A stretch of DNA of 64,000 bases from Thiomicrorhabdus chilensis DSM 12352 (lineage in GTDB: Bacteria; Pseudomonadota; Gammaproteobacteria; Thiomicrospirales; Thiomicrospiraceae): positions 624,072 through 688,071 of the forward strand of contig NZ_KI519609.1 in NCBI RefSeq assembly GCF_000483485.1, written 5' to 3'. The notes below the pieces were generated by a model. The model saw nothing but the letters and a program-made list of their open reading frames with translations. It searched no databases and was not told the origin of the DNA. A program made the translations under genes and the position numbers. Below are positions 1-64,000 of this stretch, in pieces (the stretch's first letter is position 1; each line of letters starts with the position of its first letter).

Positions 1-56
1 GCTCAGCATGACAAGAGGGGGGCTCAGCATGACAGTTGGTGAGGACTCAGCATGAA
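1..56. repeat. tail of dispersed palindromic repeat, CTCAGCATGA iterated three times
   Basis: The first 56 bases hold three close copies of CTCAGCATGA, the terminal sequence of the dispersed palindromic repeat seen elsewhere in the window (for example 4209-4358 and 48351-48478). The rest of the element would lie before the window. About 90 AT-rich bases follow before glgA, with no convincing promoter. Confidence 0.55.
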
Positions 57-148
57 AAAAACGGTTAAGAATTTAAACAAATCTTTCACATTATTTGATT
101 TTACAATTGTTATAAAAAACACAATTAAACCTTAAAACGAGAGTGTTC

Positions 149-1666
149 ATGAAAATATTGTTTGCCACTTCGGAAGCGCATCCATTGATTAAAACCGGTG
201 GATTGGCGGATGTTTCAGGGAGTTTGCCGGATGCGTTGGCGGCATTGAAGCATAAGGTGCGTCTGGTGTTGCCAGCTTATCGGGATGTGTTGCAAAAAGT
301 ACCGGCCAAGAGCGTGCGTAAGGTCGCTGAGTTTGAGGTGGGCGGATGCGGCCGGGAGTTTGTGGCGACCATTTTGCAGGTCAAGGCCGGTGGGGTGGAA
401 GGTATCGATGTGCCGGTTTGGCTGGTGGATATTCCAGAATTGTTCGATCGCTCAGGTAACCCTTATCTGGCCGAGGATGGCACCGATTGGTGGGACAATG
501 GCGAACGTTTTGGAGTGTTTTCCAAGGTGGTGACCGAGCTGGCGATGGACCGAGTCGGTTTGAAGTGGGTGGCCGATGTGGTGCATGTCAATGATTGGCA
601 GACCGGCTTGGTGTCTGCCCTGTTGAGTATGGAAAAGAAACGTCCCAAAACCGTATTTACGGTGCATAACATGGCCTATCCGGGCAACTTTCCGCAGTCG
701 TTGTTTGCGCAGTTGAAACTTCCCCCTTCCCTGTGGGGTATGGAAGGCGTCGAGTTCTGGGGGCATTTCTCCATGCTTAAGGCAGGCCTGCTCAAATCCG
801 ATTGGGTGACCACGGTGAGCCCGACCTATGCCAAGGAGATTTGTTTTCCGGAGTTTGCCTACGGTTTCGAAGGGGTGTTACAGAAACGTTTTGAAGAAGG
901 CCGACTGATCGGGATTCTCAATGGCATTGACGAAGAAGTCTGGAACCCGGCAAAAGATGAATTGATCCACAAGAATTACTCGCTGGAAAAAGGTCGGGTG
1001 GCCAATAAAAAACGCAATAAGGCCTTTTTGTTAAACGAATTGTCGACCCTTAAAGGGTTGGATGAAAGCGCAATGACCAGCCAGATGGAAAATTGGCTGG
1101 AAGCACCGTTGATTGGTCTGGTGGGGCGTCTGGTGGAGCAGAAAGGCATCGATCTGGTGTTGCAAGTATTGCCGGATATGCTCGAACAGACCCAGGCCAA
1201 TTTCGTGTTTGTCGGAAGTGGAAATAAGGCTTATGAAGCCGAGCTTTCCCGTTATGCCCAACAGTATGCCGATCGCATCTGGACCTATATCGGTTATTCC
1301 GAAAGGCTGGCTCATCAAGTGGAAGCGGGAGCGGATCTGTTTTTGATGCCGTCGCGTTTCGAACCTTGTGGGCTCAATCAAATGTATAGCTTGGCGTATG
1401 GCACGCCTCCGATTGTCCACCATACCGGCGGACTGGCAGACACCGTTGTCAATGCCACGGATGAACATTTAAAGCAGGGCACCGCTACTGGATTCGTGTT
1501 TTACGATCCCAGTCGTTATGCCTTGAAATCGACCTTATTACACGCTTTGCACCTGTTTGGCAAAAAGCGCAGCTGGCAACAGTTGCAGAAAAACGGCATG
1601 CAACAGAATTTTGGCTGGAAGGCCAGCGCAAAGCATTATGTGAAACTGTATTCAGAGGAAAAATGA
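149..1666 (+). CDS. glgA: glycogen synthase (ADP-glucose type, GT5)
   Basis: GlgA transfers glucose from ADP-glucose to a growing alpha-1,4-glucan in the cytoplasm. The 505-residue protein has the family's N-terminal signature KTGGLADV near residue 17, where Lys and the Gly pair bind ADP-glucose, and the C-terminal GT-B signature EPCGLNQMYSLAYGTPP followed by HHTGGLADTV. Length is normal for the family. I start at ATG 149 rather than the in-frame GTG at 143, because GAGAG at 139-143 then sits five bases upstream. glgP follows after one base, so the two are surely one transcript for glycogen synthesis and breakdown. An octamer CAGGCCTG lies at 783-790. No branching enzyme or GlgC gene is in view. 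Confidence 0.95.
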   Translation: MKILFATSEAHPLIKTGGLADVSGSLPDALAALKHKVRLVLPAYRDVLQKVPAKSVRKVAEFEVGGCGREFVATILQVKAGGVEGIDVPVWLVDIPELFDRSGNPYLAEDGTDWWDNGERFGVFSKVVTELAMDRVGLKWVADVVHVNDWQTGLVSALLSMEKKRPKTVFTVHNMAYPGNFPQSLFAQLKLPPSLWGMEGVEFWGHFSMLKAGLLKSDWVTTVSPTYAKEICFPEFAYGFEGVLQKRFEEGRLIGILNGIDEEVWNPAKDELIHKNYSLEKGRVANKKRNKAFLLNELSTLKGLDESAMTSQMENWLEAPLIGLVGRLVEQKGIDLVLQVLPDMLEQTQANFVFVGSGNKAYEAELSRYAQQYADRIWTYIGYSERLAHQVEAGADLFLMPSRFEPCGLNQMYSLAYGTPPIVHHTGGLADTVVNATDEHLKQGTATGFVFYDPSRYALKSTLLHALHLFGKKRSWQQLQKNGMQQNFGWKASAKHYVKLYSEEK

Positions 1667-1667
1667 G

Positions 1668-4181
1668 ATGCCAAGTTCAATTGAAGCCAAACGCATGGAG
1701 CTGATCGCCGACATGTTGCAACATGTGGGCATGGAGAAAGAGGACATTGAGACCGATTTCCTGAAGTACCTGTGCCACACCCTGGGACGCAACATCAGCT
1801 CGGAAGACTATTACCTGTTCAAGGCGCTCTCCTATGCCACACGCGACCGTCTGATGACCCACTGGAAATGCACCTGGGAAGCCTACAACGCCAAGAAACT
1901 GAAAAAAGCCTACTATCTGTCGATGGAGTTTCTGATCGGGCGTTCCCTGACCAATAACCTGTTGAACCTAGGAATCGAAAATGAAACCGAACAGGCCATG
2001 TATGATCTGGGCTTGAGTCTGGAAGAGATTGAAGAGACCGAACGCGATGCCGGTTTAGGCAATGGTGGTTTGGGGCGTTTGGCGGCCTGCTTCATGGACA
2101 GCTGCGCCACCTTGCAGCTGCCGGTGATGGGTTACGGCTTGCGTTACGAGTACGGCATGTTCCGCCAAATCATCAAAAACGGGTATCAGGTTGAGGAACC
2201 CGATCACTGGCTGGGCATGGGGCCTTACCCGTGGGAAATTCAACGTGCCGAATACACCCAGGTGGTCAAATTCGGCGGCGAATCGCGCCAGTACATCGAC
2301 CCGGTGACCGGAGAAAGAACGGCGCACTGGGAGCATGCCGAAGTGGTGCTGGCGGTGCCGTTTGACGTGCCGATTCCCGGTTTTAAAAACAGCACCGTCA
2401 ACACCTTGCGCTTGTGGTCGGCGATGGCTCAGGAAGGGTTCAATCTTTCCGAATTCAACGCCGGTTCATACGATGAAGCCGTTGCCAGCAAAGCATCTGC
2501 CGAGAATATCACCATGGTGCTCTACCCGAACGACAGCAGTGAGAACGGCAAAGAACTGCGCTTGAAACAGCAGTATTTTTTGGTCTCCGCCAGTTTGCAG
2601 GATGTGGTTCACCAGTGGAAAAAACGTTACGGCAATTTCGACGATTTTGCCGAATACAATGCCTTTCAGTTAAACGATACTCATCCGAGTTTAGCGGTGG
2701 CCGAATTGATGCGTCTGTTGGTGGATAAGGAAAAACTTGGTTGGGAGGAGGCTTGGACGATCACCTCTAAAACCATGGCCTACACCAACCATACCTTGTT
2801 GCCCGAGGCGCTTGAAAAGTGGCCGGTGAGTCTGTTTTCAAGACTGTTGCCACGCCCGTTGGAAATCATTTACGAAATCAATCGTCGTTTTCTGATTGAA
2901 GTGGCGATGAAGTGGCCGGGCGATACCGATCGTCAGCGTCGTATGTCGATCATCGATGAGCACAATAATGTCAGTATGGCGTATTTGGCGATTATCGGCA
3001 GTCACTCCGTCAACGGCGTGGCCGCTTTGCATTCGCAACTGTTAAAAGACGGTTTGTTCAACGATTTTTACCAGTTGTGGCCGGAAAAATTCAACAACAA
3101 AACCAACGGCGTCACCCAGCGTCGCTGGTTGGCAGGATGCAATCCGGGCTTGCGTAGCCTTCTGAAAGAGCACATTGGCGAAGGCTGGATCACCCAGCTG
3201 ACCGAACTCAAGAAGATCGAACCTCTGGCCGAGGATTCCGAATTCCAGAAGGCCTGGTATGAGGTTAAGCAGACCAATAAACAGCGTTTGGCGGATATGG
3301 TCAAAAAGGAGACCGGGGTCGAGTTGAATGTCGAGTCGATGTTTGATGTTCAGGTCAAGCGCATCCATGAGTACAAACGCCAGTTGTTGAATGTATTGCA
3401 TGTGATTCATCTGTATTCGCGCATCAAACGCGGCGATGCCGAGAACTGGACCAATCGCAGCGTGATTTTTGGCGGCAAGGCCGCGCCGGGTTACGCCATG
3501 GCAAAACAGATCATCAAACTCATCAATAACGTCGCGGCGGTGGTTAACGCCGATCCGGATGTGGGGGACAAGTTGAAGGTGGTGTTTTTCCCCAATTACC
3601 GTGTCTCCGCTATGGAGGTGATCTGCCCGGGAACCGATCTGTCGGAACAGATCTCCACCGCCGGTAAGGAAGCGTCGGGAACCGGGAACATGAAGTTCAT
3701 GATGAACGGGGCCCTCACTATCGGCACGCTGGACGGAGCCAATGTGGAGATTCACGAAGCGGTCGGCGACGAAAACTTCTTCCTGTTCGGTTTGCATACG
3801 CCGGATGTGGAAGCCTTGCGCGGCGAGTACCACCCGCAAAGCTACATTGATCAGAATTACGATTTGCAGGCGGTCATGGGCTTGTTGGAATCCGGGCACT
3901 TCAATCAGTTTGAACCGGGAATCTTCAATGAGATTATCCAGTCGATAAAAAGCCCGAGCGATCCGTGGATGACCTTGGCCGATTTCCAGAGTTACGTGAC
4001 CGTTCAGGATGAGGCCGCACAGGCCTATCAGAATCGTCAAAACTGGGTGAAGAAAAGCATCATCAACTCCGCTCGTAGCGGCATCTTCTCCACCGACCGC
4101 ACCATGCAGGAATACAATGAGGATATCTGGCATTTAACGCCCTTGACAGAAGAACAGTTGGATTCTTGTATGAGAGTATAA
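1668..4181 (+). CDS. glgP: glycogen/maltodextrin phosphorylase (GT35)
   Basis: This PLP enzyme phosphorolyses alpha-1,4-glucan to glucose-1-phosphate. The 837-residue product is full length for bacterial phosphorylases (about 800-840). The PLP-lysine motif EASGTGNMKFMMNGALT is intact near residue 670, and the GNGGLGRLAACFMDS glycine-rich loop lies near residue 130. The start codon is one base after the glgA stop, with the AGAGGAAAAA run before it as ribosome site, so translation is probably coupled. glgA-glgP pairing without glgC or glgB suggests the remaining glycogen genes are elsewhere. The gene is followed by a repeat-rich spacer and no clear terminator. Confidence 0.95.
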   Translation: MPSSIEAKRMELIADMLQHVGMEKEDIETDFLKYLCHTLGRNISSEDYYLFKALSYATRDRLMTHWKCTWEAYNAKKLKKAYYLSMEFLIGRSLTNNLLNLGIENETEQAMYDLGLSLEEIEETERDAGLGNGGLGRLAACFMDSCATLQLPVMGYGLRYEYGMFRQIIKNGYQVEEPDHWLGMGPYPWEIQRAEYTQVVKFGGESRQYIDPVTGERTAHWEHAEVVLAVPFDVPIPGFKNSTVNTLRLWSAMAQEGFNLSEFNAGSYDEAVASKASAENITMVLYPNDSSENGKELRLKQQYFLVSASLQDVVHQWKKRYGNFDDFAEYNAFQLNDTHPSLAVAELMRLLVDKEKLGWEEAWTITSKTMAYTNHTLLPEALEKWPVSLFSRLLPRPLEIIYEINRRFLIEVAMKWPGDTDRQRRMSIIDEHNNVSMAYLAIIGSHSVNGVAALHSQLLKDGLFNDFYQLWPEKFNNKTNGVTQRRWLAGCNPGLRSLLKEHIGEGWITQLTELKKIEPLAEDSEFQKAWYEVKQTNKQRLADMVKKETGVELNVESMFDVQVKRIHEYKRQLLNVLHVIHLYSRIKRGDAENWTNRSVIFGGKAAPGYAMAKQIIKLINNVAAVVNADPDVGDKLKVVFFPNYRVSAMEVICPGTDLSEQISTAGKEASGTGNMKFMMNGALTIGTLDGANVEIHEAVGDENFFLFGLHTPDVEALRGEYHPQSYIDQNYDLQAVMGLLESGHFNQFEPGIFNEIIQSIKSPSDPWMTLADFQSYVTVQDEAAQAYQNRQNWVKKSIINSARSGIFSTDRTMQEYNEDIWHLTPLTEEQLDSCMRV

Positions 4182-4208
4182 GGGTCAGACATCCAGAGTT
4201 TTATTCTA

Positions 4209-4358
4209 TGTCACCCTGAGCTTGTCGAAGGGTCTCCAGCCGCCGTGCACACTATTGGAAGATGCTTCGTGAGGCTCAGAAAGACACGAATATTGTCATC
4301 CCGAGCGAAGTCGAGGGATCTCTAACCACCAGCAAGTGCCCTTGGAGTGCTCAGCATG
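4209..4358. repeat. two dispersed palindromic repeat copies between glgP and glmS
   Basis: The first copy (4209-4286) starts TGTCACCCTGAGCTTGTCG, has the internal spacer CCGCCGTGCA and ends with an inverted half from AGATGCTTCG to AAGACA. The second (4294-4358) starts TGTCATCCCGAGCGAAGTCG and ends GTGCTCAGCATG. The outer halves are mutually complementary, so each copy could fold as a long hairpin. The same family is found at eight or more other places here, including inside genes. Confidence 0.75.
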
Positions 4359-4424
4359 CCGCTACTTTTCACTCTGAATAAATGCGTATTATTTTAATAT
4401 CCGCCAAAAAACACACTTATGACA

Positions 4425-4433
4425 TGGTATAAT
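4425..4433 (+). promoter_or_regulatory. extended -10 promoter of glmS
   Basis: TGGTATAAT is a perfect -10 hexamer with the TGn extension. It lies 41 bases before the glmS start. No good -35 is present at the usual distance (the region is A-rich), which fits an extended -10 promoter. It may also serve the polysaccharide genes that follow with almost no gaps. Confidence 0.6.
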
Positions 4434-4474
4434 TTTCCACTTATATGTTTTAGACGGTTTTTGGAAGAAAGTGT

Positions 4475-6499
4475 ATGTGCGGAATTGTAGGCGGAGTCGC
4501 TGAGAGAAACATTGTTCCCATTCTATTGGAAGGACTCAAAAGGCTGGAGTATCGCGGTTACGACTCCTCCGGTATCGCCATTTTGGATACAGAAGAGCAG
4601 ATTCAGCGCATCCGTTCGCTGGGTAAAATCAAAAACCTCGAGCAAAAGATCAAGACAATAGATGCCAGCAATTTAGTGGCTAGGCGACGTGATGATCAAA
4701 ACTTTCAAGGCAAGATAGGTATTGCCCACACTCGTTGGGCCACGCACGGTGTGCCTGCCGAAAACAATGCCCATCCTCACATCTGCAATAATCGGGTTGC
4801 CGTGGTGCATAACGGCATCATAGAAAACTACCAACAGCTCAAAACCCAACAGCTGGAACAGGGTTACCGCTTTACCTCGGAAACCGATACCGAAGTGGTG
4901 GCGCATTGCGTGCATCGTGAATTGGTTAATGTCATCAATAATATCACCCTGAGCAATACTACCTCTGTCAGCCCTAACGTTACCCCAACTGTCATCCCGA
5001 GCGAAGCCGAGGGATCTCCAACCGACAATACACAACAGCAAAAGATCCTTCGGCAAGCTCAGGATGACAGTGACCTACTATTACAGGCCGTAACCAATGC
5101 CCTAAAACACTTTGAAGGCGCTTATGCATTGGGTGTCGTCGCCACCGATGATCCAGATACCCTGATTGCGGCACGTAAAGGAAGCCCTTTGGTCATCGGA
5201 GTCGGAATCGGCGAACATTTCATCGCCTCCGATGTCTCCGCGCTTTTACCGGTGACGCAAAGCTTCATTTTTCTGGAAGAAGGGGATGTCGCCAAAATCA
5301 CCCGTGAAGTGGTGACGATTTATGATGTCAATGGTGAGCAAGTGGAGCGTCCCGTCAAAATTTCCAACCTCACGGCTCATGCAGTCGAGTTGGGTGAGCA
5401 CCGCCACTACATGCACAAAGAGATTTTCGAGCAACCGCAGGCGGTGATTGATACCTTGGAAGGGCGCATCACACAAGATCATGTTTTAGTGTCTGCATTC
5501 GGCTATGAAGCCGAGGCCATTTTCAAAACCATTCAACAAATCCAAATCATCGCCTGCGGCACCAGTTATCACTCCGGCTTGGTGGCCAAATACTGGTTCG
5601 AAGACATCGTTGGTGTACCGTGTCAGGTCGAAGTCGCCAGCGAATACCGCTACCGCAATCCCGTCATTCAAGACAATACCCTGTTTGTCACCATCAGCCA
5701 GTCCGGCGAAACGGCCGATACCTTGGCCGCTTTGCAACAGATCAAGCTGCTTAAGAAAGTCAAAAACATCCCAACCCTCACAATCTGCAACGTCCCGGAA
5801 TCCAGTCTGACCCGTGAAAGCGATTTAACGTTCCTGACCCATGCCGGACCGGAAATCGGCGTGGCCTCCACCAAGGCGTTTACCACCCAGTTGGTAGCCC
5901 TATCTTTGTTGCTCACGGCGGTTGGTAAATCAATGAGTCTGATGTCAGAAGAACAAGAGCAGAAAATCGTGCACGGCCTGCAAAAACTACCAGGCCTGAT
6001 CAGAAAGGCTTTGCAGCATGAAGAGAAGATCATTGAAATCGCCCAGTGTTTTGCTGAAAGGGAAAGTGCGTTGTTTCTAGGGCGCGGCACTATGTACCCC
6101 ATTGCCATGGAAGGTGCGTTGAAACTCAAAGAAATCAGTTACATTCACGCCGAAGCCTATCCCGCAGGTGAACTCAAACACGGGCCTTTGGCCTTGATTG
6201 ATGAGCACATCCCGGTGGTGACCATCGCGCCGCATGACGACCTGCTCGAAAAGCTCAAATCCAACCTGCAAGAAGTCAAAGCCCGCGGCGGCCAGATGAT
6301 TGTGTTTGAGGATGAGCAATCCAATATCAGTTCTGAACCAGGGTTTAGGGTCATTAAGGCTACGACTAACGTAGGGCGTATCACCGCACCGATTACCTTC
6401 AACGTTCCATTGCAGCTACTGAGTTATCATGTTGCTTTGATTAAAGGTACAGATGTGGATCAGCCTAGAAATTTAGCGAAATCAGTAACGGTAGAATAA
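4475..6499 (+). CDS. glmS: glutamine-fructose-6-phosphate aminotransferase (isomerizing), with repeat-encoded insert
   Basis: GlmS makes glucosamine-6-phosphate from fructose-6-phosphate and glutamine, the first step toward UDP-GlcNAc. The N-terminal nucleophile Cys2 is present (MCGIVGG), as are the glutaminase motif HTRWATHG, two SIS domains (CGTSYHSG and LGRGTMYPIAMEGALKLKE) and the C-terminal NLAKSVTVE with the conserved lysine. At 674 residues it is about 65 longer than typical GlmS (about 609). Residues 173-198 are read from a complete dispersed palindromic repeat (4990-5069) in frame, between the glutaminase domain and the first SIS domain. A second, smaller extension lies near residues 60-75. 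The ring of essential motifs is intact, so the enzyme is probably functional. It heads the polysaccharide cluster and may feed it with UDP-HexNAc. Confidence 0.96.
   Translation: MCGIVGGVAERNIVPILLEGLKRLEYRGYDSSGIAILDTEEQIQRIRSLGKIKNLEQKIKTIDASNLVARRRDDQNFQGKIGIAHTRWATHGVPAENNAHPHICNNRVAVVHNGIIENYQQLKTQQLEQGYRFTSETDTEVVAHCVHRELVNVINNITLSNTTSVSPNVTPTVIPSEAEGSPTDNTQQQKILRQAQDDSDLLLQAVTNALKHFEGAYALGVVATDDPDTLIAARKGSPLVIGVGIGEHFIASDVSALLPVTQSFIFLEEGDVAKITREVVTIYDVNGEQVERPVKISNLTAHAVELGEHRHYMHKEIFEQPQAVIDTLEGRITQDHVLVSAFGYEAEAIFKTIQQIQIIACGTSYHSGLVAKYWFEDIVGVPCQVEVASEYRYRNPVIQDNTLFVTISQSGETADTLAALQQIKLLKKVKNIPTLTICNVPESSLTRESDLTFLTHAGPEIGVASTKAFTTQLVALSLLLTAVGKSMSLMSEEQEQKIVHGLQKLPGLIRKALQHEEKIIEIAQCFAERESALFLGRGTMYPIAMEGALKLKEISYIHAEAYPAGELKHGPLALIDEHIPVVTIAPHDDLLEKLKSNLQEVKARGGQMIVFEDEQSNISSEPGFRVIKATTNVGRITAPITFNVPLQLLSYHVALIKGTDVDQPRNLAKSVTVE
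4990..5069. repeat. full palindromic repeat inside glmS, read in frame
   Basis: The copy opens TGTCATCCCGAGCGAAGCCG and closes with the inverted half CAAGCTCAGGATGACA. It is translated as VIPSEAEGS...KILRQAQDDS within GlmS. This is the clearest complete copy of the family in the window. Confidence 0.85.
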
Positions 6500-6509
6500 G
6501 TAGAGAATA

Positions 6510-7562
6510 ATGAAGATATTAATAACAGGAACAGCAGGGTTCATAGGATTCCATCTTGCCAATAAACTTATCGCACGTGGTGATGAGGTTGTAGGTTTAG
6601 ATGCGATTAATGATTACTACGATCAAAATGTTAAATATGGTCGCCTTGAGTTTGCAGGGATTGATCAATCTCAAATTGAATATAATAAGTTAGTTAAATC
6701 GTCTAAAAACCCAAACTATCGTTTTATTCAGCTTCAGTTAGAAGATAAAGAAAATCTCTATAAACTATTTGAAGCTGAAAAGTTTGACGCAGTATGTAAT
6801 CTAGCGGCACAAGCTGGTGTGCGCTATTCAATTGAAAACCCAATGGCGTATATTGATGCCAATATTGTCGGTTTTATTAATATATTGGAAGCTTGTCGTC
6901 ACTATGGTGTAAATAACTTGTCGTACGCATCCAGCTCCTCGGTTTATGGGTTAAATGAATCCTATCCTTTTTCGACATCAAATAATGTTGACCATCCAAT
7001 GAGTTTGTATGCAGCTTCTAAAAAATCAAATGAGTTGATGGCGCATACCTATTCTCATTTATATGGGATTTCTACAACAGGTCTTCGGTTTTTTACTGTA
7101 TATGGCCCTTGGGGTCGCCCAGATATGGCGTTGTTTTTATTCACCAAGGCAGCGCTTAAAGGTAAGCCCATTAAAGTTTTCAATAATGGTGAAATGCTTA
7201 GGGACTTCACTTATGTGGATGACATTGTAGAAGGCATCACTCGTGTGATTGATAATCCTGCACAGCCTAACACGGAATGGTCAGGCAATAATCCAGACCC
7301 TTCGACCTCTTCAGCGCCGTATAAGATATATAACATTGGTAATAATAATCCAGTAAAACTTATGGATTTTATAGAAGCGATTGAAAAGGCCTTAGGTAAA
7401 ACGATTGAAAAGCAAATGCTCCCTCTTCAAGCCGGTGATGTGCCAGCAACTTATGCTAATGTTGATGATTTAGTTGAGAATTTGGGTTACAAACCAAGTA
7501 CGCCAGTTCAACAGGGTATTGATAACTTTGTTGCCTGGTACAGAGATTTTTTTAAAGTTTAG
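6510..7562 (+). CDS. NAD-dependent epimerase, UDP-glucuronate 4-epimerase type
   Basis: An extended SDR nucleotide-sugar epimerase of 350 residues. The Rossmann motif GTAGFIGFHLA is at residues 7-17 and the catalytic Tyr167/Lys171 lie in SLYAASKK, with the TVYGPWGRPDMA segment after them. The sequence LDAINDYYDQNVKYGRL near residue 31 is characteristic of the UDP-glucuronic acid 4-epimerases (CapI/LspL type), which convert UDP-GlcA to UDP-GalA. The gene begins ten bases after glmS and starts the sugar-nucleotide section of the cluster. Exact substrate cannot be fixed by reading; other UDP-sugar epimerases remain possible. Confidence 0.85.
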   Translation: MKILITGTAGFIGFHLANKLIARGDEVVGLDAINDYYDQNVKYGRLEFAGIDQSQIEYNKLVKSSKNPNYRFIQLQLEDKENLYKLFEAEKFDAVCNLAAQAGVRYSIENPMAYIDANIVGFINILEACRHYGVNNLSYASSSSVYGLNESYPFSTSNNVDHPMSLYAASKKSNELMAHTYSHLYGISTTGLRFFTVYGPWGRPDMALFLFTKAALKGKPIKVFNNGEMLRDFTYVDDIVEGITRVIDNPAQPNTEWSGNNPDPSTSSAPYKIYNIGNNNPVKLMDFIEAIEKALGKTIEKQMLPLQAGDVPATYANVDDLVENLGYKPSTPVQQGIDNFVAWYRDFFKV

Positions 7563-7596
7563 TAAAAGTTATTTAAGATTGAATTAAGGAAACAGA

Positions 7597-8862
7597 ATGT
7601 CTGACTATAAAATTGCAGTTATTGGTCTAGGTTATGTAGGTTTACCACTTGCCGTTGAATTTGCGAAAAAATATTCGACTATTGGTTTTGATATTGCACA
7701 GTGGCGAGTCGATGAGTTAAACCAAGGGCACGATCGAACTTTAGAGGTGGAAGACGATTATTTGGCAAAAGTTAATAAAGAGTGCGGCTTTAAATCTACT
7801 GCAAGTCTTGACGAAATCAAAGACTGCAATGTTTATGTTGTAACCGTTCCAACCCCGATTGATAAAAACAAACGACCAGATTTAACGCCTTTAATCAAAG
7901 CTTCTGAGTCGGTTGGTAAAGTGCTTAAAAAAGACGATATCGTCATTTACGAATCAACAGTTTACCCAGGCGCGACTGAAGAAGATTGTGTACCAGTATT
8001 AGAAGAATTCTCTGGATTAACATTCAATAAAGATTTTTATTGTGGTTATTCACCAGAACGAATCAATCCTGGCGACAAGGTGCACACGGTTACTAAAATC
8101 AAAAAAGTCACATCAGGCTCTACACCCGAAATTGGTTTGAAAGTAGACGCACTTTATAAAGAAGTCATTACAGCAGGCACGCATCTAGCACCAACCATGA
8201 AGGTTGCTGAGGCGGCTAAAGTCATTGAAAACTCTCAGCGTGATTTGAATATTGCCTTTGTAAATGAGCTGGCGGTTATCTTCAATAAGATGGGCATTGA
8301 CACCAGTGCAGTTTTGGAAGCGGCGGGCACCAAGTGGAACTTTCTACCATTCAAACCAGGCCTAGTCGGTGGACACTGTATCGGGGTTGATCCATATTAC
8401 CTGACCCACAAAGCACAAGAAATTGGGTATAACCCAGAGATTATCTTGGCTGGTCGTCGCCTGAACGACAATATGGGTGTTTATGTGGCTAACCAAGTTA
8501 TTAAGTTGATGATTAAAAAAGGTCAGAAGATTGAAGGGGCTAAAGTCTTAGTGTTAGGGATTACTTTCAAAGAAGATTGTCCAGATATCCGTAACTCAAA
8601 AGTAATTGATGTCATTAATGAATTAAAAGATTTTGGTACACAAGTTGACATTTACGACCCTTGGGCTGAGGCAGATGAAGTTAAGGAAGAGTATGGTGTT
8701 GATCTCTTGGCCAAAACTGTTCAGCCAAATTATAAAGATTACCAGGCCATTGTTTTAGCCGTATCTCACAAAGAGTTTGAAAATATCTCTTTAACAAAGA
8801 ATGATCACCAGGTGATTTATGACGTTAAAGGGTTTTTAGAAAGTGCAGATGCAAGGCTTTAA
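7597..8862 (+). CDS. UDP-HexNAc 6-dehydrogenase (TviB/WbpO type)
   Basis: A nucleotide-sugar dehydrogenase of 421 residues that oxidises C6 of a UDP-sugar to the carboxylate in two NAD steps. The NAD motif [16 protein letters not shown] is at residue 10, [14 protein letters not shown] marks the substrate loop, and the catalytic Cys261 sits in [16 protein letters not shown]. The [10 protein letters not shown] stretch and overall wording match the TviB/WbpO group, which makes UDP-GalNAcA or UDP-GlcNAcA, rather than UDP-glucose dehydrogenase. It follows the epimerase by 34 bases and probably supplies an acidic HexNAc unit to the polymer. Confidence 0.88.
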
Positions 8863-8866
8863 TTTA

Positions 8867-10051
8867 ATGGCAAGTAAAAAAGTTTTAGTCACCGGTGGCG
8901 CAGGCTTTATTGGTTCTGCCGTTATAAGGCATTTAATCGATGATACAGACCATTCGGTTGTTAATGTCGATAAACTTACCTACGCGGGGAATTTAGAGTC
9001 GCTTAACAGTGTTAGCGATAATCCACGGTATGCTTTTGAGCAAGTCGATATTTGTAATGGCGTAGAATTAAAGCGTGTATTTGCAGAATATCAGCCTGAT
9101 GTGGTAATGCATCTGGCGGCAGAATCACACGTAGACCGTTCTATTGACGGCCCAGGTGAATTTATCCAAACCAATATCGTCGGAACCTACACTTTGTTGG
9201 AACAAGCACGAACCTATTGGATTCAACTCGAAGGCGACAAAAAGGCAAGCTTCCGCTTTCATCACATTTCTACCGACGAAGTATATGGTGACCTACCGCA
9301 CCCGGAAGATGACATCCTGAGCGCTAACCCGGCTGTCATCCCGACCGAAGCGGAGGGATCTCTAGCCGGCAAAAACCTACCGCTTTTTACAGAAAAAACG
9401 GCCTATGCCCCTAGCTCACCTTACAGTGCCTCCAAGGCAGGCAGTGATCATTTAGTAAGAGCGTGGCAACGAACTTACGGCCTGCCAACCCTAGTCACCA
9501 ACTGCTCAAACAACTACGGCCCATATCATTTTCCGGAGAAACTCGTTCCGTTAATGATTTTGAATGCTCTTGAAGGCAAGCCCCTGCCGGTTTATGGCAA
9601 AGGCAATCAAATCCGAGATTGGCTTTATGTCGAAGACCATGCCAGGGCACTGGTTCTCGTAGCCACACAAGGCAAAGTAGGCGAAACCTACAATATCGGT
9701 GGCCACAACGAAAAACAAAATATTGAAGTGGTCAAAACCATTTGCGATATTTTGGATGAACTGGTTCCACCTCAAAACGTCATCCCGAGCGAAGTCGAGG
9801 GATCTTCAAACGGTGCTAAGCCAATTAATTCTTATCAAGAATTGGTTACTTATGTAAGTGATCGCCCTGGCCATGATATGCGCTATGCCATTGATGCCAG
9901 CAAAATCCAACGCGAACTCGGCTGGACACCACAAGAGACCTTTGAATCCGGCATCCGTAAAACCGTGCAATGGTATTTAGACAACCAAGCCTGGTGCCAA
10001 CATGTGCAAGACGGCAGTTATCAAAGACAAAGATTAGGAAGTAAACAATGA
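8867..10051 (+). CDS. rfbB: dTDP-glucose 4,6-dehydratase with two repeat-encoded inserts
   Basis: RfbB converts dTDP-glucose to dTDP-4-keto-6-deoxyglucose. The Rossmann motif [14 protein letters not shown], the substrate motif [12 protein letters not shown], the acidic pair in STDEVYGDL and catalytic Tyr/Lys in [12 protein letters not shown] are intact. The ATG at 8867 is preferred to the one at 8843, since family members start a few residues before the Rossmann motif; it lies four bases after the previous stop. The 394-residue chain is about 35-40 longer than usual. The excess comes from two in-frame copies of the repeat half-site: residues 157-164 (VIPTEAEGS, just before the catalytic segment) and 305-313 (VIPSEVEGS, toward the C-terminus). 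The stop overlaps the rfbA start as ATGA. Confidence 0.94.
9311..9363. repeat. palindromic repeat half-sites inside rfbB, first position
   Basis: A short degenerate half GACATCCTGAGCGCT is followed by TGTCATCCCGACC...GAGGGATCTCT at 9334-9363. It is translated in the same frame as the glmS copy. Confidence 0.75.
9779..9806. repeat. palindromic repeat half-site inside rfbB, second position
   Basis: GTCATCCCGAGCGAAGTCG then AGGGATCTT, identical over nearly all positions to the intergenic copy at 4294. It again encodes VIPSEVEGS. Confidence 0.75.
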
Positions 10052-10923
10052 AAGGCATCATCCTAGCTGGAGGCAGCGGCACACGACTCTACCCCATTAC
10101 TAAAGGTGTATCCAAACAGCTCCTGCCTATTTACGATAAACCGATGATCTACTATCCCATCTCGGTACTCATGTTGGCGGGGATTCAAGACATCCTGATT
10201 ATCACTACACCTGAAGATCAAGCTGGATTCATCCGTATGCTTGGCGATGGTTCAGAATTTGGTATTAACCTAACTTATGCCGTGCAGCCAAGTCCGGATG
10301 GATTAGCCCAAGCTTTTACCATTGGCGAAGAGTTTATTGGCAATGACAGCGTATGCCTTGTTTTGGGTGACAACATATTTTGGGGCCAGGGGTTCACTCC
10401 AATTCTCAAACGTGCGGCACACCGTCAAACAGGTGCGACTGTTTTTGGGTATCAAGTAAAAGACCCAGAACGTTTTGGTGTAGTGGCTTTTGATGAAAAC
10501 CAAAAAGCAATCAGCATTGAAGAAAAACCAGAAGAACCAAAATCCAACTTCGCTGTGACTGGACTGTACTTTTATGATAATGATGTCGTCGAAATGGCAA
10601 AAAATGTTAAGCCTTCTCACCGTGGTGAGCTAGAAATCACCACCATCAATCAAATGTACATGGAACGTGGTGATTTGAATGTTGAGTTGTTGGGGCGTGG
10701 TTTTGCCTGGCTAGATACCGGTACCCACGAAAGCTTGTTAGAAGCGGCCATGTTTGTTGAAACCATAGAAAAACGCCAAGGCTACAAAATCGCCTGTTTA
10801 GAGGAGATTGCATGGCGCAATGGATGGTTAAGCGATGAACAAGTTATGCAAACAGCCAAGGCACTTTCCAAAAACAGTTATGGGGAGTATTTAAGTGATT
10901 TGCTCAAAGGCGAACTAAAGTGA
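10048..10923 (+). CDS. rfbA: glucose-1-phosphate thymidylyltransferase
   Basis: RfbA makes dTDP-glucose from dTTP and glucose-1-phosphate. The 291-residue protein carries the nucleotidyltransferase signature GGSGTRLYP with [15 protein letters not shown], the EEKP loop ([11 protein letters not shown]) and the [10 protein letters not shown] segment. Length matches the family (about 290). Coupled to rfbB by an ATGA overlap and to the next aminotransferase gene by an overlap of four bases. The rfbB/rfbA pair without rfbC or rfbD implies a 4-amino-4,6-dideoxy sugar rather than rhamnose. Confidence 0.96.
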
Positions 10924-12008
10924 TACCCGTCACTAAGTCTTATTTACCAAATAAAAAAAAATACAAAACTTATGTGGATCGTATTTACGAATCTGCCTGG
11001 TTAACCAATAACGGTTCTTTGTTAAGAGAGCTTGAACAGCGGTTGGCTGAATATTTAGGCGTAAAGCATTTGATCTGTGTGGCCAACGGGTCACTAGCCC
11101 TGCAATTAGCTTACAAGGCACTCGATTTAAAAGGTGAAGTCATTACCACGCCCTTTAGCTTTGCCGCCACCACCAGCACGCTGGCTTGGGAGGGCTTGAC
11201 GCCAGTATTTGCTGATATTGACCCTAACACATTTAACCTTGATCCAAACAATATTGAGCCATTGATTACCAAAGACGCCAGCGCAATTGTACCGGTACAT
11301 GTGTTTGGCAATCCTTGTCAGGTTGAAGTAATCCAAGCCATTGCCGATAAACACAACCTAAAAGTCATTTACGATGCCGCCCACGCCTTTGGCACAGACT
11401 ATACCGACCAAAACGGCCATACCCAAAGCGTGCTCAACTACGGTGACATCAGCACCATTAGTTTTCACGCCACCAAACTCTTTCACACCATCGAAGGCGG
11501 GGCGGTCATTACCAATGACGATGACATCGCCAGAAAAGTCCGACTACTGATTAACTTTGGTATTACCGGTCCCACCACCATTGAATCGGTCGGCACAAAT
11601 GCCAAAATGAACGAATTTGAAGCGGCAATGGGTTTATGCGTGCTCGATGAAATCGAGACCATCAAAAGCGAACGCCAACGAATATGGCAGACCTATCAAC
11701 AACAATTATCAGGCTTGGTGCAATTCCAACAATGGAATCCAAAAAGCCAAAACAACCATGCCTATGCGCCCGTTTTATTTGAAAGCGAAGCACAACTGCT
11801 TCAAGTCGAAGCCAAGTTGAAAGAAAACAACATTCTCGCAAGACGCTACTTCTACCCAAGCTTAGATACATTAGATTACCTAAAAAATAACCAGGCCTGC
11901 TTAAACTCAAGAGATATTGCCAGTCGGATTTTATGTTTGCCTATTTATCCTAGCTTGTTAGTTGAGCAGCAACAAAAAGTCATAGATATTTTAAAGGGTG
12001 GGTTATGA
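10920..12008 (+). CDS. DegT/DnrJ/EryC1 sugar aminotransferase (VioA/FdtB-like)
   Basis: A PLP-dependent sugar transaminase of 362 residues. The PLP lysine is K186 in [15 protein letters not shown], and the [15 protein letters not shown] and YDAAHAFG motifs are typical. With rfbB and rfbA next to it, the likely reaction is transamination of dTDP-4-keto-6-deoxyglucose at C4 (or of a C3-keto isomer) with glutamate. It starts at GTG 10920, overlapping the rfbA stop. An octamer CAGGCCTG is at 11892-11899. The next gene begins as ATGA on its stop. A specific symbol is not assigned because VioA, FdtB and WecE-like enzymes cannot be told apart by eye. Confidence 0.87.
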
Positions 12009-12700
12009 TCTGTTCAGTAATGCAGCCCTATTTATTCCCGTATATAGGTTATTACCAACTGGTACAGTCGGCAGATGTGTTTATTTTTTATGATGATGTT
12101 ACATTTATTAAACAGAGTTATATAAATCGTAATTCAATTTTAGTAAATGGCAAACAACAGCGATTTACCCTCCCTGTACCAAAATTATCCTCAAATATTT
12201 TGATACAGGACTTACTTTATGGTCAGGATAGAAAAGTATTAAAATCCATTAAACAGTCCTATTCAAAAGCACCATTCTTTAAAGATGTATATCCAATTAT
12301 TGAATGTGTGTTTAACCAGCAGAACCGGTCAATTAATCACGTAAATCGACTGAGCATAGAGTCGGTTTTTAAGTACTTAGGCGTTGAAAAGCAACTCTTT
12401 AATGCAAGTGAACTCGATTACAATAGAGAATTAGATAGGGCTGATAGGCTTATTGAATTGTGTAAGCACTTCGGTTGTAAAGAATATATCAATTCACCTG
12501 GTGGTCGTGAATTGTATGAACCTCAATACTTTACTGAACATGGTATTAAACTCGGGTTTATTGAAAATATGCAAACGCAATATCAACAATTAAAGTCTGA
12601 TGAATTTGTACCTTATCTTTCAATAATTGATGTGTTAATGAATTGCAGTAAAGACCAAGTTATTGAAATGTTAAATAACTATGAAGTCTCACCAATCTAA
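12005..12700 (+). CDS. WbqC-like family protein
   Basis: The 231-residue product matches the WbqC-like family: the N-terminus SVMQPYLFPYIGYYQLV, the VFIFYDDVTFIKQSYINRN segment and INSPGGRELY are typical. Members occur in O-antigen and related gene clusters next to aminotransferases. They are thought to take part in making or acylating unusual sugars, but the exact activity is not settled. It overlaps the upstream aminotransferase stop (ATGA), which supports a joint role in finishing the amino sugar. Confidence 0.8.
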   Translation: MICSVMQPYLFPYIGYYQLVQSADVFIFYDDVTFIKQSYINRNSILVNGKQQRFTLPVPKLSSNILIQDLLYGQDRKVLKSIKQSYSKAPFFKDVYPIIECVFNQQNRSINHVNRLSIESVFKYLGVEKQLFNASELDYNRELDRADRLIELCKHFGCKEYINSPGGRELYEPQYFTEHGIKLGFIENMQTQYQQLKSDEFVPYLSIIDVLMNCSKDQVIEMLNNYEVSPI

Positions 12701-12728
12701 TGAGAAATAATTTAAAAGTGATTGTGGA

Positions 12729-13679
12729 ATGAAAGAGTTAGGCGGTTATTTTGAATTAGAGCTGAATCAAGGCGAGCCTTATCATAAAAATGCGCTTGCC
12801 TTAAATAGTGCCCGAAATTGTTTTAAATACATTTTAAAAGCAAAGCAGCCTCCTAAAGTTTACATTCCGGCTTATTGTTGCGATAGTTTGATTGAGTCGC
12901 TGCAAGCTGAAAATATCGACTATGCGTTTTATCACATTAATGAACAATTTGAATTGCTTGATTTACCACAACTCAAACCGAACGAAAAACTACTTTATAT
13001 CAATTACTTTGCGCTGAAATCAGAATACGTTAGAAATCTGCATTCGCAATATGGTGAGGCTTTGATTGTTGATAACACTCAAGCGTTTTTTGAAATGCCA
13101 ATTCAAGGTGTCGATACCTTTTACAGCCCAAGAAAGTTTTTTGGGGTCGCTGATGGCGGTTATCTCTATACCGATAGGTTACTTGAACAAGACTTGGAGC
13201 AAGACCATTCCGCCAGTCGTTTTACCCAACTGCTAGGGCGCTATGAAAACACAGCTAGTGAGTTTTATAACCACTATCAAACATCAGAAAACGCACTCAT
13301 TAACCAGCCGATTAAATGGATGTCTAAACTCACGCAAGGGATTCTAAAATCACTCGACTATAATAAAATCGCCCTAACTCGGCAACGCAATTTTTGGGCG
13401 TTAGAAGCATTTCTTGGTGAAAAAAATCAGTTTAAAGGCATTTGCTTAACTGACTTTGTGCCAATGGTCTATCCTTATTTAACGGACGATTTAAAGTTAA
13501 GAAGTCGCTTAATTGAAAATAAAATCTACATTGCAAAATATTGGATGGATGCGATAGAGCGAGTGAATGAACAAGAAAAGCATATGATTGAAAATGTCGT
13601 TTACCTACCGATTGATCAGCGCATCAAATTTAACGGGTTAAATAAGATAAAAAAGGTTGTGCAAAATGAAGCCATTTAG
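12729..13679 (+). CDS. aminotransferase-fold (DegT-like) protein of unknown activity
   Basis: A 316-residue protein that reads as a divergent type I PLP fold: ALNSARNCFKYILKA resembles the cofactor phosphate loop, YIPAYCCDSLIESL the substrate side, and DTFYSPRKFFGVADGGYLYT the PLP-lysine region, where K would be near residue 137. It is shorter and more diverged than the aminotransferase at 10920, so it may be a transaminase or a non-catalytic relative. It ends overlapping the acetyltransferase gene by 14 bases. Its place in an amino-sugar operon supports a sugar-modifying role. Function not known. Confidence 0.65.
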   Translation: MKELGGYFELELNQGEPYHKNALALNSARNCFKYILKAKQPPKVYIPAYCCDSLIESLQAENIDYAFYHINEQFELLDLPQLKPNEKLLYINYFALKSEYVRNLHSQYGEALIVDNTQAFFEMPIQGVDTFYSPRKFFGVADGGYLYTDRLLEQDLEQDHSASRFTQLLGRYENTASEFYNHYQTSENALINQPIKWMSKLTQGILKSLDYNKIALTRQRNFWALEAFLGEKNQFKGICLTDFVPMVYPYLTDDLKLRSRLIENKIYIAKYWMDAIERVNEQEKHMIENVVYLPIDQRIKFNGLNKIKKVVQNEAI

Positions 13680-14244
13680 TGAATTGAAATCGAGTTATCG
13701 AATTTATTTGCGGGCATTTACCGTTGATGACGCTAAAACTACCCATGCTTGGCGTATTGACGATGAAGTGACCGAAACACTTGTTGGGCGGAAGTATTTT
13801 GTTTCGCCCGATTACGAAAAAAAATGGGTCAATGATGCCATTTTTTCACCCGGCAACAGTGTCAAACTGGCGGTCTGTTTTAAAGATACACATCAACATA
13901 TAGGAAACGCCTATTTTGATAATGTTGATACCTTTAATCAAAATGCAATGTTCAGTTTATTGATTGGTGAAAAATCCTTTTGGGGTAAAGGGATAGGCAC
14001 AGAGCTGACTATGCTGATGCTGAATTACGGTTTTTACGAAATGAACCTAAAGCGAATTTACTCTTATCAGTTGAAAGATAATATGGGTTCCATCAAGGTG
14101 CATGATAAATGTGGTTTTGTGCAAGAAGGTGTCTTACGAAAAGCAGTGTTTAAACACGGCGAACTCGTTGACTTAAATGTCATGGGGATTCTAAAAGAAG
14201 AGTTTGATCAAAAAGTCATGGCAATGCTCGAAGAGAAAGCTTGA
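13666..14244 (+). CDS. GNAT acetyltransferase (RimJ/RimL type), probable sugar N-acetyltransferase
   Basis: A 192-residue GNAT enzyme. The acetyl-CoA loop is visible as GKGIGTELTMLMLNYGF, and NMGSIKVHDKCGFVQEGVLR is the usual C-terminal strand-helix pair. I start at ATG 13666, with AGG near 13653, not the TTG nine bases upstream. Located after two PLP-fold genes, it probably acetylates the 4-amino group of the dTDP-linked sugar, as WecD or VioB-like enzymes do; this is inference from context. Confidence 0.82.
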   Translation: MKPFSELKSSYRIYLRAFTVDDAKTTHAWRIDDEVTETLVGRKYFVSPDYEKKWVNDAIFSPGNSVKLAVCFKDTHQHIGNAYFDNVDTFNQNAMFSLLIGEKSFWGKGIGTELTMLMLNYGFYEMNLKRIYSYQLKDNMGSIKVHDKCGFVQEGVLRKAVFKHGELVDLNVMGILKEEFDQKVMAMLEEKA

Positions 14245-14245
14245 A

Positions 14246-15007
14246 GTGCAAACTTTATTTCGATTTACTCCGCATAACACAGCTTATAAAGATGAGGTGA
14301 TAACTCATCTGCGATTATGGTTCTCTAAGCCTGATGCCTTTAATGACCCCTTGGATTCAAGACTAGATTATCGTCAAGTGTATTATAAACAAGAGATTGA
14401 AGATTTTTGGCATGGTTTTTTGCAAAGCAAGCCAGATCATCCACAAACAATCGATGAAATATTGCAACGCTGGGCTAGTAATGCCAGTTTTGTTGAACAG
14501 CAGAATAAGGTCTTTAATCAGTTCCGAACCCAAATAGGGGTGTGTTGTTTTTCAGCATCACCCTGCAACATCTTGATGTGGTCGCATTACGCTAACAACC
14601 ATAAAGGGATTGTTTACGAATTTAAGCCAGATTTATTTATGGATTCAACAACAAGCAGCTTTAAAGGTCATCCTCTAAAAGTCGATTATGCAGAAGATAA
14701 TGAATACGATTTACTTTCTTATACGCTGACAGGCAAGCCCAAGCAAGACCAGTTTGTTACCGAGCAATTAACCAAAGCAAAAGATTGGGAATATGAACAA
14801 GAGTTTCGTTTCATTGACCTGAATGGAAATGGTAATAAATCGTTTAGAAAAGAGTCTTTAAAAACGATTGTTTTTGGTGCAAAAACGTCAACAGATGAAA
14901 TTGCAAGAATACAGAACTTGTGCAGTCAACAAGGTTTAGACCATTTAGCATTTCAGCAAGCTATTTTTAAATCTGGTAAATTTGAACTTGAGTTGATTGA
15001 CTTATAA
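14246..15007 (+). CDS. DUF2971-type protein
   Basis: A 253-residue protein matching the DUF2971 pattern: an N-terminal LFRFTP...WFSKPDAFNDPLD segment, the CCFSASPCNILMWSHYANNHKGIVYEF core, and a C-terminal KTIVFGAK stretch. The family is widespread, with no assigned function, and is often seen in mobile or defence surroundings. The GTG at 14246, right after the upstream stop, is preferred, because starting earlier would overlap the acetyltransferase by 41 bases. It is an unusual guest in a polysaccharide operon and is followed directly by a terminator-like hairpin. Confidence 0.7.
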   Translation: MQTLFRFTPHNTAYKDEVITHLRLWFSKPDAFNDPLDSRLDYRQVYYKQEIEDFWHGFLQSKPDHPQTIDEILQRWASNASFVEQQNKVFNQFRTQIGVCCFSASPCNILMWSHYANNHKGIVYEFKPDLFMDSTTSSFKGHPLKVDYAEDNEYDLLSYTLTGKPKQDQFVTEQLTKAKDWEYEQEFRFIDLNGNGNKSFRKESLKTIVFGAKTSTDEIARIQNLCSQQGLDHLAFQQAIFKSGKFELELIDL

Positions 15008-15031
15008 AAACCACCAGGCCTGGCGGTTTTT
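15006..15031. terminator. near-perfect inverted repeat resembling an intrinsic terminator, octamer at centre
   Basis: Two 13-base arms, AAAAACCACCAGG and CCTGGCGGTTTTT, pair with one mismatch. The stem ends in an A-run on one side and a T-run on the other, so it could terminate on either strand. The octamer CAGGCCTG (15015-15022) forms the centre. It overlaps the stop of the DUF2971 gene and precedes wzx within one transcription direction, so if active it would divide the cluster or act as an attenuator. Confidence 0.65.
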
Positions 15032-15050
15032 GGATGTAAATGAGAAAAAA

Positions 15051-16565
15051 TTGAAGCCCGTATCCCTAAAGAAAAACATTATTGCCTCTTATATCAGCCA
15101 AGCTTATGTGGTGTTAGTGGGTATTTTGGTATTGCCGTTTTACATTACCGAAATGGGCGCAGAGGCCTATGGCTTGGTGGGTTTTTTTGCTATGTTGCAA
15201 GCCATGTTTGGCTTGCTGGATTTAGGCTTAACCCCGACTATTGGGCGTGAAACGGCTCGATACCGCGCTGGGGTGCATAGCGATGTCATGTTTAGCCAGC
15301 TTTATCGTACGCTGAATTTGATTTTTATCGGCATCGCTCTATTAGGCGGTGGGGTTTTATTTTTATCCGCTGGGACGATTGCTGAAAAATGGCTCAATAT
15401 CGAAGCGCTAACCTTGCAAGAAGTCGTATTTGCGCTGCAAGTGATGGCGATCAGTGTCGCTTTGCGTTGGATGACAGGGCTTTATCGTGGTGTGGTGACT
15501 GGAAGTGAACAGCTGGTATGGTTGAGCGGGTTTAATGTACTTATCGCTACCTTGCGTTTTTTACTGGTGTTTCCAGTCATGTGGTCATGGGGCGCAACCC
15601 CAACGGTGTTTTTTAGTTATCAACTGGGCGTGGCGTTATTAGAGTTTGTTGGGTTATGGCTAAAAGCCAATCAACTCAAACCCAAGCTTACCGCAGCACA
15701 AAAAGCGCAACTGGTGTGGTCGTTAAAGCCGATAAAACCTTATTTAACGTTTGCATTAAGCATAGCCTTGACCTCGGGCTTGTGGGTGGTCGTCACACAA
15801 ACCGATAAATTGATTATGTCCAATTTATTAACGCTAGAAAACTACGGCTATTTCACGCTGGCGGTATTAGTAGCTAGTGGCATTATGATGATAGGTGGGC
15901 CAATTAGTGGTGCAATAATGCCAAGAATGGCAAAGCTAGAAGCAGAAGGTAAACGTGACGAATTAATAAAAGTGTATCGTAATGCCACCCAGATTATTAC
16001 CGTCATCGCGGGTAGCGTCAGCATTATGCTTGTGGTTTTTGCAGAGCCGATTTTATATGTTTGGACAGGTGATCAAAAAATCGTTGAAACGGCCGCGCCG
16101 ATTTTGCAACTCTATGCCGCAGGTTATGGGTTGATCGTTGTGGGAGCGTTTCCTTATTACCTGCAATATGCACTAGGTAAACTCAAGTTGCATATAATAG
16201 GAAGCTTGCTATTTATATTAATTCTGCTCCCTGTACTTTGGTATGCAACTGAGAAATATGGAATGGTTGGCGCTGGTTATGCATGGTTAATTGTTAATTT
16301 AATTTACTTTGTCATTTGGACAGCCGTTGTGCACATGGCTTATGCGCCAGGCTTGCATTTTAAGTGGCTAATAAACGACATTGCTAAACTTCTCGTCTTG
16401 CCAGTTAGTACTGCTTTGATATTAGCGACTATATTTATTGACACTAACCGATTAGTAATGTTGCTTGAACTTGCTGTGATTGGAGGAGTCATATTAATGA
16501 TAGCAACTGTTTTTTCAGAAGAAATTAAAAGTAGATTTAAATTAAAGAGTTTATATGGAAGATAA
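15051..16565 (+). CDS. wzx: Wzx-type polysaccharide flippase
   Basis: A polytopic membrane protein of about 504 residues in the MOP/PST family. It would flip the undecaprenyl-linked repeat unit across the inner membrane. Around twelve hydrophobic segments are readable, beginning with IIASYISQAYVVLVGILVL. The family pattern GAEAYGLVGFFAMLQAMFGLLDLGL with PTIGRETARY follows the first helices. The open frame extends back to 14997 across the hairpin; I choose TTG 15051, which has GAG at 15042-15044 and begins MKPVSLKKN. It overlaps the next gene by 11 bases. Confidence 0.85.
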   Translation: MKPVSLKKNIIASYISQAYVVLVGILVLPFYITEMGAEAYGLVGFFAMLQAMFGLLDLGLTPTIGRETARYRAGVHSDVMFSQLYRTLNLIFIGIALLGGGVLFLSAGTIAEKWLNIEALTLQEVVFALQVMAISVALRWMTGLYRGVVTGSEQLVWLSGFNVLIATLRFLLVFPVMWSWGATPTVFFSYQLGVALLEFVGLWLKANQLKPKLTAAQKAQLVWSLKPIKPYLTFALSIALTSGLWVVVTQTDKLIMSNLLTLENYGYFTLAVLVASGIMMIGGPISGAIMPRMAKLEAEGKRDELIKVYRNATQIITVIAGSVSIMLVVFAEPILYVWTGDQKIVETAAPILQLYAAGYGLIVVGAFPYYLQYALGKLKLHIIGSLLFILILLPVLWYATEKYGMVGAGYAWLIVNLIYFVIWTAVVHMAYAPGLHFKWLINDIAKLLVLPVSTALILATIFIDTNRLVMLLELAVIGGVILMIATVFSEEIKSRFKLKSLYGR

Positions 16566-17802
16566 AATTAAACTGAAAAAAGAAGCTGGTTGTATTGTCT
16601 TTTTAGGAGGCATGAATGCCATGCCTATGATGTATGCTCTTGAGCTAAAAACACTAGGTTATGAAGTTCTTTATATAGTAGACGCCCCCGCCTCGAACAC
16701 ATTAAGTAGACCTGAAAATCATTTTAAAGATATTGCTTACCCTTACCCTAAATGGATAATTGAGTATCAATTAAAATCGCAAATGCTTCTACCCATTTTT
16801 AGAGCATTTTTTGCAACTAATTTGAAAAAGAAAATTTTTAAAAAATGTAGCAAAGTGCAAGCAGTTTTTTTTAATGGGTTCTTTACTTCATTAATACCAG
16901 CATTCAACGATTGTCAAAATAGAATAGCTTTATCTCATGGTTCTGATTTAGATTCATGGGCCGATTTGGAAGGTCGTGAGAAACTGTCGAATCACTTTTA
17001 TAAACAATCATTTTTCAAATATCTTCCTAAAAATTTGGCAAAGTATCTAATAAAAAAAGTTGTTAATAATCAATATCAGGGTTTTTTAAATGCCGAAAGA
17101 GTTATTTATTTTCCGCAGGGTTTTAATGCAAATGGTGACAGGGTTCTAAACTCGTTAACCAAAAAAGGCGTGAAATGCTTAGAACGGTATGATGCATCTT
17201 TTGAACCTTTAAAAGAACAGAAAAGAGGTATTAACGAAAACCCAGGCAAATTAGTCATTTTTTCAGGTGTTCGCTTTACCTTTAAGACCTTTACTGAAGG
17301 TAATGACGGTTACAGTAAAGGCAATGACATGATGATCGAGGGGCTTGCTAAATTTTACAAAAACTATCCAAATATAGAAATTCATTTTGTAGAAAAAGGG
17401 CCTGATGTAGGAATTGCTAAGAGCTTAATTAATACACTGGGTTTGGAAAAAGCAGTGATTTGGCATAAAGAAATGAAGTTTCTTGATTTGCTAAGGTTGT
17501 ATAAAAAAAGTGATATTTGTTTTGACCAAGTTGGTAAACACTGGATTGGTGCTATTGGATTTTATGCTCTGTGGCTAGGCAAACCATTAATTGCTAACGA
17601 CGAACTACCTGTGCAGCTTGGTGTTTGGCCTAAAGATAATCCAATATTATCTGCCAATACAGGTGATGCTGTTTTTAAGGCACTTGTTACCTTAGCTGAA
17701 GACGGAGTGAGACAAGAGTATTCAGTGCAATCAATGGATTTTGCAGAGAGATATTTGTCACCTCAGAAATTAATGGATCAACTTTTTGACTATGAGTTTT
17801 GA
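16555..17802 (+). CDS. putative GT-B glycosyltransferase
   Basis: A 415-residue protein without a close named match. It looks like a GT-B enzyme: an N-terminal FLGGMNAMPMMYALELKTLGYEV Rossmann start, a mid-protein KLVIFSGVRF strand opening the second domain, and the C-terminal DLLRLYKKSDICFDQVG...GFYALWLGKPLIAND region where glycosyltransferase family 4-like proteins bind the nucleotide-sugar. From here to about 21 kb the DNA is clearly more AT-rich than flanking genes. Likely adds one sugar of the repeat unit; donor and linkage unknown. Confidence 0.65.
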   Translation: MEDKIKLKKEAGCIVFLGGMNAMPMMYALELKTLGYEVLYIVDAPASNTLSRPENHFKDIAYPYPKWIIEYQLKSQMLLPIFRAFFATNLKKKIFKKCSKVQAVFFNGFFTSLIPAFNDCQNRIALSHGSDLDSWADLEGREKLSNHFYKQSFFKYLPKNLAKYLIKKVVNNQYQGFLNAERVIYFPQGFNANGDRVLNSLTKKGVKCLERYDASFEPLKEQKRGINENPGKLVIFSGVRFTFKTFTEGNDGYSKGNDMMIEGLAKFYKNYPNIEIHFVEKGPDVGIAKSLINTLGLEKAVIWHKEMKFLDLLRLYKKSDICFDQVGKHWIGAIGFYALWLGKPLIANDELPVQLGVWPKDNPILSANTGDAVFKALVTLAEDGVRQEYSVQSMDFAERYLSPQKLMDQLFDYEF

Positions 17803-17834
17803 ATTCCTTTTAAGTTTAAAGTTAGGATTTATAA

Positions 17835-18833
17835 TTGCCAGTTTTTAATCAAGCAGCCAACTGTAATAAGTTAAGTGTGTATCTCAATTTTTTTGCAGTT
17901 TTTGCAATTTCAATTGCTTATGCTTTTGTGTTGGCCAACATTATCCCGATGGACGAATCAATAAAAGATAGGTTGAATTATCTAAATTATGCTGGTTCTT
18001 CCGAAATAGTCTTTTTAAGGTATTTATCAACAGGATACCTGCCAGTATTGATGAATGAGCCTTTATGGCTTTCTATTAATATAATTCTAAACCAGTTTTT
18101 TGAACCTGAAGCTACAGTTAGATTAATCATATTCTTTTCTGCATTTACAACGTCTTTTTTAATTTTAAAATCTAATCCAAGATACTTTCTATTCTTAATT
18201 TTTTTACTAATTTTTCCTCAGGTTATTGGCAAGTTTGTTGTGCATTTACGACAAGGTTTAGCAATAACTATATTTTTGCTTGCTTGGTTTACATTGAATA
18301 AGCAATTGCGTTGGTTCTTGCTTGCTATGACACCATTTATACACGCAAGTTTCTTTTTTGTCCTTTTGCTATATGGCTTCACATGGTTTTTAGAGAAGTT
18401 AAAGTTAGCACTTGATTTAAGAACTATTGCGGTTGTTATGCTTGGGTGCATGGTTGTTATAAGTCTCGGAGTTTTAGTGAGCTTTCTCGGTGCTAGGCAA
18501 GCTGAGATTTATGATTTTAATTCCACGGAAGTTAGTGGTTTAGGTTTTTTATTTTGGCTCGGTATTTTTGCTGTTTATTACAGTCAAGGCCGCAGTTTTG
18601 CCAAAAAGCATGTGTTTGCAATGTCAGCAATTGTCTTTTATTTAACTACATATTTTTTTATTGAAGTAACAGCTCGTATTTTTGAAAGTATGGTGATAAT
18701 TGTTTTGTTAGCCAGTGTTGATCTTACTTCGTGGCGTAGAAAACTGTTTGTTACGACATTAATGGCATTTGTAGGTATAGCTTGGCTATTAAAATTAAGC
18801 GAACCCTGGTTAGGTTGGGGGGGAGGACTATAA
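17835..18833 (+). CDS. EpsG/Wzy-like polysaccharide polymerase
   Basis: A 332-residue polytopic membrane protein with about nine hydrophobic segments. Its pattern resembles EpsG-family polymerases: an N-terminal FFAVFAISIAYAFVLAN helix, a periplasmic FVVHLRQGLAITIFLLAW segment around residue 140, and FIHASFFFVLLLYGFTWFL. Such proteins polymerise lipid-linked repeat units at the outer face of the inner membrane. The start is TTG 17835, with AGGA nine bases before it. It is the only Wzy candidate in the first cluster, next to wzx, which supports the assignment. Confidence 0.7.
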   Translation: MPVFNQAANCNKLSVYLNFFAVFAISIAYAFVLANIIPMDESIKDRLNYLNYAGSSEIVFLRYLSTGYLPVLMNEPLWLSINIILNQFFEPEATVRLIIFFSAFTTSFLILKSNPRYFLFLIFLLIFPQVIGKFVVHLRQGLAITIFLLAWFTLNKQLRWFLLAMTPFIHASFFFVLLLYGFTWFLEKLKLALDLRTIAVVMLGCMVVISLGVLVSFLGARQAEIYDFNSTEVSGLGFLFWLGIFAVYYSQGRSFAKKHVFAMSAIVFYLTTYFFIEVTARIFESMVIIVLLASVDLTSWRRKLFVTTLMAFVGIAWLLKLSEPWLGWGGGL

Positions 18834-19040
18834 ATGAAATATATTTACACAATAGCCAGCTTAAATACACGGAGAGCTGAAAAAGTTTTATATCGTTTAT
18901 TAGTTTCTTCAGGTTTTAAGGATGTCATTATTATTTCATTAACAACTAAAAGCGTTATTAGTCAGAAGATAGAAGAACAGAGATTTAAAGCACATGCTTT
19001 AAATCTAAAGGTGTCAGGAGATAAATGTCAAATTTTATAA
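18834..19040 (+). pseudogene. truncated N-terminal fragment of a GT4 glycosyltransferase (68 aa)
   Basis: The 68-residue product lines up with the first 65 residues of the glycosyltransferase at 20732. IYTIASLNTRRAEKVLYRLL corresponds to its ICHVLSGLKVGGAEMMLLNLI, and both continue through a strand, a helix and a final NLK/DFK. The rest of the enzyme is missing. It still has an excellent ribosome site (GGGAGGA just before the previous stop, ATG 18834) and overlaps the deacetylase gene by 16 bases, so it may be translated and may mainly serve coupling. Alternatively it is a small protein in its own right. Confidence 0.55.
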
Positions 19041-19969
19041 TTTCTTTAGATTTTGAAATGTTTTGGGGGGTTGTAGATTCTAAAACGATTAATAATTATT
19101 CCAATAATATCCTTGGGGTTAAATGTTCCTTGCCTAAAACCCTTACATTATTTCGTGAGTATCACATTAATGCAACTTGGGCGACGGTGGGTATGCTGAT
19201 GTGTAATAATTTTAATGAGTGGGTAGATTATAAACCATCAGAACTGCCAAATTACACTAGATCATCATGTTCTACTTATGGTGTTCCAGATTGTTTTATA
19301 AAAGAATCTCCCGATCTTTTTTTTGCGCCAGATCTTGTTAACTTAATTTTAGATACAGAGGGGCAGGAACTCGCTAGTCATACTTATAGCCATTTTTTTT
19401 GTGGCGAACAAGGGGCTTCTGTTGAGGCGTTTAAAGTGGATTGTCAGATCCAAAGAGATGTTTTTTCAAAATATGATTTAACTCCTGAGTCGATTGTATT
19501 CCCTAGAAATCAAGTTACAGATGAATATGTTCAAGCTGCTAGTGAATTTGGATTAAAAACTTTTAGAGGAAATTCGCAGCACTGGGTATATAAAAAGGGC
19601 CACTTTGTTCCTTATGGGGGGTTAGGGAAAGTTATTAGGAAATTAGATAGCTATATTCCATTGACTGGCTTTAATAATTTTGTAACCAATACAACAACAT
19701 ATCCTATAAATGTTCCTGCGAGCCTGTTTTTTAGGCCTTCTGCATCATATTTATTGGATACATTACAAATTATGAGGATAAAGCGTTCTATGTTAGCCGC
19801 TGCAAAAACAGGTAAAAATTTTCATTTGTGGTGGCATCCCCATAATTTTGGCGTAAATATTGAGAGTAACCTATACAATTTAGAGGAAGTTTTAAAGTTT
19901 TATAAAAAACTTGAACATGAATATGGCATGCAATCAAAGTCAATGAAGGATGTTGCCAATGAGGAGTAA
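19025..19969 (+). CDS. polysaccharide deacetylase family protein
   Basis: A 314-residue protein of the NodB/CE4 deacetylase fold. FIISLDFEMFWGVV carries the first metal-site aspartate (D9/E11 region), ATWATVGML the second strand, and ELASHTYSHFFCG the H-x3-H zinc ligands near residue 125. HLWWHPHNFG near the end supplies the late conserved histidine. AGGAG precedes ATG 19025. Proteins of this type in O-antigen clusters deacetylate or otherwise process sugars; here it precedes a formyltransferase-like gene, suggesting amino-group unmasking and then formylation. That pairing is inference. Confidence 0.8.
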   Translation: MSNFIISLDFEMFWGVVDSKTINNYSNNILGVKCSLPKTLTLFREYHINATWATVGMLMCNNFNEWVDYKPSELPNYTRSSCSTYGVPDCFIKESPDLFFAPDLVNLILDTEGQELASHTYSHFFCGEQGASVEAFKVDCQIQRDVFSKYDLTPESIVFPRNQVTDEYVQAASEFGLKTFRGNSQHWVYKKGHFVPYGGLGKVIRKLDSYIPLTGFNNFVTNTTTYPINVPASLFFRPSASYLLDTLQIMRIKRSMLAAAKTGKNFHLWWHPHNFGVNIESNLYNLEEVLKFYKKLEHEYGMQSKSMKDVANEE

Positions 19970-20732
19970 AGGGAAGGTTGTTGTCTTGGCTACTGATAGT
20001 ATAACAACCCGTATGGTATTAAATGAACTTAATAATGAGTTTGAATTTTTATATGTTGCTTTTGAGAAACCAATATCAAGAAAACGGTTACTAAAAAAAA
20101 GGTTGGCTAAACTTGGCTTTTTAACTGTTTTAGGTCAATTAATCTTTATGGCCTATACATCGATTATCAAGTTTATTTCAAAGGCTCGAATCAACAGTTT
20201 AATTGGAGAGTCTGGTTTTTCCTATCAGCCGATTAATAAGTTTGATATTCAAATCTTTGATTCTGTAAACTCTGAAGCGTGTATTGAATGGGTCAAGCAA
20301 ATTAAGCCTGATGTCGTAGTGTTGAACGGTACACGTATTGTCAGTTCTGATTTATTAAATTCATGTGATGCAACTTTCATTAATACTCATTGCGGAATAA
20401 CACCAGCTTATCGTGGTGTTCATGGCGGGTATTGGGCTTTAGTAAATAACGATGCAAAAAATGCAGGCGTCACTATACATGTTGTAGATACAGGAATTGA
20501 TACAGGAGATATAGTTTTTCAAAAAAATATAAAGGTGAGTAAGAGCGATAATTTTTTGATTTACCCTGTAAAACAATATATTGAAGGAATTCCTCTATTA
20601 AAAAAGGCAATAAGGTTGTGTTTGGCGGATCAGTTGAGAACGTTTAAAAGAGATGATTTAATTTCTAATCTTTGGTATCACCCTACCATATGGGAGTATT
20701 TTTACAATTTTATAAGGTTTAGGGTTAAGTGA
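19959..20732 (+). CDS. formyltransferase-fold protein (sugar N-formyltransferase candidate)
   Basis: About 257 residues with a C-terminal formyl-transferase core: INTHCGITPAYRGVHGGYWAL holds the Asn-His pair of the catalytic triad, and VVDTGIDTGDIVFQ the aspartate. These match 10-formyl-THF dependent enzymes such as sugar N-formyltransferases and methionyl-tRNA formyltransferase. ATG 19959 is chosen, since AAGGA lies eight bases upstream; the ATG at 19950 would sit on that site. It overlaps the deacetylase by 11 bases. In a cluster that makes a 4-amino-4,6-dideoxy sugar, N-formylation of that sugar is the natural suggestion. Confidence 0.78.
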   Translation: MRSKGKVVVLATDSITTRMVLNELNNEFEFLYVAFEKPISRKRLLKKRLAKLGFLTVLGQLIFMAYTSIIKFISKARINSLIGESGFSYQPINKFDIQIFDSVNSEACIEWVKQIKPDVVVLNGTRIVSSDLLNSCDATFINTHCGITPAYRGVHGGYWALVNNDAKNAGVTIHVVDTGIDTGDIVFQKNIKVSKSDNFLIYPVKQYIEGIPLLKKAIRLCLADQLRTFKRDDLISNLWYHPTIWEYFYNFIRFRVK

Positions 20733-21871
20733 TGTTGAATATTTGTCATGTTTTAAGTGGTTTGAAAGTTGGCGGTGCTGAAATGATGCTGCTTAATTTG
20801 ATTAAGAACTCTAGCAGTAATTTGTCACACTGTGTTTTGGTGCTTAGTCCTGAAGGTGATATGTTATCTCGTTTTGAAGCAATTGGAGTTTCTGTAATTG
20901 TTGTAGATTTTAAAAAACGACCAATTCATTCGTTTATACAGTTAGTAAAAATATTTTCAGAGGTAAAGCCTGACATTGTGCAAACTTGGCTTTATCATGC
21001 CGATTTATTGGGTGGTTTAGCGGCTAAATTGGCTGGGATTAAGCATATTATTTGGGGTATCCGTACAACCGAATTAAAAAAGGGGTCTTATATCACTGCT
21101 AGCATTCGCAAACTGTGCGCTTGGTTGTCTTATACCGTACCTTCTAAAATTGTTGTTGTGGCAGCAAAGTCCAAACGAAAGCATATTGAACTTGGATATG
21201 ATGCATCTAAAATGTTGGTGATACCGAATGGTTTTAATGTTGAGGCATTTAATGCTTCATCTACAGATGATAATGAATTGAAACAAGCCTTTGGTATTTC
21301 AGAAAATGATTTGGTCATAGGTTGTGTGGGACGTTTATCACAAGTTAAAGGGCAGGATGTGTTTATTCAAGCCGCAGGTCTTGTGCTTGAGGGCTTTCCC
21401 GAAATTAAGTTCTTAATGGTGGGGCGAGGTTTAGAAAGTAACAATGAATCGGTTGTTTCAATGATTCGCCAATATGCAAATGACGACAACTTTATTCTAT
21501 TGGGTGAGCGTTCGGATGTGCCGGTGTGTTTAAGTGCAATGAATATATTTTGTTTGCCTTCTCGTAGTGAGGGCTTCCCCAATGCTCTTGGTGAGGCGAT
21601 GTTGGCGGGAGTTCCTTGTGTATCAACTGATGCAGGTGATGCATCCGTTTTAGGTGGTGCAGACGTGCCTATTGCAGAGGTGGATAATCCTGTGGATTTG
21701 GCGAACCAGTTAATTTATATGATAGAAAAAACGCCGCAAGAGCGGTATGAAATTGGGCAAAGATTACGCCAGCGCATTATTGATGAATACTCCATTGAAA
21801 AAATGGTTTCTCGCTATAACGAACTTTACAGCGAATTACAAAATCAAGATTTAAAAGGGCAAGCAAACTAA
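20732..21871 (+). CDS. GT4 glycosyltransferase
   Basis: A 379-residue GT-B retaining glycosyltransferase. The acceptor-domain opening LKVGGAEMMLLNLIK, the DIVQTWLYHADLLGGLAAKLAG segment, and the donor-site pattern SRSEGFPNALGEAMLAGVPCVSTDAG (the EX7E motif region) are all intact. ATG 20732 shares one base with the previous stop (TGATG), with AGGG seven bases before. It overlaps asnB by one base. Sugar specificity is not readable. Confidence 0.88.
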   Translation: MLNICHVLSGLKVGGAEMMLLNLIKNSSSNLSHCVLVLSPEGDMLSRFEAIGVSVIVVDFKKRPIHSFIQLVKIFSEVKPDIVQTWLYHADLLGGLAAKLAGIKHIIWGIRTTELKKGSYITASIRKLCAWLSYTVPSKIVVVAAKSKRKHIELGYDASKMLVIPNGFNVEAFNASSTDDNELKQAFGISENDLVIGCVGRLSQVKGQDVFIQAAGLVLEGFPEIKFLMVGRGLESNNESVVSMIRQYANDDNFILLGERSDVPVCLSAMNIFCLPSRSEGFPNALGEAMLAGVPCVSTDAGDASVLGGADVPIAEVDNPVDLANQLIYMIEKTPQERYEIGQRLRQRIIDEYSIEKMVSRYNELYSELQNQDLKGQAN

Positions 21872-23805
21872 TGTGCGGCATAGCAGGATTTTTAGGACAA
21901 GTTTCAACGCCGATTGACCGATTAACTTCTATGGCACAAGTCATCAGGCATCGTGGACCGGATGATAAAGGAGTATGGTTTGATGAAGGTATTGACATTG
22001 GTTTGGCGCACGCACGTTTGTCGATATTGGATTTGAGCCCGGCTGGTCATCAGCCGATGCAATCGGCATCCGAACGCTATGTGATGGTGTTTAATGGTGA
22101 AATTTATAATCATCATGCGCTTCGCTCTGAGCTTGAGTTGATTGCCTCTAGAGCCTGGCGCGGTCATTCAGATACGGAAACCTTACTTTCAGCCATTGAG
22201 CAATGGGGGTTAGAAGCGACACTTAAAAAAGCTAAAGGTATGTTTGCAATTGCTTTATGGGATAAACAAACTCAAACCTTGTCTTTAGCGCGTGACCGCA
22301 TGGGTGAAAAACCGCTTTACTATGGTTGGATAAATGGTGTGTTTGTTTTTGCCTCTGAATTAAAGTCCCTGAAAACCTTGCCTGATTTTAATAACCCTAT
22401 TAACCGCGATGCTTTGGCGTTGTATTTGCGTTACAGTTCGATACCTGCACCTTACTCTATTTATGAGAATGTTTATAAACTTGAGCCCGGTTGCGTTGTT
22501 TCTACCAGGCCAGGTGAAAATGAACTGAATAAAACCGTTTACTGGTCAACGGTTGATGTTGTGCAGAATGGTTGGAGGCAACCCTTTTCAGGTTCAGCGG
22601 ATGAAGCGGCAAACCAACTAGAAACCAAGCTTAAAGAAGCGGTTGCTTTGCAAATGGAAGCGGATGTGCCTTTGGGTGCGTTTTTGTCTGGTGGTGTTGA
22701 TTCCAGCACAATTGTCGCATTGATGCAGGCGCAGTCTAGCCAGAAAGTGAAAACCTTTTCCATTGGTTTTGACAATAAAGCCTATAACGAAGCGGAACAC
22801 GCGCGTGCGGTGGCGAAGCATTTGGGTACAGAGCATTTCGATATGTATGTGTCTGGGCAAGATGCATTGGATGTGATTCCGCTCTTGCCGCAAATCTATG
22901 ATGAGCCTTTTGCCGATTCGTCACAAATTCCAACCTATTTAGTTTCACAAATTGCTAAACAAAAAGTGACGGTTAGTTTGTCGGGCGATGCGGGCGATGA
23001 GTTGTTTGGTGGCTACAGTCGGTATGAGTTAGCCAATAACAGCTGGGGTAAACTGAATAAGATTCCTCACGCCATACGGCATGGTTTGGGGGCTGGTGTT
23101 GATCTTTTACCAGACAGTTTTTGGAAAGGGGTGTTTAGTCCGTTAGATGCGCTGAATAGTAAAAAAGCTAAACCCTTTTCTTATGGAGATAAATTTTTAA
23201 AAGCCAGTGCTTTATTAAGTTGTAAGAAGCGCCGCGATTTTTATCACAAAGGCTTTATGTCGCATAACTTGAATGTACAAGATTGGGTGTTGGGTGCAAA
23301 ACTTTTGCCAACGCAGTTTGATGAAGTCGATTTTAGCCAGGCCTCTTTTTTGGAAGAGATGATGGCACTGGATATGGTGCATTATTTGCCTAACGATATT
23401 TTAACCAAGGTAGATCGTGCGGCGATGGCAGTTTCGTTAGAAACGCGTGTGCCTTTACTTGACTCGAATGTAATTGAGTTTGCCGCTTCGCTTCCGTTGG
23501 AATACAAAATTCGTGATGGTGTGGGTAAGTGGGTATTGAGAGAGGTGCTGTATAAATACGTGCCAAAGGATTTGATAGAGCGCCCCAAAATGGGCTTTGG
23601 AGTGCCTTTGGCTGAATGGTTGCGCGGGCCATTACGAGAGTGGGCGGAAACTTTGATTGATGAAAAACGATTGCATGAAGAAGGTTTTTTCAATGTTGCG
23701 CTTGTGCGTAAGAAGTGGCATGAACATTTAACTGGTAAGCGAAATTGGCCGTATCAGTTATGGGATGTGTTGATGTTTCAAGCGTGGTTGGAACAAAATA
23801 AATGA
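21871..23805 (+). CDS. asnB: AsnB-like glutamine-dependent amidotransferase
   Basis: A 644-residue asparagine-synthetase B type protein. The N-terminal Cys2 glutaminase (MCGIAGFLG, RHRGPDDKG, FNGEIYNH) feeds ammonia to the ATP-pyrophosphatase domain, which has the P-loop SGGVDSSTIVALM and the SLSGDAGDELFGGYSRY motif. In polysaccharide loci such proteins often amidate a uronic acid rather than make free asparagine. With a HexNAc-uronate dehydrogenase (7597) in the same cluster, amidation of that sugar is a reasonable inference; a true asparagine synthetase is the alternative. It is joined by overlaps to both neighbours. Confidence 0.88.
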   Translation: MCGIAGFLGQVSTPIDRLTSMAQVIRHRGPDDKGVWFDEGIDIGLAHARLSILDLSPAGHQPMQSASERYVMVFNGEIYNHHALRSELELIASRAWRGHSDTETLLSAIEQWGLEATLKKAKGMFAIALWDKQTQTLSLARDRMGEKPLYYGWINGVFVFASELKSLKTLPDFNNPINRDALALYLRYSSIPAPYSIYENVYKLEPGCVVSTRPGENELNKTVYWSTVDVVQNGWRQPFSGSADEAANQLETKLKEAVALQMEADVPLGAFLSGGVDSSTIVALMQAQSSQKVKTFSIGFDNKAYNEAEHARAVAKHLGTEHFDMYVSGQDALDVIPLLPQIYDEPFADSSQIPTYLVSQIAKQKVTVSLSGDAGDELFGGYSRYELANNSWGKLNKIPHAIRHGLGAGVDLLPDSFWKGVFSPLDALNSKKAKPFSYGDKFLKASALLSCKKRRDFYHKGFMSHNLNVQDWVLGAKLLPTQFDEVDFSQASFLEEMMALDMVHYLPNDILTKVDRAAMAVSLETRVPLLDSNVIEFAASLPLEYKIRDGVGKWVLREVLYKYVPKDLIERPKMGFGVPLAEWLRGPLREWAETLIDEKRLHEEGFFNVALVRKKWHEHLTGKRNWPYQLWDVLMFQAWLEQNK

Positions 23806-24944
23806 CAACTATGCCAACCGTTTTATTTGTTGTGAATTGTCCAAAGTTTTTTATATCACATCGCTTACCAATTGCAAAGTCTTTGATAGAAAAAGGCCAT
23901 GATGTTCATGTGGCTGCTTCTGGTGAAACTCTTCCTGTTTTTCAAGAAATGGGTATAAAATTTCATCACGTTAGCTTTTCACGCAAGGGTAAGAATCCTT
24001 TAAATGAATTGAGAGTTATTTGGCAGTTATTTCACTTGTTTAGGTCGTTGCACCCCGATCTTGTTCATTTGATTACAATTAAACCTTATTTATACGGAGG
24101 TGTTGCAGCTAAGTTGGCAAGAGTTCCAGGCGTGGTTTCTGCTGTTTCCGGGCTTGGGGTTGTTTTTATTTCATCAGGGATAAAAGCAAGGCTTTTAAGA
24201 CTGGTTTTGTATCCTCTCTATCGATTAGCTTTTAGTCGTAAAAATCAATCGGTTATTTTTCAAAACCAGGATGATGCAAACCTATTAGTTGAATGGGGTG
24301 TGGTTCAGCCTGTAAAGGTCAAATTGATTCGTGGTTCTGGTGTGAATTTAAGTGCTTATCCATTTACAACTGAGCCAGCGGGCAAAACAGTTGTAACATT
24401 TGCAGCACGTTTGTTAGTAGACAAGGGTATAAGAGAATTTATTGCTGCTTCTCGTATGATTCATGATAGAGGTATACAGGCTGAATTCTGGGTTGTGGGT
24501 GACGTGGATGAAGGTAATCCTGCTTCTGTTACACAATTAGAGATGGACTCATGGCGTATGTTGCCTAATGTTAAGGTATTGGGTTTCCAAAGTGATATTG
24601 CTAACTTATATCAAAAATCTAATATAGTGTGTTTGCCCTCTTATAGAGAAGGTTTGCCAAAGTCTTTAGTTGAGGCAGCGGCTTGTGGGCGTGCAGTTGT
24701 CACGACTGATGTTCCGGGTTGTCGCGATGCCATTGAGCCTGGCGTGACAGGTGTAATTGTGCCTGTTCGTGATGCGGAGGCATTAGCGGATGCGATTCAA
24801 GATTTAATTGAAAACCCCGTGAAACGAAAAACTATGGGAAAAGCTGGTCGCGAACTAGCTGAGAAAGAATTTGCGATTGAAAGAGTCGTGGATGCGCATT
24901 TACAGATATATGATGAACTCTTAACCAAAGAGGCAGAAGTTTGA
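23802..24944 (+). CDS. GT4 glycosyltransferase
   Basis: A 380-residue GT-B enzyme. VNCPKFFISHRLPIAKSLIEKGHDVHVAA is replaced here by its hallmark SHRLPIAKSL near residue 20, with HLITIKPYLYGGVAAKLAR, GSGVNLSAYPF and the donor motif SYREGLPKSLVEAAACGRAV. This subgroup (PglA/WbpX-like in wording) often adds the second sugar to an undecaprenyl-linked HexNAc. It sits directly before the reductase and initiating transferase, which fits such an early step. ATGA overlap with asnB. Confidence 0.87.
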   Translation: MTTMPTVLFVVNCPKFFISHRLPIAKSLIEKGHDVHVAASGETLPVFQEMGIKFHHVSFSRKGKNPLNELRVIWQLFHLFRSLHPDLVHLITIKPYLYGGVAAKLARVPGVVSAVSGLGVVFISSGIKARLLRLVLYPLYRLAFSRKNQSVIFQNQDDANLLVEWGVVQPVKVKLIRGSGVNLSAYPFTTEPAGKTVVTFAARLLVDKGIREFIAASRMIHDRGIQAEFWVVGDVDEGNPASVTQLEMDSWRMLPNVKVLGFQSDIANLYQKSNIVCLPSYREGLPKSLVEAAACGRAVVTTDVPGCRDAIEPGVTGVIVPVRDAEALADAIQDLIENPVKRKTMGKAGRELAEKEFAIERVVDAHLQIYDELLTKEAEV

Positions 24945-25942
24945 AAATTTTTTTGACGGGTGTAACTGGGTTTGTCGGTTCGGCTTTGTTGCAGCGTTTT
25001 GTTGCGGATGGTGTTGAGGTTAAGGCCTTGGTTCGCAATGAAGCAGCTGTGTTGTCGAACGGGGTTAAGAGGGTTGTTGGGGATTTGAGCGCCTTATCGT
25101 CTGCTGGAGATCCTTCGGCTTTGCCTCAGGATGACAGTAATGATTCGCACGGGATGACACTGCAAGATTGTGATGTGGTGGTGCATGCGGCGGCTCGTGC
25201 GCATATTATGCGCGATGAGGTGGCGGATCCTTTGGCGGAGTATCGCAAGGTGAATCGAGATGCGACTTTGGCTTTGGCTCGTTTGGCTGCTGAAGTTGGA
25301 GTTAAGCGGTTTGTGTTTGTCAGTTCGGTGAAGGTAAATGGTGAAGTGACCAGGCCTGGTCATTGTTTTTCACATACTGATGAACATGTACCTTCTGACC
25401 CCTACGGATTATCTAAGTATGAGGCGGAGCAGGGTTTATTGCAAATTGCACGCGAAACCAGCATGGTGGTAGTGATTATTCGTCCGCCGTTGGTCTATGG
25501 GCCGAATGTGAAAGGCAATTTTGCGTCGATGGTGAATTGGGTTAAAAAGGGTATTCCTTTACCGTTAGGTGCGGTTCATAATTTACGCTCTTTGGTGGCG
25601 CTGGATAATTTGGTGGACTTTATTGCTTTGTGTGCGGATCGTGAGCGTTCACCTAAAGCAGCGAATGAGGTGTTTTTGATTTCGGATGGAGAGGATGTGT
25701 CCACCAGCGATTTGTTACGAAAAGTGGCTAAAGCGTATGGAGTTAAGTCGCGCTTGTTGCCAGTTCCGGTCGGTTTAATGAAAGTTGCGGCTAAATTACT
25801 GGATAAAGGTGCGGTTGCAGATCGGTTGTTTGGTAATTTGCAGGTGGATAGTTCTAAAGCACGTGATTTGTTGGGTTGGCAACCCGTTATCACGATGGAT
25901 GAGCAGTTGGCTAAGATGGCGGCGTTGGATAAGTCAAAGTAG
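24941..25942 (+). CDS. NAD-dependent epimerase/reductase (WbpV-like) with repeat-encoded insert
   Basis: A 333-residue extended SDR. The nucleotide motif TGVTGFVGSALLQRF is at residues 6-20 and the catalytic Tyr/Lys lie in DPYGLSKYEAEQ. The wording VHAAARAHIM and RPPLVYGPNVKGNF is that of the WbpV/RmlD-like group that reduces the 4-keto-6-deoxy-HexNAc made by WbpM to UDP-QuiNAc or UDP-FucNAc. It starts at TTG 24941, overlapping the previous stop. Residues 56-66 (GDPSALPQDDS) come from an in-frame half of the dispersed repeat (25106-25136), placed in the loop after the second Rossmann strand. The genes around it repeat the wbpV, wbpL, wbpM order of Pseudomonas O-antigen loci. Confidence 0.84.
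   Translation: MKIFLTGVTGFVGSALLQRFVADGVEVKALVRNEAAVLSNGVKRVVGDLSALSSAGDPSALPQDDSNDSHGMTLQDCDVVVHAAARAHIMRDEVADPLAEYRKVNRDATLALARLAAEVGVKRFVFVSSVKVNGEVTRPGHCFSHTDEHVPSDPYGLSKYEAEQGLLQIARETSMVVVIIRPPLVYGPNVKGNFASMVNWVKKGIPLPLGAVHNLRSLVALDNLVDFIALCADRERSPKAANEVFLISDGEDVSTSDLLRKVAKAYGVKSRLLPVPVGLMKVAAKLLDKGAVADRLFGNLQVDSSKARDLLGWQPVITMDEQLAKMAALDKSK
25106..25136. repeat. palindromic repeat half-site inside the WbpV-like gene
   Basis: GGAGATCCTTCGG...CTCAGGATGACA, the inverted half of the family, read in frame as GDPSALPQDDS. A second short GGATGACA follows at about 25152-25159. Confidence 0.7.
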
Positions 25943-26015
25943 AGAGTCTTAGGGCTGCATAGCGTCTGTCTGGAAGGGATTCTTTAACAAGCCAAGGTTG
26001 AAAATAACGCCGGCT

Positions 26016-26123
26016 GGAGATCCCTCCACTACGTGCCGCGAAGCAAATGCCCTCGGGGTAGTCGGGATGACAGGCTGACAGTGAGCTTTTGGGATGACAG
26101 TAATGGTTCGCTTTGAATGACAG
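26016..26123. repeat. palindromic repeat cluster between the WbpV-like gene and the sugar transferase
   Basis: One element (26016-26072) runs from GGAGATCCCTCC through CCGCGAAGCAA to CGGGATGACA. Two shorter ends follow, GGGATGACAG at about 26090 and GAATGACAG at about 26115. The 246-base spacer around it shows no other feature. Confidence 0.7.
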
Positions 26124-26188
26124 AGATAGTTACGTTTGATTGGTGCATCCGTCCAACAAAATACAAAATAATTATAGGTAGATAGGTT

Positions 26189-26743
26189 GTGATTCGTTTT
26201 TTTGATGTGGTTTTTTCATTGTTTGGCCTGGTAGCAGGATTTCCTGTTTTGGTGATTTTGTTTGTAATCGGGTTATTTGACACGGGTTCCCCATTGTTTC
26301 GTCAGGAACGGGTTGGGCGTCATCAGAAACCGTTTACATTGGTGAAGTTTCGAACCATGAAAAAAGACACGGCCTCCGTCGCTTCGCATTTAGCAAATAC
26401 GGCTTCAATCACCAAGTTTGGACATTTCTTGCGCCGCACTAAATTGGATGAATTGCCGCAATTGTGGAATGTGTTGAAAGGGGAAATGAGCCTGGTGGGG
26501 CCAAGACCTGGCCTGTTTAATCAGCCAGAGCTTACCGATGCGCGTTCGGCACAAGGAGTGTTTGATGTGCGCCCCGGCATTACCGGCTTGGCTCAAGTGA
26601 GTGAGATTGATATGTCTACTCCTGAGTTATTGGCAGAAACGGATGCCAAGATGATTGCCACTTTATCAATCAAGGATTACTTCAAGTATATTTTGATGAC
26701 GGTTTTAGGCAAGGGTGCTGGGGATAGGGTTAATAACCAATAA
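26189..26743 (+). CDS. initiating sugar-1-phosphate transferase (PglC-like catalytic domain)
   Basis: A 184-residue bacterial sugar transferase consisting of the catalytic domain only, as in PglC/WbpL-function enzymes. One N-terminal membrane helix (VVFSLFGLVAGFPVLVILFVIGL) is followed by RQERVGRHQKPFTLVKFRTM, RRTKLDELPQLWNVLKGEMSLVGPRPG and RPGITGLAQV, the hallmark sequences. It would load a HexNAc- or diNAcBac-type sugar phosphate onto undecaprenyl phosphate and so start the repeat unit. Start GTG 26189. It stands after a repeat-filled gap, so it may have its own transcription start. Confidence 0.92.
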   Translation: MIRFFDVVFSLFGLVAGFPVLVILFVIGLFDTGSPLFRQERVGRHQKPFTLVKFRTMKKDTASVASHLANTASITKFGHFLRRTKLDELPQLWNVLKGEMSLVGPRPGLFNQPELTDARSAQGVFDVRPGITGLAQVSEIDMSTPELLAETDAKMIATLSIKDYFKYILMTVLGKGAGDRVNNQ

Positions 26744-26839
26744 AGCATATAGGCGCACATTCTGAGTAAGGTGTGACATTTTACTGGCCGCATTGTTTGA
26801 ATGTGTATTTTGAAAAGCCGTTAGACTAAATTTTTTTAT

Positions 26840-26857
26840 CATTTTTCATGTAAAATG
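26840..26857. promoter_or_regulatory. inverted repeat upstream of fic
   Basis: CATTTT-TCATGT-AAAATG: six-base perfect arms around a six-base spacer, 40 bases before the fic start. A TATTAT hexamer near 26879 could be a -10. Similar TGTAAAAT-bearing palindromic DNA lies before comEA (38509-38527). Regulator unknown. Confidence 0.35.
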
Positions 26858-26896
26858 TATTATCTGATTGTTTTTCATATTATGTAACGGGTTTTC

Positions 26897-28423
26897 ATGA
26901 AAATTATTCCTCCCAGCGGTGCAGCACAGTTAGCGGGTTACAGTGAGCTGATTACGCGATATGCGTTGTCGGTTCCCTTGCCGGATCGTTTGTTTGCGAT
27001 TGGGGGGAAGCATCGTGTGTGTACGGCGGATGAGTGGACGTTGCTTACGCCACGCCATAAACCGGCTGATTCGCTTTTTGGGCATTTGGTGTTTGCCCTG
27101 AAGTATGAGGGAATTCACCTTTGGGTTTTAAAAGCGTTGTTTGATGCGCTTGTTGGCCGTGAGGTTGAAGCATTGGTTTTATTGGAGCCAACCGGGGCTT
27201 ATGCACGACGCATTTGGTTTTTGTATGAGTGGTTGACGGGTAACACTTTATCCCTGCCAGATACAGTGTCAGGCGGTTATGTGAATTTGGTCAATGACAA
27301 ACTTCAATATGCCGGGCCAACACGTAAATGTAAACGTCAGCGCGTTAATAACAATCTCCCGGGGAATCGCAGGTTTTGTCCCTTAATTCGTAAAACCGAT
27401 TTTTTGGAAAATTGGCGGCAAAGCGATTTATTGGATGAAACCCGGAAGACGGTTGGGCAATGTCACCCTGACGTATTGATGCGTGCAGCCAGTTTTTTGT
27501 TGTTGGCAGATTCCAAGGCGTCGTTTTCGATTGAGGGTGAGCAACCCCCTAAAAACCGTATTGCCCGTTGGGGTCAGGTAATTGGCATGGCTGGCCAACA
27601 GCCATTGTCTGTTGAGGAACTTGAGCGCTTACAGGGTTTGGTGCTTGCAGATCATCGGTTTGTAATACCGGGCTTGCGTGTTACAGGTGGCTTTGTAGGT
27701 TCGCATGACCGTGTGACGGGAATGCCGCTGCCAGAGCATATTTCAGCCAGACCGGAAGATTTGCCTGAATTGATGAGTGGTTTGCTGGAAACCTATACCC
27801 TCTTGAAGAGAGAAGGCTTTCCTCCGGTACTTTTGGCAGCCATGATTGCGTTTGGGTTTGTATTTATTCATCCGTTTGAAGATGGTAACGGGCGTTTGCA
27901 TCGGTATTTGATTCATCATGTGTTGACGGAAACCGGGTTTGTGCCCAAAGGCTGGGTGTTTCCGGTCTCTGCTGTGATTCTGAAGCGGATAGTGCAATAT
28001 CGTGAAGCGTTGCAAGCTTATTCCAAGCCACGTTTGGAGTTTGTTGACTGGTTTCCTACGCCTGACAATAATGTTTCTGTCATCAATGAAACCAAAGATC
28101 ACTATCGCTATTTCGATGCAACCCGGCAGGCGGAGTTTTTAGTGGAGTGTGTGGTTGAGACCATTCGTGATGTGCTCCCTGAGGAAGTGGCTTATTTGCA
28201 AAAGTATGATACGTTTGTGGAATATGTGAATGACCGCATAGACATGCCGCAAAGAACGGTGGATCTGTTGTTGCGTTTTTTACAACAAAATCAAGGCGTG
28301 CTGTCTAAGCGAGCGTTAAATAATGAGTTTGCACAACTGCGGCCTGATGAAGTAGACGATATTGAAGGAAAGTATCAAATGTTGTTTCAATATACCAGTG
28401 AGAAGGGTCAACACTCAATATGA
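26897..28423 (+). CDS. Fic-domain protein (AMP-transferase type) with N-terminal inhibitory motif
   Basis: A 508-residue protein with a complete Fic motif, HPFEDGNGR, starting at residue 325; the catalytic His and the Asp/Glu, Gly, Asn and Arg positions are all present. A class II inhibitory motif S-x3-E-G is visible at residues 209-214 (SFSIEG), as in Fic proteins held off by their own N-terminal helix. The first 200 residues are not a domain I recognise; the C-terminal part (from about residue 400) looks like a winged-helix tail. Fic enzymes usually transfer AMP to proteins. It lies between the initiating transferase and the WbpM-like gene and overlaps the latter by four bases (ATGA), so it is translationally coupled to polysaccharide synthesis genes. 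Confidence 0.88.
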   Translation: MKIIPPSGAAQLAGYSELITRYALSVPLPDRLFAIGGKHRVCTADEWTLLTPRHKPADSLFGHLVFALKYEGIHLWVLKALFDALVGREVEALVLLEPTGAYARRIWFLYEWLTGNTLSLPDTVSGGYVNLVNDKLQYAGPTRKCKRQRVNNNLPGNRRFCPLIRKTDFLENWRQSDLLDETRKTVGQCHPDVLMRAASFLLLADSKASFSIEGEQPPKNRIARWGQVIGMAGQQPLSVEELERLQGLVLADHRFVIPGLRVTGGFVGSHDRVTGMPLPEHISARPEDLPELMSGLLETYTLLKREGFPPVLLAAMIAFGFVFIHPFEDGNGRLHRYLIHHVLTETGFVPKGWVFPVSAVILKRIVQYREALQAYSKPRLEFVDWFPTPDNNVSVINETKDHYRYFDATRQAEFLVECVVETIRDVLPEEVAYLQKYDTFVEYVNDRIDMPQRTVDLLLRFLQQNQGVLSKRALNNEFAQLRPDEVDDIEGKYQMLFQYTSEKGQHSI

Positions 28424-30333
28424 AAATCACACATTCACTATTGGGTTTACCCCGTTTATATAAACGCATGATCTCCATCTCTGTGGATGTGCTTGGTTTG
28501 TGCTTTGTGGCGATATTGGCGATTTGGTTGCGCTTTGGGGAATCGGTGTTTCCGGTCACCGATTATGTGCCGGCTATTTTTCTGTTGCCGTTGATTGCGT
28601 TGCCTGTCTTTATCACCCAAGGGCTGTACCGTGCGGTGATTCGTTACATTGGCCATAAGTTTGCCATAACCGTTTTGTCGTCCGTCTCATTGGTGTGTGT
28701 AATCTGGGCGGCGGCCATTTTTATGCTGGACTTGGCGTATCCTCGTTCTGCCATCGTCATTACTTGGTTGTTGGCGCTGTTTTATATTTCCGCAACGCGG
28801 ATTTTGGCGCGTTGGTTATTGTCAGAAGGCATGATTAAAAAAGACTTGCTGGCCCGAAAGCGAGTGGTGATTTTTGGTGCGGGGTCTTCCGGCAAGCAGC
28901 TGTTAAGTGCCATCAGTAAGATTCCAGATTTGAAAGTCATTGGCTTTATTGATGATGACAAGAGTTTGCATAAACATGATATCGCTTCGGTGAGGGTCTA
29001 TGCGCGTGATGACTTACAGGGTCTGATTGAGGACAACGCTGTCAGTGAGGTGTTTTTGGCGATTCCGTCCATGTCGGCTTCACGTCGAAAAGCCGTGCTG
29101 GAATGGTTGGAGCCTTATCCGGTGAAAGTGTCGACTTTACCGGCGATGGATGAGATTGTGGCTGGAAAGGTGTCGTTTTCCGATATCCGCGAGGTGGATA
29201 TTGAGGATTTGTTAGGACGTGATCAGGTACCGCCCCAGCCGGAGCTTTTGTCTAAATGCATAACCAATCAGGTGGTGATGATTAGCGGTGCAGGCGGGTC
29301 GATCGGTTCGGAGCTGTGTCGTAAGGTGTTGCGACAATCTCCGAAAATTTTGGTGCTGTATGAGATGAGTGAGTTTGCCTTATACAGTATTGAACGAGAG
29401 CTAAGGCATTCAAATGAACTGGGTGAAACGCAGCTGGTTGGTGTGTTGGGCAGCGTGTTGGATGCGGCGAAGTTGCGCCGTATTATGGAGTGTTATGGCG
29501 TGAACACCATTTACCATGCCGCCGCCTATAAGCATGTGCCGATTGTGGAGCACAATATTCAGGAAGGCTTGATCAATAATGCGTTTGGAACTCATATCGC
29601 GGCCAAAACGGCGGGGCAATGTGGTGTGCAAAACTTTGTGTTGATTTCAACCGACAAGGCGGTGCGCCCCACTAATGTGATGGGTGCCAGTAAACGGCTG
29701 GCGGAAATGGCGCTGCAGGCGTTGCAGTTGGAATACCCGGATACGCGGTTTGTGATGGTGCGTTTTGGTAATGTGTTGGGCTCTTCCGGGTCGGTGATTC
29801 CGTTGTTTAGAAAGCAGATTGCCGACGGCGGGCCGGTGACGGTCACGCATAAGGAGATCACGCGGTATTTCATGACGATTCCCGAGGCGGCTTCTCTGGT
29901 AGTGCAGGCCGGTTCCATGGGCGTGGGCGGTGACGTTTTTGTTTTGGATATGGGCGAACCGGTCAAGATTGCCGATTTGGCCAAAAAAGTCATCAAGCTT
30001 TCTGGATTGGAGCTGATGGACGAGTCAGGCAATGGCGATATTGAAATTCAATATACTGGCTTGCGTCCCGGAGAAAAACTCTATGAAGAGTTGTTGATTG
30101 GGGAGAATGTCGACGGTACGGATCACCCCAGAATCATGAAAGCCCATGAAGAGTATTTGGCGTACGAATCCCTAATGGAAGAGTTCATTCAGCTTGAAGC
30201 TTCGTTGAATGACTATGACTATGATGCGGTGTTACAACAGCTGGCTAGAATAGTATCGGGCTTTGAGCATACCTCTGGGGTGGTGGATTATTTACAGTGT
30301 GGATTGTTAGAGGGAATCAGCAACCGTGAATAA
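28420..30333 (+). CDS. WbpM-like UDP-GlcNAc 4,6-dehydratase (membrane)
   Basis: A 637-residue polysaccharide-biosynthesis dehydratase. Four N-terminal membrane helices (to about residue 130) are followed by a first Rossmann-like domain (FGAGSSGKQLL near residue 155) and the catalytic SDR domain (ISGAGGSIGSELCRKVL near residue 288). ISTDKAVRPTNVMGASKR near residue 410 has the Met in place of the usual Tyr, as known for the WbpM/PglF/CapD family. It turns UDP-GlcNAc into a 4-keto-6-deoxy sugar, the substrate for the WbpV-like reductase. The start overlaps the fic stop. Confidence 0.93.
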   Translation: MKITHSLLGLPRLYKRMISISVDVLGLCFVAILAIWLRFGESVFPVTDYVPAIFLLPLIALPVFITQGLYRAVIRYIGHKFAITVLSSVSLVCVIWAAAIFMLDLAYPRSAIVITWLLALFYISATRILARWLLSEGMIKKDLLARKRVVIFGAGSSGKQLLSAISKIPDLKVIGFIDDDKSLHKHDIASVRVYARDDLQGLIEDNAVSEVFLAIPSMSASRRKAVLEWLEPYPVKVSTLPAMDEIVAGKVSFSDIREVDIEDLLGRDQVPPQPELLSKCITNQVVMISGAGGSIGSELCRKVLRQSPKILVLYEMSEFALYSIERELRHSNELGETQLVGVLGSVLDAAKLRRIMECYGVNTIYHAAAYKHVPIVEHNIQEGLINNAFGTHIAAKTAGQCGVQNFVLISTDKAVRPTNVMGASKRLAEMALQALQLEYPDTRFVMVRFGNVLGSSGSVIPLFRKQIADGGPVTVTHKEITRYFMTIPEAASLVVQAGSMGVGGDVFVLDMGEPVKIADLAKKVIKLSGLELMDESGNGDIEIQYTGLRPGEKLYEELLIGENVDGTDHPRIMKAHEEYLAYESLMEEFIQLEASLNDYDYDAVLQQLARIVSGFEHTSGVVDYLQCGLLEGISNRE

Positions 30334-30342
30334 GGAGGTTAA

Positions 30343-30615
30343 ATGAAAAAGGCATTGCAAGATTGGATAAAGGCGAATCCTGAAAAGGGCGTACGAAGAG
30401 GCAAAGCAAGCCAATATGAGCCTTATCAGCAGGAGTTGAAAGTTCTGTTGGAACAAGGTTACTCTACTCAGAAAATAGCCAAATATCTTGAGGAAGTGGA
30501 AAAGGTACCTTTTAAAAAGAAAGAGGGTCAGAACGTGGTGACCTCATTAGGGACTTATTTAAGAGAATTGGCCAAACAACATAACATCAAACGCTCAGGG
30601 CGCAGACGTTCATAA
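30343..30615 (+). CDS. small basic protein with possible helix-turn-helix
   Basis: A 90-residue, lysine/arginine-rich protein that I do not recognise. ELKVLLEQGYSTQKIAKYLEE (residues 28-48) reads like a helix-turn-helix of the kind found in small plasmid or integrase-associated proteins, and the C-terminus KRSGRRRS is strongly basic. The ribosome site is nearly perfect (TAAGGAGG, six bases from ATG 30343), so it is very likely translated. It closes the first polysaccharide cluster, nine bases after the WbpM-like gene. A DNA- or RNA-binding regulator is possible but not shown. Confidence 0.6.
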   Translation: MKKALQDWIKANPEKGVRRGKASQYEPYQQELKVLLEQGYSTQKIAKYLEEVEKVPFKKKEGQNVVTSLGTYLRELAKQHNIKRSGRRRS

Positions 30616-30686
30616 AATCAATGGCCTGAAATCGTGTTTCAGCCAAGGAGAAATTTCTTTCTGCCCATTGGTAAGTTCGAAGGAAC

Positions 30687-30713
30687 AGATACTTCTATAA
30701 GCTCAGCATGGCA
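30687..30713. repeat. degenerate palindromic repeat half-site
   Basis: AGATACTTCTATAAGCTCAG then CATGGCA, compared with AGATGCTTCGACAAGCTCAG at 52218. Lies in the 230-base spacer before the ulosonic-acid-like cassette. Confidence 0.5.
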
Positions 30714-30787
30714 CTGAGTGGAGGTGCAGAATATGCGGCGAGGTACTTTGCTTATGGTTCAGGCAGTCCGTTCAATTTCTGTTTTGC

Positions 30788-30816
30788 TTGCATGCATATA
30801 AAGGTCTGCATAAAAT
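30788..30816 (+). promoter_or_regulatory. sigma70-type promoter of the aldolase cassette
   Basis: TTGCAT, a 17-base spacer and TAAAAT, ending 29 bases before the GTG start of the aldolase gene. Spacing and hexamers are good. It suggests that the five-gene cassette is transcribed separately from the first polysaccharide cluster. Confidence 0.6.
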
Positions 30817-30845
30817 GGCCCTTTTGGCGTATTTAGGTTTGAAAT

Positions 30846-32486
30846 GTGACGAGTAGCTCAAGACAGCAAGTTAAGATTCTGGATTGTACTTTGCGGGACG
30901 GGGGATATTACACCTCTTGGGACTTTGACTCCCAACTCGTTCAAGACTATTTACAGGCAATGGCGGCTTTGAACGTCGGGTATGTGGAGGTTGGGTTTCG
31001 TTCTTTACAAAACTCAGGCTTTAAAGGAGCCTTCGCATATAGTACTGATGCCTTTTTACAGAGCTTGACCATTCCTAGTGAGTTAAATCACAAAATCGGC
31101 GTGATGGTTAACGGCTATGAACTGAGTGATCCCCCTACTCAACGACATGTATTGGAAAGGCTTTTCTTGCCTAAATCAGAGTCTCCCGTTTCATTGGTTC
31201 GAATCGCCTGCCATATTCATGAATTGGAGAGCTGTTTGCCTGCTACTCACTGGCTGCATGAACAGGGTTATCGGGTCGGGGTGAATATTATGCAGGTTTC
31301 CGACTGTTCGCCAGAAAAAATCTCCGGTTTGGCCAAGCAGGTGGCGGATTATCCGGTTGATGTGCTGTATTTTGCGGACAGTATGGGATCGCTTCAGGCT
31401 GAGCAGACACAAAAGATCGTTGACGCTTTGCGCGAAAACTGGGCTGGAGAACTGGGTATCCACACACACGATAATATGTGTATGGCGCTAGGCAATACGT
31501 TGAGCGCGGTAGAAAGTGGTGTGACCTGGGTCGATTGCACCGTGACTGGAATGGGGCGTGGTCCAGGTAATTTGCAAACCGAATATGCAGTGCTGGCTTT
31601 AGAAAAACATCTGGATTGCGAAGCCTCAAATCCGACGAAGTTATTGGGTTTGATTCGAGAACACTTTTCTTCTCTTAAAAACCAATATGGCTGGGGAACC
31701 AATCCCTATTATTATCTAGCCGGTGAGTATGGAATTCACCCCTCTTATGTGCAGGAAATGTTAGCGGACAGGCGTTATAGTGAAGAGGATATTTTAGCCG
31801 TACTTGAGCACTTGAAGATTGAAGGTGGGAAAAAGTTCAATTTGGGAACACTTGAGGCGGCTAGGCATTTTTATTCTGGGCTTCCTCGCGGCCAGTGGAA
31901 TCCTAAATCGGAGATCGAAAACAGAGAGGTGTTGATTTTAGGGACGGGCCCAGGCGTTTCAAAGTACCGTCAAGCCCTTGAAGCTTTTGTAAGTAAACAC
32001 CGACCTTTTGTCATCGCTTTGAATACGCAGCAGAATATTGATGAGAATCTCATCGATGTACGAGCGGCGTGTCATCCTGTGCGGCTTTTAGCGGATTGTC
32101 AGGAGCACCGCAAGTTGTCACAGCCTTTGGTGACGCCCGCATCGATGTTGCCCGAGGATGTGAAGCAAGAACTGAAAGGCAAAGAGTTGCTGGATTTTGG
32201 AATTTCGGTTGATACGGATGTGTTCGAGTTTAATGATTATTTTTGCATTTTGCCCAGTTCATTGGTGTTGGCTTATGCGTTAGCAATTGCCACCAGTGGC
32301 CATGCCAGTCGGATTTTATTGGCAGGTTTTGATGGTTATGACGCCGATGATCCGCGAAGAAAGGAAATTGATCGACTCTTTCAGCTTTATGCAATGGCAC
32401 CGAACTCCCTTGAGGTGTTGGCCATTACCCCCACCCGATATGAGATCCCCGTCCAATCCGTTTATGCCTATGAGATAAAAATATGA
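30846..32486 (+). CDS. DRE-TIM aldolase fused to a C-terminal Rossmann-like domain
   Basis: A 546-residue fusion. Residues 10-300 form an HMGL/DmpG-like DRE-TIM barrel: ILDCTLRDGGYYTSWDF has the catalytic Arg-Asp, and GIHTHDNMCMALGNTL the metal-binding His-x-His. The best-known relative is 4-hydroxy-2-oxovalerate aldolase, which joins or splits pyruvate and an aldehyde. From about residue 355 a second domain starts EVLILGTGPGVSKY and ends with ASRILLAGFDGYDADD. It resembles DUF115/CstI-like Rossmann proteins in pattern, but I cannot name it. The gene starts at GTG 30846, with AGG eight bases upstream, and overlaps the CMP-ketoacid synthetase gene (ATGA). A role making a 2-keto sugar acid is the contextual inference. 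Confidence 0.75.
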   Translation: MTSSSRQQVKILDCTLRDGGYYTSWDFDSQLVQDYLQAMAALNVGYVEVGFRSLQNSGFKGAFAYSTDAFLQSLTIPSELNHKIGVMVNGYELSDPPTQRHVLERLFLPKSESPVSLVRIACHIHELESCLPATHWLHEQGYRVGVNIMQVSDCSPEKISGLAKQVADYPVDVLYFADSMGSLQAEQTQKIVDALRENWAGELGIHTHDNMCMALGNTLSAVESGVTWVDCTVTGMGRGPGNLQTEYAVLALEKHLDCEASNPTKLLGLIREHFSSLKNQYGWGTNPYYYLAGEYGIHPSYVQEMLADRRYSEEDILAVLEHLKIEGGKKFNLGTLEAARHFYSGLPRGQWNPKSEIENREVLILGTGPGVSKYRQALEAFVSKHRPFVIALNTQQNIDENLIDVRAACHPVRLLADCQEHRKLSQPLVTPASMLPEDVKQELKGKELLDFGISVDTDVFEFNDYFCILPSSLVLAYALAIATSGHASRILLAGFDGYDADDPRRKEIDRLFQLYAMAPNSLEVLAITPTRYEIPVQSVYAYEIKI

Positions 32487-33229
32487 GAACAATTGTAGTG
32501 ATTCCGGCTCGATATGAGTCTTCCCGTTTTCCGGGAAAGCCTCTTGTGCATTTGTTAGGCAAACCTATGATTCTCTGGGTGGCTGAGCTGAGTGCAAAAG
32601 CAGTAGGCAAAGAGAATGTGTATGTCGCCACGGATGATGAGAGAATCTCAAATGTGGTGATAGAGGCAGGGTTTCAGTCGGTTATGACCAGTCAGAATGC
32701 GTTGACTGGCACGGATCGCTTGTCAGAAGTGGCGCAACAAATTGAAGCCGATATATACATTAATGTACAGGGGGATGAGCCTCTGGTTGATCCCGCAGAT
32801 ATTGTCAGGGTGATCGAGGAAAAGAAGCGCTACCCTGAAGAGGTTATCAATGGCTATAGCCCATTGTCTGAAAATGAAGACCCCATGTCTGTGAACATTC
32901 CAAAAGTGGTGTTTACTGAGAATCAACACTTGGTTTATATGTCCAGAATGGCTTTGCCGGGTTATAAAGACCAAAAAAATGCACCCCAACAATATTATAA
33001 ACAGGTGTGCATATATGGTTTCAGTCGAGAAGAATTGATTCGTTATGGCGCGTTTGGCAGAAAAAGCGTTTTGGAGCAATCAGAGGACATTGAAATTATC
33101 CGTTTTCTGGAGTGGAGTCAACCAATTAGATTGGTTCGGACAAAGCCGGGAAGCTTAGCGGTTGATATTCCTGAGGACGTTTCCAAGGTGGAAGAGGCTT
33201 TAAGACGGGTTATTATTGATGAGAGTTGA
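32483..33229 (+). CDS. CMP-ketoacid (Kdo-type) cytidylyltransferase, KdsB-like
   Basis: A 248-residue KdsB-family enzyme that would activate a 2-keto-3-deoxy sugar acid as its CMP derivative. The N-terminal nucleotide motif IPARYESSRFPGKPL, the TDDERI metal site and INVQGDEPLVDP are intact. Length is normal for KdsB (about 245-255). It could be the cell's Kdo activator, but its place between an aldolase fusion and a HAD phosphatase suggests a special substrate. It overlaps both neighbours by 4-11 bases. Confidence 0.85.
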   Translation: MRTIVVIPARYESSRFPGKPLVHLLGKPMILWVAELSAKAVGKENVYVATDDERISNVVIEAGFQSVMTSQNALTGTDRLSEVAQQIEADIYINVQGDEPLVDPADIVRVIEEKKRYPEEVINGYSPLSENEDPMSVNIPKVVFTENQHLVYMSRMALPGYKDQKNAPQQYYKQVCIYGFSREELIRYGAFGRKSVLEQSEDIEIIRFLEWSQPIRLVRTKPGSLAVDIPEDVSKVEEALRRVIIDES

Positions 33230-33875
33230 TGTTAAAAACTATCACAGTTTGGTGTTTGATTGCGATGGTGTCGTGTTAGATTCCAACCGCATTAAAACTC
33301 AAGCTTTTTACGATGCGGCTTTGATTTATGGCCAGGATGCCGCCCAGACACTGAAAGACTATCATGTTAAAAACGGTGGGATTTCACGTTATAAGAAGTT
33401 TGAATACTTTCTATCGGAAATTCTTGGTGGCCAGGTCAACCCAGATGATTTGAACCAATTGTTGCAGCGATTTGCGTCCGAGGTTAAAAAAGGGCTGCTG
33501 GGGAGTAAAGTCGCGTCCCGTTTGGACGAACTTCGTGACTATACTCAGCATGCGAATTGGTTGATTGTGTCAGGCGGTGACCAGACTGAACTCAGAGAAG
33601 CCTTTGTGCAGAAGGGCTTGGATAGTTTTTTTGATGGGGGCATTTTTGGTAGTCCTGATACCAAGGAACTGATTTTAGAGCGGGAGCTTGGGCAATCCAA
33701 TATTGAAAAACCGGCTTTGTTTTTGGGTGACAGTAAATATGATTATGAGGCTGCCAGGCAGGCTGGTTTGGATTTTGTCTTCATTTCGGGTTGGACTGAA
33801 GTCGTTGACTGGGAAGCATGGTGTCAATCCAATCAAATACCGCATTATTCGTCACTTCAGACGCTGATAAGTTGA
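33219..33875 (+). CDS. HAD-superfamily phosphatase
   Basis: About 218 residues. Motif I is LVFDCDGVVLDSN (Asp nucleophile and second Asp), a helical cap follows, motif II is LIVSGGDQTEL, and the last motif FLGDSKYDYEAARQAG has the Mg-binding acids. Start ATG 33219 lies three bases after a TTG alternative and inside the cytidylyltransferase gene. In sialic and Kdo pathways a HAD phosphatase removes the phosphate from the newly formed ketoacid phosphate; that is the likely role here. Substrate unknown. Confidence 0.83.
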   Translation: MRVDVKNYHSLVFDCDGVVLDSNRIKTQAFYDAALIYGQDAAQTLKDYHVKNGGISRYKKFEYFLSEILGGQVNPDDLNQLLQRFASEVKKGLLGSKVASRLDELRDYTQHANWLIVSGGDQTELREAFVQKGLDSFFDGGIFGSPDTKELILERELGQSNIEKPALFLGDSKYDYEAARQAGLDFVFISGWTEVVDWEAWCQSNQIPHYSSLQTLIS

Positions 33876-33882
33876 TTCTTTT

Positions 33883-34977
33883 ATGAATTCTGAGATTGAT
33901 TTATATATTGTGAGCACGCCAAGACAATGGTGGATTGCGTGCGCTTTGGCGCGCCATTTCCAGCGTCCCGCGAGAATGCTGATTGATGATTGTTTTAATG
34001 GTGCCGAGGGGTATGCTCGTCTCACATCCAGTTGGAGTCAATGCCCATTTGACTCGGTTGAATTATTGAACGGTAAAAATACGTGGCTTGGTTTAAAAGG
34101 CGGAGCCAGGGCTTGGGAAAAGTTTTTGGAACCTGGAAAGCGCAAACATCAGATACGACATTTTCTATTGAATAATGTTGTTAAAACGCTTTTCACCTCC
34201 AGTGTGCGTGATTGGATGACGCAACTGGCTGTACATTGTCAGCCAAATATTCAGGTGTCTTATTTAGACGATGGAATACGCACCTACCAACAAGATATTC
34301 CCAAAAAACAGTCGTGCTTAAAAACAGTGCAAAAGAAATTGGCTCATGGCTTTTGGTATGGTTCTCCTCAGCCGTATTCTGAAATAGACTATTTAAGCCA
34401 TGCTTATGTCTTTCATGCTCAGATGGTGAATTCGGATATTCGGGCGCTTCAAGTGGTTGAATTACAAAATAGCTGGTTTGTGGAACCTCAAATGCTTGAG
34501 TTGGCGCAGGCCTTACTCAAACAGCATGAGTTTGAAAGTTTTGTGACGGATCGTGACAATCAAAAAAATCTTATTTTGGCTTTTACCAAACTCAGTATTC
34601 TTGAACGTGACTGTGAGGATTTTGATTTAGACAGGTTCAAAAAACGCTTGTTGAAAGTGGTCAATAAAGCGGCTTCTGATGGACGGGTGATATGGGTGAA
34701 ATATCACCCTCGGGAAGTCGCTGATGATATTTATGGCATAGCTAAAGAGGTTCCTCATGTCCATTTTATACCTGCCAGCATACCCTTTGATGTTTTGATT
34801 TCATTGCTGAATAAAGGGGATTCAATGATTGGTGAAATTTCGACGGTATTATTTGATGTCGCTTTAAGAAGACCTGATGTTAAGGTTTCTTCAGTTGATT
34901 GTTTACTTGGGAATGCCAAGTTATCGGCCCCCTTTCAGAAAGCGGGTGTGAATATGATTGAGTCTTTTTATGACTGA
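33883..34977 (+). CDS. polysialyltransferase/GT52-like protein
   Basis: A 364-residue protein with the look of bacterial sialyl- and polysialyltransferases (PF07388/GT52 style). It opens IDLYIVSTPRQWWIACAL, has a KYHPRE motif near residue 270 and the SMIGEISTVLFDVAL segment near residue 312, where these families keep HP and S-S/T motifs for CMP binding. It is seven bases downstream of the HAD gene. With a CMP-ketoacid synthetase in the same cassette, transfer of the CMP-activated ketoacid to the polymer or lipid A-core is the natural reading. Confidence in family is moderate. Confidence 0.62.
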   Translation: MNSEIDLYIVSTPRQWWIACALARHFQRPARMLIDDCFNGAEGYARLTSSWSQCPFDSVELLNGKNTWLGLKGGARAWEKFLEPGKRKHQIRHFLLNNVVKTLFTSSVRDWMTQLAVHCQPNIQVSYLDDGIRTYQQDIPKKQSCLKTVQKKLAHGFWYGSPQPYSEIDYLSHAYVFHAQMVNSDIRALQVVELQNSWFVEPQMLELAQALLKQHEFESFVTDRDNQKNLILAFTKLSILERDCEDFDLDRFKKRLLKVVNKAASDGRVIWVKYHPREVADDIYGIAKEVPHVHFIPASIPFDVLISLLNKGDSMIGEISTVLFDVALRRPDVKVSSVDCLLGNAKLSAPFQKAGVNMIESFYD

Positions 34978-34995
34978 GCGCGCGAATTAATTATT

Positions 34996-36297
34996 ATGTT
35001 GATTCCGTTAAATGTTCTGCAGATTATTCTGTTTTTTTCCTTATTCATTACCTTTTTGGGCTACATCCTTAGGTGGGTGTTTCCCGTTAATATCGAAATT
35101 TGGCTTGGTGTTCTTTTTTTATTTACACTTTATCTGATTGCAAAACGCGGTTACCAATCAATTTCAGTTCCGGTTCGCTTGTGGTTGGGTTTGATGGCCT
35201 TATTTTGGTCGTTTAATGTTTTATCGGCGTTATTTCATGATAGTGATATTGGTTATAGAACGCTGAGTTTGATCAGCACATACAGCACGATTTTGGGGTT
35301 TGCATCGGTCGCGGTGGCAATAAGTGTATTAAAGCCAAAAATTGATTTCTTCTGGTACCTGATTGCGGCGGGTGCGATTGGCGTTTTATTAGCATTTGGA
35401 TTGGAGCTCAAAAATGTTGGCTGGGGTGCGCTTGAACAGGGGCATCGATTTGGCGGATATACCTCTCAACAGATCAGTTTTGGGGTGTTCGCGAATACTT
35501 TTTTTATTATTTTATTGGGTTCTTTTGTTTGGGCTTTTAATAAAGGTCATCTTTTCTTTTTGGTTTGGTTACTTTTGATTATTGCTGATTTTTGCATGAT
35601 TATTGTTTCACAAAGCAGAAATGCCTGGCTTGGTTTGCCTGAAGCGGTGATAGTTTGGTCTGTTTATTATGGGTTTAAGCTGTATCAATCCGATGTGTCT
35701 TTCATTAAAAAGCTTATTGTTGCAATTTCTCCTATTGTGGTTGTGATGCTTTTGTTTTCGATGCAGCCACTCAAAAAAATTGTTGAACAAAGAGTGGGAT
35801 TGGCTGTTACGGGTGTTGAAAATTATGTTTCCAGGGAAAGTTTTTATGGGAGTGTCGGTGCACGTTTAATGATGTATGAAGCCGGCTTTTCAGGTATTAA
35901 AGAGCATTTTTGGTTTGGAATGGGGACAGAGAATTTTCCATCTTTTGTTAAGCAAGAAACCAAACAGATAGCCCTTGAGAAGTTTGAAAAAAAATTTGGG
36001 GGGTATCAGTTCAGTTCAATTCATAATCAATTTTTGATGAGCTGGTTGATTCATGGTGTCTTTGCATTCATTATTGTATTGAGCTTTTTTGTTTTCATGT
36101 TCGTGTATTTTTATAGAGGGTTAAAGCGGTCCCCAGAAGATGATAAGCCGATATGGGTAGCAGGCTTGGTTTACAGTTTAGCGACCTTTATTTCCTTCCT
36201 GCCTGAATCAATGCTCCATAGCCTTTATAACTTCAGCCATTTCTTTATGGTTTCATCTATTCTGATCGCCTACACTTCAACGCTCAATAGGTCTTAA
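34996..36297 (+). CDS. O-antigen ligase/Wzy-like membrane protein
   Basis: A 433-residue polytopic protein with about eleven hydrophobic segments. The Wzy_C/WaaL hallmark is visible: FCMIIVSQSRNAWLGLPEAVIVW (here SQSRNAWLG) followed by a long periplasmic loop with GARLMMYEAGFSGIKEHFWFGMGTENF and IHNQFLMSW. WaaL joins polymer to lipid A-core; Wzy polymerises repeat units; they cannot be separated by sequence reading. It ends the cassette. The 73 bases after it run into the insertion element without a clear terminator. Confidence 0.82.
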   Translation: MLIPLNVLQIILFFSLFITFLGYILRWVFPVNIEIWLGVLFLFTLYLIAKRGYQSISVPVRLWLGLMALFWSFNVLSALFHDSDIGYRTLSLISTYSTILGFASVAVAISVLKPKIDFFWYLIAAGAIGVLLAFGLELKNVGWGALEQGHRFGGYTSQQISFGVFANTFFIILLGSFVWAFNKGHLFFLVWLLLIIADFCMIIVSQSRNAWLGLPEAVIVWSVYYGFKLYQSDVSFIKKLIVAISPIVVVMLLFSMQPLKKIVEQRVGLAVTGVENYVSRESFYGSVGARLMMYEAGFSGIKEHFWFGMGTENFPSFVKQETKQIALEKFEKKFGGYQFSSIHNQFLMSWLIHGVFAFIIVLSFFVFMFVYFYRGLKRSPEDDKPIWVAGLVYSLATFISFLPESMLHSLYNFSHFFMVSSILIAYTSTLNRS

Positions 36298-36466
36298 CTT
36301 TAAACCTTTTGTAAATCTAACAATTAATACGCTATTCTAAGTCATCACTGGAGTGGTTCTTTATCACTCAGTACGTAAAACCCGTCCTTCAGGTCGGGGA
36401 TATAAGTACAACAGGCGTAGCCTGTTTTAGATTGTGTCATTGATTGAATGTTGTTACAATAATCAA

Positions 36467-37699
36467 ATGAAACAAACTATACGAAAAGCCTTTAAATTCC
36501 GACTCAATCCCAATTCTGACCAAGTGCAGAAGATGATTGAGTTTGCCGGTGCCAACCGGTTTGTGTGGAATAAGGCTTTAGCGATGAATTTGTTTCGGCT
36601 TGAACATAAACAGCCGATACTTTGGTATAGCGAATTCGCATTTTGGCTAAAGCTTTGGAAGTCCTCAGAAGATTATGGATTTCTAAAAACCGTTCACTCT
36701 CAGCCGTTACAGCAAGCATTAAAACAGCTTGAGCGTGGATTTAAAGATGGTTTTGATAAAAAACAGCCTTTAAAGCGAATTCCAACCTTTAAGCGTAAAG
36801 GTCAAAAAGACTCTTTCACCTATCCGCAAGGTTTTAAGGTGGATTCTGATAAGAATAAAGTATTTTTACCAAAAATTGGCTGGGTCAAATACCGCAATTC
36901 TCGACAAGTGATTGGTGATTTGAAAAACTGCACGGTATCAAGGCGCGGAGCGCATTGGTACGTGTCAATCCAGACCGAATATGAAGCGGATATAAAGTAT
37001 CATGAATCCAGCAGTATGATTGGTATGGATATGGGGATTACCCGCTTTGCAACGCTATCGGATGGTTCGTATATCGAACCGTTAAACAGTTTTCGTAAGT
37101 TATCAAAGAAGTTGGCTTTTGAACAGCGTAAGCTGTCTAAGAAAGTTAAATTCTCTGCTAACTGGAAAAAGCAGAAACAAATCATTACACGACTGCATGA
37201 GCGTATTGCCAATGCGCGTTTAGACTTCTTGCACAAAACCTCAACCAACATCAGCAAAAGCCACGCAATGATCGTGGTTGAAGATTTAAAAGTAAGAAAC
37301 ATGTCTAAAAGTGCCAAGGGCAGTATTGAAGTTCATGGGAAAAATGTAAAAGCGAAATCCGGTCTTAACAAATCCATCCTTGACCAAGGCTGGGGAATGT
37401 TTGTGCAAATGCTTGAGTACAAGCAACAGTGGTCAGGAGGAGATGTCTTGAGGGTAAACCCTCAATACACCTCTCAAACCTGTCCAAACTGCAAACATGT
37501 TAGTCGTGACAACCGTAAAAGCCAACGTGCTTTTGCATGTACAGAGTGTGGATTTAAAGCCAATGCCGACTTGGTGGGTGCTTTGAATGTACTTGAGCGA
37601 GGACATCGCTTGTTAGCCTGTGGAGTTGAAACATTGGTTTCGACAATGAAGCAGGAACCAGTTGGTAGTAGTGATACACGCCAACTCTTAACAGCCTAG
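36467..37699 (+). CDS. tnpB: TnpB-type RNA-guided nuclease of an IS200/IS605 element
   Basis: A 410-residue OrfB/TnpB. The RuvC residues are intact: D188 (GMDMG), E272 (VVEDLKV) and D368 (NADLVGALNV). The zinc finger has Cys339, Cys342, Cys358 and Cys361, and the N-terminus KAFKFRLNPNSDQ is typical. ATG 36467 is chosen over GTG 36434, because family members begin at KQTIRKAFKFR. Such proteins are programmable RNA-guided DNA nucleases that use an RNA from the element's right end. The 3' end of this gene and the hairpins at 37690-37732 have the expected place for it. Confidence 0.93.
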   Translation: MKQTIRKAFKFRLNPNSDQVQKMIEFAGANRFVWNKALAMNLFRLEHKQPILWYSEFAFWLKLWKSSEDYGFLKTVHSQPLQQALKQLERGFKDGFDKKQPLKRIPTFKRKGQKDSFTYPQGFKVDSDKNKVFLPKIGWVKYRNSRQVIGDLKNCTVSRRGAHWYVSIQTEYEADIKYHESSSMIGMDMGITRFATLSDGSYIEPLNSFRKLSKKLAFEQRKLSKKVKFSANWKKQKQIITRLHERIANARLDFLHKTSTNISKSHAMIVVEDLKVRNMSKSAKGSIEVHGKNVKAKSGLNKSILDQGWGMFVQMLEYKQQWSGGDVLRVNPQYTSQTCPNCKHVSRDNRKSQRAFACTECGFKANADLVGALNVLERGHRLLACGVETLVSTMKQEPVGSSDTRQLLTA

Positions 37700-37742
37700 T
37701 GCTGTTAGGAATCCCCGTCCTTCAGGGCGGGGAGGATGTCAA
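37690..37742 (+). ncRNA. candidate right-end guide (omega) RNA scaffold of the TnpB element
   Basis: Two consecutive hairpins, AACAGC-ctagt-GCTGTT (37690-37706, containing the tnpB stop) and CCCCGTCC-TTCA-GGGCGGGG (37713-37732), end at the element border. In IS200/IS605 systems the RNA guiding TnpB comes from this position and its guide is the flanking DNA, here from about 37743. Position and structure only; expression not shown. Confidence 0.45.
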
Positions 37743-38311
37743 TGGTCTCCAGTACATTTGGCCTACGTCCCATTGAGTGTGCTCAAATTAAGACGGTCAA
37801 GGTTAAAGATGATCTTATTGGCATGAAGATTAAAAATGCAAAGCATACGGATGGTCGCTCTTTTGGTAAATATCGCACGATTCGGTTTCAGATAGTCGAT
37901 GAAAAATCGGAGGAATTTGAAGCCCTTGGGGCGAGTTATAGATTGACCGCTTTGTTCAGTAATAAATCAAAAGTTGAGGCGGAACGATGGCTGAAGGGTG
38001 CGCGCAATTTTCTCAACCAGTTATATGCTAAAAATCGTGATTTGAAGAAACTCGCAAGGAAAAATCGGATTACCTTGTACAGCGGCAGGCATCAGTTCTC
38101 AGCCAATGCAAAACAAGCGGGTGTACCAGCGATTGAAATTGCAGCCATGATGGGGCATGGTTCGGATGAAACCCATGTGAAGAGTTATGGTAAAAGACGG
38201 GTTGGCAGCGGAAGGTTTACGATTCAAGCCGATCCGTTGGATGTGGAGCGAGTAGAGGAGAGGATGCAGGTTAAGCAAGATAATCAGTTTTCCCAACAAT
38301 TAGGTCGCTGA
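37743..38311 (+). pseudogene. tyrosine recombinase (phage-integrase type), 5' truncated by the IS element
   Basis: The catalytic domain of a tyrosine recombinase is readable from box I (FGLRPIECAQI, catalytic Arg) through SGRHQFSANAKQAG (box II, Arg-His) and MMGHGSDETHVKSYGK (His and the Tyr nucleophile). The N-terminal core-binding domain is missing. The frame simply runs backward into the right end of the IS element at 37742, and no matching 5' part is found before its left end. The gene was therefore cut by insertion plus deletion and is probably dead, though a translation start at ATG 37736 inside the IS end is possible. It marks the island as formerly mobile. Confidence 0.75.
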
Positions 38312-38508
38312 TGGGCTTGTTTTGTCTGTCATGCCAACCTGTAAGGAAGGAAGGGGGGGAACCCGTCGTGGCAATTCCCTAGGTCTAAGATTACACACCG
38401 AGTTTCACATAGGTTAGGAAGGTCAGTGTCACATCAGTGACCTAGTATGACAATTGAGCGAACTAGATTTGCATCTTTCTAAAATTTTGACTAAGATGGG
38501 TTTACGTA

Positions 38509-38527
38509 ATTTTACATTGTGTAAAAT
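38509..38527. promoter_or_regulatory. perfect palindrome upstream of comEA
   Basis: ATTTTACA-TTG-TGTAAAAT: eight-base perfect arms, 34 bases before the comEA start. The right arm contains TAAAAT, a possible -10. It could be an operator for a dimeric regulator. The preceding spacer 38312-38508 holds only degenerate TGTCA/TGACA repeats. Confidence 0.45.
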
Positions 38528-38560
38528 GCGTACCTTGTTAACTAAGTATAGGAAATGATT

Positions 38561-38812
38561 ATGTTTAGCAGAATGAGTGTGTTAATAGGTGCGATGCTGG
38601 TTTCGTTTAGTGTGTTGGCGAGTCCGGTGAATGTGAATAGTGCTGCTCCGGAAGAGATTGCGGCGGCTCTGAAAGGAATTGGGCCTTCTAAATCCATGGC
38701 GATTTCTGAGTATTGCAAGCAGAATAAGTGCTCTAAACCGGAAGACCTATTGAATGTGAAGGGCATTGGCGAGAAGACGTTGGAGAAGATCAAGGCGGAT
38801 TTACGCTTTTAA
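38561..38812 (+). CDS. ComEA-like exported helix-hairpin-helix DNA-binding protein
   Basis: An 83-residue protein with a signal peptide (MFSRMSVLIGAMLVSFSVLA, then SPVNVN) and one ComEA-type double HhH module: VNVNSAAPEEIAAALKGIGP and LLNVKGIGEKTLEKIK. Periplasmic ComEA binds incoming DNA during natural transformation. ATG 38561 fits the AGGA at 38550-38553; the ATG at 38555 is too near. The periplasmic ligase gene follows 58 bases later. Short ComEA-like proteins also occur outside competence, so the role is probable, not certain. Confidence 0.85.
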   Translation: MFSRMSVLIGAMLVSFSVLASPVNVNSAAPEEIAAALKGIGPSKSMAISEYCKQNKCSKPEDLLNVKGIGEKTLEKIKADLRF

Positions 38813-38870
38813 CGGTAAATCTTAACTTCTGGCTGTGAGGGCCGATGACGGACTTTATAAGAAAAGCAAG

Positions 38871-39854
38871 ATGATGAACATTCAAAGATTACTGACCTCC
38901 GTTAGGAGATATCAAGGCCTGGTACTGATTCTAGGCCTTTTTTGTTTGTGGATGCTGGCCAGTGGAAGTGTCAAGGCGTTTGACCAAGAAGAAGGCATGG
39001 CTTCTAATGCCAATGAAATGGCGGGCGTTGTCCGTAAACCGGATTTGCTGTTGCTGAAATCTTATGATGAAAGCATGGAGGTGAACGGTTGGTTGATGAG
39101 TGAAAAACTGGATGGGGTCAGAGCTTACTGGGATGGAAAAAACTTGTGGAGCCGACAGGGTAATTTGTTTGCGGCACCGGAGTGGTTCACCGAGAATTTT
39201 CCACCGTTTGAGCTGGATGGCGAATTGTGGCTAGGGCGAGGACAGTTTGAGCAGACGGTTTCCATCGTGAATAAACATAGGCCGCATTCGGGTTGGCAAG
39301 CTATAACTTATCAGATTTTTGAGGTTCCTAATCAGGCAGGGGGATTGCTGGAGCGTTTGGCGATTTTACAGAGCTATCTACAGCACTTTCCCGCACCTTA
39401 TGTGCGAATCATCGAACAGGTTCCGGTAAAGTCAGTCGAGCAGCTGCAGTTGCACCTGAAAGATCTGGTGGGTTTGGGGGCCGAAGGATTGGTGGTCAGA
39501 AATCCAAGCGCACCCTATCTGTCCGGTCGGTCTGATCAGGCACTTAAGGTCAAAATTAAACAAGATGCGGAATGTGTTGTGCGCGGCTATACCGAAGGTA
39601 AGGGAAAGTATATCGGGCAGGTGGGGGCGTTATTGTGTGAGATTGCACCGGGTCAATTTAAGCACTTAAGCAAGCCAGCTGACAGAGTGCTCAAGATCGG
39701 CAGCGGTTTGAGCGATCAGCAACGAGCCAATCCACCGGCAATTGGAACTTTGGTCACCTTTCAGTATATGGGATTGACCAGAAAAGGATTGCCGCGCTTT
39801 CCGGTGTTTTTAAGGGTGCGTTCAGATTTGAATTCTAATGAATTGTCCCACTGA
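38871..39854 (+). CDS. exported ATP-dependent DNA ligase, LigE/minimal type
   Basis: A 327-residue protein: an N-terminal membrane/signal segment (YQGLVLILGLFCLWMLASG, ending near KAFDQ), then a minimal ATP-dependent ligase. Motif I is SEKLDGVRAYW (adenylated Lys), motif III ELDGELWLGRG, motif IV GLGAEGLVVRNP, and motif V LKVKIKQDAEC, followed by an OB domain. No extra DNA-binding domain. This is the pattern of the LigE group, which acts outside the cytoplasm and has been linked to competence and extracellular DNA. I prefer ATG 38871 to the GTG at 38835. Its pairing with ComEA supports a DNA-uptake setting. Confidence 0.87.
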   Translation: MMNIQRLLTSVRRYQGLVLILGLFCLWMLASGSVKAFDQEEGMASNANEMAGVVRKPDLLLLKSYDESMEVNGWLMSEKLDGVRAYWDGKNLWSRQGNLFAAPEWFTENFPPFELDGELWLGRGQFEQTVSIVNKHRPHSGWQAITYQIFEVPNQAGGLLERLAILQSYLQHFPAPYVRIIEQVPVKSVEQLQLHLKDLVGLGAEGLVVRNPSAPYLSGRSDQALKVKIKQDAECVVRGYTEGKGKYIGQVGALLCEIAPGQFKHLSKPADRVLKIGSGLSDQQRANPPAIGTLVTFQYMGLTRKGLPRFPVFLRVRSDLNSNELSH

Positions 39855-39897
39855 GCCACAAGCAAAATGTCACACTGAGTCACCCCAAGGTGACTTC

Positions 39898-39990
39898 CAC
39901 CGGCAGATGTCTTCAACTTTTAGCCCCGCATTCGATTCTTTAACAATGGCGATGATTTGGGTTTCGGTAAAAGAAATAGAAGGGTTGATT
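39898..39990 (-). pseudogene. IS3-family OrfA N-terminal remnant
   Basis: Reverse-strand reading gives SISFTETQIIAIVKESNAGL then KVEDICR, the N-terminal helix-turn-helix of IS3-type OrfA transposases (compare SFTETQIVSILKEADAG). Only about 30 codons remain and both ends of the element are gone. Confidence 0.65.
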
Positions 39991-40026
39991 GGTTAGGTTT
40001 AATGTTTCCTTAAAATATGCATAGTA

Positions 40027-40045
40027 AATTAGATATAATCTAATT
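40027..40045 (+). promoter_or_regulatory. abiE promoter with palindromic operator over the -10
   Basis: AATTAGAT-ATA-ATCTAATT is a perfect palindrome with eight-base arms, and TATAAT (40034-40039) lies inside it. This is the expected layout for autorepression by the AbiEi antitoxin, whose family represses its own promoter. It ends 29 bases before ATG 40075. Confidence 0.6.
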
Positions 40046-40074
40046 ATCTTTGTTTATTTGTAGGTTTTTGAGTT

Positions 40075-40710
40075 ATGGATGCGTTGTTATCCCCTTATGC
40101 AGGCCTGGTTGTCCAGTATTCGACGCTCTTGTCTGTGCTGTCCGATTACCAAGCGCCCAATTTTAAAATTCATCGGTGGCTGGATGAGGGGCAGTTAATT
40201 TCTCTTAAACGCGGACTTTATGCTGTGCCTGGGTCATCTGCGGGTGTGGCGCTTTCTTTGCCCTTGGTGGCGAATCATTTATATGGCCCTTCCTATGTGT
40301 CCATGGAGTTCATGTTGTCGCACTATGGGATGATTCCTGAGCGGGTGATGCAGGTGACCAGTGTGACCACGCGGCGTGGTAAGCATTTTGAGAATGGCTT
40401 GGGGCGATTTTCTTATCAGCGTGTCCCTCTGGTCTATTATGCCTTGGGTGTGGATTATGTAAAAGCGAATGAGCGCGTGGGTTATATGGTGGCGAGTCGT
40501 GAAAAGGCCTTGTGCGACTGGTTAGCGTTGACGCCGAATTTGAAAATTTATTCCACCAAGGGGTTGCGGGTGTTGTTGTTGGACGACATGCGTATGGATG
40601 AAGCTATTTTGAGTGACTTGGATGTGGATAAAGTGAAGCGTTTTTCGCAAGCCGGGTTTAAAACCCAACGCTTGCAGTGGCTTGGGCGTTTGTTGGCGGA
40701 GGGGGTGTGA
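40075..40710 (+). CDS. AbiEi-type antitoxin/regulator
   Basis: A 211-residue AbiEi-like protein. An N-terminal winged helix (IHRWLDEGQLISLKRGLYAV, near residues 33-52) is followed by the YGPSYVSMEFMLSHYGMIPE and VASREKALCDWLAL segments typical of the antitoxin domain. AbiEi neutralises AbiEii and represses the operon. The stop overlaps the toxin start as TGATG. The palindrome over the promoter fits autoregulation. Confidence 0.86.
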   Translation: MDALLSPYAGLVVQYSTLLSVLSDYQAPNFKIHRWLDEGQLISLKRGLYAVPGSSAGVALSLPLVANHLYGPSYVSMEFMLSHYGMIPERVMQVTSVTTRRGKHFENGLGRFSYQRVPLVYYALGVDYVKANERVGYMVASREKALCDWLALTPNLKIYSTKGLRVLLLDDMRMDEAILSDLDVDKVKRFSQAGFKTQRLQWLGRLLAEGV

Positions 40711-41543
40711 TGCTAGAGCAAATGTTAGGCCGATATACGACTCTAACCGAAACACAAAAGCAGCACGCCTTGCGTGAGGTGATGCAGGAGGTGGCGCTAG
40801 CCGGTTTGTATCGCGGTGGCTTTTTTGAAAAAGCCGCTTTTTATGGTGGAACCTGTTTGCGGATTTTTTACGATTTGCCGCGTTATTCCGAGGATTTGGA
40901 TTTTTCGCTGCTGAAACCTCAGGCCGATTTTTCTTTGCAGCCGTATTTTGATGCGGTGGTGGCGGAGTTTGCCGCTTTGGGGCTTGATGTTTCGATTTCG
41001 CAAAAAAAGAAAACAGCTTCGACAGCGATTGAGTCTGCATTTTTAAAAAATGATACACAGATTGTGGTGCTGGATTTTTCCGGTGTGCAGGTGAAAATTA
41101 AATTTGAGGTGGATACACGTCCCCCTCTGGGCTTTAACACCGAAGAGCGTCTGCTGATTGAGCCTTTTTCTTTTTATGTGAAGTGCTTTAGCTTGCCGGA
41201 TTTGTATGCGGGTAAGATGCATGCTTTGTTATTCCGCCAGTGGAAAAATCGGATCAAAGGGCGTGATTGGTTTGATTTTGAGTGGTATGTTCGCCGGAGT
41301 GCGGCCTTGAATTTGGCCCACTTTAATGAGCGGGCGATACAAAGTGGTGATTTAGTTGAGCCGGTTGATGAGCAGGGCTTTTTGCGGTTGCTGAAACAAA
41401 GGATTGGTGCAGTTGATTTTGAAAATGCCAAGTTAGATGCAGAGCGTTTTGTGAGCAATCCGCGTGTTCTGGATATTTGGTCACGTGATTATTTTATGGA
41501 GTTGGCACAGCGTGTAATCCCCCCGAAAAATAACCGGGATTAA
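40710..41543 (+). CDS. AbiEii-type nucleotidyltransferase toxin
   Basis: A 277-residue protein with the AbiEii signature YGGTCLRIFYDLPRYSEDLDFSL: the GG-S/T loop and the acidic pair of DNA-polymerase-beta-type nucleotidyltransferases. LYAGKMHALLFRQWKNRIKGRDWFDFEWY is the second conserved block. Members of this type IV toxin family act in abortive infection by modifying tRNA or nucleotides. ATG 40710 shares a base with the antitoxin stop, so production is coupled; the frame's earlier GTG at 40677 is not needed. Appears intact. Confidence 0.88.
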   Translation: MLEQMLGRYTTLTETQKQHALREVMQEVALAGLYRGGFFEKAAFYGGTCLRIFYDLPRYSEDLDFSLLKPQADFSLQPYFDAVVAEFAALGLDVSISQKKKTASTAIESAFLKNDTQIVVLDFSGVQVKIKFEVDTRPPLGFNTEERLLIEPFSFYVKCFSLPDLYAGKMHALLFRQWKNRIKGRDWFDFEWYVRRSAALNLAHFNERAIQSGDLVEPVDEQGFLRLLKQRIGAVDFENAKLDAERFVSNPRVLDIWSRDYFMELAQRVIPPKNNRD

Positions 41544-41558
41544 AAGTAGAATTTTCTC

Positions 41559-41627
41559 GTAAAACAGGCAATTATAGCCAAAGCCGAAAAAGAAGTCGGA
41601 AAACTCGAGCCTTATGAGTTTGGTTAA
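41559..41627 (+). pseudogene. C-terminal remnant of a RelB/DinJ-like antitoxin
   Basis: The frame reads VKQAIIAKAEKEVGKLEPYE then FG and a stop at 41625-41627. No start region is present. It overlaps the start of a toxin-like fragment, as in real toxin-antitoxin operons. Confidence 0.4.
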
Positions 41628-41730
41628 GCACATTCTCCAAGCCCCCAATTTCAAAAAGGCTGTAAGAAAACTTCATCCGAATCAAAAAAAGGATTTAACT
41701 CAGATTATGCATGATGCCAAAGCATATTGA
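41614..41730 (+). pseudogene. N-terminal fragment of a RelE/ParE-superfamily toxin (38 aa)
   Basis: ATG 41614 opens a 38-residue frame. APNFKKAVRKLHPNQKKDL resembles the first helices of RelE/YafQ/ParE toxins, and the frame stops at 41728-41730, long before the catalytic part. With the antitoxin tail just upstream it marks a decayed toxin-antitoxin pair. Confidence 0.5.
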
Positions 41731-41733
41731 TTC

Positions 41734-42180
41734 TTAACACCCAGTAAAAGACATATCGGATTTTTCAGGAACCGGCACTGGTGTATTCAAGGCACCAAAA
41801 ATCTTTCCGCAAAAGATGTTTCGATTACGATAATAAACCGGAGTTTCGACAAGCATTAACTGTCTGACTCGTGGTGTATTCATCCAAAAAAGCGGCTCAT
41901 CCAAAACAAGGCTTTCATTTTTCGTCCATTCAGGTGTCTCAACTTCGCAGATCTCAGCGATATGTTCAGCTAATCCTGCATAAAAAGCTGCAGACGCCTT
42001 CAGTTTTTCCGAATCAAGTACAGAAAAGTCTGGCGCGTCATTAATCAGCTCACTGGCTGGTCTGGAATATTTTACTGTTTGGAGTTTAAGGCCATCCAGG
42101 AATTCCTTGGTGGCCGTGGTAAGCCCTGCTTCATCGGTAATAATGCGCTCAAAAGAGGCTTTCAAGGTACGGATTTGCAT
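41734..42180 (-). CDS. hypothetical protein with conserved-looking RNIF segment
   Basis: A 148-residue protein I cannot name. The start at 42180 is supported by AAAAGGA seven bases upstream on the reverse strand; the open frame runs 34 codons further but without such a site. ETPEWTKNESLVLDEPLFW and VETPVYYRNRNIFCG look like a conserved module that I associate with small partner proteins of toxin-antitoxin-like pairs, but this is a weak memory, not a match. It lies downstream of the phosphoesterase gene in the same direction, about 100 bases away, and may share its transcript. Confidence 0.55.
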   Translation of the reverse strand: MQIRTLKASFERIITDEAGLTTATKEFLDGLKLQTVKYSRPASELINDAPDFSVLDSEKLKASAAFYAGLAEHIAEICEVETPEWTKNESLVLDEPLFWMNTPRVRQLMLVETPVYYRNRNIFCGKIFGALNTPVPVPEKSDMSFTGC

Positions 42181-42282
42181 GTTTTTTCCTTTTGTCTGAG
42201 TCGTCCAGTCTAACTTGTGACTATTTCCCGCCCGTCGCCTAACGGCTATGGGCGAGGCTTCTTGTTTCAACATCCGTAACAC

Positions 42283-42933
42283 TCAAATAAATGATTGGAT
42301 TACGTTGCATAACCGCCTTGGCTTAAAATCGATACGTTCTACAGACACATTTATTTCTCGGCTTTTATCAGTATGCTCGTCTTTTGAGTGAACATGGCCA
42401 TGAATATTAAGGTTGCATTGTTCTCGCCTGTAGACTTCTTCCATGGCCTGTTTGGTATCTAAAGCCTTGCCACGCATGTATTCATCATCAGTGATAAGAG
42501 GGTAATGAGAAAACATAATTATTTTGCCACTAAACTCACGGATTAAAGCACTCGCCCATTCCGCTTTGCAGTGCAAATCACTCCCGTCCACACCGATAAC
42601 AATATAAAGTTTTTCAGGATAATCTTGGGCAAACTGCTTGAGCTTATTGATCATGGGAATATCATGATTTCCCAAAAGCAAAATAATGCGTCCATTGAGC
42701 CGATTCAGTATATCCAGTCCCTTTTTACTTGAGAAGTCCCCTAAATGAATGACTAACTCACCTTCTTTAACAACGCTGTTCCAGTTTGAGACTAAAAACT
42801 CATCTGGGTCATCAAAACCAGCTTTTTGCATTTCTTCTAAACGAACAGGCTCATGCCTGTTGATATTTGCATGCTTGAAGTGTGTATCACTTACAATCCA
42901 CGTTTCTTCGCTTACTTCACTCAACCAAGTCAA
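42283..42933 (-). CDS. calcineurin-like metallophosphoesterase
   Basis: A 216-residue metallophosphoesterase with all five motifs: SDTHFKH (near residue 15), HLGDFSS, LLGNHD, MFSHYPL and NIHGHVHS. These bind two metals and hydrolyse phosphoesters. It starts at TTG 42933, with TTGGAG eight bases upstream. Small proteins of this group are sometimes phage-derived or part of defence/repair modules; substrate unknown. Upstream on the same strand a 36-codon remnant (ends ...KPQILEIKN at about 42937) shows that another gene once preceded it; the rest of the 276-base gap shows only a degenerate repeat half at 43163-43189. Confidence 0.85.
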   Translation of the reverse strand: MTWLSEVSEETWIVSDTHFKHANINRHEPVRLEEMQKAGFDDPDEFLVSNWNSVVKEGELVIHLGDFSSKKGLDILNRLNGRIILLLGNHDIPMINKLKQFAQDYPEKLYIVIGVDGSDLHCKAEWASALIREFSGKIIMFSHYPLITDDEYMRGKALDTKQAMEEVYRREQCNLNIHGHVHSKDEHTDKSREINVSVERIDFKPRRLCNVIQSFI

Positions 42934-43209
42934 TTTTTAATCTCCAAGATTTGTGGCTTATTCACGGGTTTATAATCTTCATTCAGAATCGTGCTCTTCA
43001 AAGCAACATATTCATTAGAATCATCTGGTAAGCCCTGATTTTAAAAGACACTTTTTTTAATTCATTTAGATTTGGCAAAGTGCTTAAAAAAAGTTCTTAT
43101 CAGCTTTTTGTCATTGGATGGCTTTCAACTAGCCGGAAAACTTTAAAGTGCACATTATTTGTAGATGCTTCGACAGGCCCAGCAAAATGTTTGAGTCTTT
43201 ACATTTCAC

Positions 43210-43707
43210 TTAAGTAAAAGCTTTTTCAATATTAGAAATTGAAATTAGAAGGGTGTTTTCCTGTTCTGGCATTCGCTTAAATCCAAATTTTTCATAAAAT
43301 TCGACTGCTTCGCTATCAAGGGCATGGACTAATACAGCTTTGACACCAACTTCATTAGCAACATTCAAACTCCTAAGTAACGCATCTTTAAGCAATCCTT
43401 TTCCTAATGAAAGACCTTTAAAGTTAGTGTCTATTGCCAGTCTCGCAAGAATAACAACAGGTATTGGATTAGGCATATTTCTCGCAATATTGGATGTTGC
43501 TTTACTCCGTTCTACTGCTCCCGAAGCAAGTGCATAATATCCTACTACTCTATCATTAGAGGTTATAACAAAGGTTCTTGAGCCACGGTTTGTTTGGTTT
43601 TTTAAGGCTTTAGCTTTTAGCCAATGATCAAGAGTTGTCTTCCCACAACTGAACTTCCTGGTATCGTGACGATCTGCTAACAATTCAGGCGGATTTATTA
43701 CTCCCAA
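43210..43707 (-). CDS. TacT/AtaT-like GNAT toxin
   Basis: A 165-residue GNAT. Near the N-terminus FSCGKTTLDHWLKAKALKNQ is the usual start of TacT/AtaT toxins, GYYALASGAVER the following strand, VVILARLAIDTNFKGLSLGKGLLKDALLR the acetyl-CoA loop, and FYEKFGFKRMPE holds the catalytic Tyr. These toxins acetylate the amino group of aminoacyl-tRNAs. It starts at TTG 43707 inside the antitoxin gene, so translation is coupled. Gene order antitoxin-toxin as in the family. Confidence 0.88.
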   Translation of the reverse strand: MGVINPPELLADRHDTRKFSCGKTTLDHWLKAKALKNQTNRGSRTFVITSNDRVVGYYALASGAVERSKATSNIARNMPNPIPVVILARLAIDTNFKGLSLGKGLLKDALLRSLNVANEVGVKAVLVHALDSEAVEFYEKFGFKRMPEQENTLLISISNIEKAFT

Positions 43708-43961
43708 GGAGACTTCTCCGACAAAAGATTTTCTAGTTGAGCACTGTTTGGCAATGGCTTTTCAAGGATTTGTTCAAATTGGTCAAACGCCTTGTCATTG
43801 AGTAAAAACACTCTTTGGTTTAATAAAACTTCTTCCGCTTCTCGGCAGACCGTACTTAAAATAAAAGCGGTCCTATCCATTTTGAGAATTTCTGCGGCTT
43901 GGGAAATTAACGCCTTTTGCTCTGGAAGAACCCGCATATTAATTGGTAACTTTTGCATCAT
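43698..43961 (-). CDS. DUF1778 (TacA/AtaR-like) antitoxin
   Basis: An 87-residue ribbon-helix-helix antitoxin. INMRVLPEQKALISQAAEIL followed by KMDRTAFILSTVCREAE is the DUF1778 DNA-binding half; the C-terminal tail (LNDKAFDQFEQILEKPLPN) is the usual toxin-neutralising segment. It overlaps the toxin gene by ten bases and probably represses the operon through the palindrome just upstream. Confidence 0.88.
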   Translation of the reverse strand: MMQKLPINMRVLPEQKALISQAAEILKMDRTAFILSTVCREAEEVLLNQRVFLLNDKAFDQFEQILEKPLPNSAQLENLLSEKSPWE

Positions 43962-43984
43962 GATTTTAAGCCTCTAAATATTTT

Positions 43985-44011
43985 CCCTATATTGTATATC
44001 TAATAGATACA
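43985..44011 (-). promoter_or_regulatory. probable tacAT operator/promoter
   Basis: ATCTA-A-TAGAT (43998-44008) is a perfect palindrome flanked by TGTAT and ACA, about 37 bases before the antitoxin start. On the reverse strand TACAAT (43991-43996) is a good -10 between them. This is the layout expected for antitoxin autoregulation. Confidence 0.5.
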
Positions 44012-44098
44012 CAGGGTAAAGTTTTAGCATTGAAATGCTTTGTTGATTAAAGCAGTTAATGGTGGCTATAAGACATAATTAGGTTTTGTTAATTTGTT

Positions 44099-44155
44099 GG
44101 CAGTGTGCGCAAGCCGGATTTGCTGTTGCTGAAACAGTCTAAATACTTTGTATGA
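44099..44155 (+). pseudogene. short duplicated fragment of the LigE-type ligase gene
   Basis: The frame GSVRKPDLLLLKQSKYFV and stop matches AGVVRKPDLLLLKSYD of the ligase at 38871. CCGGATTTGCTGTTGCTGAA (44114-44133) is identical in both, within a 21-base match. Nothing else of the ligase is recognisable nearby. Confidence 0.6.
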
Positions 44156-44167
44156 GAGATTTCTGCT

Positions 44168-44251
44168 TTTTAATGAGCACTTTCTTCCTTTTAATGAGCA
44201 CTTTCTTCCTTTTAATGAGCATTTTCTTCCTTTTAATGAGCATTTTCTTCC
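44168..44251. repeat. 21-bp tandem repeat, four copies
   Basis: Unit TTTTAATGAGCAYTTTCTTC plus C, four exact-length copies differing at one Y position (C in the first two, T in the last two). A plus-strand frame (44148-44339) would read FNEHFLP repeats, but the frame has no ribosome site and no recognisable ends, so I do not call it a gene. The 21-base period keeps any frame open. Confidence 0.85.
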
Positions 44252-44348
44252 TTTTGTTTTATCGACAGTTGGTGTGCATCACAATCTTTGCCCTCTTTCC
44301 TGTATAAAAAGAAAAATAGCATTGAACAATCATATCTAAAGTTGTAAT

Positions 44349-44570
44349 TTAGCAATCAAAGGCATTTGGTTTTGCGATGAATTTTATCTGACTGAAGTCA
44401 TTGTAAAGGTCAGTCATAATCTTGAAGAGGGCAGTTCTTTTTTCCACTAAAGTCATGGAAAAATGGATGTTTTTGAACCTGATTTGAAAAGCGTTATTAA
44501 GCCCCTCTAAAGAGTGACTGGTTTTGGGGTTGTGTAACATAGGGAATAGGCCGACTTTTAGTGGTTAAAT
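44349..44570 (-). pseudogene. C-terminal remnant of a transposase (MULE/IS256-like wording)
   Basis: Reverse-strand reading gives VGLFPMLHNPKTSHSLEGLN and continues to LYNDFSQIKFIAKPNAF. The TSHSLEGLNNAFQIRFKN block resembles the TTNSLEG...LK..L..H pattern near the end of MULE-type transposases. No start or catalytic part remains. The 240 bases beyond it (to 44810) show nothing I can name. Confidence 0.45.
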
Positions 44571-44812
44571 TTAGGCGCTCTAATTTTCAAAAAAATCACG
44601 CATAAATAGCCTAGTTCGATGTCTTCCAGAATGGCAAGGCAGTTCATCCACATCTTCAAAGACAGGGCCAGTCAACCGCTTTATGGTCAAGGTCATATTT
44701 TGCAAGTTCTGTAGGGGCTGCAACAATTAAGACATTGCGTAAAAGATTGTCCGTTCAGCATTGGTTTCAGTCAGGTTTGGACAAAAGAGTAGAAGTGTTG
44801 ATTTTTGATTAA

Positions 44813-44844
44813 TCGACTTGGTTCCGAAAGATGTACCAAGTCGA
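44813..44844. terminator. perfect 10-bp hairpin after the aminotransferase gene
   Basis: TCGACTTGGT and ACCAAGTCGA pair perfectly around a 12-base loop, 24 bases past the stop of the reverse-strand aminotransferase gene. On the reverse strand it is followed by an AT-rich stretch with a short T/A run rather than a strong T-tract, so termination is probable but not textbook. Confidence 0.6.
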
Positions 44845-44867
44845 GTTTCTGAAAGTGGTTGCTAGGG

Positions 44868-46049
44868 TTAACTTTTCATAAACGCATCGATGCGATCCAG
44901 TGCGTTTACCAGATTTTCCATGCTGGTGGCAAACGAGATGCGTAGGTGTTTATCGGCTCCGAATCCGGAACCCGGTACAGCAGCGACTTGTTTCTCTTCC
45001 AATAACGCGGTGGCGAAGTCGGCGTCGGTCTCAAAGCCCTTAATATTCATGGCTTCGGAGATGTCCATAAAGGCATAGAATGCGCCGTCGGCATGAATGC
45101 AATTGAATCCTGGAATCTGGTTGACTCTTTCGACCACAAAGGTATGACGTTTCTTGAATTCCACCAACATGGTCTGAATGCAGTCTTGCGATCCGTTCAG
45201 TGCTTCCACCGAGGCCGCCTGAGAAATCGAACACGGATTGGAGGTGCTTTGCGATTGCACTTTGCGCATGCCGGTGATGATGTCCACCGGCCCGCCGGCA
45301 TAGCCGATGCGCCAGCCGGTCATGGAATAGGCTTTGGAAACGCCGTTCATGACCACGGTACGATCGGTCAGTTCCGGACACACTTCCAGAATGTTGGTGA
45401 AAGGGGTGTTGCCCAGCAGGATGTGTTCGTACATGTCGTCGGACGCGATGATAATATTCGGATGCTGTTTGAGCACTTCCCCCAAGGCTTTCAATTCCTC
45501 AACGGTATAGACCGCGCCGGTTGGGTTGGATGGGCTGTTGATGACCACCATTTTGGTTTTTTCGGTAATGGCGTCGCTCAACTGTTGTGCGCTGATTTTA
45601 AAACCTTGCTCAATGCCTGCTTCGACAATCACCGGTTCTCCACCGGCCAGCAACGCCATGTCCGGGTAGGAGACCCAGTAAGGGGCAGGGATGACGACTT
45701 GGTCACCGTCGTTTAACACCGCTTGGCACAGGTTGAAGAAACTCTGCTTGCCACCGGATGAGACCAGAATCTGGTTGGCTTCGTAGTTCAAGTGGTTGTC
45801 GCGTTTGAACTTGGCTTGAATCGCTTCTTTCAATTCCGGTGTGCCATCCACCGCGGTATAGCGGGTTTGTCCGTTTTCAATCGCTCGTATTCCGGCCGCC
45901 TTGATGTGCTCCGGCGTATCAAAATCCGGCTCCCCGGCACCCAGACTGATGATGTCTTTGCCTGCACGTTTGAGTTCGGCGGCCTTGGCCGTGATCACTA
46001 AGGTTAAGGAAGGTTTTACTCGATTGACGCGATCAGATAGGGTTACCAT
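44868..46049 (-). CDS. class I aspartate aminotransferase
   Basis: A 393-residue aminotransferase of the AspC/AAT subgroup Ib. SLGAGEPDFDTPEHIK lies near residue 36, ILVSSGGKQSFFNL binds the PLP phosphate, VINSPSNPTGAVY follows, and the PLP lysine is in NGVSKAYSMTGWRIGYAGG near residue 240. It interconverts aspartate and oxaloacetate with glutamate/2-oxoglutarate. Single gene, divergent from uvrB; the 186-base shared upstream region shows no marked operator. Confidence 0.93.
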   Translation of the reverse strand: MVTLSDRVNRVKPSLTLVITAKAAELKRAGKDIISLGAGEPDFDTPEHIKAAGIRAIENGQTRYTAVDGTPELKEAIQAKFKRDNHLNYEANQILVSSGGKQSFFNLCQAVLNDGDQVVIPAPYWVSYPDMALLAGGEPVIVEAGIEQGFKISAQQLSDAITEKTKMVVINSPSNPTGAVYTVEELKALGEVLKQHPNIIIASDDMYEHILLGNTPFTNILEVCPELTDRTVVMNGVSKAYSMTGWRIGYAGGPVDIITGMRKVQSQSTSNPCSISQAASVEALNGSQDCIQTMLVEFKKRHTFVVERVNQIPGFNCIHADGAFYAFMDISEAMNIKGFETDADFATALLEEKQVAAVPGSGFGADKHLRISFATSMENLVNALDRIDAFMKS

Positions 46050-46235
46050 GTAATGATTCTCTCGAAATAAGGTGGAGCTTGTATAATAGGGTGCTGAATT
46101 TTTGGCACTTAAAAGTATCGTGATGAGTCAGTTGGCCATCAATGGATACAATTTCATAAAGTTGTCATTTTACTGGATTTTGTGACGGTTTTTAAAGGAT
46201 TTAACACGTTTTAATCGGTTTTAAAGGGATTTGTT

Positions 46236-48269
46236 GTGGCAAAAGCATTTGAATTGGTTTCGCAGTATCAACCGGCCGGGGATCAGCCGACCGCGATTGC
46301 CGAGTTGGTGGAGGGATTGGGTGATGGTGAGGCGTTTCAAACGCTGCTGGGGGTGACCGGATCGGGTAAGACCTTTACGGTGGCCAATGTCATCCAAACG
46401 GTGCAGCGTCCGACCATTATCTTGGCCCACAACAAAACGCTTGCCGCCCAGTTGTATGGTGAGATGAAAGGGTTTTTTCCGAACAACGCGGTGGAATATT
46501 TTGTCTCTTATTACGACTATTATCAGCCCGAAGCCTATGTGCCCGCTTCCGATACCTATATCGCCAAAGATTCTTCGGTCAACGAGCAGATCGAACAACT
46601 GCGTTTGTCGGCCACCAAAGCCTTGCTGGAGCGTGAGGATGTGATACTGATCGCCACCGTCTCCGCGATTTACGGTTTGGGGGATCCGGAGATGTACCTG
46701 AAAATGATTTTGCAGGTACGTCTGGGGGACAACATTGCCCAACGCGACATTCTGACGCGTTTGACTTCCATGCAATACAACCGCAACGACATCGAGTTGT
46801 GGCGCGGGACTTTCCGGGTGCGCGGTGATGTGATCGACGTGTTTCCCGCCGAGGCCGAGGAGTATGCGGTGCGCATCGAACTGTTTGACGATGAGGTAGA
46901 AAGCATCGCCTGGTTCGATCCTTTGACCGGTGAGGTGGTGGCGCGGCCGACACGGGTCACGGTTTACCCCAAATCGCATTACGTGACGCCGCGTGAACGC
47001 GTCATGGAAGCGGTGGAGCAGATTAAGGTCGAGCTAAAGGACCGCTTGGAACAGTTGCGTTCCATGCACAAGCTGGTCGAGGCGCAGCGTCTGGAAGAAC
47101 GCACCAAGCTGGACATCGAGATGATGTTGGAGCTGGGTTACTGCACCGGAATCGAAAACTACTCGCGTTATCTGTCCGGTCGCGAGGCGGGATTGCCGCC
47201 GCCGACCTTGATGGATTACTTTCCTAAAAATTCCTTGCTGGTCATCGACGAAAGTCACGTCACCATTCCGCAAATCGGCGGTATGTACAAAGGCGACCGT
47301 TCGCGTAAAGAAAATCTGGTGGGCTACGGGTTCCGTCTGCCTTCGGCACTGGACAACCGGCCGTTGATGTTCGACGAGTTTGAACGTTTGATGCCGCAGG
47401 CGATTTTTGTGTCCGCCACGCCGGGCAAATACGAAGCCGAGCATTGTTCGCAGATGGTCGAACAGGTGGTGCGCCCGACAGGCCTGTTGGATCCCGAGAT
47501 CGAAGTACGTCCGGCCTTGACGCAGGTGGACGATTTGTTGGGTGAAATCCGTCCGCGGGTCGAACTGAACCAGCGCATTCTGGTGACCACCTTGACCAAA
47601 CGCATGGCGGAGAACCTGACCGAATACCTGGAAGACCACAATGTACGAGTACGCTATCTGCATTCCGACATCGACACGGTCGAGCGTATCGAGATCATCC
47701 GTGATTTGCGCCTGGGCGAGTTCGACGTGCTGGTGGGCATAAACCTGCTTCGAGAAGGGCTGGACATACCAGAGGTGGCATTGGTGGCGATTCTGGATGC
47801 CGACAAGGAAGGCTTTTTGCGTTCAGACCGTTCTTTGATTCAGACTATCGGTCGTGCCGCGCGTAATGTTGACGGTAAGGCCATTCTGTATGCCGACAAG
47901 ATTACCAAATCGATGAAAAAAGCGATTGACGAGACCGAACGCCGTCGCGCCAAACAGATCGAGCATAACGAAAAACTCGGTATCACGCCGCAGGCTTTGA
48001 ACAAGAAAGTCAGCGACATTCTTGAGGATTCGCCTTACGCCAGCAAATCCAGCCGGCCCGCCTCAGGCAAAAAAGCGGCTGAGGCGGATGGCTATTACAA
48101 TCCGGAACTCAAACATCTGACACCGGCCGAGCTGGCAAGTCGCATCAAGAAACTGGAAAAAGAGATGTACAAAGCCGCCAAATCGCTGGATTTTGAAGAA
48201 GCCGCCTCGTTACGCGACCAGATCAAAACCCTGAAAAGCAGTATGGTCGGGGTGGGGGATTTGCGCTGA
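46236..48269 (+). CDS. uvrB: excinuclease ABC subunit B
   Basis: UvrB verifies DNA damage and recruits UvrC in nucleotide excision repair. The 677-residue protein is full length: Walker [16 protein letters not shown] at residue 39, the damage-probing hairpin [12 protein letters not shown] near residue 92, DESH box [11 protein letters not shown], helicase motif VI in QTIGRAARN, and the C-terminal UVR motif [18 protein letters not shown]. Start GTG 46236 has AAAGGGA seven bases upstream. Octamer at 47479-47486. Confidence 0.97.
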
Positions 48270-48350
48270 AAGGTTTTGCAGGAATGAGCAGGCCTGGTTA
48301 GGGGGGAGGCTCGGAGCCGTAAAAAACTGTCTCTCTGAACCGTAAATATT

Positions 48351-48478
48351 TCATCCCGACCGAAGTGGAGGGATCTCGAGCCGCCGTGCAAAACCTTAAG
48401 AGATGCTTCGACTACGCGCCGCGAAGCAAGTACTCTTGGGGTGCTCAGCATAACAGTAAACAGTTGCTTAGCATGACA
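48351..48478. repeat. palindromic repeat copy between uvrB and pilU
   Basis: TCATCCCGACCGAAGTGGAG starts the copy; the internal spacer GAGCCGCCGTGCAAAACCTT matches the 4209 copy, and CTTCGACTACGCGCCGCGAA and GTGCTCAGCATAACAG follow, with a further GCATGACA at 48471-48478. An octamer CAGGCCTG stands just before it (48289-48296). Confidence 0.75.
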
Positions 48479-48490
48479 GGGGGCAAGTCA

Positions 48491-49654
48491 CTATTCTTCC
48501 GGGTCTTCCTTGACCTTGAACCCACCTTGGCTTGCGAGGTTGTTGATTTCCTGTTCGATTTTTTCCGGCAGCGGACGTTTGCTTTCCAGTTTGATTTTCA
48601 GGCGCAGGTTGTTCATCGAATCGGCATTGCGTAACGCCTCCTCGTAACTGATTTGGCCGTCTTCATAAAGATCAAACAAAGCCTTGTCGAAGGTCTGCAT
48701 CTCCTGGTCCTCGGAGTCGGTCATCAGTTTTTTGATGCCGCTGATGTCGGCTTTGAAGATCAAATCCTGCATTCTGGGGGTGTTGATCATGATCTCCACT
48801 GCCGCGACCCGGCCGCCGTTTAAACTGGGGATCAGGCGTTGAGAGACGATGGCGCGCAGGTTCAAAGACAAGTCCATCAATACATGGTTGCGCTGAATCG
48901 GCGGGAAGAAGTTGATGATGCGATCTAAAGCCTGGTTGGTGTTGTTGGCGTGCAGGGTCGACATACACAGGTGACCGGTTTCGGCAAAGGCCACGGCGTG
49001 GTTCATGGTGTCGTCGGAGCGGATCTCACCGATGAGGATGACGTCGGGTGCCTGACGCAGGGTGTTTTTCAAGGCAGCATCGTAACTGTCGGTATCCACG
49101 CCCACTTCACGCTGGGTGACAATGCATTTTTTGTGGGAGTGCACGAATTCGATCGGGTCTTCAATGGTGATGATGTGGCCGTCAGCCGCTTGGTTGCGCA
49201 AATCGATCAGGCTCGCGAGCGTGGTGGATTTACCGGAGCCGGTTCCCCCGACAATCAGAATCAACCCACGTTTGGTCATCACCAGTTCTTTCAGGATTGG
49301 AGGCAGGTTCAAATCTTCGAATTTGGGGATTTCGGTATGCACCGAGCGAATCACCATGCCCGGCGTGCCGCGCTGTACGAATACGTTGACACGGTAGCGT
49401 GCAGTTCCGTGAATATGGTAAGCGAAGTTGCATTCGTTGGTGTTTTGGAACTGAGCCAGCTGTTCGGAGTTCATAATGGCAAAAGCCAATTCACTGACCA
49501 TGGCCGGTGTCATCTTCTCCTGCGTCAGCGGCTCGAGTTCACCGTCTTTTTTCATCACGGCCGGAGAGCCGGCGGTAATGAACAGATCCGACCCTCCCTG
49601 TTTCGAGAAGTAGGTCAGTAGCTTGTGAAGGTCTTCTTTGATTGCGCTGGACAT
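48491..49654 (-). CDS. pilU: type IV pilus twitching ATPase PilU
   Basis: PilU is the accessory retraction ATPase of type IV pili. The 387-residue protein has an N-terminal PAS-like part (GGSDLFITAGSPAVMKKDGEL), Walker A GGTGSGKST near residue 137, the Asp box TIEDPIEFVHSHKKCIVTQREVG region and GHLCMSTLHANN (His box). The longer C-terminal tail ending KVKEDPEE and the order pilT-pilU support PilU over a second PilT. AGGAG precedes ATG 49654 by seven bases; 20 bases separate it from pilT. Confidence 0.93.
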   Translation of the reverse strand: MSSAIKEDLHKLLTYFSKQGGSDLFITAGSPAVMKKDGELEPLTQEKMTPAMVSELAFAIMNSEQLAQFQNTNECNFAYHIHGTARYRVNVFVQRGTPGMVIRSVHTEIPKFEDLNLPPILKELVMTKRGLILIVGGTGSGKSTTLASLIDLRNQAADGHIITIEDPIEFVHSHKKCIVTQREVGVDTDSYDAALKNTLRQAPDVILIGEIRSDDTMNHAVAFAETGHLCMSTLHANNTNQALDRIINFFPPIQRNHVLMDLSLNLRAIVSQRLIPSLNGGRVAAVEIMINTPRMQDLIFKADISGIKKLMTDSEDQEMQTFDKALFDLYEDGQISYEEALRNADSMNNLRLKIKLESKRPLPEKIEQEINNLASQGGFKVKEDPEE

Positions 49655-49674
49655 GGGAGACTCCTGTTAATCCA

Positions 49675-50715
49675 TTAAGCCATGAAACTTTCTTTGTGAA
49701 CCGCCTTGGTGCGTGCGGTCTCCAACGAGATGGTGTGTTCGCCAACCAGACGTTTCAAATCCTGATCCAGGGTCTGCATGCCGAGTTTATTGGAGGTTTG
49801 AATGGTGGAGTACATTTGCGCCACCTTGTCTTCGCGAATCAGGTTGCGGATCGCCGCCGAGCCGAGCATGATTTCATGCGCGGCTACTCGCCCGCCCTCG
49901 GTTTTCTTGAGCAGTGTCTGTGAGATGACGGCTTTCAGGGATTCGGACAGCATGGCACGTACCATGGATTTTTCATTGGCCGGAAATACGTCGATGATAC
50001 GGTCGATGGTTTTAGCGGCTGAACTGGTGTGCAGGGTGCCGAATACCAAGTGTCCGGTTTCGGCAGCGGTCAACGCAAGGCGAATGGTTTCCAGGTCTCG
50101 CATTTCCCCCACCAAAATAATGTCCGGATCTTCCCTCAAAGCGGCGCGCAGAGCATTGGTGAAACTGTGGGTGTCGCGGTGCACTTCACGCTGATTCACC
50201 AGGCAACGTTTGGACTGATGCACGAATTCGATCGGGTCTTCGATGGTCAGAATGTGGGCGTTTTTGCGTTCGTTGAGGTAGTCGACCATCGCCGCCAGGG
50301 TGGTGGATTTACCCGAACCGGTCGGTCCGGTCACCAAGACGATGCCGCGCGGCGTTTCGGAAATTTGTTTGAAAATTTCCGGTGCATTCAAGTCTTCAAG
50401 TGTCAAAATCTCACTGGGAATGGTTCGGAAGACCGCGCCCATGCCTCGGTTCTGGATGAATACATTAGTACGGAAACGTGCAATATTGGTCAATTCGAAC
50501 GAGAAATCCAATTCATGGTGTTCTTCAAAGGTTTTACGTTGCTCGTCATCCATGATGTCATAGATCATTTTGTGGATGGCTTCCGCCTCAAGTGCCGGGG
50601 TATCCAGGCGTTTGATGTCGCCGTCCAAGCGAATCATCGGCGGCAGGCCTGCTGAAAGATGTAAGTCAGACGCGCCTTGGGTGGCACTGAATTCGAGAAG
50701 CTCGGTAATATCCAT
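49675..50715 (-). CDS. pilT: type IV pilus retraction ATPase PilT
   Basis: PilT powers pilus disassembly for twitching and for DNA uptake. The 346-residue protein has SDLHLSAGLPPMIRLDGD near the start, Walker A GPTGSGKST at residues 130-138, Walker B LVGEMRDLET, His box GHLVFGTLHTSS and the AIRNLIRE motif near residue 288, required for retraction. AAGGA lies eight bases before ATG 50715. First gene of a pilT-pilU operon. Confidence 0.96.
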   Translation of the reverse strand: MDITELLEFSATQGASDLHLSAGLPPMIRLDGDIKRLDTPALEAEAIHKMIYDIMDDEQRKTFEEHHELDFSFELTNIARFRTNVFIQNRGMGAVFRTIPSEILTLEDLNAPEIFKQISETPRGIVLVTGPTGSGKSTTLAAMVDYLNERKNAHILTIEDPIEFVHQSKRCLVNQREVHRDTHSFTNALRAALREDPDIILVGEMRDLETIRLALTAAETGHLVFGTLHTSSAAKTIDRIIDVFPANEKSMVRAMLSESLKAVISQTLLKKTEGGRVAAHEIMLGSAAIRNLIREDKVAQMYSTIQTSNKLGMQTLDQDLKRLVGEHTISLETARTKAVHKESFMA

Positions 50716-50950
50716 TTTGGTGTCCTTGCAACGGTGACAAAGTTAAGCTCGGTAAAAATCATTATAGTGAAGATTGTTCACAAATAGAATGCTAATAAGC
50801 CCTTAATGATGAAGGGGTTAATAAAAAGGCTCGAATTGGCTCATTAGGATAGTGCTTTGGGAACCTTAAAAATATAGTAGAATTACGGTCATGAAACATC
50901 GTAGCCTTTGATTTAAAGGCATTGCCACATTATCGAGTTTAGGAAAGTTT

Positions 50951-52096
50951 ATGAGTCAACCATCACCCTCCGCCCATTCAGCATCAACAGGCGCTGCACC
51001 AATGCAATCTGGACAATCGTTTGAGAATGACGAAATTGACCTGTTTGAACTGTGGAACGGTTTGGTTCAGGAGAAGTGGACGATTGTTTTGAGTTTTGTG
51101 GCCGCGGTAATTTTGGCAGGCCTGTATGCCTTTACGGCCACGCCGGTGTATAAATCAACGGCTTACTTTTTGCCTCCGACCGTAGAGGACGTTCAGGAAA
51201 TGAACGCTTTGAACCTGTTGACAGACAAATCATTTTATCAACCGCCGGAAGTGTATGAGAATTTTATTGAACACCTGAAGTCCCGTGATGTCAGCCAGGC
51301 GATTTTCAATCGCTTCAATTTGGTGGAGTTGTATGTTCAGGAGTTGGAACAGGTTGATGAATCTCAGAAGGTTGCGGTGTTGAACCGCGCATTCGATCAG
51401 TTTTCGAAAAGCATCGGTGTCAACCTGCCTAAGAAAAACGCCAGCGGCAATCAGGTTTCGGTTGACCTGTCGCTTGAACGCAGCCCGCAGGAGACCGCCG
51501 ATATTCTCAATGCCTTGATCGCGTTGGCTCAAGAAAAGACTGCCCATCAGTTTTTTAAAGACATTCAATCTGAAATGAGTATTCGTCAGCAACGCCTCCA
51601 TGATCAGGTCGCCAGCTTGCGCAAGATTGAAAAAGAGCGTCGATTGGATCGCGTGGTACAGCTTCAAGAAGCCGCCAATATCGCACGTTCATTGGATTTG
51701 AAGGAGCCGATGATGTCTGCGCCTCAGGTTAATATCGTTAATATGGAAGGGGGCAAGAGCCAAGGGATGCCTCTGTATTACCTAGGTTACCAACTGCTTG
51801 AGGCCGAGCTCAGTGCCTTGAAATCCAGAGAGAACGATGACCCTTTCATTGGAGAGTTACGCGGCCTGCAACAAAAGCTTTCCGAGTTGCAGGAGCTTAA
51901 GCTGGATATTAAGAAATTCGGAGTGGTCACGGTTGACCAGTTCGCTTTGCCGGCGGCGAAACCGATCAAACCCAAAAAAGCCCTGATTCTGGCAGTCGGC
52001 GGTGTACTTGGTTTGATGTTGGGTGTGTTTGTGGCTTTGATTCGTCGCGCAGTCAAGAACCGCAAGATGGAGCAGAAAGCATTGCCAACCGTTTGA
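50951..52096 (+). CDS. Wzz-type polysaccharide chain-length regulator
   Basis: A 381-residue Wzz/PCP1 protein. An N-terminal cytoplasmic tail leads to the first helix (WTIVLSFVAAVILAGLYAF, near residue 40), then a long periplasmic part rich in helices, and a second helix near the end (ALILAVGGVLGLMLGVFVALI) preceded by the Pro-rich PAAKPIKPKKA motif. It sets modal O-antigen length with Wzy. It lies 15-20 kb from the polymerase candidates, alone, with its own terminator. Octamer at 51118-51125. Confidence 0.88.
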   Translation: MSQPSPSAHSASTGAAPMQSGQSFENDEIDLFELWNGLVQEKWTIVLSFVAAVILAGLYAFTATPVYKSTAYFLPPTVEDVQEMNALNLLTDKSFYQPPEVYENFIEHLKSRDVSQAIFNRFNLVELYVQELEQVDESQKVAVLNRAFDQFSKSIGVNLPKKNASGNQVSVDLSLERSPQETADILNALIALAQEKTAHQFFKDIQSEMSIRQQRLHDQVASLRKIEKERRLDRVVQLQEAANIARSLDLKEPMMSAPQVNIVNMEGGKSQGMPLYYLGYQLLEAELSALKSRENDDPFIGELRGLQQKLSELQELKLDIKKFGVVTVDQFALPAAKPIKPKKALILAVGGVLGLMLGVFVALIRRAVKNRKMEQKALPTV

Positions 52097-52116
52097 TTTC
52101 TTGGTTTGTAGGCATG

Positions 52117-52145
52117 AAAAAAACCGGCTCTAAGGCCGGTTTTTT
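52117..52145 (+). terminator. intrinsic terminator after the wzz-type gene
   Basis: AACCGGC-tctaag-GCCGGTT stem with an A-run before and a run of six T after; a classic rho-independent terminator 20 bases past the stop. Confidence 0.88.
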
Positions 52146-52215
52146 GTTGGAGGATACATGGTTTGTTGTTCTCGACTGTTAAAGGCTCTTCGGATAACGC
52201 AGTGCAGAACCTTGT

Positions 52216-52278
52216 AAGATGCTTCGACAAGCTCAGCATGACAGCGTGTGGGTTCAAGACAGGTGAGGGTTCAGCATA
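52216..52278. repeat. palindromic repeat half-site downstream of holC
   Basis: AGATGCTTCGACAAGCTCAG then CATGACA (52218-52244), the best preserved inverted half in the window, followed by a weaker GGGTTCAGCATAAA at 52266-52278. Confidence 0.7.
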
Positions 52279-52305
52279 AAAGCGAAGTTTGGATGACAAT
52301 CGCTT

Positions 52306-52773
52306 TCAATCAAAACCGATTTTATGAACTTTGGGTTCGATGCCTTTGGCTTTGTAAGCTTTCCAGCGTTCGCGTCCCATCTGCACCAGGTAATCGGTTT
52401 GATCGAGAATCTCGATGGTGCGTTGATAGCTTTCAAACGTTTGCGGAAAGAGCGGGTGCAGGTTGATCAATACATCCTTACATGGCCGCTCGATTTGTTC
52501 GCCATAAAGCTGAATCGGTGCGGGCAGTTCGCCTTGCACGCTGTGTACGATGAAGCTGTGAGGTTGAAAATCCCACAGGGTCAAATCATAGCGCAGGGCT
52601 TCCTGCTCGTTTTCAAAACGCACGTCCGCCTGACGTTTTTCCGATTGGATTTTATTCAGCAGCTTGCTTAAAAAGCGTTCACGCTTTTCCGGCGCGGTGC
52701 TGTTCAGAACATAAAACAGCACGTCTTTTGGCGGTGCTTCAGCATCTTGTTGCACATCAGTGTCCAAAGTCAT
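52306..52773 (-). CDS. holC: DNA polymerase III chi subunit
   Basis: A 155-residue HolC. The DVLFYVLNSTAPEKRERFLSKLL opening and LLWDFQPHSFIVH-like block (here LTLWDFQPHSFIVHS), then VLINLHPLFPQTFESYQRTIEIL, follow the chi family pattern. Chi links SSB with the clamp loader. It lies nine bases after pepA, the usual pepA-holC arrangement of gammaproteobacteria. Confidence 0.88.
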   Translation of the reverse strand: MTLDTDVQQDAEAPPKDVLFYVLNSTAPEKRERFLSKLLNKIQSEKRQADVRFENEQEALRYDLTLWDFQPHSFIVHSVQGELPAPIQLYGEQIERPCKDVLINLHPLFPQTFESYQRTIEILDQTDYLVQMGRERWKAYKAKGIEPKVHKIGFD

Positions 52774-52782
52774 CGAAATCCA

Positions 52783-54276
52783 TTAGCCCGCTTGAGTCAG
52801 CAGGTATTGAACCACGGCAGGAACCGGACGTCCGGTGGCTCCTTTATTATCACCGCTGACCCAGGCGGTTCCGGCAATATCCAGGTGCGCCCAAGTGACG
52901 TCTTTGGTGAAACGCGCCAGGAACTGACCGGCGGTGATGGTACCGCCGGCGCGTCCGCCGATATTGGCCATGTCCGCGAAATTGGATTTGAGTTGTTCGT
53001 CCCACTCTTCACCCAGCGGCATTTGCCAGAAGCGGTCATAGGTTTCCAGGCCGGCCTGCAGAAGATCGTCCGCAATGGTCTGGTCGTTGGCCATGAGTCC
53101 GGAAACATGGTTGCCTAAGGCAATGATGCAGGCACCGGTCAAGGTGGCCATATCGATGATTTTGGCCGGTTGGTAAGTTTGCTGAACATAAGTCAGGGCG
53201 TCACACAGAATCAAACGACCTTCAGCATCAGTATTGAGAATTTCGATGGTCTGACCGGACAGCGAGGTGACCACATCGCCGGGTTTGATGGCGTTGCCTG
53301 AAGGCATGTTTTCGGTTGCCGGAATGACCGCGACCACGTTCATTTTGGGTTTCAGTTCCCCCAAGGCTTTGAATACGCCCAAAACGGTTGCGGCACCGCC
53401 CATATCGTATTTCATTTCGTCCATGCCGGCACCCGGTTTAAGGGAGATTCCGCCAGTATCGAAAGTCACGCCTTTGCCCACCAAGGCAATTGGAGCTTCA
53501 TCGCCTGCACCTTTATAGGATAGACAGATCATTTTAGGCGGGGTGATGCTGCCTTGGGCAACGGCCATGAAGGAGCCCATGCCCATCTCCAGCATCTGCT
53601 CGCGTTCAAGAATATTGGCCTCAAATCCGTAGGTTTTGCCCAGTTCAATGGCCGTATCAGCCAGGTGAGCAGGGGTGCAGAAGTTGCTTGGCATGTTTGC
53701 CAGATCCTGGGTCAAAGCCATGCCCAAGGCGGTGGCCTGTCCCTGTTCAACAGCGGACCGGTTTTCTGGGGTCTCTTCAGCGGCAAAAATCATGGCGTTC
53801 AACTTTGGGTCTTTAGGATGGTGTTCGCCGCGGCTTTCATGAGCGTAGTCGTAAAAACTCTGCTGGAAAACCTGGGCGTTCTGACGAACTGACCAGGCCT
53901 GCGGTTTGTCAGCCGGTTGAACCAGAACCAAGGCGTTGTACACGGTTTGCGCACCGCTGTTTTCAATAGCACTGGCCGCCGCCTTGATGGCACTCAAGTA
54001 GGATTTGAAAGTCAGTTCTTCAGCTTTGCCCAGACCCACCAGGAAAACGCGTTTGGAGGTCTTGTCAAACGGCTGCATTACCATCAGGGTTTTGCCGGCT
54101 TTACCCGTAAAGTCGGCGTTTTCGTTAAGTTCTGAAACCAAGGTGCTCAAGGTCTTGTCTGGATCGATTCCCTGACAGGTCTCGGCCAGTTTGCCGTCTG
54201 CAAAGACTGGAAGAACCAAGGTGTCGTAGGAGTTGGTAGAAGCGGCTGGATTGAAGCTAAAAGAAATTCGTTTCAT
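52783..54276 (-). CDS. pepA: leucyl aminopeptidase (M17)
   Basis: A 497-residue M17 aminopeptidase. The two-metal site is intact: LVGKGVTFDTGGISLKPG, MKYDMGGAATVLG and the signature NTDAEGRLILCDAL. It trims N-terminal residues from peptides; in some bacteria PepA also binds DNA in site-specific recombination and regulation. Family-normal length. It is divergent from lptF across a 255-base gap that holds one octamer (54422-54429). Confidence 0.96.
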   Translation of the reverse strand: MKRISFSFNPAASTNSYDTLVLPVFADGKLAETCQGIDPDKTLSTLVSELNENADFTGKAGKTLMVMQPFDKTSKRVFLVGLGKAEELTFKSYLSAIKAAASAIENSGAQTVYNALVLVQPADKPQAWSVRQNAQVFQQSFYDYAHESRGEHHPKDPKLNAMIFAAEETPENRSAVEQGQATALGMALTQDLANMPSNFCTPAHLADTAIELGKTYGFEANILEREQMLEMGMGSFMAVAQGSITPPKMICLSYKGAGDEAPIALVGKGVTFDTGGISLKPGAGMDEMKYDMGGAATVLGVFKALGELKPKMNVVAVIPATENMPSGNAIKPGDVVTSLSGQTIEILNTDAEGRLILCDALTYVQQTYQPAKIIDMATLTGACIIALGNHVSGLMANDQTIADDLLQAGLETYDRFWQMPLGEEWDEQLKSNFADMANIGGRAGGTITAGQFLARFTKDVTWAHLDIAGTAWVSGDNKGATGRPVPAVVQYLLTQAG

Positions 54277-54531
54277 CGTGATAAAAAGCCTTTTTTAAGA
54301 GTTATTCATGACTTTGTTTCGTATAATGAGAGCGTTCGTCAAACAACCTTATGGATAAAACAGGCACAATCTTGTTGTGTGAAGCGGTTATTTGAACGAT
54401 AAGTTCATTCATACGGACGACCAGGCCTGCTGATTTTGAAAGCTTTGCAGTTATGCGCTTTTAAAAAGCCCGGTGTTCACGCAGTCTTTGCGTTTAATTT
54501 TAATAATTCTACCATTTTAATGTTTCAGGGG

Positions 54532-55641
54532 ATGGTTTTGCGAATTCTCGATCGATATTTGTTAAAAGAGTTGTTTGCGACCTTTTTTGCGGTGCTGGCG
54601 GTGCTGTTGCTGATTACCTTCGGAACGGAAACCACCAAACTTCTGGCGCTGGCGGTGGAAGGCAAGTTACCGTCCTCGGTGGTGTTTCAGGTATTGTTGC
54701 TGAAGATTCCACCGGCGCTGGAAATCATTCTGCCTTTGGTGGCGCTGCTGAGTGTGATGCTGGCGGTGGGGCGGCTCTACCAGGATCATGAGATGGTGGT
54801 GATGAGCAGTTGCGGCATCTCGCCGCGTTATTTCCAAAAGATTATTTTCTGGTTTTTGTTGCCGTTTGCACTTCTGACCGCGTCCATTACTTTGTATGTC
54901 ACCCCATTGAGTTATGAGAAAGAGACCCAATTGATCATGGAGGCGCAGACCAGTGCGCCCTTTGCCGGACTGGTCTCCGGAAAGTTCAATGAATTGCCCA
55001 ACAAGAAGGGCGTATTGTACGCCCGCAAAATAGAGGCGGATGGGCAGATGCTTGATGTGTGGATTCAGTACCGGGGGCAAGAGCGTGATCTGGTGTTGAC
55101 GGCACCGCAGGGGCGTTTTGAGTGGATCAACGAGCGCTTGGCGTTGGTGTTGTTGAACGGTAAAAGTTATGAAGGTCTGCACGCCAACAAAGAGAGTCTG
55201 ACGGTGCAGCATTTTGAACGTTTTGAGGGCTATCTCCCCGAACTGGAAGCGGCTACCCGTCAGAAGTCCAAAGGTATTTGGGCTCCGACTTCGGTTTTGC
55301 TCCAATCGGATAAGTTGGAGGATCAGGCCTTGTTGCAATGGCGGCTGGTGTTGCCTGTGAGTGTGCTGGTGTTGGGCTTGTTGGGATTGAAGCTAAGTAA
55401 AACCGGGCCTCGCCAAGGGCGTTTCGCCAAACTGTTCATCGCGATTGTACTTTATGTGATTTACAACCAGCTGTTGGTGACCGCCAGAGATGGGGTGTCT
55501 AGCGGAGGGATTCCGCTTTATGTCGGCTTATGGCCGATTCCGTTGCTGTTTTTATGGTATGCCTTGTTTGCCTCTTCTGGCAGTCTAAGTTTGGGGCGCT
55601 TCAAGAGATCGAAGACCGCAAAACTAGGGGGCGAGGCATGA
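54532..55641 (+). CDS. lptF: LPS export permease LptF
   Basis: LptF with LptG and LptB extracts LPS from the inner membrane. About 370 residues with the family layout: a start LRILDRYLLKELFATFFAVL, three N-terminal helices, a periplasmic beta-jellyroll (residues about 115-270) and three C-terminal helices (LVLPVSVLVLGLLGL). The start is unsure: ATG 54520, ATG 54532 or TTG 54538. The strong AGGGG at 54526-54530 is best spaced for the TTG (seven bases), but its sequence context gives MVLRILDRY from 54532, which matches family N-termini. The stop overlaps lptG as ATGA. Confidence 0.93.
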   Translation: MVLRILDRYLLKELFATFFAVLAVLLLITFGTETTKLLALAVEGKLPSSVVFQVLLLKIPPALEIILPLVALLSVMLAVGRLYQDHEMVVMSSCGISPRYFQKIIFWFLLPFALLTASITLYVTPLSYEKETQLIMEAQTSAPFAGLVSGKFNELPNKKGVLYARKIEADGQMLDVWIQYRGQERDLVLTAPQGRFEWINERLALVLLNGKSYEGLHANKESLTVQHFERFEGYLPELEAATRQKSKGIWAPTSVLLQSDKLEDQALLQWRLVLPVSVLVLGLLGLKLSKTGPRQGRFAKLFIAIVLYVIYNQLLVTARDGVSSGGIPLYVGLWPIPLLFLWYALFASSGSLSLGRFKRSKTAKLGGEA

Positions 55642-56780
55642 ACCGGATTGAACGTTATTTGGGGCAGGTGGTGTTTACCCACACTCTGCTGGTGCTGTTG
55701 GTCTTACTGGTAATTCTGGGCTTTTCGGAATTCATGATTCAGGTCGGCAAACTCACCGAAGAATACACCTTGGCCAAAGGCGCTTTATACACACTGTTGA
55801 AATTACCGGTGTATGCCTATGAAATTTTTCCGGTGGCTTTGCTGATTGGTACCTTGATGGGCCTAGGCGCGCTGGCGAATCAATCCGAATTGACGGTATT
55901 GCGTGTCACCGGCTGGTCGATAGGGCGCATTCTCTGGGCGGTGCTGAAAACCGCCATGCTGATGTGGCTGGTGATGGCCTTGTTGGGCGAGTTTGTGGCC
56001 CCTGCAAGCGAAGCCTATTCCAAAAAGGTTCGCGGAGAGGCTTTGCAAAAAGGGTTCTCGATCGGCAGTGGCAGCGGGTTTTGGCTTAAAGACCCCGAGC
56101 GTTACATTCATGTCGGCCAGGTGATCTCTCCAGTTGAATTGCGCAATGTATCGATTTACCGCCAGCAGGATGGCGAGATACAGCAGTTTTTGCAGGCAAG
56201 AAAGGCATTGTATGAACAGGGACAGTGGGTGTTGTCGGGCATCCGCCAACAATCCATCGCCTTTATCGGCGCGGAGTATGAAAGTTCTGAAAATCGCCCA
56301 GAAGGCAATGAACAATCGCTTAAACCGCAAGAGACCAAGTTGCCCTTGCTGGACTGGCAACTGACCAAAATTCAACGTCAGAATGCCGATTTTCCGCTGG
56401 AGCCGCAGGTGTTGGAGAGTTTGAGCATTGAAACCCGTTACATGAGTTTGACCGACTTGTATGGTTACATCGGATTTTTGAAGCAAAATGAGCTGGATGC
56501 CGAGGAGTACCAACTTGCTTTCTGGCGCAAGCTGGCCATGCCGTTGGTGGTAATGGGCATGATCGCCATAGTGTTTCCGCTGATTTTCGGTTCCCAGCGA
56601 CAGGTCAGCATGGGGCAACGTGTGTTTGTGGGCATCTTGATCGGCATGGGCTTTCATTTGCTGAACCAGATGTTCGGCAACCTGAGTGTGGTCTATCAAT
56701 TGCCCGCCGCCTTGGGTGCGTTTTTGCCGGCGGTATTGATGCTGCTGATAGCGACGCTTTGGCTCAAGCGGGTTCGCTGA
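55638..56780 (+). CDS. lptG: LPS export permease LptG
   Basis: A 380-residue permease, partner of LptF. It starts MNRIERYLGQ, with the first helix VFTHTLLVLLVLLVILGF, the LKLPVYAYEIFPVALLIGTLMGLG coupling region that meets LptB, and the C-terminal GQRVFVGILIGMGFHLLNQMFG. ATG 55638 overlaps the lptF stop and fits the family, so I ignore the earlier in-frame start at 55530. The pair lies in normal order. Confidence 0.95.
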   Translation: MNRIERYLGQVVFTHTLLVLLVLLVILGFSEFMIQVGKLTEEYTLAKGALYTLLKLPVYAYEIFPVALLIGTLMGLGALANQSELTVLRVTGWSIGRILWAVLKTAMLMWLVMALLGEFVAPASEAYSKKVRGEALQKGFSIGSGSGFWLKDPERYIHVGQVISPVELRNVSIYRQQDGEIQQFLQARKALYEQGQWVLSGIRQQSIAFIGAEYESSENRPEGNEQSLKPQETKLPLLDWQLTKIQRQNADFPLEPQVLESLSIETRYMSLTDLYGYIGFLKQNELDAEEYQLAFWRKLAMPLVVMGMIAIVFPLIFGSQRQVSMGQRVFVGILIGMGFHLLNQMFGNLSVVYQLPAALGAFLPAVLMLLIATLWLKRVR

Positions 56781-56934
56781 TCCTGACAATAACGTTAGGA
56801 CGCGAGTTAGGGAAAAGTCAGTTTGAGACGAAAAATTGAGTCCAACTAGGACATGATTTGCGCAAAACGAACAGGCCTGTCCATTTTGCCGCTGGAATTT
56901 TCAGAGGCTGTGTTGGCTAGTCGACAGTGAATAA

Positions 56935-57789
56935 CTATTCATCGACCAGTTGTTCGATGCGGTAGACTCCCTGTTTGCCTCCGAGTTTTTGCGCCAGATA
57001 AGGCAGGGCGTTTTGCATCTGCGCCATCAATGTCCAGGGCGGGTTCACCAAAATCATACCGCTGGACGTCATGCCCCTTTGTTGGGTGTCCGCCTCCAGT
57101 CCCAATTCGAAAACCTGAATGTTGCGAATGCCGCTGTTTTGGATGGCATTGAGCATTTTCGCAATCTGCTGACGCTGCACCACCGGATACCAAATGGCAT
57201 AGGTGCCAGTGGCGAAGCGTTGATGGCAGGCTTTCAATACCTCCACCACACGGTCGTAGTCGGTTTTAACCTCATAAGGCGGGTCAATCAACACCAGCCC
57301 GCGGCGTTCTTTGGGCGGCATGGCTCCAATCGCGGTTTGAAAGCCGTCCTGGTTGAATACCTTGATGCGGCGATCCTGTTTGAAATTGGCCTGTAGGGTC
57401 TGCTGTTCGCGCGGATGCAGTTCACACAGCGACAGACGGTCGTGCTCACGTAGCAAGTGGCTGGCAAACCAAGGCGATCCGGGATAGTGGCTCAATCTTG
57501 TTTTTGAGTTTGAGCAGGCCTGTTGAAACTGTCTGACATTTTCTACATAGTCCGCCACAATACCCGGCAGATCGGTTTCTTGCCACAGGCGGGCGATGCC
57601 GTTTTCAAATTCGCAGTTCTTTTGCGCTTCGGAAGCGTCCAGTTCGAATCCGCCGGGGCCGGAATGGGTGTCCAGATAAAACACCGGTTTGGATTTTTGG
57701 GTCAGGTATTGCAGGGTATGAACCAGTACCGTGTGCTTGAGAACGTCGGCGAAATTGCCGGCATGAAAAGAGTGAAGATAACTCAGCAT
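56935..57789 (-). CDS. rlmJ: 23S rRNA (adenine2030-N6)-methyltransferase
   Basis: RlmJ methylates A2030 of 23S rRNA. The 284-residue protein begins MLSYLHSFHAGNFADVLKH, the family's invariant N-terminus; the SAM site is FYLDTHSGPGGFEL and the catalytic motif is VLIDPPYE near residue 165. Start ATG 57789 is chosen over the frame's earlier ATG at 57828 on that ground. An octamer CAGGCCTG is at 57515-57522, and another at 56872-56879, in the downstream gap shared with lptG. Confidence 0.94.
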   Translation of the reverse strand: MLSYLHSFHAGNFADVLKHTVLVHTLQYLTQKSKPVFYLDTHSGPGGFELDASEAQKNCEFENGIARLWQETDLPGIVADYVENVRQFQQACSNSKTRLSHYPGSPWFASHLLREHDRLSLCELHPREQQTLQANFKQDRRIKVFNQDGFQTAIGAMPPKERRGLVLIDPPYEVKTDYDRVVEVLKACHQRFATGTYAIWYPVVQRQQIAKMLNAIQNSGIRNIQVFELGLEADTQQRGMTSSGMILVNPPWTLMAQMQNALPYLAQKLGGKQGVYRIEQLVDE

Positions 57790-57930
57790 GTTGAATCCAA
57801 AGCCCCGTGTGAATGTGCAATAAGCCATTGCAGTGGTTGAAAAACCGTATTATAGCGAGCAAATGAAGGATATCGAAGCAAAAAGACCTGAAGTCAAATA
57901 GTTCAGCTGGGTGAGTTTTATTTGGGGTTG

Positions 57931-57959
57931 GGCATGACAGGCTAGCGTCTTGTCATGCC
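57931..57959. terminator. hairpin from repeat-type ends, downstream of the chemoreceptor gene
   Basis: GGCATGACA and TGTCATGCC pair perfectly (nine bases) around an 11-base loop, 16 bases beyond the reverse-strand stop of the chemoreceptor gene. The stem sequence is the terminal part of the dispersed repeat family. It may act as terminator, though no T-tract is attached. Confidence 0.5.
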
Positions 57960-57974
57960 AAGATTTGCATAAGG

Positions 57975-59972
57975 TTATTTGAGTTTTGCAATAGCACTGC
58001 GGGTGGTTTGGGTTTTAATGTTTTTGGTGCGGTCCACCAAATCCTGCATTTGGCTTTCCATTTCCAGATTGGCCGAACTCATCTGTTCGACCAGTGCGGC
58101 ATTTTGTTGGGTGTTTTGATCCATGCTTCTGACCGCCTGATTGATCTGGTTGATGCCGGCGGATTGTTCTTGCGAGAGGTTGCGGATTTCGCCCACCATC
58201 GAGGTGACCTCATCCACTTGGGTGACGATTTGGTTGAGCATGTGGTTGGATTCGTTTGAGAGTTCGGATCCTTTGCTGATCAAATGGGTGGTTTCGTTGA
58301 TGAGTCCGCTGATCTCCTTGGCTGCATCCGCCGATTTTTGCGCCAGCGCTCGTACCTCACCCGCCACCACCGCAAAACCGCGGCCATGCTCGCCGGCACG
58401 GGCTGCTTCCACTGCGGCATTCAAGGCCAGCAGGTTGGTTTGAAACGCAATGCTGTCGATCAGGCTGACAATCTCGGTGATTTTGGAGCTCGACTGATTG
58501 ATCTCCTCAATCGCATTACGTGTCTGCTGCATGACGTCAGAACCTTTTTGAGCCACGGTTTTGGTGAGCTGGGATTTTTCATCGGCCAATTGGGCGTTAT
58601 GCAAGGAGTTCTCGACGGTGGCCGCAATCTCTTCCATGGAGGCGGCGGTTTCTTCGATGGACGCCGCCTGGCTTTGGGTGCGGTGATTCAAATCTGCATT
58701 GCCGGTCGAGATCTGGTTGACGTTGGCCAAGGTGGTGTTGGCCTTGTCCTTAATGCCTTCAAATTGCTCCGACAGGTTATTGATGGATTGGTTGATAATG
58801 TCTTGCAGGCGTTTCAAGTCACCGTCAAACTGTCCGTTCACCTGAGTGGTCAAATCCCCTTCGAGCAAGGAGGTTAGACTGTCGCTGAATAAGCCCAGCC
58901 CCTGATTTAAACTCGACAGCGTTTGGTTTAGGTTGTCTTTCAGCGATTTCAGTTCACCGGCCGCTTCGGACTCTATTTGCGCAGAAAAATCAGAACGCGC
59001 CATGTGTTCAACGGCCTGGTTTATCTCGCTGACCACGTTGCTCAGAGTGGCTTTGGTTTCCAATGCATTGTCCAAGGCCTGTTTGAATCCACCCAGAGCG
59101 GTGGTGTTGTGCTCGATGTCGCGTTTCAGGTCGCCCGACTTCAACGCATCCAGAGAGTTGTTCAACACGGCCATCACATCCTGCAGATTGCTGGCGGTGG
59201 CGTTCACATTCTGTTTTAGGTTTTCCAGGTCGCCGGTAAACTCGCTCTCAATTTGATTGTTGAATTCGCCCTTGGCGATGGATTGCATGATGAGGTTGAT
59301 TTCGCGAACCGCATTGCCCACGCTTTTAAGCAAATGGTTCAAAGCTTTAACATTGGATTCGTTAGGATGCAATTCTACTTGAATCGAGAAGTCGCCGGTT
59401 TGAGCCACTCGGTTGATGGCCTCGGCGGTGGCATCGGCCACCTGTTCGTCTTTTTTCATCAGCAGGCTGTAATAGATCAACACCGCCGATTCGATCACCA
59501 CAAACAGAGCATGCAAAAAGGTGATGCTCCAGCTGCAGTCGTAGTTGAACAGCATCACCGGCATGCCGCCGATTACCACATCGTTCAACTGCAAATAGGT
59601 CAACAACAGGTGATGCACCGCCCCGACCGCGGCTGCGGTGACCACCACCAGCCAATCCTTGAATATCAGTAAAAAGGCCAGCCCCACAAATATGTGGAAG
59701 TGCATTTCAATGCGTCCCAGCTGGGTTTGGATCAGCGAGGCCGAAAGCAACATGACCAAAATACCCGCAACGATTCCGAAGCCACGCGTTCCTTTCAGCA
59801 GTGAATAGGAGACGAGGGTGAGCACTCCAATCAATCCGGCCGAGGCAAGCGCAAAGTTTTCCGTTCCATATCCGATTGGAGCCACAAAGGCCAAAACCGG
59901 AAGATGTGCCAGCAATAGCCAAAACACTTTTTTGTCGACAGACAGTCGGCGATTATTTTGTGCGGTATTCAT
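57975..59972 (-). CDS. methyl-accepting chemotaxis protein with integral-membrane sensor
   Basis: A 665-residue chemoreceptor. The first 175 residues form about six membrane helices with little periplasmic part. They hold a His-rich pattern [20 protein letters not shown] and [13 protein letters not shown] in adjacent helices, which could bind a metal or haem-like ligand. Repeated HAMP-like modules follow ([37 protein letters not shown]). Then comes the signalling hairpin with the CheA/CheW tip [20 protein letters not shown] near residue 520. No periplasmic ligand domain, so it probably senses a membrane or intracellular signal. The gene ends 16 bases from the hairpin at 57931-57959. Confidence 0.92.
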
Positions 59973-59988
59973 GATGTTTCTTACCTTA

Positions 59989-60600
59989 TTAATGGTTCGT
60001 GTTCAGTTTTCTAAGTTGGGTTAAATCTTCAATGATGTAGTCATAACGCAAATGCATATTGGGGTACATCACTCTAAGTTTCCCGGTGGGATCAATCAAA
60101 AACAAAGTTCCCGGGTGTTCAATTTCATAATCCTCGGCGGTGGCGATGTTTCTGTCGGGGAAAAACGCCGCATTGTACAAAGTGGCAATAGACTGAACCT
60201 GTTTGATTGAGTCACTTCTCAAGGCGTAAAAGTTGGAACCGAATTGGTTGAAGTAAGCATCTAGCATCTCATCCGAGTCGCGTTGCGGATCCATGGTCAC
60301 AAAGATGAAGTCGATGTCTTGTTCCGCAGTTTGGTGGTGGATGTTGAACATCACCCCGACTTGGTTGTGACAGACTTCATCGCAATTTAAATAGCCAAAA
60401 TACAAAAAAACATAGTTTCCCCGGTGCTGTGCCAGCGAATGAGGCTGGCCAGCCGTGTCTTTAAACTCAAAAGGTTTGGCTTCTTGGTTCAGGCTGTGTC
60501 CGTACAAGTCGTCATCTTGTATCCAACTGAACACAAAGGGCAGGGACAGCAACAGACTAAGACTCAAGAATACTAGACCGTAGGTTTGGACTTTATTCAC
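59989..60600 (-). CDS. SCO1/SenC-like copper/thioredoxin-fold protein
   Basis: A 203-residue protein anchored by an N-terminal helix ([20 protein letters not shown]) with a thioredoxin-like domain outside. The Sco copper motif C-x3-C is NCDEVC near residue 92, and the third ligand His is in [12 protein letters not shown] near residue 165. Sco proteins help load the CuA centre of cytochrome oxidase or handle thiols. No oxidase genes are next to it; it precedes the chemoreceptor by 16 bases on the same strand. The start is GTG 60600, with AAAGG unusually close. Confidence 0.87.
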
Positions 60601-60817
60601 CTTTTGTTCGCCTGATCCGTAATTTTTGTATAGCTATTGTACATGTTTTATTTCGTTTTGTATTGGTTTGTCTTTTTTGTACTCTCATCAAATGGGTTTT
60701 CAGCACATGGGCGTGAATCTTAGAGTGTTTTTATGGCTTGTCAAAGTACTTTCTTATTAGATTTATGGGGTTCCTTTCATGTTTAATATTATTTTTCTTA
60801 AAAAGAATAAATAATTC

Positions 60818-60845
60818 TTGAAAAGCAATTGACCTTCTGTAAAAT
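60818..60845 (+). promoter_or_regulatory. promoter of the purU-sox operon
   Basis: TTGAAA, 16 bases, TAAAAT. It ends 30 bases before the purU ATG. The remaining 240 bases to the divergent Sco gene are AT-rich without further signals that I can name. Confidence 0.55.
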
Positions 60846-60875
60846 GTGAAACAAAGTTGCTTTAAAGGAATAAAG

Positions 60876-61724
60876 ATGAGTGCTTCTTATGTGTTAACCG
60901 TTTCCTGTCCTGACCAGATTGGTATTGTGTCTCAGGTCTCTACGTTTTTGGCCGATCATCAGTGCATGATTTCAGAGGCCAACCATCACGCCGACGAAGA
61001 GTTGGGCATGTTTTTCATGCGTAATGAGATTTCCAGCCTGAATATGACCGAAGAGCTTTTCAAGCTGAAGTTCTCGGAGATTGCCGAACGTTTTGATATG
61101 CAATGGAAACTCTCGTCGGGTACCCAGAAAAAGCGCGTCATCATCATGGTCAGTAAACAGGATCATTGCCTGTATGACCTGCTTTACCGTTGGAAATCAG
61201 GGGAGATGGATTACGAGATTCCATGCGTGATTTCCAATCACACCGATTTGAAGGGCTTGGTTGAATGGCACGGGATTCCTTATGTACACATTCCAGTCAC
61301 ACCAGACAATAAAACACAGGCTTTTTCCGAAGTGGTCAAGTGGGTGGAGCATTATGAGGCGGATACGATTGTGTTGGCGCGTTACATGCAAATCATTCCG
61401 CCGGACTTATGCCGCAAATATCCCGGGCAGATCATCAATATCCATCACAGCTTTTTGCCTTCTTTTATTGGAGCCAAACCTTATCACCAAGCGTTTGAGC
61501 GCGGTGTGAAACTGATTGGTGCCACCTGCCATTATGTCACCGAAGACTTGGACGCGGGACCGATCATCGAGCAGGAGGTGCGACGTGTCTCCCATAGCGA
61601 GTCGGCGGATGAAATGGTGGTGCTCGGCAAGGACGTTGAAAAAAACGCGCTGGCGCGCGGTCTTAAATTTCACTTGGAAGACCGTGTGCTTTTGAGTGGC
61701 AATAAAACCATCGTATTCGCTTAG
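60876..61724 (+). CDS. purU: formyltetrahydrofolate deformylase
   Basis: PurU hydrolyses 10-formyl-THF to formate and THF. The 282-residue protein has an N-terminal ACT domain (VLTVSCPDQIGIVSQVSTFL) and a formyl-transferase fold with NIHHSFLPSFIGAKPYHQA (catalytic Asn/His) and DLDAGPIIEQEV (Asp). ATG 60876 has AAGGA six bases upstream, so I discard the earlier GTG at 60846. Nine bases separate it from soxB. Such linkage lets the cell clear one-carbon units released from methylamine-type or sarcosine oxidation. Confidence 0.95.
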   Translation: MSASYVLTVSCPDQIGIVSQVSTFLADHQCMISEANHHADEELGMFFMRNEISSLNMTEELFKLKFSEIAERFDMQWKLSSGTQKKRVIIMVSKQDHCLYDLLYRWKSGEMDYEIPCVISNHTDLKGLVEWHGIPYVHIPVTPDNKTQAFSEVVKWVEHYEADTIVLARYMQIIPPDLCRKYPGQIINIHHSFLPSFIGAKPYHQAFERGVKLIGATCHYVTEDLDAGPIIEQEVRRVSHSESADEMVVLGKDVEKNALARGLKFHLEDRVLLSGNKTIVFA

Positions 61725-61733
61725 GAGATCACC

Positions 61734-62975
61734 ATGCCGTTACGTTTGCTTAAATATGCTTGGAAAAGTCCGGAAGAAGAGTTGCGTTTCTTCCCGCAAG
61801 AAAAGCCGTTAGAAAAAGAGTATGACGTCGTCATTATCGGCGGGGGCGGTCATGGAATGGCGTGTGCCTATTATCTGGCCAAAGAACACGGTATCACCAA
61901 TGTGGCGGTGCTTGAACAGGGCTATATCGGTGGCGGAAATACCGGGCGTAACACCACCATTGTGCGTTCCAACTATCTAACTTCCGAAGGGGTCAAATTC
62001 TATGACGAGAGTTTGAAACTGTTTGATGACCTGAGTGAAGATTTTGATTTGAATATTTTTTACTCCACCCGCGGACACTACACTATGGCGCATACCGATA
62101 GCGCCATGCGCACCATGCGCTGGCGTGCGGAAGTGAATAAACACCACGGCATCGACAGTGAGGTGGTGGATGTGGAAACGATTCAAAAAGACATTCCCTA
62201 CATGGATGTGGAGTGTAACGGCCAGCACCCGGTGATGGGCGCTTTATATCATGCACCGGGTTCCGTCGCACGACATGATGCGGTGGCCTGGGGTTACGCT
62301 CGTGGCGCGCAGATGCGAGGGGTGGAGATTCATCAGAAAACCCAGGTGACCGACATCAAAACTGCGTCTGGAAAGGTGGTGGGCGTGGAGACCAACCGCG
62401 GTTTCATCAAAGCGAAAAAGGTCATCTCCATGGTGGCGGGCTCTTCTCCCCGAATCACTAATATGCTCGACATCAAAACACCGATCGAGGTGTTTCCATT
62501 GCAGTCCTGTGTGACCGAACCGGTCAAGCCGTTTATGAATACCATTGTGGTTTCCGGCAGCCTTCATGTCTATGTCAGCCAATCGTCGCGCGGCGAACTG
62601 GTAATGGGGGCGTCGGTGGATCCGGCGGAATTGCACTCAACCCGTTCAACGTTGGATTTTGTGGAGGGCTTGACCGACCAGATGATGGATTTGTTTCCGT
62701 TCACCAGTCGCCTCAAGATCATGCGTCAGTGGGCCGGAATGAGTGATATCACGCCGGATTTTGCGCCGATTATGGGCAAGACTCAGATTGACGGTTTTTA
62801 CCTCGACAGCGGTTGGGGAACTTGGGGGTTCAAGGCCACGCCAATCAGCGGCAAGACCATGGCCTATACGGTTGCGACCGACACCACTCATGAACTGATC
62901 AAACCGTTCAGCCTGGATCGGTTTGAGAGGTTCAATCTGGTTGGAGAGAAAGGTGCGGCTTCGGTCGGACATTAA
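61734..62975 (+). CDS. soxB: heterotetrameric sarcosine oxidase beta subunit (or N-methylglutamate dehydrogenase homologue)
   Basis: A 413-residue FAD oxidoreductase. The dinucleotide motif VVIIGGGGHGMACAYYLAKEHG (residue 32 on), GGGNTGRNTTIVRSNYL with the flavin-attachment region, and the C-terminal GWGTWGFKATPISG are typical of SoxB. It oxidises the N-methyl group of sarcosine, passing the one-carbon unit to THF in the complex. The same family includes subunit A of N-methylglutamate dehydrogenase in methylotrophs; sequence reading alone does not separate them. Neighbours soxD and soxA follow in standard order. Confidence 0.88.
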   Translation: MPLRLLKYAWKSPEEELRFFPQEKPLEKEYDVVIIGGGGHGMACAYYLAKEHGITNVAVLEQGYIGGGNTGRNTTIVRSNYLTSEGVKFYDESLKLFDDLSEDFDLNIFYSTRGHYTMAHTDSAMRTMRWRAEVNKHHGIDSEVVDVETIQKDIPYMDVECNGQHPVMGALYHAPGSVARHDAVAWGYARGAQMRGVEIHQKTQVTDIKTASGKVVGVETNRGFIKAKKVISMVAGSSPRITNMLDIKTPIEVFPLQSCVTEPVKPFMNTIVVSGSLHVYVSQSSRGELVMGASVDPAELHSTRSTLDFVEGLTDQMMDLFPFTSRLKIMRQWAGMSDITPDFAPIMGKTQIDGFYLDSGWGTWGFKATPISGKTMAYTVATDTTHELIKPFSLDRFERFNLVGEKGAASVGH

Positions 62976-62984
62976 GGAGACGTT

Positions 62985-63254
62985 ATGAAATTTATTGATT
63001 GTCCACCGATCGGAAGACGGGCCTTAAGCGAGTTTGTCTACGGCGGTCTTGTGAAGCATGAACCCGACCATGAAAACGTTTCGGAAAGCGTTTGGGCGGA
63101 ACACGTTTTTTACCGACACAGTCATCCGCAAATTCAAAAAGAGTGGTGGTATCACCGACCTACCGGCATGTGGTTTTTCTTTGAGAGAGATACCTTAACG
63201 GATGTCATCCATCACGTCAGTGTTGCAACCAAGGGATATGCAAATGAAGCTTAG
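62985..63254 (+). CDS. soxD: sarcosine oxidase delta subunit family
   Basis: An 89-residue protein of the SoxD family: MKFIDCPPIGRRALSEFVYGG, AEHVFYRHSHPQIQKEWWYH and the end WFFFERDTLTDVIHHV. In known SoxD three Cys and a His bind zinc; here only one Cys (residue 6) is visible, so the zinc site looks degenerate, as in some relatives. Ten bases after soxB and overlapping soxA by 11 bases. Confidence 0.88.
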   Translation: MKFIDCPPIGRRALSEFVYGGLVKHEPDHENVSESVWAEHVFYRHSHPQIQKEWWYHRPTGMWFFFERDTLTDVIHHVSVATKGYANEA

Positions 63255-64000
63255 ATTGGAAAAACAGCCTCTGGAATGGATCGATCGGTCACAATCCCTT
63301 ACCTTTAAAATCGAAGGCGAATCCATCCCCGCTTTTAAGGGGGATGTCATCTCAAGTGCGCTCTGGGCCAAAGGTCTTAAAGTGATGGGAAGAAGCTTTA
63401 AATATCATCGTCGTCGCGGTCTGTTGAGCTTGGCCAACCACGATATCAACGCCCTGTTCCAATCGGTCGATTATCCGAATATCCGTGGGGATGTGGTGTC
63501 GGCGGAAGACGGTCTCAGCCTGACAGCCGTCAACACCTTTGGCAATCTAACCCGGGATGCGGGCTCCTTGGTCGAATCGATCGCAAAGTTTTTGCCGGTT
63601 GGATTTTATTACCGTGCGTTCTATTCACCCAAATTTCTATTCCCCAAATGGGAGTCTCTGATTCGCCATATGGCGGGTTTAGGGAAAGTCGATACGAATT
63701 GGACAGAAGAGCGCAAGCACAAGCGTTATCACTACTGCGATGTGGCAGTGATTGGTGCCGGTCCGGCCGGGATGAGTGCGGCGATTGAGGCCGCCAAAAA
63801 CGGGGTTGATGTGTGTTTGATCGACGAGAACCCTTTCATTGGCGGGTCTTTGGATTATCAATATGTCAACGAGTCCAGTCTTGAAAGCGTTCGCGACAAC
63901 TTAAATCAGACCATCGAAGAGATGCCCAATATCACGGTGATTTCTTCGGCCTATGTGGCCGGATACTATGGCGACAAGTGGTTGGCGGTGAACACGCAAA
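63244..64000 (+). CDS. soxA: sarcosine oxidase alpha subunit family, 3' part beyond window
   Basis: ATG 63244 opens a frame that stays open for 252 codons to the window end. The N-terminal 2Fe-2S-like/ubiquitin-fold part (IEGESIPAFKGDVISSALWA, GRSFKYHRRRGLLSLANHD) is followed by the FAD motif VAVIGAGPAGMSAAIEAAKNG at about residue 167 and GGSLDYQY. SoxA is about 960-1000 residues, so three quarters are missing. The frame overlaps soxD by 11 bases. soxG would be expected after it. Confidence 0.9.
   Translation, partial: MKLRLEKQPLEWIDRSQSLTFKIEGESIPAFKGDVISSALWAKGLKVMGRSFKYHRRRGLLSLANHDINALFQSVDYPNIRGDVVSAEDGLSLTAVNTFGNLTRDAGSLVESIAKFLPVGFYYRAFYSPKFLFPKWESLIRHMAGLGKVDTNWTEERKHKRYHYCDVAVIGAGPAGMSAAIEAAKNGVDVCLIDENPFIGGSLDYQYVNESSLESVRDNLNQTIEEMPNITVISSAYVAGYYGDKWLAVNTQ

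Follow-up and report, generated by a model that had tools for sequence, protein, structure and literature searches.

A conserved aldolase, cytidylyltransferase and phosphatase gene set as a candidate route to CMP-activated ulosonic acids

The gene cluster and its genome

The window analyzed here is a 64-kb stretch of the genome (C1:624072-688071), in which five tightly packed genes follow each other on the plus strand. Their order, overlaps and families are as the initial annotation had described them, and open reading frames and Pfam matches agree. From the aldolase gene (ALD) to the Wzy_C gene the junctions are overlaps of 4 and 14 bp, followed by gaps of 7 and 18 bp.

30846-32486, plus strand: ALD, 546 aa; its N-terminal part (about aa 8-345) is a DRE-TIM (HMGL-like) aldolase domain, followed by a C-terminal domain of predicted sialyltransferase fold; PF00682 at 94.6 bits
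31878-32483, plus strand: C-terminal domain of ALD, aa 345-546, with the predicted fold of Maf, GT42, MptE and SteA
32483-33229, plus strand: KdsB-like putative CMP-ulosonate synthetase of an ALD-associated subfamily, 248 aa; PF02348 CTP_transf_3 at 139.1 bits
33216-33875, plus strand: HAD-IA family phosphatase, 219 aa; PF13419 HAD_2 and PF00702 Hydrolase at about 40 bits; TIGR01549 at 30.5 bits (cut-off 23.3)
33883-34977, plus strand: polysialyltransferase-like candidate glycosyltransferase, non-core, 364 aa; PF07388, a weak assignment because it scores 26.0 bits against a cut-off of 23.3
34996-36297, plus strand: Wzy_C / O-antigen ligase-like membrane protein, non-core, 433 aa; PF04932 at 64.8 bits

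The phosphatase frame opens with a TTG codon and its next start is an ATG at 33219. Among solved structures, neither the PF07388 protein (at E 1) nor the phosphatase (at E 0.001) has a match. A promoter of the cluster's own, as had been claimed, was not recovered: a scan limited to sigma-70-like sites found none at 30615-30846, and 30300-36500 holds 7 such sites against a mean of 12.1 in shuffled sequences.

To our knowledge, the known bacterial routes to CMP-activated ulosonic acids, which are surface sugars, all use PEP-consuming synthases. These routes (KdsA-KdsC-KdsB for Kdo; NeuB for sialic, legionaminic and pseudaminic acids) share with the present cluster the CMP activation of a 2-keto acid sugar by a PF02348 enzyme and a phosphatase of the HAD superfamily. 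They differ from it in that the candidate C-C bond enzyme here is a DRE-TIM aldolase instead of KdsA or NeuB, in that the HAD-IA phosphatase has no KdsC-family match in a profile scan, and in that the sugar motif of the KdsB-like protein is changed. The initial annotation held that no PEP-dependent synthase was present and that the aldolase replaced it. The first statement holds for the 64-kb window, where a PF03102 / PF00793 profile search finds neither NeuB nor KdsA, but not for the genome, which has a sole PF03102 (NeuB) match at C1:928470, at a locus of flagellar and legionaminic-type appearance, and two PF00793 matches at C1:1073987 and C1:1322749, the latter being KdsA. Because the genome holds both classical synthases, the replacement has to be given up, and the aldolase would add a pathway rather than stand in for a missing one. 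Nor is the KdsB-like gene the only potential Kdo activator of the cell, given that it is one of three KdsB genes, of which one lies beside an LpxK-like gene and one is a further copy.

A three-gene unit and its distribution

Among 62 genomes of the order, ALD and the HAD phosphatase occur in an identical set of eight, at one locus in each, and neither is found alone. The window type of KdsB is present in five of the 62 (the window's and four others, 70-74% identical to it), all of them ALD-positive, and in the remaining three ALD genomes a PF02348 cytidylyltransferase either adjoins ALD or, in G053, is separated from it by one gene. Relatives of the PF07388 and Wzy_C proteins are present in only two of the seven other loci of the order (G058 and G025), with the PF07388 relatives 24-26% identical and the Wzy_C relatives, 38-41% identical, encoded immediately upstream of ALD. 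The conserved unit is ALD-KdsB-HAD; its glycosyltransferase and Wzy neighbors vary. Hence, of the five-gene cassette originally proposed, the first three members are conserved together and the last two are not fixed parts.

The gene association is kept far beyond the order, as a wider survey of 80 ALD loci shows. In the 73 loci with at least 2.5 kb of downstream sequence, which were used for partner counts, and with a partner defined as a match within 6 kb of ALD on the same strand, a HAD phosphatase is found in 57, both partners in 54 and a cytidylyltransferase in 67, although some of these 67 matches are weak or several kb away and may serve another sugar. The partners sit at a preferred position: the cytidylyltransferase lies in the first 1.5 kb downstream in 58/75 loci (any other 1.5-kb bin, 0-6 of 64-79) and the phosphatase in 45/75 (other 1.5-kb bins, 0-4). 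A partner is missing in 19 of the 73 loci, namely 8 of SAR11 type, 3 from Streptomyces (with a weak HAD match only) and 8 others. Carriers of the module include Proteobacteria (among them SAR11), Bacillus, Prochlorococcus and Bacteroidota, and the commonest families in the flanks of the loci are polysaccharide-gene families. On two Leisingera plasmids the ALD-type protein is annotated as 'aldolase catalytic domain-containing protein' and the KdsB-like protein as '3-deoxy-manno-octulosonate cytidylyltransferase'. In 249 sampled genomes of the phylum, ALD (at E 1e-60) and the window type of KdsB (at E 1e-55) are each found in the window's own genome only, so this co-occurrence speaks for rarity and not for linkage. 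A DNA search for distant relatives of the Brenneria module (L100) gave no match in E. coli genomes.

On balance, ALD-KdsB-HAD is probably a portable biosynthetic module whose product is a CMP-activated 3-deoxy-2-ulosonic acid other than Kdo. The surveyed loci also bear on an unlikely alternative, in which ALD acts at another step, building or trimming a precursor, and the CMP-activated acid comes from a NeuB-type enzyme or an HpcH/HpaI aldolase, depending on the species. HpcH/HpaI-type aldolase genes are present in L047, L050, L054 and L066, with weaker matches in L075, L094 and L096, and in L047, L054 and L066 the gene lies between ALD and the cytidylyltransferase (by Pfam check for L047); because of these genes, ALD may not be the enzyme that makes the activated acid. 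The cytidylyltransferase type, moreover, switches eight times on the ALD tree, in some cases among close ALD relatives, while ALD stays constant, a pattern compatible with one product and two activators and also with different products. Against this alternative, a phmmer search of 90 ALD loci with this genome's own copies gives a NeuB match in only 11 and KdsA in 1, 5 of the 80 loci in the wider survey have HpcH/HpaI genes, and ALD and the phosphatase are never apart in the order.

Cytidylyltransferase and aldolase families

On TIGR00466, the kdsB equivalog, the window KdsB scores 142.7 bits (cut-off 155.2) and the genome's other two copies 300.6 and 222.0 bits, but this cut-off discriminates poorly, since in L119 the KdsA-side copy (134.0 bits) scores below the ALD-side copy (145.2 bits). 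The window protein lies above the cut-offs of two KdsB subfamily models (NF009905, 275.0 versus 255; NF003952, 236.8 versus 193), and among solved structures it is closest to 1gq9, which we take to be KpsU, the capsule CMP-Kdo synthetase of E. coli. The Mg-binding aspartates D95 and D219 and the Lys19 that an excerpt of PMC3149649 gives for Aquifex KdsB are matched in the window protein, whose QGDEP, AVD and PGKP stretches line up with the Aquifex structure 2y6p. The sugar motif is different: the window protein has YKQVCIYGF in place of RHIGVYAYR, the substrate-binding motif of KdsB according to an excerpt of PMC7717453. Its motif pair is KQVCIY / EDIEII, compared with (K/R)HxGxY / LEQLR in the genome's other two copies, and in a motif survey 51 of 57 KdsB-like proteins from ALD loci have Q at the His of (K/R)HxGxY. 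RQVCIY/EDIEIL is thereby a sequence signature that separates ALD-type KdsBs from this genome's other KdsBs.

The subfamily scores and the likeness to 1gq9 are what would be expected if the module were a second supply of CMP-Kdo, or of a close Kdo relative, for a polysaccharide, with ALD as an accessory. We regard this as quite unlikely, given that the genome already has KdsA, the LpxK-side KdsB and a further KdsB, that the sugar motif is altered in most ALD-locus proteins, and that KdsA is so rare in ALD loci. In one locus, that of Bacillus sp. ISL-41, KdsA, KdsD-family, KdsC-family and second KdsB-like genes stand beside ALD-KdsB-HAD, and with both gene sets side by side two products are likely there. 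As the main role, Kdo supply is weakened by the number of KdsB genes (three), by the presence of KdsA at another site of the genome and by the change in the sugar motif.

DRE-TIM metallolyases have an HMGL-like domain with a metal-binding Asp and an HxH motif. ALD matches PF00682 above the cut-off and has both elements, and D18, H206 and H208 are invariant in 40/40 aligned rows. In its AlphaFold2 model (mean pLDDT 93.8), the N domain has as its closest solved relative by Foldseek 3dxi (E 2.6e-22, 32% identity), the N-terminal domain of BVU_2661 from Bacteroides vulgatus, which its title calls a putative aldolase; DmpG (1nvm_C) follows at E 2.8e-16. ALD shares the fold of DmpG/BphI, and its R17, D18 and both His residues of HxH align, but it has a Tyr at the position of DmpG His21, the base of that enzyme. 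This Tyr is found in 40/40 ALD rows and in 3dxi, and because of it the aldol reaction of ALD is uncertain.

PF00682 covers both aldol and Claisen reaction types, so family membership is also compatible with a Claisen-type enzyme acting on acetyl-CoA, the product of which would then be no 3-deoxy-ulosonic acid. The NifV (82.1 bits) and LeuA (69.4 bits) scores of ALD are not negligible, but the two best, of 120.3 and 103.9 bits, are in the aldolase branch and the LeuA C-terminal domain was not found, which makes this reading very improbable. A catabolic role (DmpG-like, or retro-aldol on a sugar acid) with a chance location is hardly credible, even though the nearest characterized enzymes are 4-hydroxy-2-oxovalerate aldolases, given that the 103.9 bits on TIGR03217, the DmpG equivalog, are far below its cut-off of 286, that PF00682 is the sole Pfam match at E 0.01 and ALD carries another C-terminal domain than that of DmpG, that no DmpG-type aldehyde dehydrogenase is among the ten genes scanned around ALD, and that a CMP-sugar synthetase adjoins ALD across phyla.

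C-terminal domain and proposed pathway

The C domain (model mean pLDDT 96.6) resembles the Maf glycosyltransferase 5mu5 (VIA-align Z 13.8, 182 aligned residues, rmsd 3.2) and CstII 1ro8 (Z 11.1, 164 aligned, rmsd 3.9), with a borderline fit to 5bo9 (Z 8.0); the fits span 164-182 of its 202 residues. The fold, that of the sialyltransferase-like glycosyltransferases (Maf flagellin glycosyltransferases, GT42 and GT29), is also common to SteA and MptE. Unlike the Maf and GT42 proteins, the domain has about 200 aa, is joined to an aldolase and shows at most marginal sequence matches: Pfam gives none, and a profile search gives CstII at E 0.37 and MptE at E 0.01. A mapping of CstII donor-pocket residues was dropped, as a 99-position sub-profile failed to recover CstII at E 5. 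The predicted fold is a nucleotide-binding one that CMP-sialic acid transferases also have, and the domain may bind CMP or a CMP-sugar, as transferase or sensor.

From the three-gene association, the families and folds, and the altered sugar motif, we infer a donor, an acceptor, an order of steps, a product and a role for the C domain. In the proposed module, the aldolase domain would join pyruvate, as an enolate on a divalent metal, to a phosphorylated aldehyde from central metabolism, giving a 4-hydroxy-2-oxo (3-deoxy-ulosonate) phosphate. From this product the HAD enzyme would strip the phosphate, the KdsB-like enzyme (a PseF/NeuA-like one in other species) would form the CMP-ulosonate, and a locus-specific glycosyltransferase would place the ulosonate into a surface polysaccharide handled by Wzx/Wzy-type machinery. 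More tentatively, ALD could combine a synthase with a domain that reads the end product by binding CMP-ulosonate, for transfer to a conserved acceptor or for shutting off the aldolase; the module would in that case represent a new type of biosynthetic route to ulosonic acids, spread horizontally through several phyla, with one or more unreported CMP-sugars. The aldolase-based route first proposed for this cluster thus survives in part: the KdsB-like gene is not the sole Kdo activator, ALD does not score as a catabolic DmpG and the neighborhood is conserved, whereas synthase replacement and the five-gene unit do not hold.

A pyruvate aldolase could make two sugars of bacterial surfaces: the Vibrio LPS component 3-deoxy-D-threo-hexulosonic acid, and 3-deoxy-L-glycero-pentulosonic acid, which occurs in the capsule of Klebsiella K38. 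For E. coli K3, a reference title in PMC10433991 names a 4-deoxy-hexulosonic acid, and a tie of the module to sugars of these three types is a lead. Among the open-access matches listed, including the excerpted PMC4616057, none joins the Klebsiella or Vibrio sugars to genes. Likewise, no pathway combining an aldolase with a CMP-ulosonate was found among the open-access matches listed (including PMC13171606, PMC12409901 and PMC7371886, as excerpts), and such a pathway may have been published earlier.

The module consists of three short enzymes and could be tested in one tube. If the aldolase route is true, a class of acidic surface sugars would have been overlooked across Proteobacteria, Bacillus, Prochlorococcus and Bacteroidota, because the genes bear names like 'aldolase catalytic domain-containing protein'.

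The cassette and its surroundings

The initial annotation described five genes with their own promoter. Their coordinates, plus strand and families are borne out, with Pfam giving PF00682 HMGL-like, PF02348 CTP_transf_3, HAD, PF07388 and PF04932 Wzy_C (the PF07388 match of the polysialyltransferase-like protein is weak, 26.0 bits vs a cut-off of 23.3), and the genes are spaced by overlaps of 4 bp and 14 bp and gaps of 7 and 18 bp. The promoter is unsupported by a sigma-70 scan.

Features of the cassette and its flanks (window positions)
26897-28423, Fic-domain protein, upstream of the cassette within the polysaccharide region (Pfam scan)
28420-30333, Polysacc_synt_2 (FlaA1/WbpM-like) protein, upstream of the cassette (Pfam scan)
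30846-32486 (+), ALD, fusion of an HMGL-like aldolase domain and a C-terminal sialyltransferase-fold domain
32483-33229 (+), KdsB-like cytidylyltransferase
33216-33875 (+), HAD phosphatase
33883-34977 (+), PF07388 protein
34996-36297 (+), O-antigen ligase-like protein
36434-37699, IS605 TnpB-type gene, directly downstream of the cassette (Pfam scan)
37736-38311, ORF with a sub-threshold phage integrase match, after the TnpB-type gene

Upstream of the cassette, at 20729-25942, the best NCBIfam matches are XrtA/PEP-CTERM-type glycosyltransferases and an XrtA-type amidotransferase, all below cut-offs. Two overlapping ORFs at 40075-41543 resemble, by sequence impression, an AbiEi/AbiEii pair.

Distribution of the ALD-KdsB-HAD module

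The full-length ALD fusion occurs in 8 of 62 genomes of the order, its own included (the other seven are 60-66% identical), and the remaining matches are short LeuA-like or partial. The HAD protein (E 1e-15) is confined to exactly the same eight, and the window-type KdsB to five of them (its own and four at 70-74%); in the other three a PF02348 protein of a different type adjoins ALD, or in G053 lies one gene away. The HAD gene is present twice in the locus of G059, another genome of the order (L048:3668-4324 and 6081-6761), each copy sharing about 62% identity with that of the window. In a phylum sample of 249 genomes, only the window's own genome carries ALD, and only it this KdsB type, which makes the module rare and scattered. 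ALD is also found on three Leisingera plasmids at about 57% identity, with the order ALD, KdsB, HAD within glycan loci on the two plasmids examined.

A wider contig scan gave at least 574 ALD relatives among 592 candidate stretches, and partners were counted in those 73 of the best 80 with at least 2.5 kb downstream of ALD. Within 6 kb on the same strand, 67 of these 73 have a cytidylyltransferase match, 57 a HAD match and 54 both, and in at least 50 the cytidylyltransferase lies within 120 bp of ALD. In a position control, a cytidylyltransferase (at least 60 bits) falls in the first 1.5 kb downstream of ALD in 58 of 75 loci vs 0-6 of 64-79 in each other bin, and a HAD in 45 of 75 vs 0-4. Seeds for the profiles (ten HAD, nine KdsB, five NeuA-like) came from the window and loci related to it, which means that remote HADs can escape them; among the NeuA-like matches, some that are weak or far off may serve another sugar. 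A partner is missing in 19 of the 73: eight SAR11-type loci (neither match in L090, L091 and L124; only a far match on the ALD strand in L093; KdsB without a HAD match in L095, L102, L117 and L118), three Streptomyces loci with a weak HAD match only, and eight others. Three Bacteroidota loci, with ALD at 27-28% identity, keep the order ALD, cytidylyltransferase, HAD.

The module seems to have crossed between lineages. In a quick tree of 82 ALD proteins (26 of 79 inner branches open, five long-branch rows, 34 rows of unusual letter make-up), two Bacillota rows stand beside a Methylobacillus row inside proteobacterial rows, and a Halieaceae row groups with Rhodobacterales. Its activating enzyme also seems to have been exchanged several times: 50 rows have a KdsB-like and 19 a PseF/NeuA-like partner (13 have neither within 900 bp), and the tree needs 8 changes between the two, fewer than label shuffles, including switches among close relatives such as L046 vs L047 and L048. 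HpcH/HpaI-type pyruvate aldolases were seen in or beside the module at L047:6384-7148 (checked with Pfam), L050:1458-2189, L054:9636-10373 and L066:9615-10364, each accompanied by a PseF/NeuA-like cytidylyltransferase; they could possibly make a second aldolase-based acid.

Judged by neighbour family counts, ALD loci are a surface glycan setting. Of 129 proteins picked as direct neighbours, 121 were scanned. The largest family is that of nucleotide-sugar dehydratases/epimerases (9), followed by group 1 glycosyltransferases (8), Polysacc_synt (8) and radical SAM (7); MptE-like (PF01973) proteins account for 7 and PF07388 for 3. No single glycosyltransferase family among the first 25 of 102 listed is a fixed partner of ALD in these 121 neighbours. 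The locus of G058, also of the order, has a GT29-like protein.

Kdo-type enzymes and the aldolase

NeuB and KdsA, said by the initial annotation to be lacking, are absent from the window but present in the genome, at C1:928470 (passing TIGR03569, accompanied by LegB over its cut-off among flagellar-looking genes) and C1:1322749 (passing TIGR01362). The NeuB region, L011:5390-15871, holds a legionaminic-type set with LegB and NeuB over cut-off, a PseF-like cytidylyltransferase below cut-off and an 814 aa protein beside flagellin-looking genes. With two further KdsB-like genes, at C1:178093 (39% identical) and C1:1128992 (33%), the window copy is not the cell's sole Kdo activator. The former adjoins a LegC-like aminotransferase, an iron-type alcohol dehydrogenase and a WaaA-like gene (L010:8261-12690; about 176.8-181.2 kb of C1), a layout like that of the 8-amino-Kdo genes (KdnA/KdnB); no NCBIfam name passes its cut-off for the aminotransferase or the dehydrogenase. 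The latter follows an LpxK-like gene, which, like the WaaA-like gene, was recognised by eye.

These two pass the cut-off of the kdsB equivalog (222.0 bits for C1:178093; 300.6, TIGR00466, for C1:1128992), whereas the window KdsB passes two subfamily models and misses it (142.7 vs 155.2), a cut-off that is not decisive alone, given that a copy beside KdsA in Bacillus sp. ISL-41 (L119) misses it too. Its catalytic positions are conserved: in the alignment, the aspartates of QGDEP and VD and the lysine of PGKP fall on the metal ligands and Lys19 described for the Aquifex enzyme (PMC3149649). It reads YKQVCIYGF where PaKdsB has RHIGVYAYR, called the substrate-binding motif in PMC7717453. Gln replaces the motif His in 51 of 57 KdsB-like proteins of ALD loci (at least 150 bits in the profile built for this analysis), the window's included; the exceptions are four copies lying 2.6-3.4 kb away from ALD (L075, L094, L096, L101), the L119 KdsA-side copy and L115, which adjoins ALD yet retains His. 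The changed motif suggests that ALD-side enzymes act on a substrate other than Kdo.

NeuB matches occur in 11 of 90 ALD loci, which differ in length, and KdsA in L119 only. In this Gram-positive glycan locus, KdsB-like, KdsA (TIGR01362, 397.8, cut-off 314), KpsF/KdsD-family isomerase (TIGR00393, 319.6, cut-off 203.7) and KdsC-family phosphatase (TIGR01670, 165.7, cut-off 106.95) genes lie at L119:3099-6224, upstream of ALD, KdsB and HAD and separated from them by two other ORFs. The two adjacent sets share neither phosphatase nor cytidylyltransferase, which speaks for two products. That of the KdsA-side set is uncertain too, since the set falls short of the KdsD and KdsC equivalogs, which are narrower (334.5 vs 505; 163.1 vs 208), and its KdsB-like motif position is neither His nor Gln.

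The full ALD model is confident (mean pLDDT 93.8). The closest structural match of its N domain is 3dxi (BVU_2661, N-terminal domain), with DmpG-type aldolases next, and D13, R17, D18, H206, H208 and the GMGRGxGN loop are invariant in 40 aligned rows. In family scores ALD leans towards aldolases rather than Claisen-type enzymes, but it stays under all the NCBIfam cut-offs listed. At the position of DmpG His21, which serves as catalytic base in DmpG/BphI enzymes, both ALD and 3dxi have Tyr, so the base, and perhaps the stereochemistry, would differ from that family. For the C-terminal domain modelled alone (mean pLDDT 96.6), Foldseek hits (E 7e-5 to 6.4e-4) include SteA, human ST8SiaIII and the archaeal, MptE-type HPPK. 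VIA-align, ranking Foldseek's best 1000 chains, has a Maf glycosyltransferase at the top (5mu5; Z 13.8, rmsd 3.2 over 182 residues), ahead of SteA (12.8), HPPK (12.2), CstII (11.1) and other sialyltransferases. Transferase, sensor and pyrophosphokinase are all candidate roles, given that a shared fold does not fix function.

A proposed route

Most likely, ALD would condense pyruvate with a phosphorylated aldehyde, HAD would take the phosphate off the product, the KdsB-like enzyme would transfer CMP to the acid, and the PF07388 protein or another glycosyltransferase would move the sugar into a polysaccharide. No sugar-modifying enzyme was seen to accompany the triad regularly in ALD loci, which makes a common metabolite the probable aldehyde. 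The octulosonic or nonulosonic product first envisaged is not favoured by anything found over a shorter acid. Among open-access papers, with the longest result lists seen in part, none on an aldolase plus CMP-ulosonate pathway was found. The module would be a form of CMP-ulosonate biosynthesis in which the carbon-carbon bond-forming enzyme is a different one.
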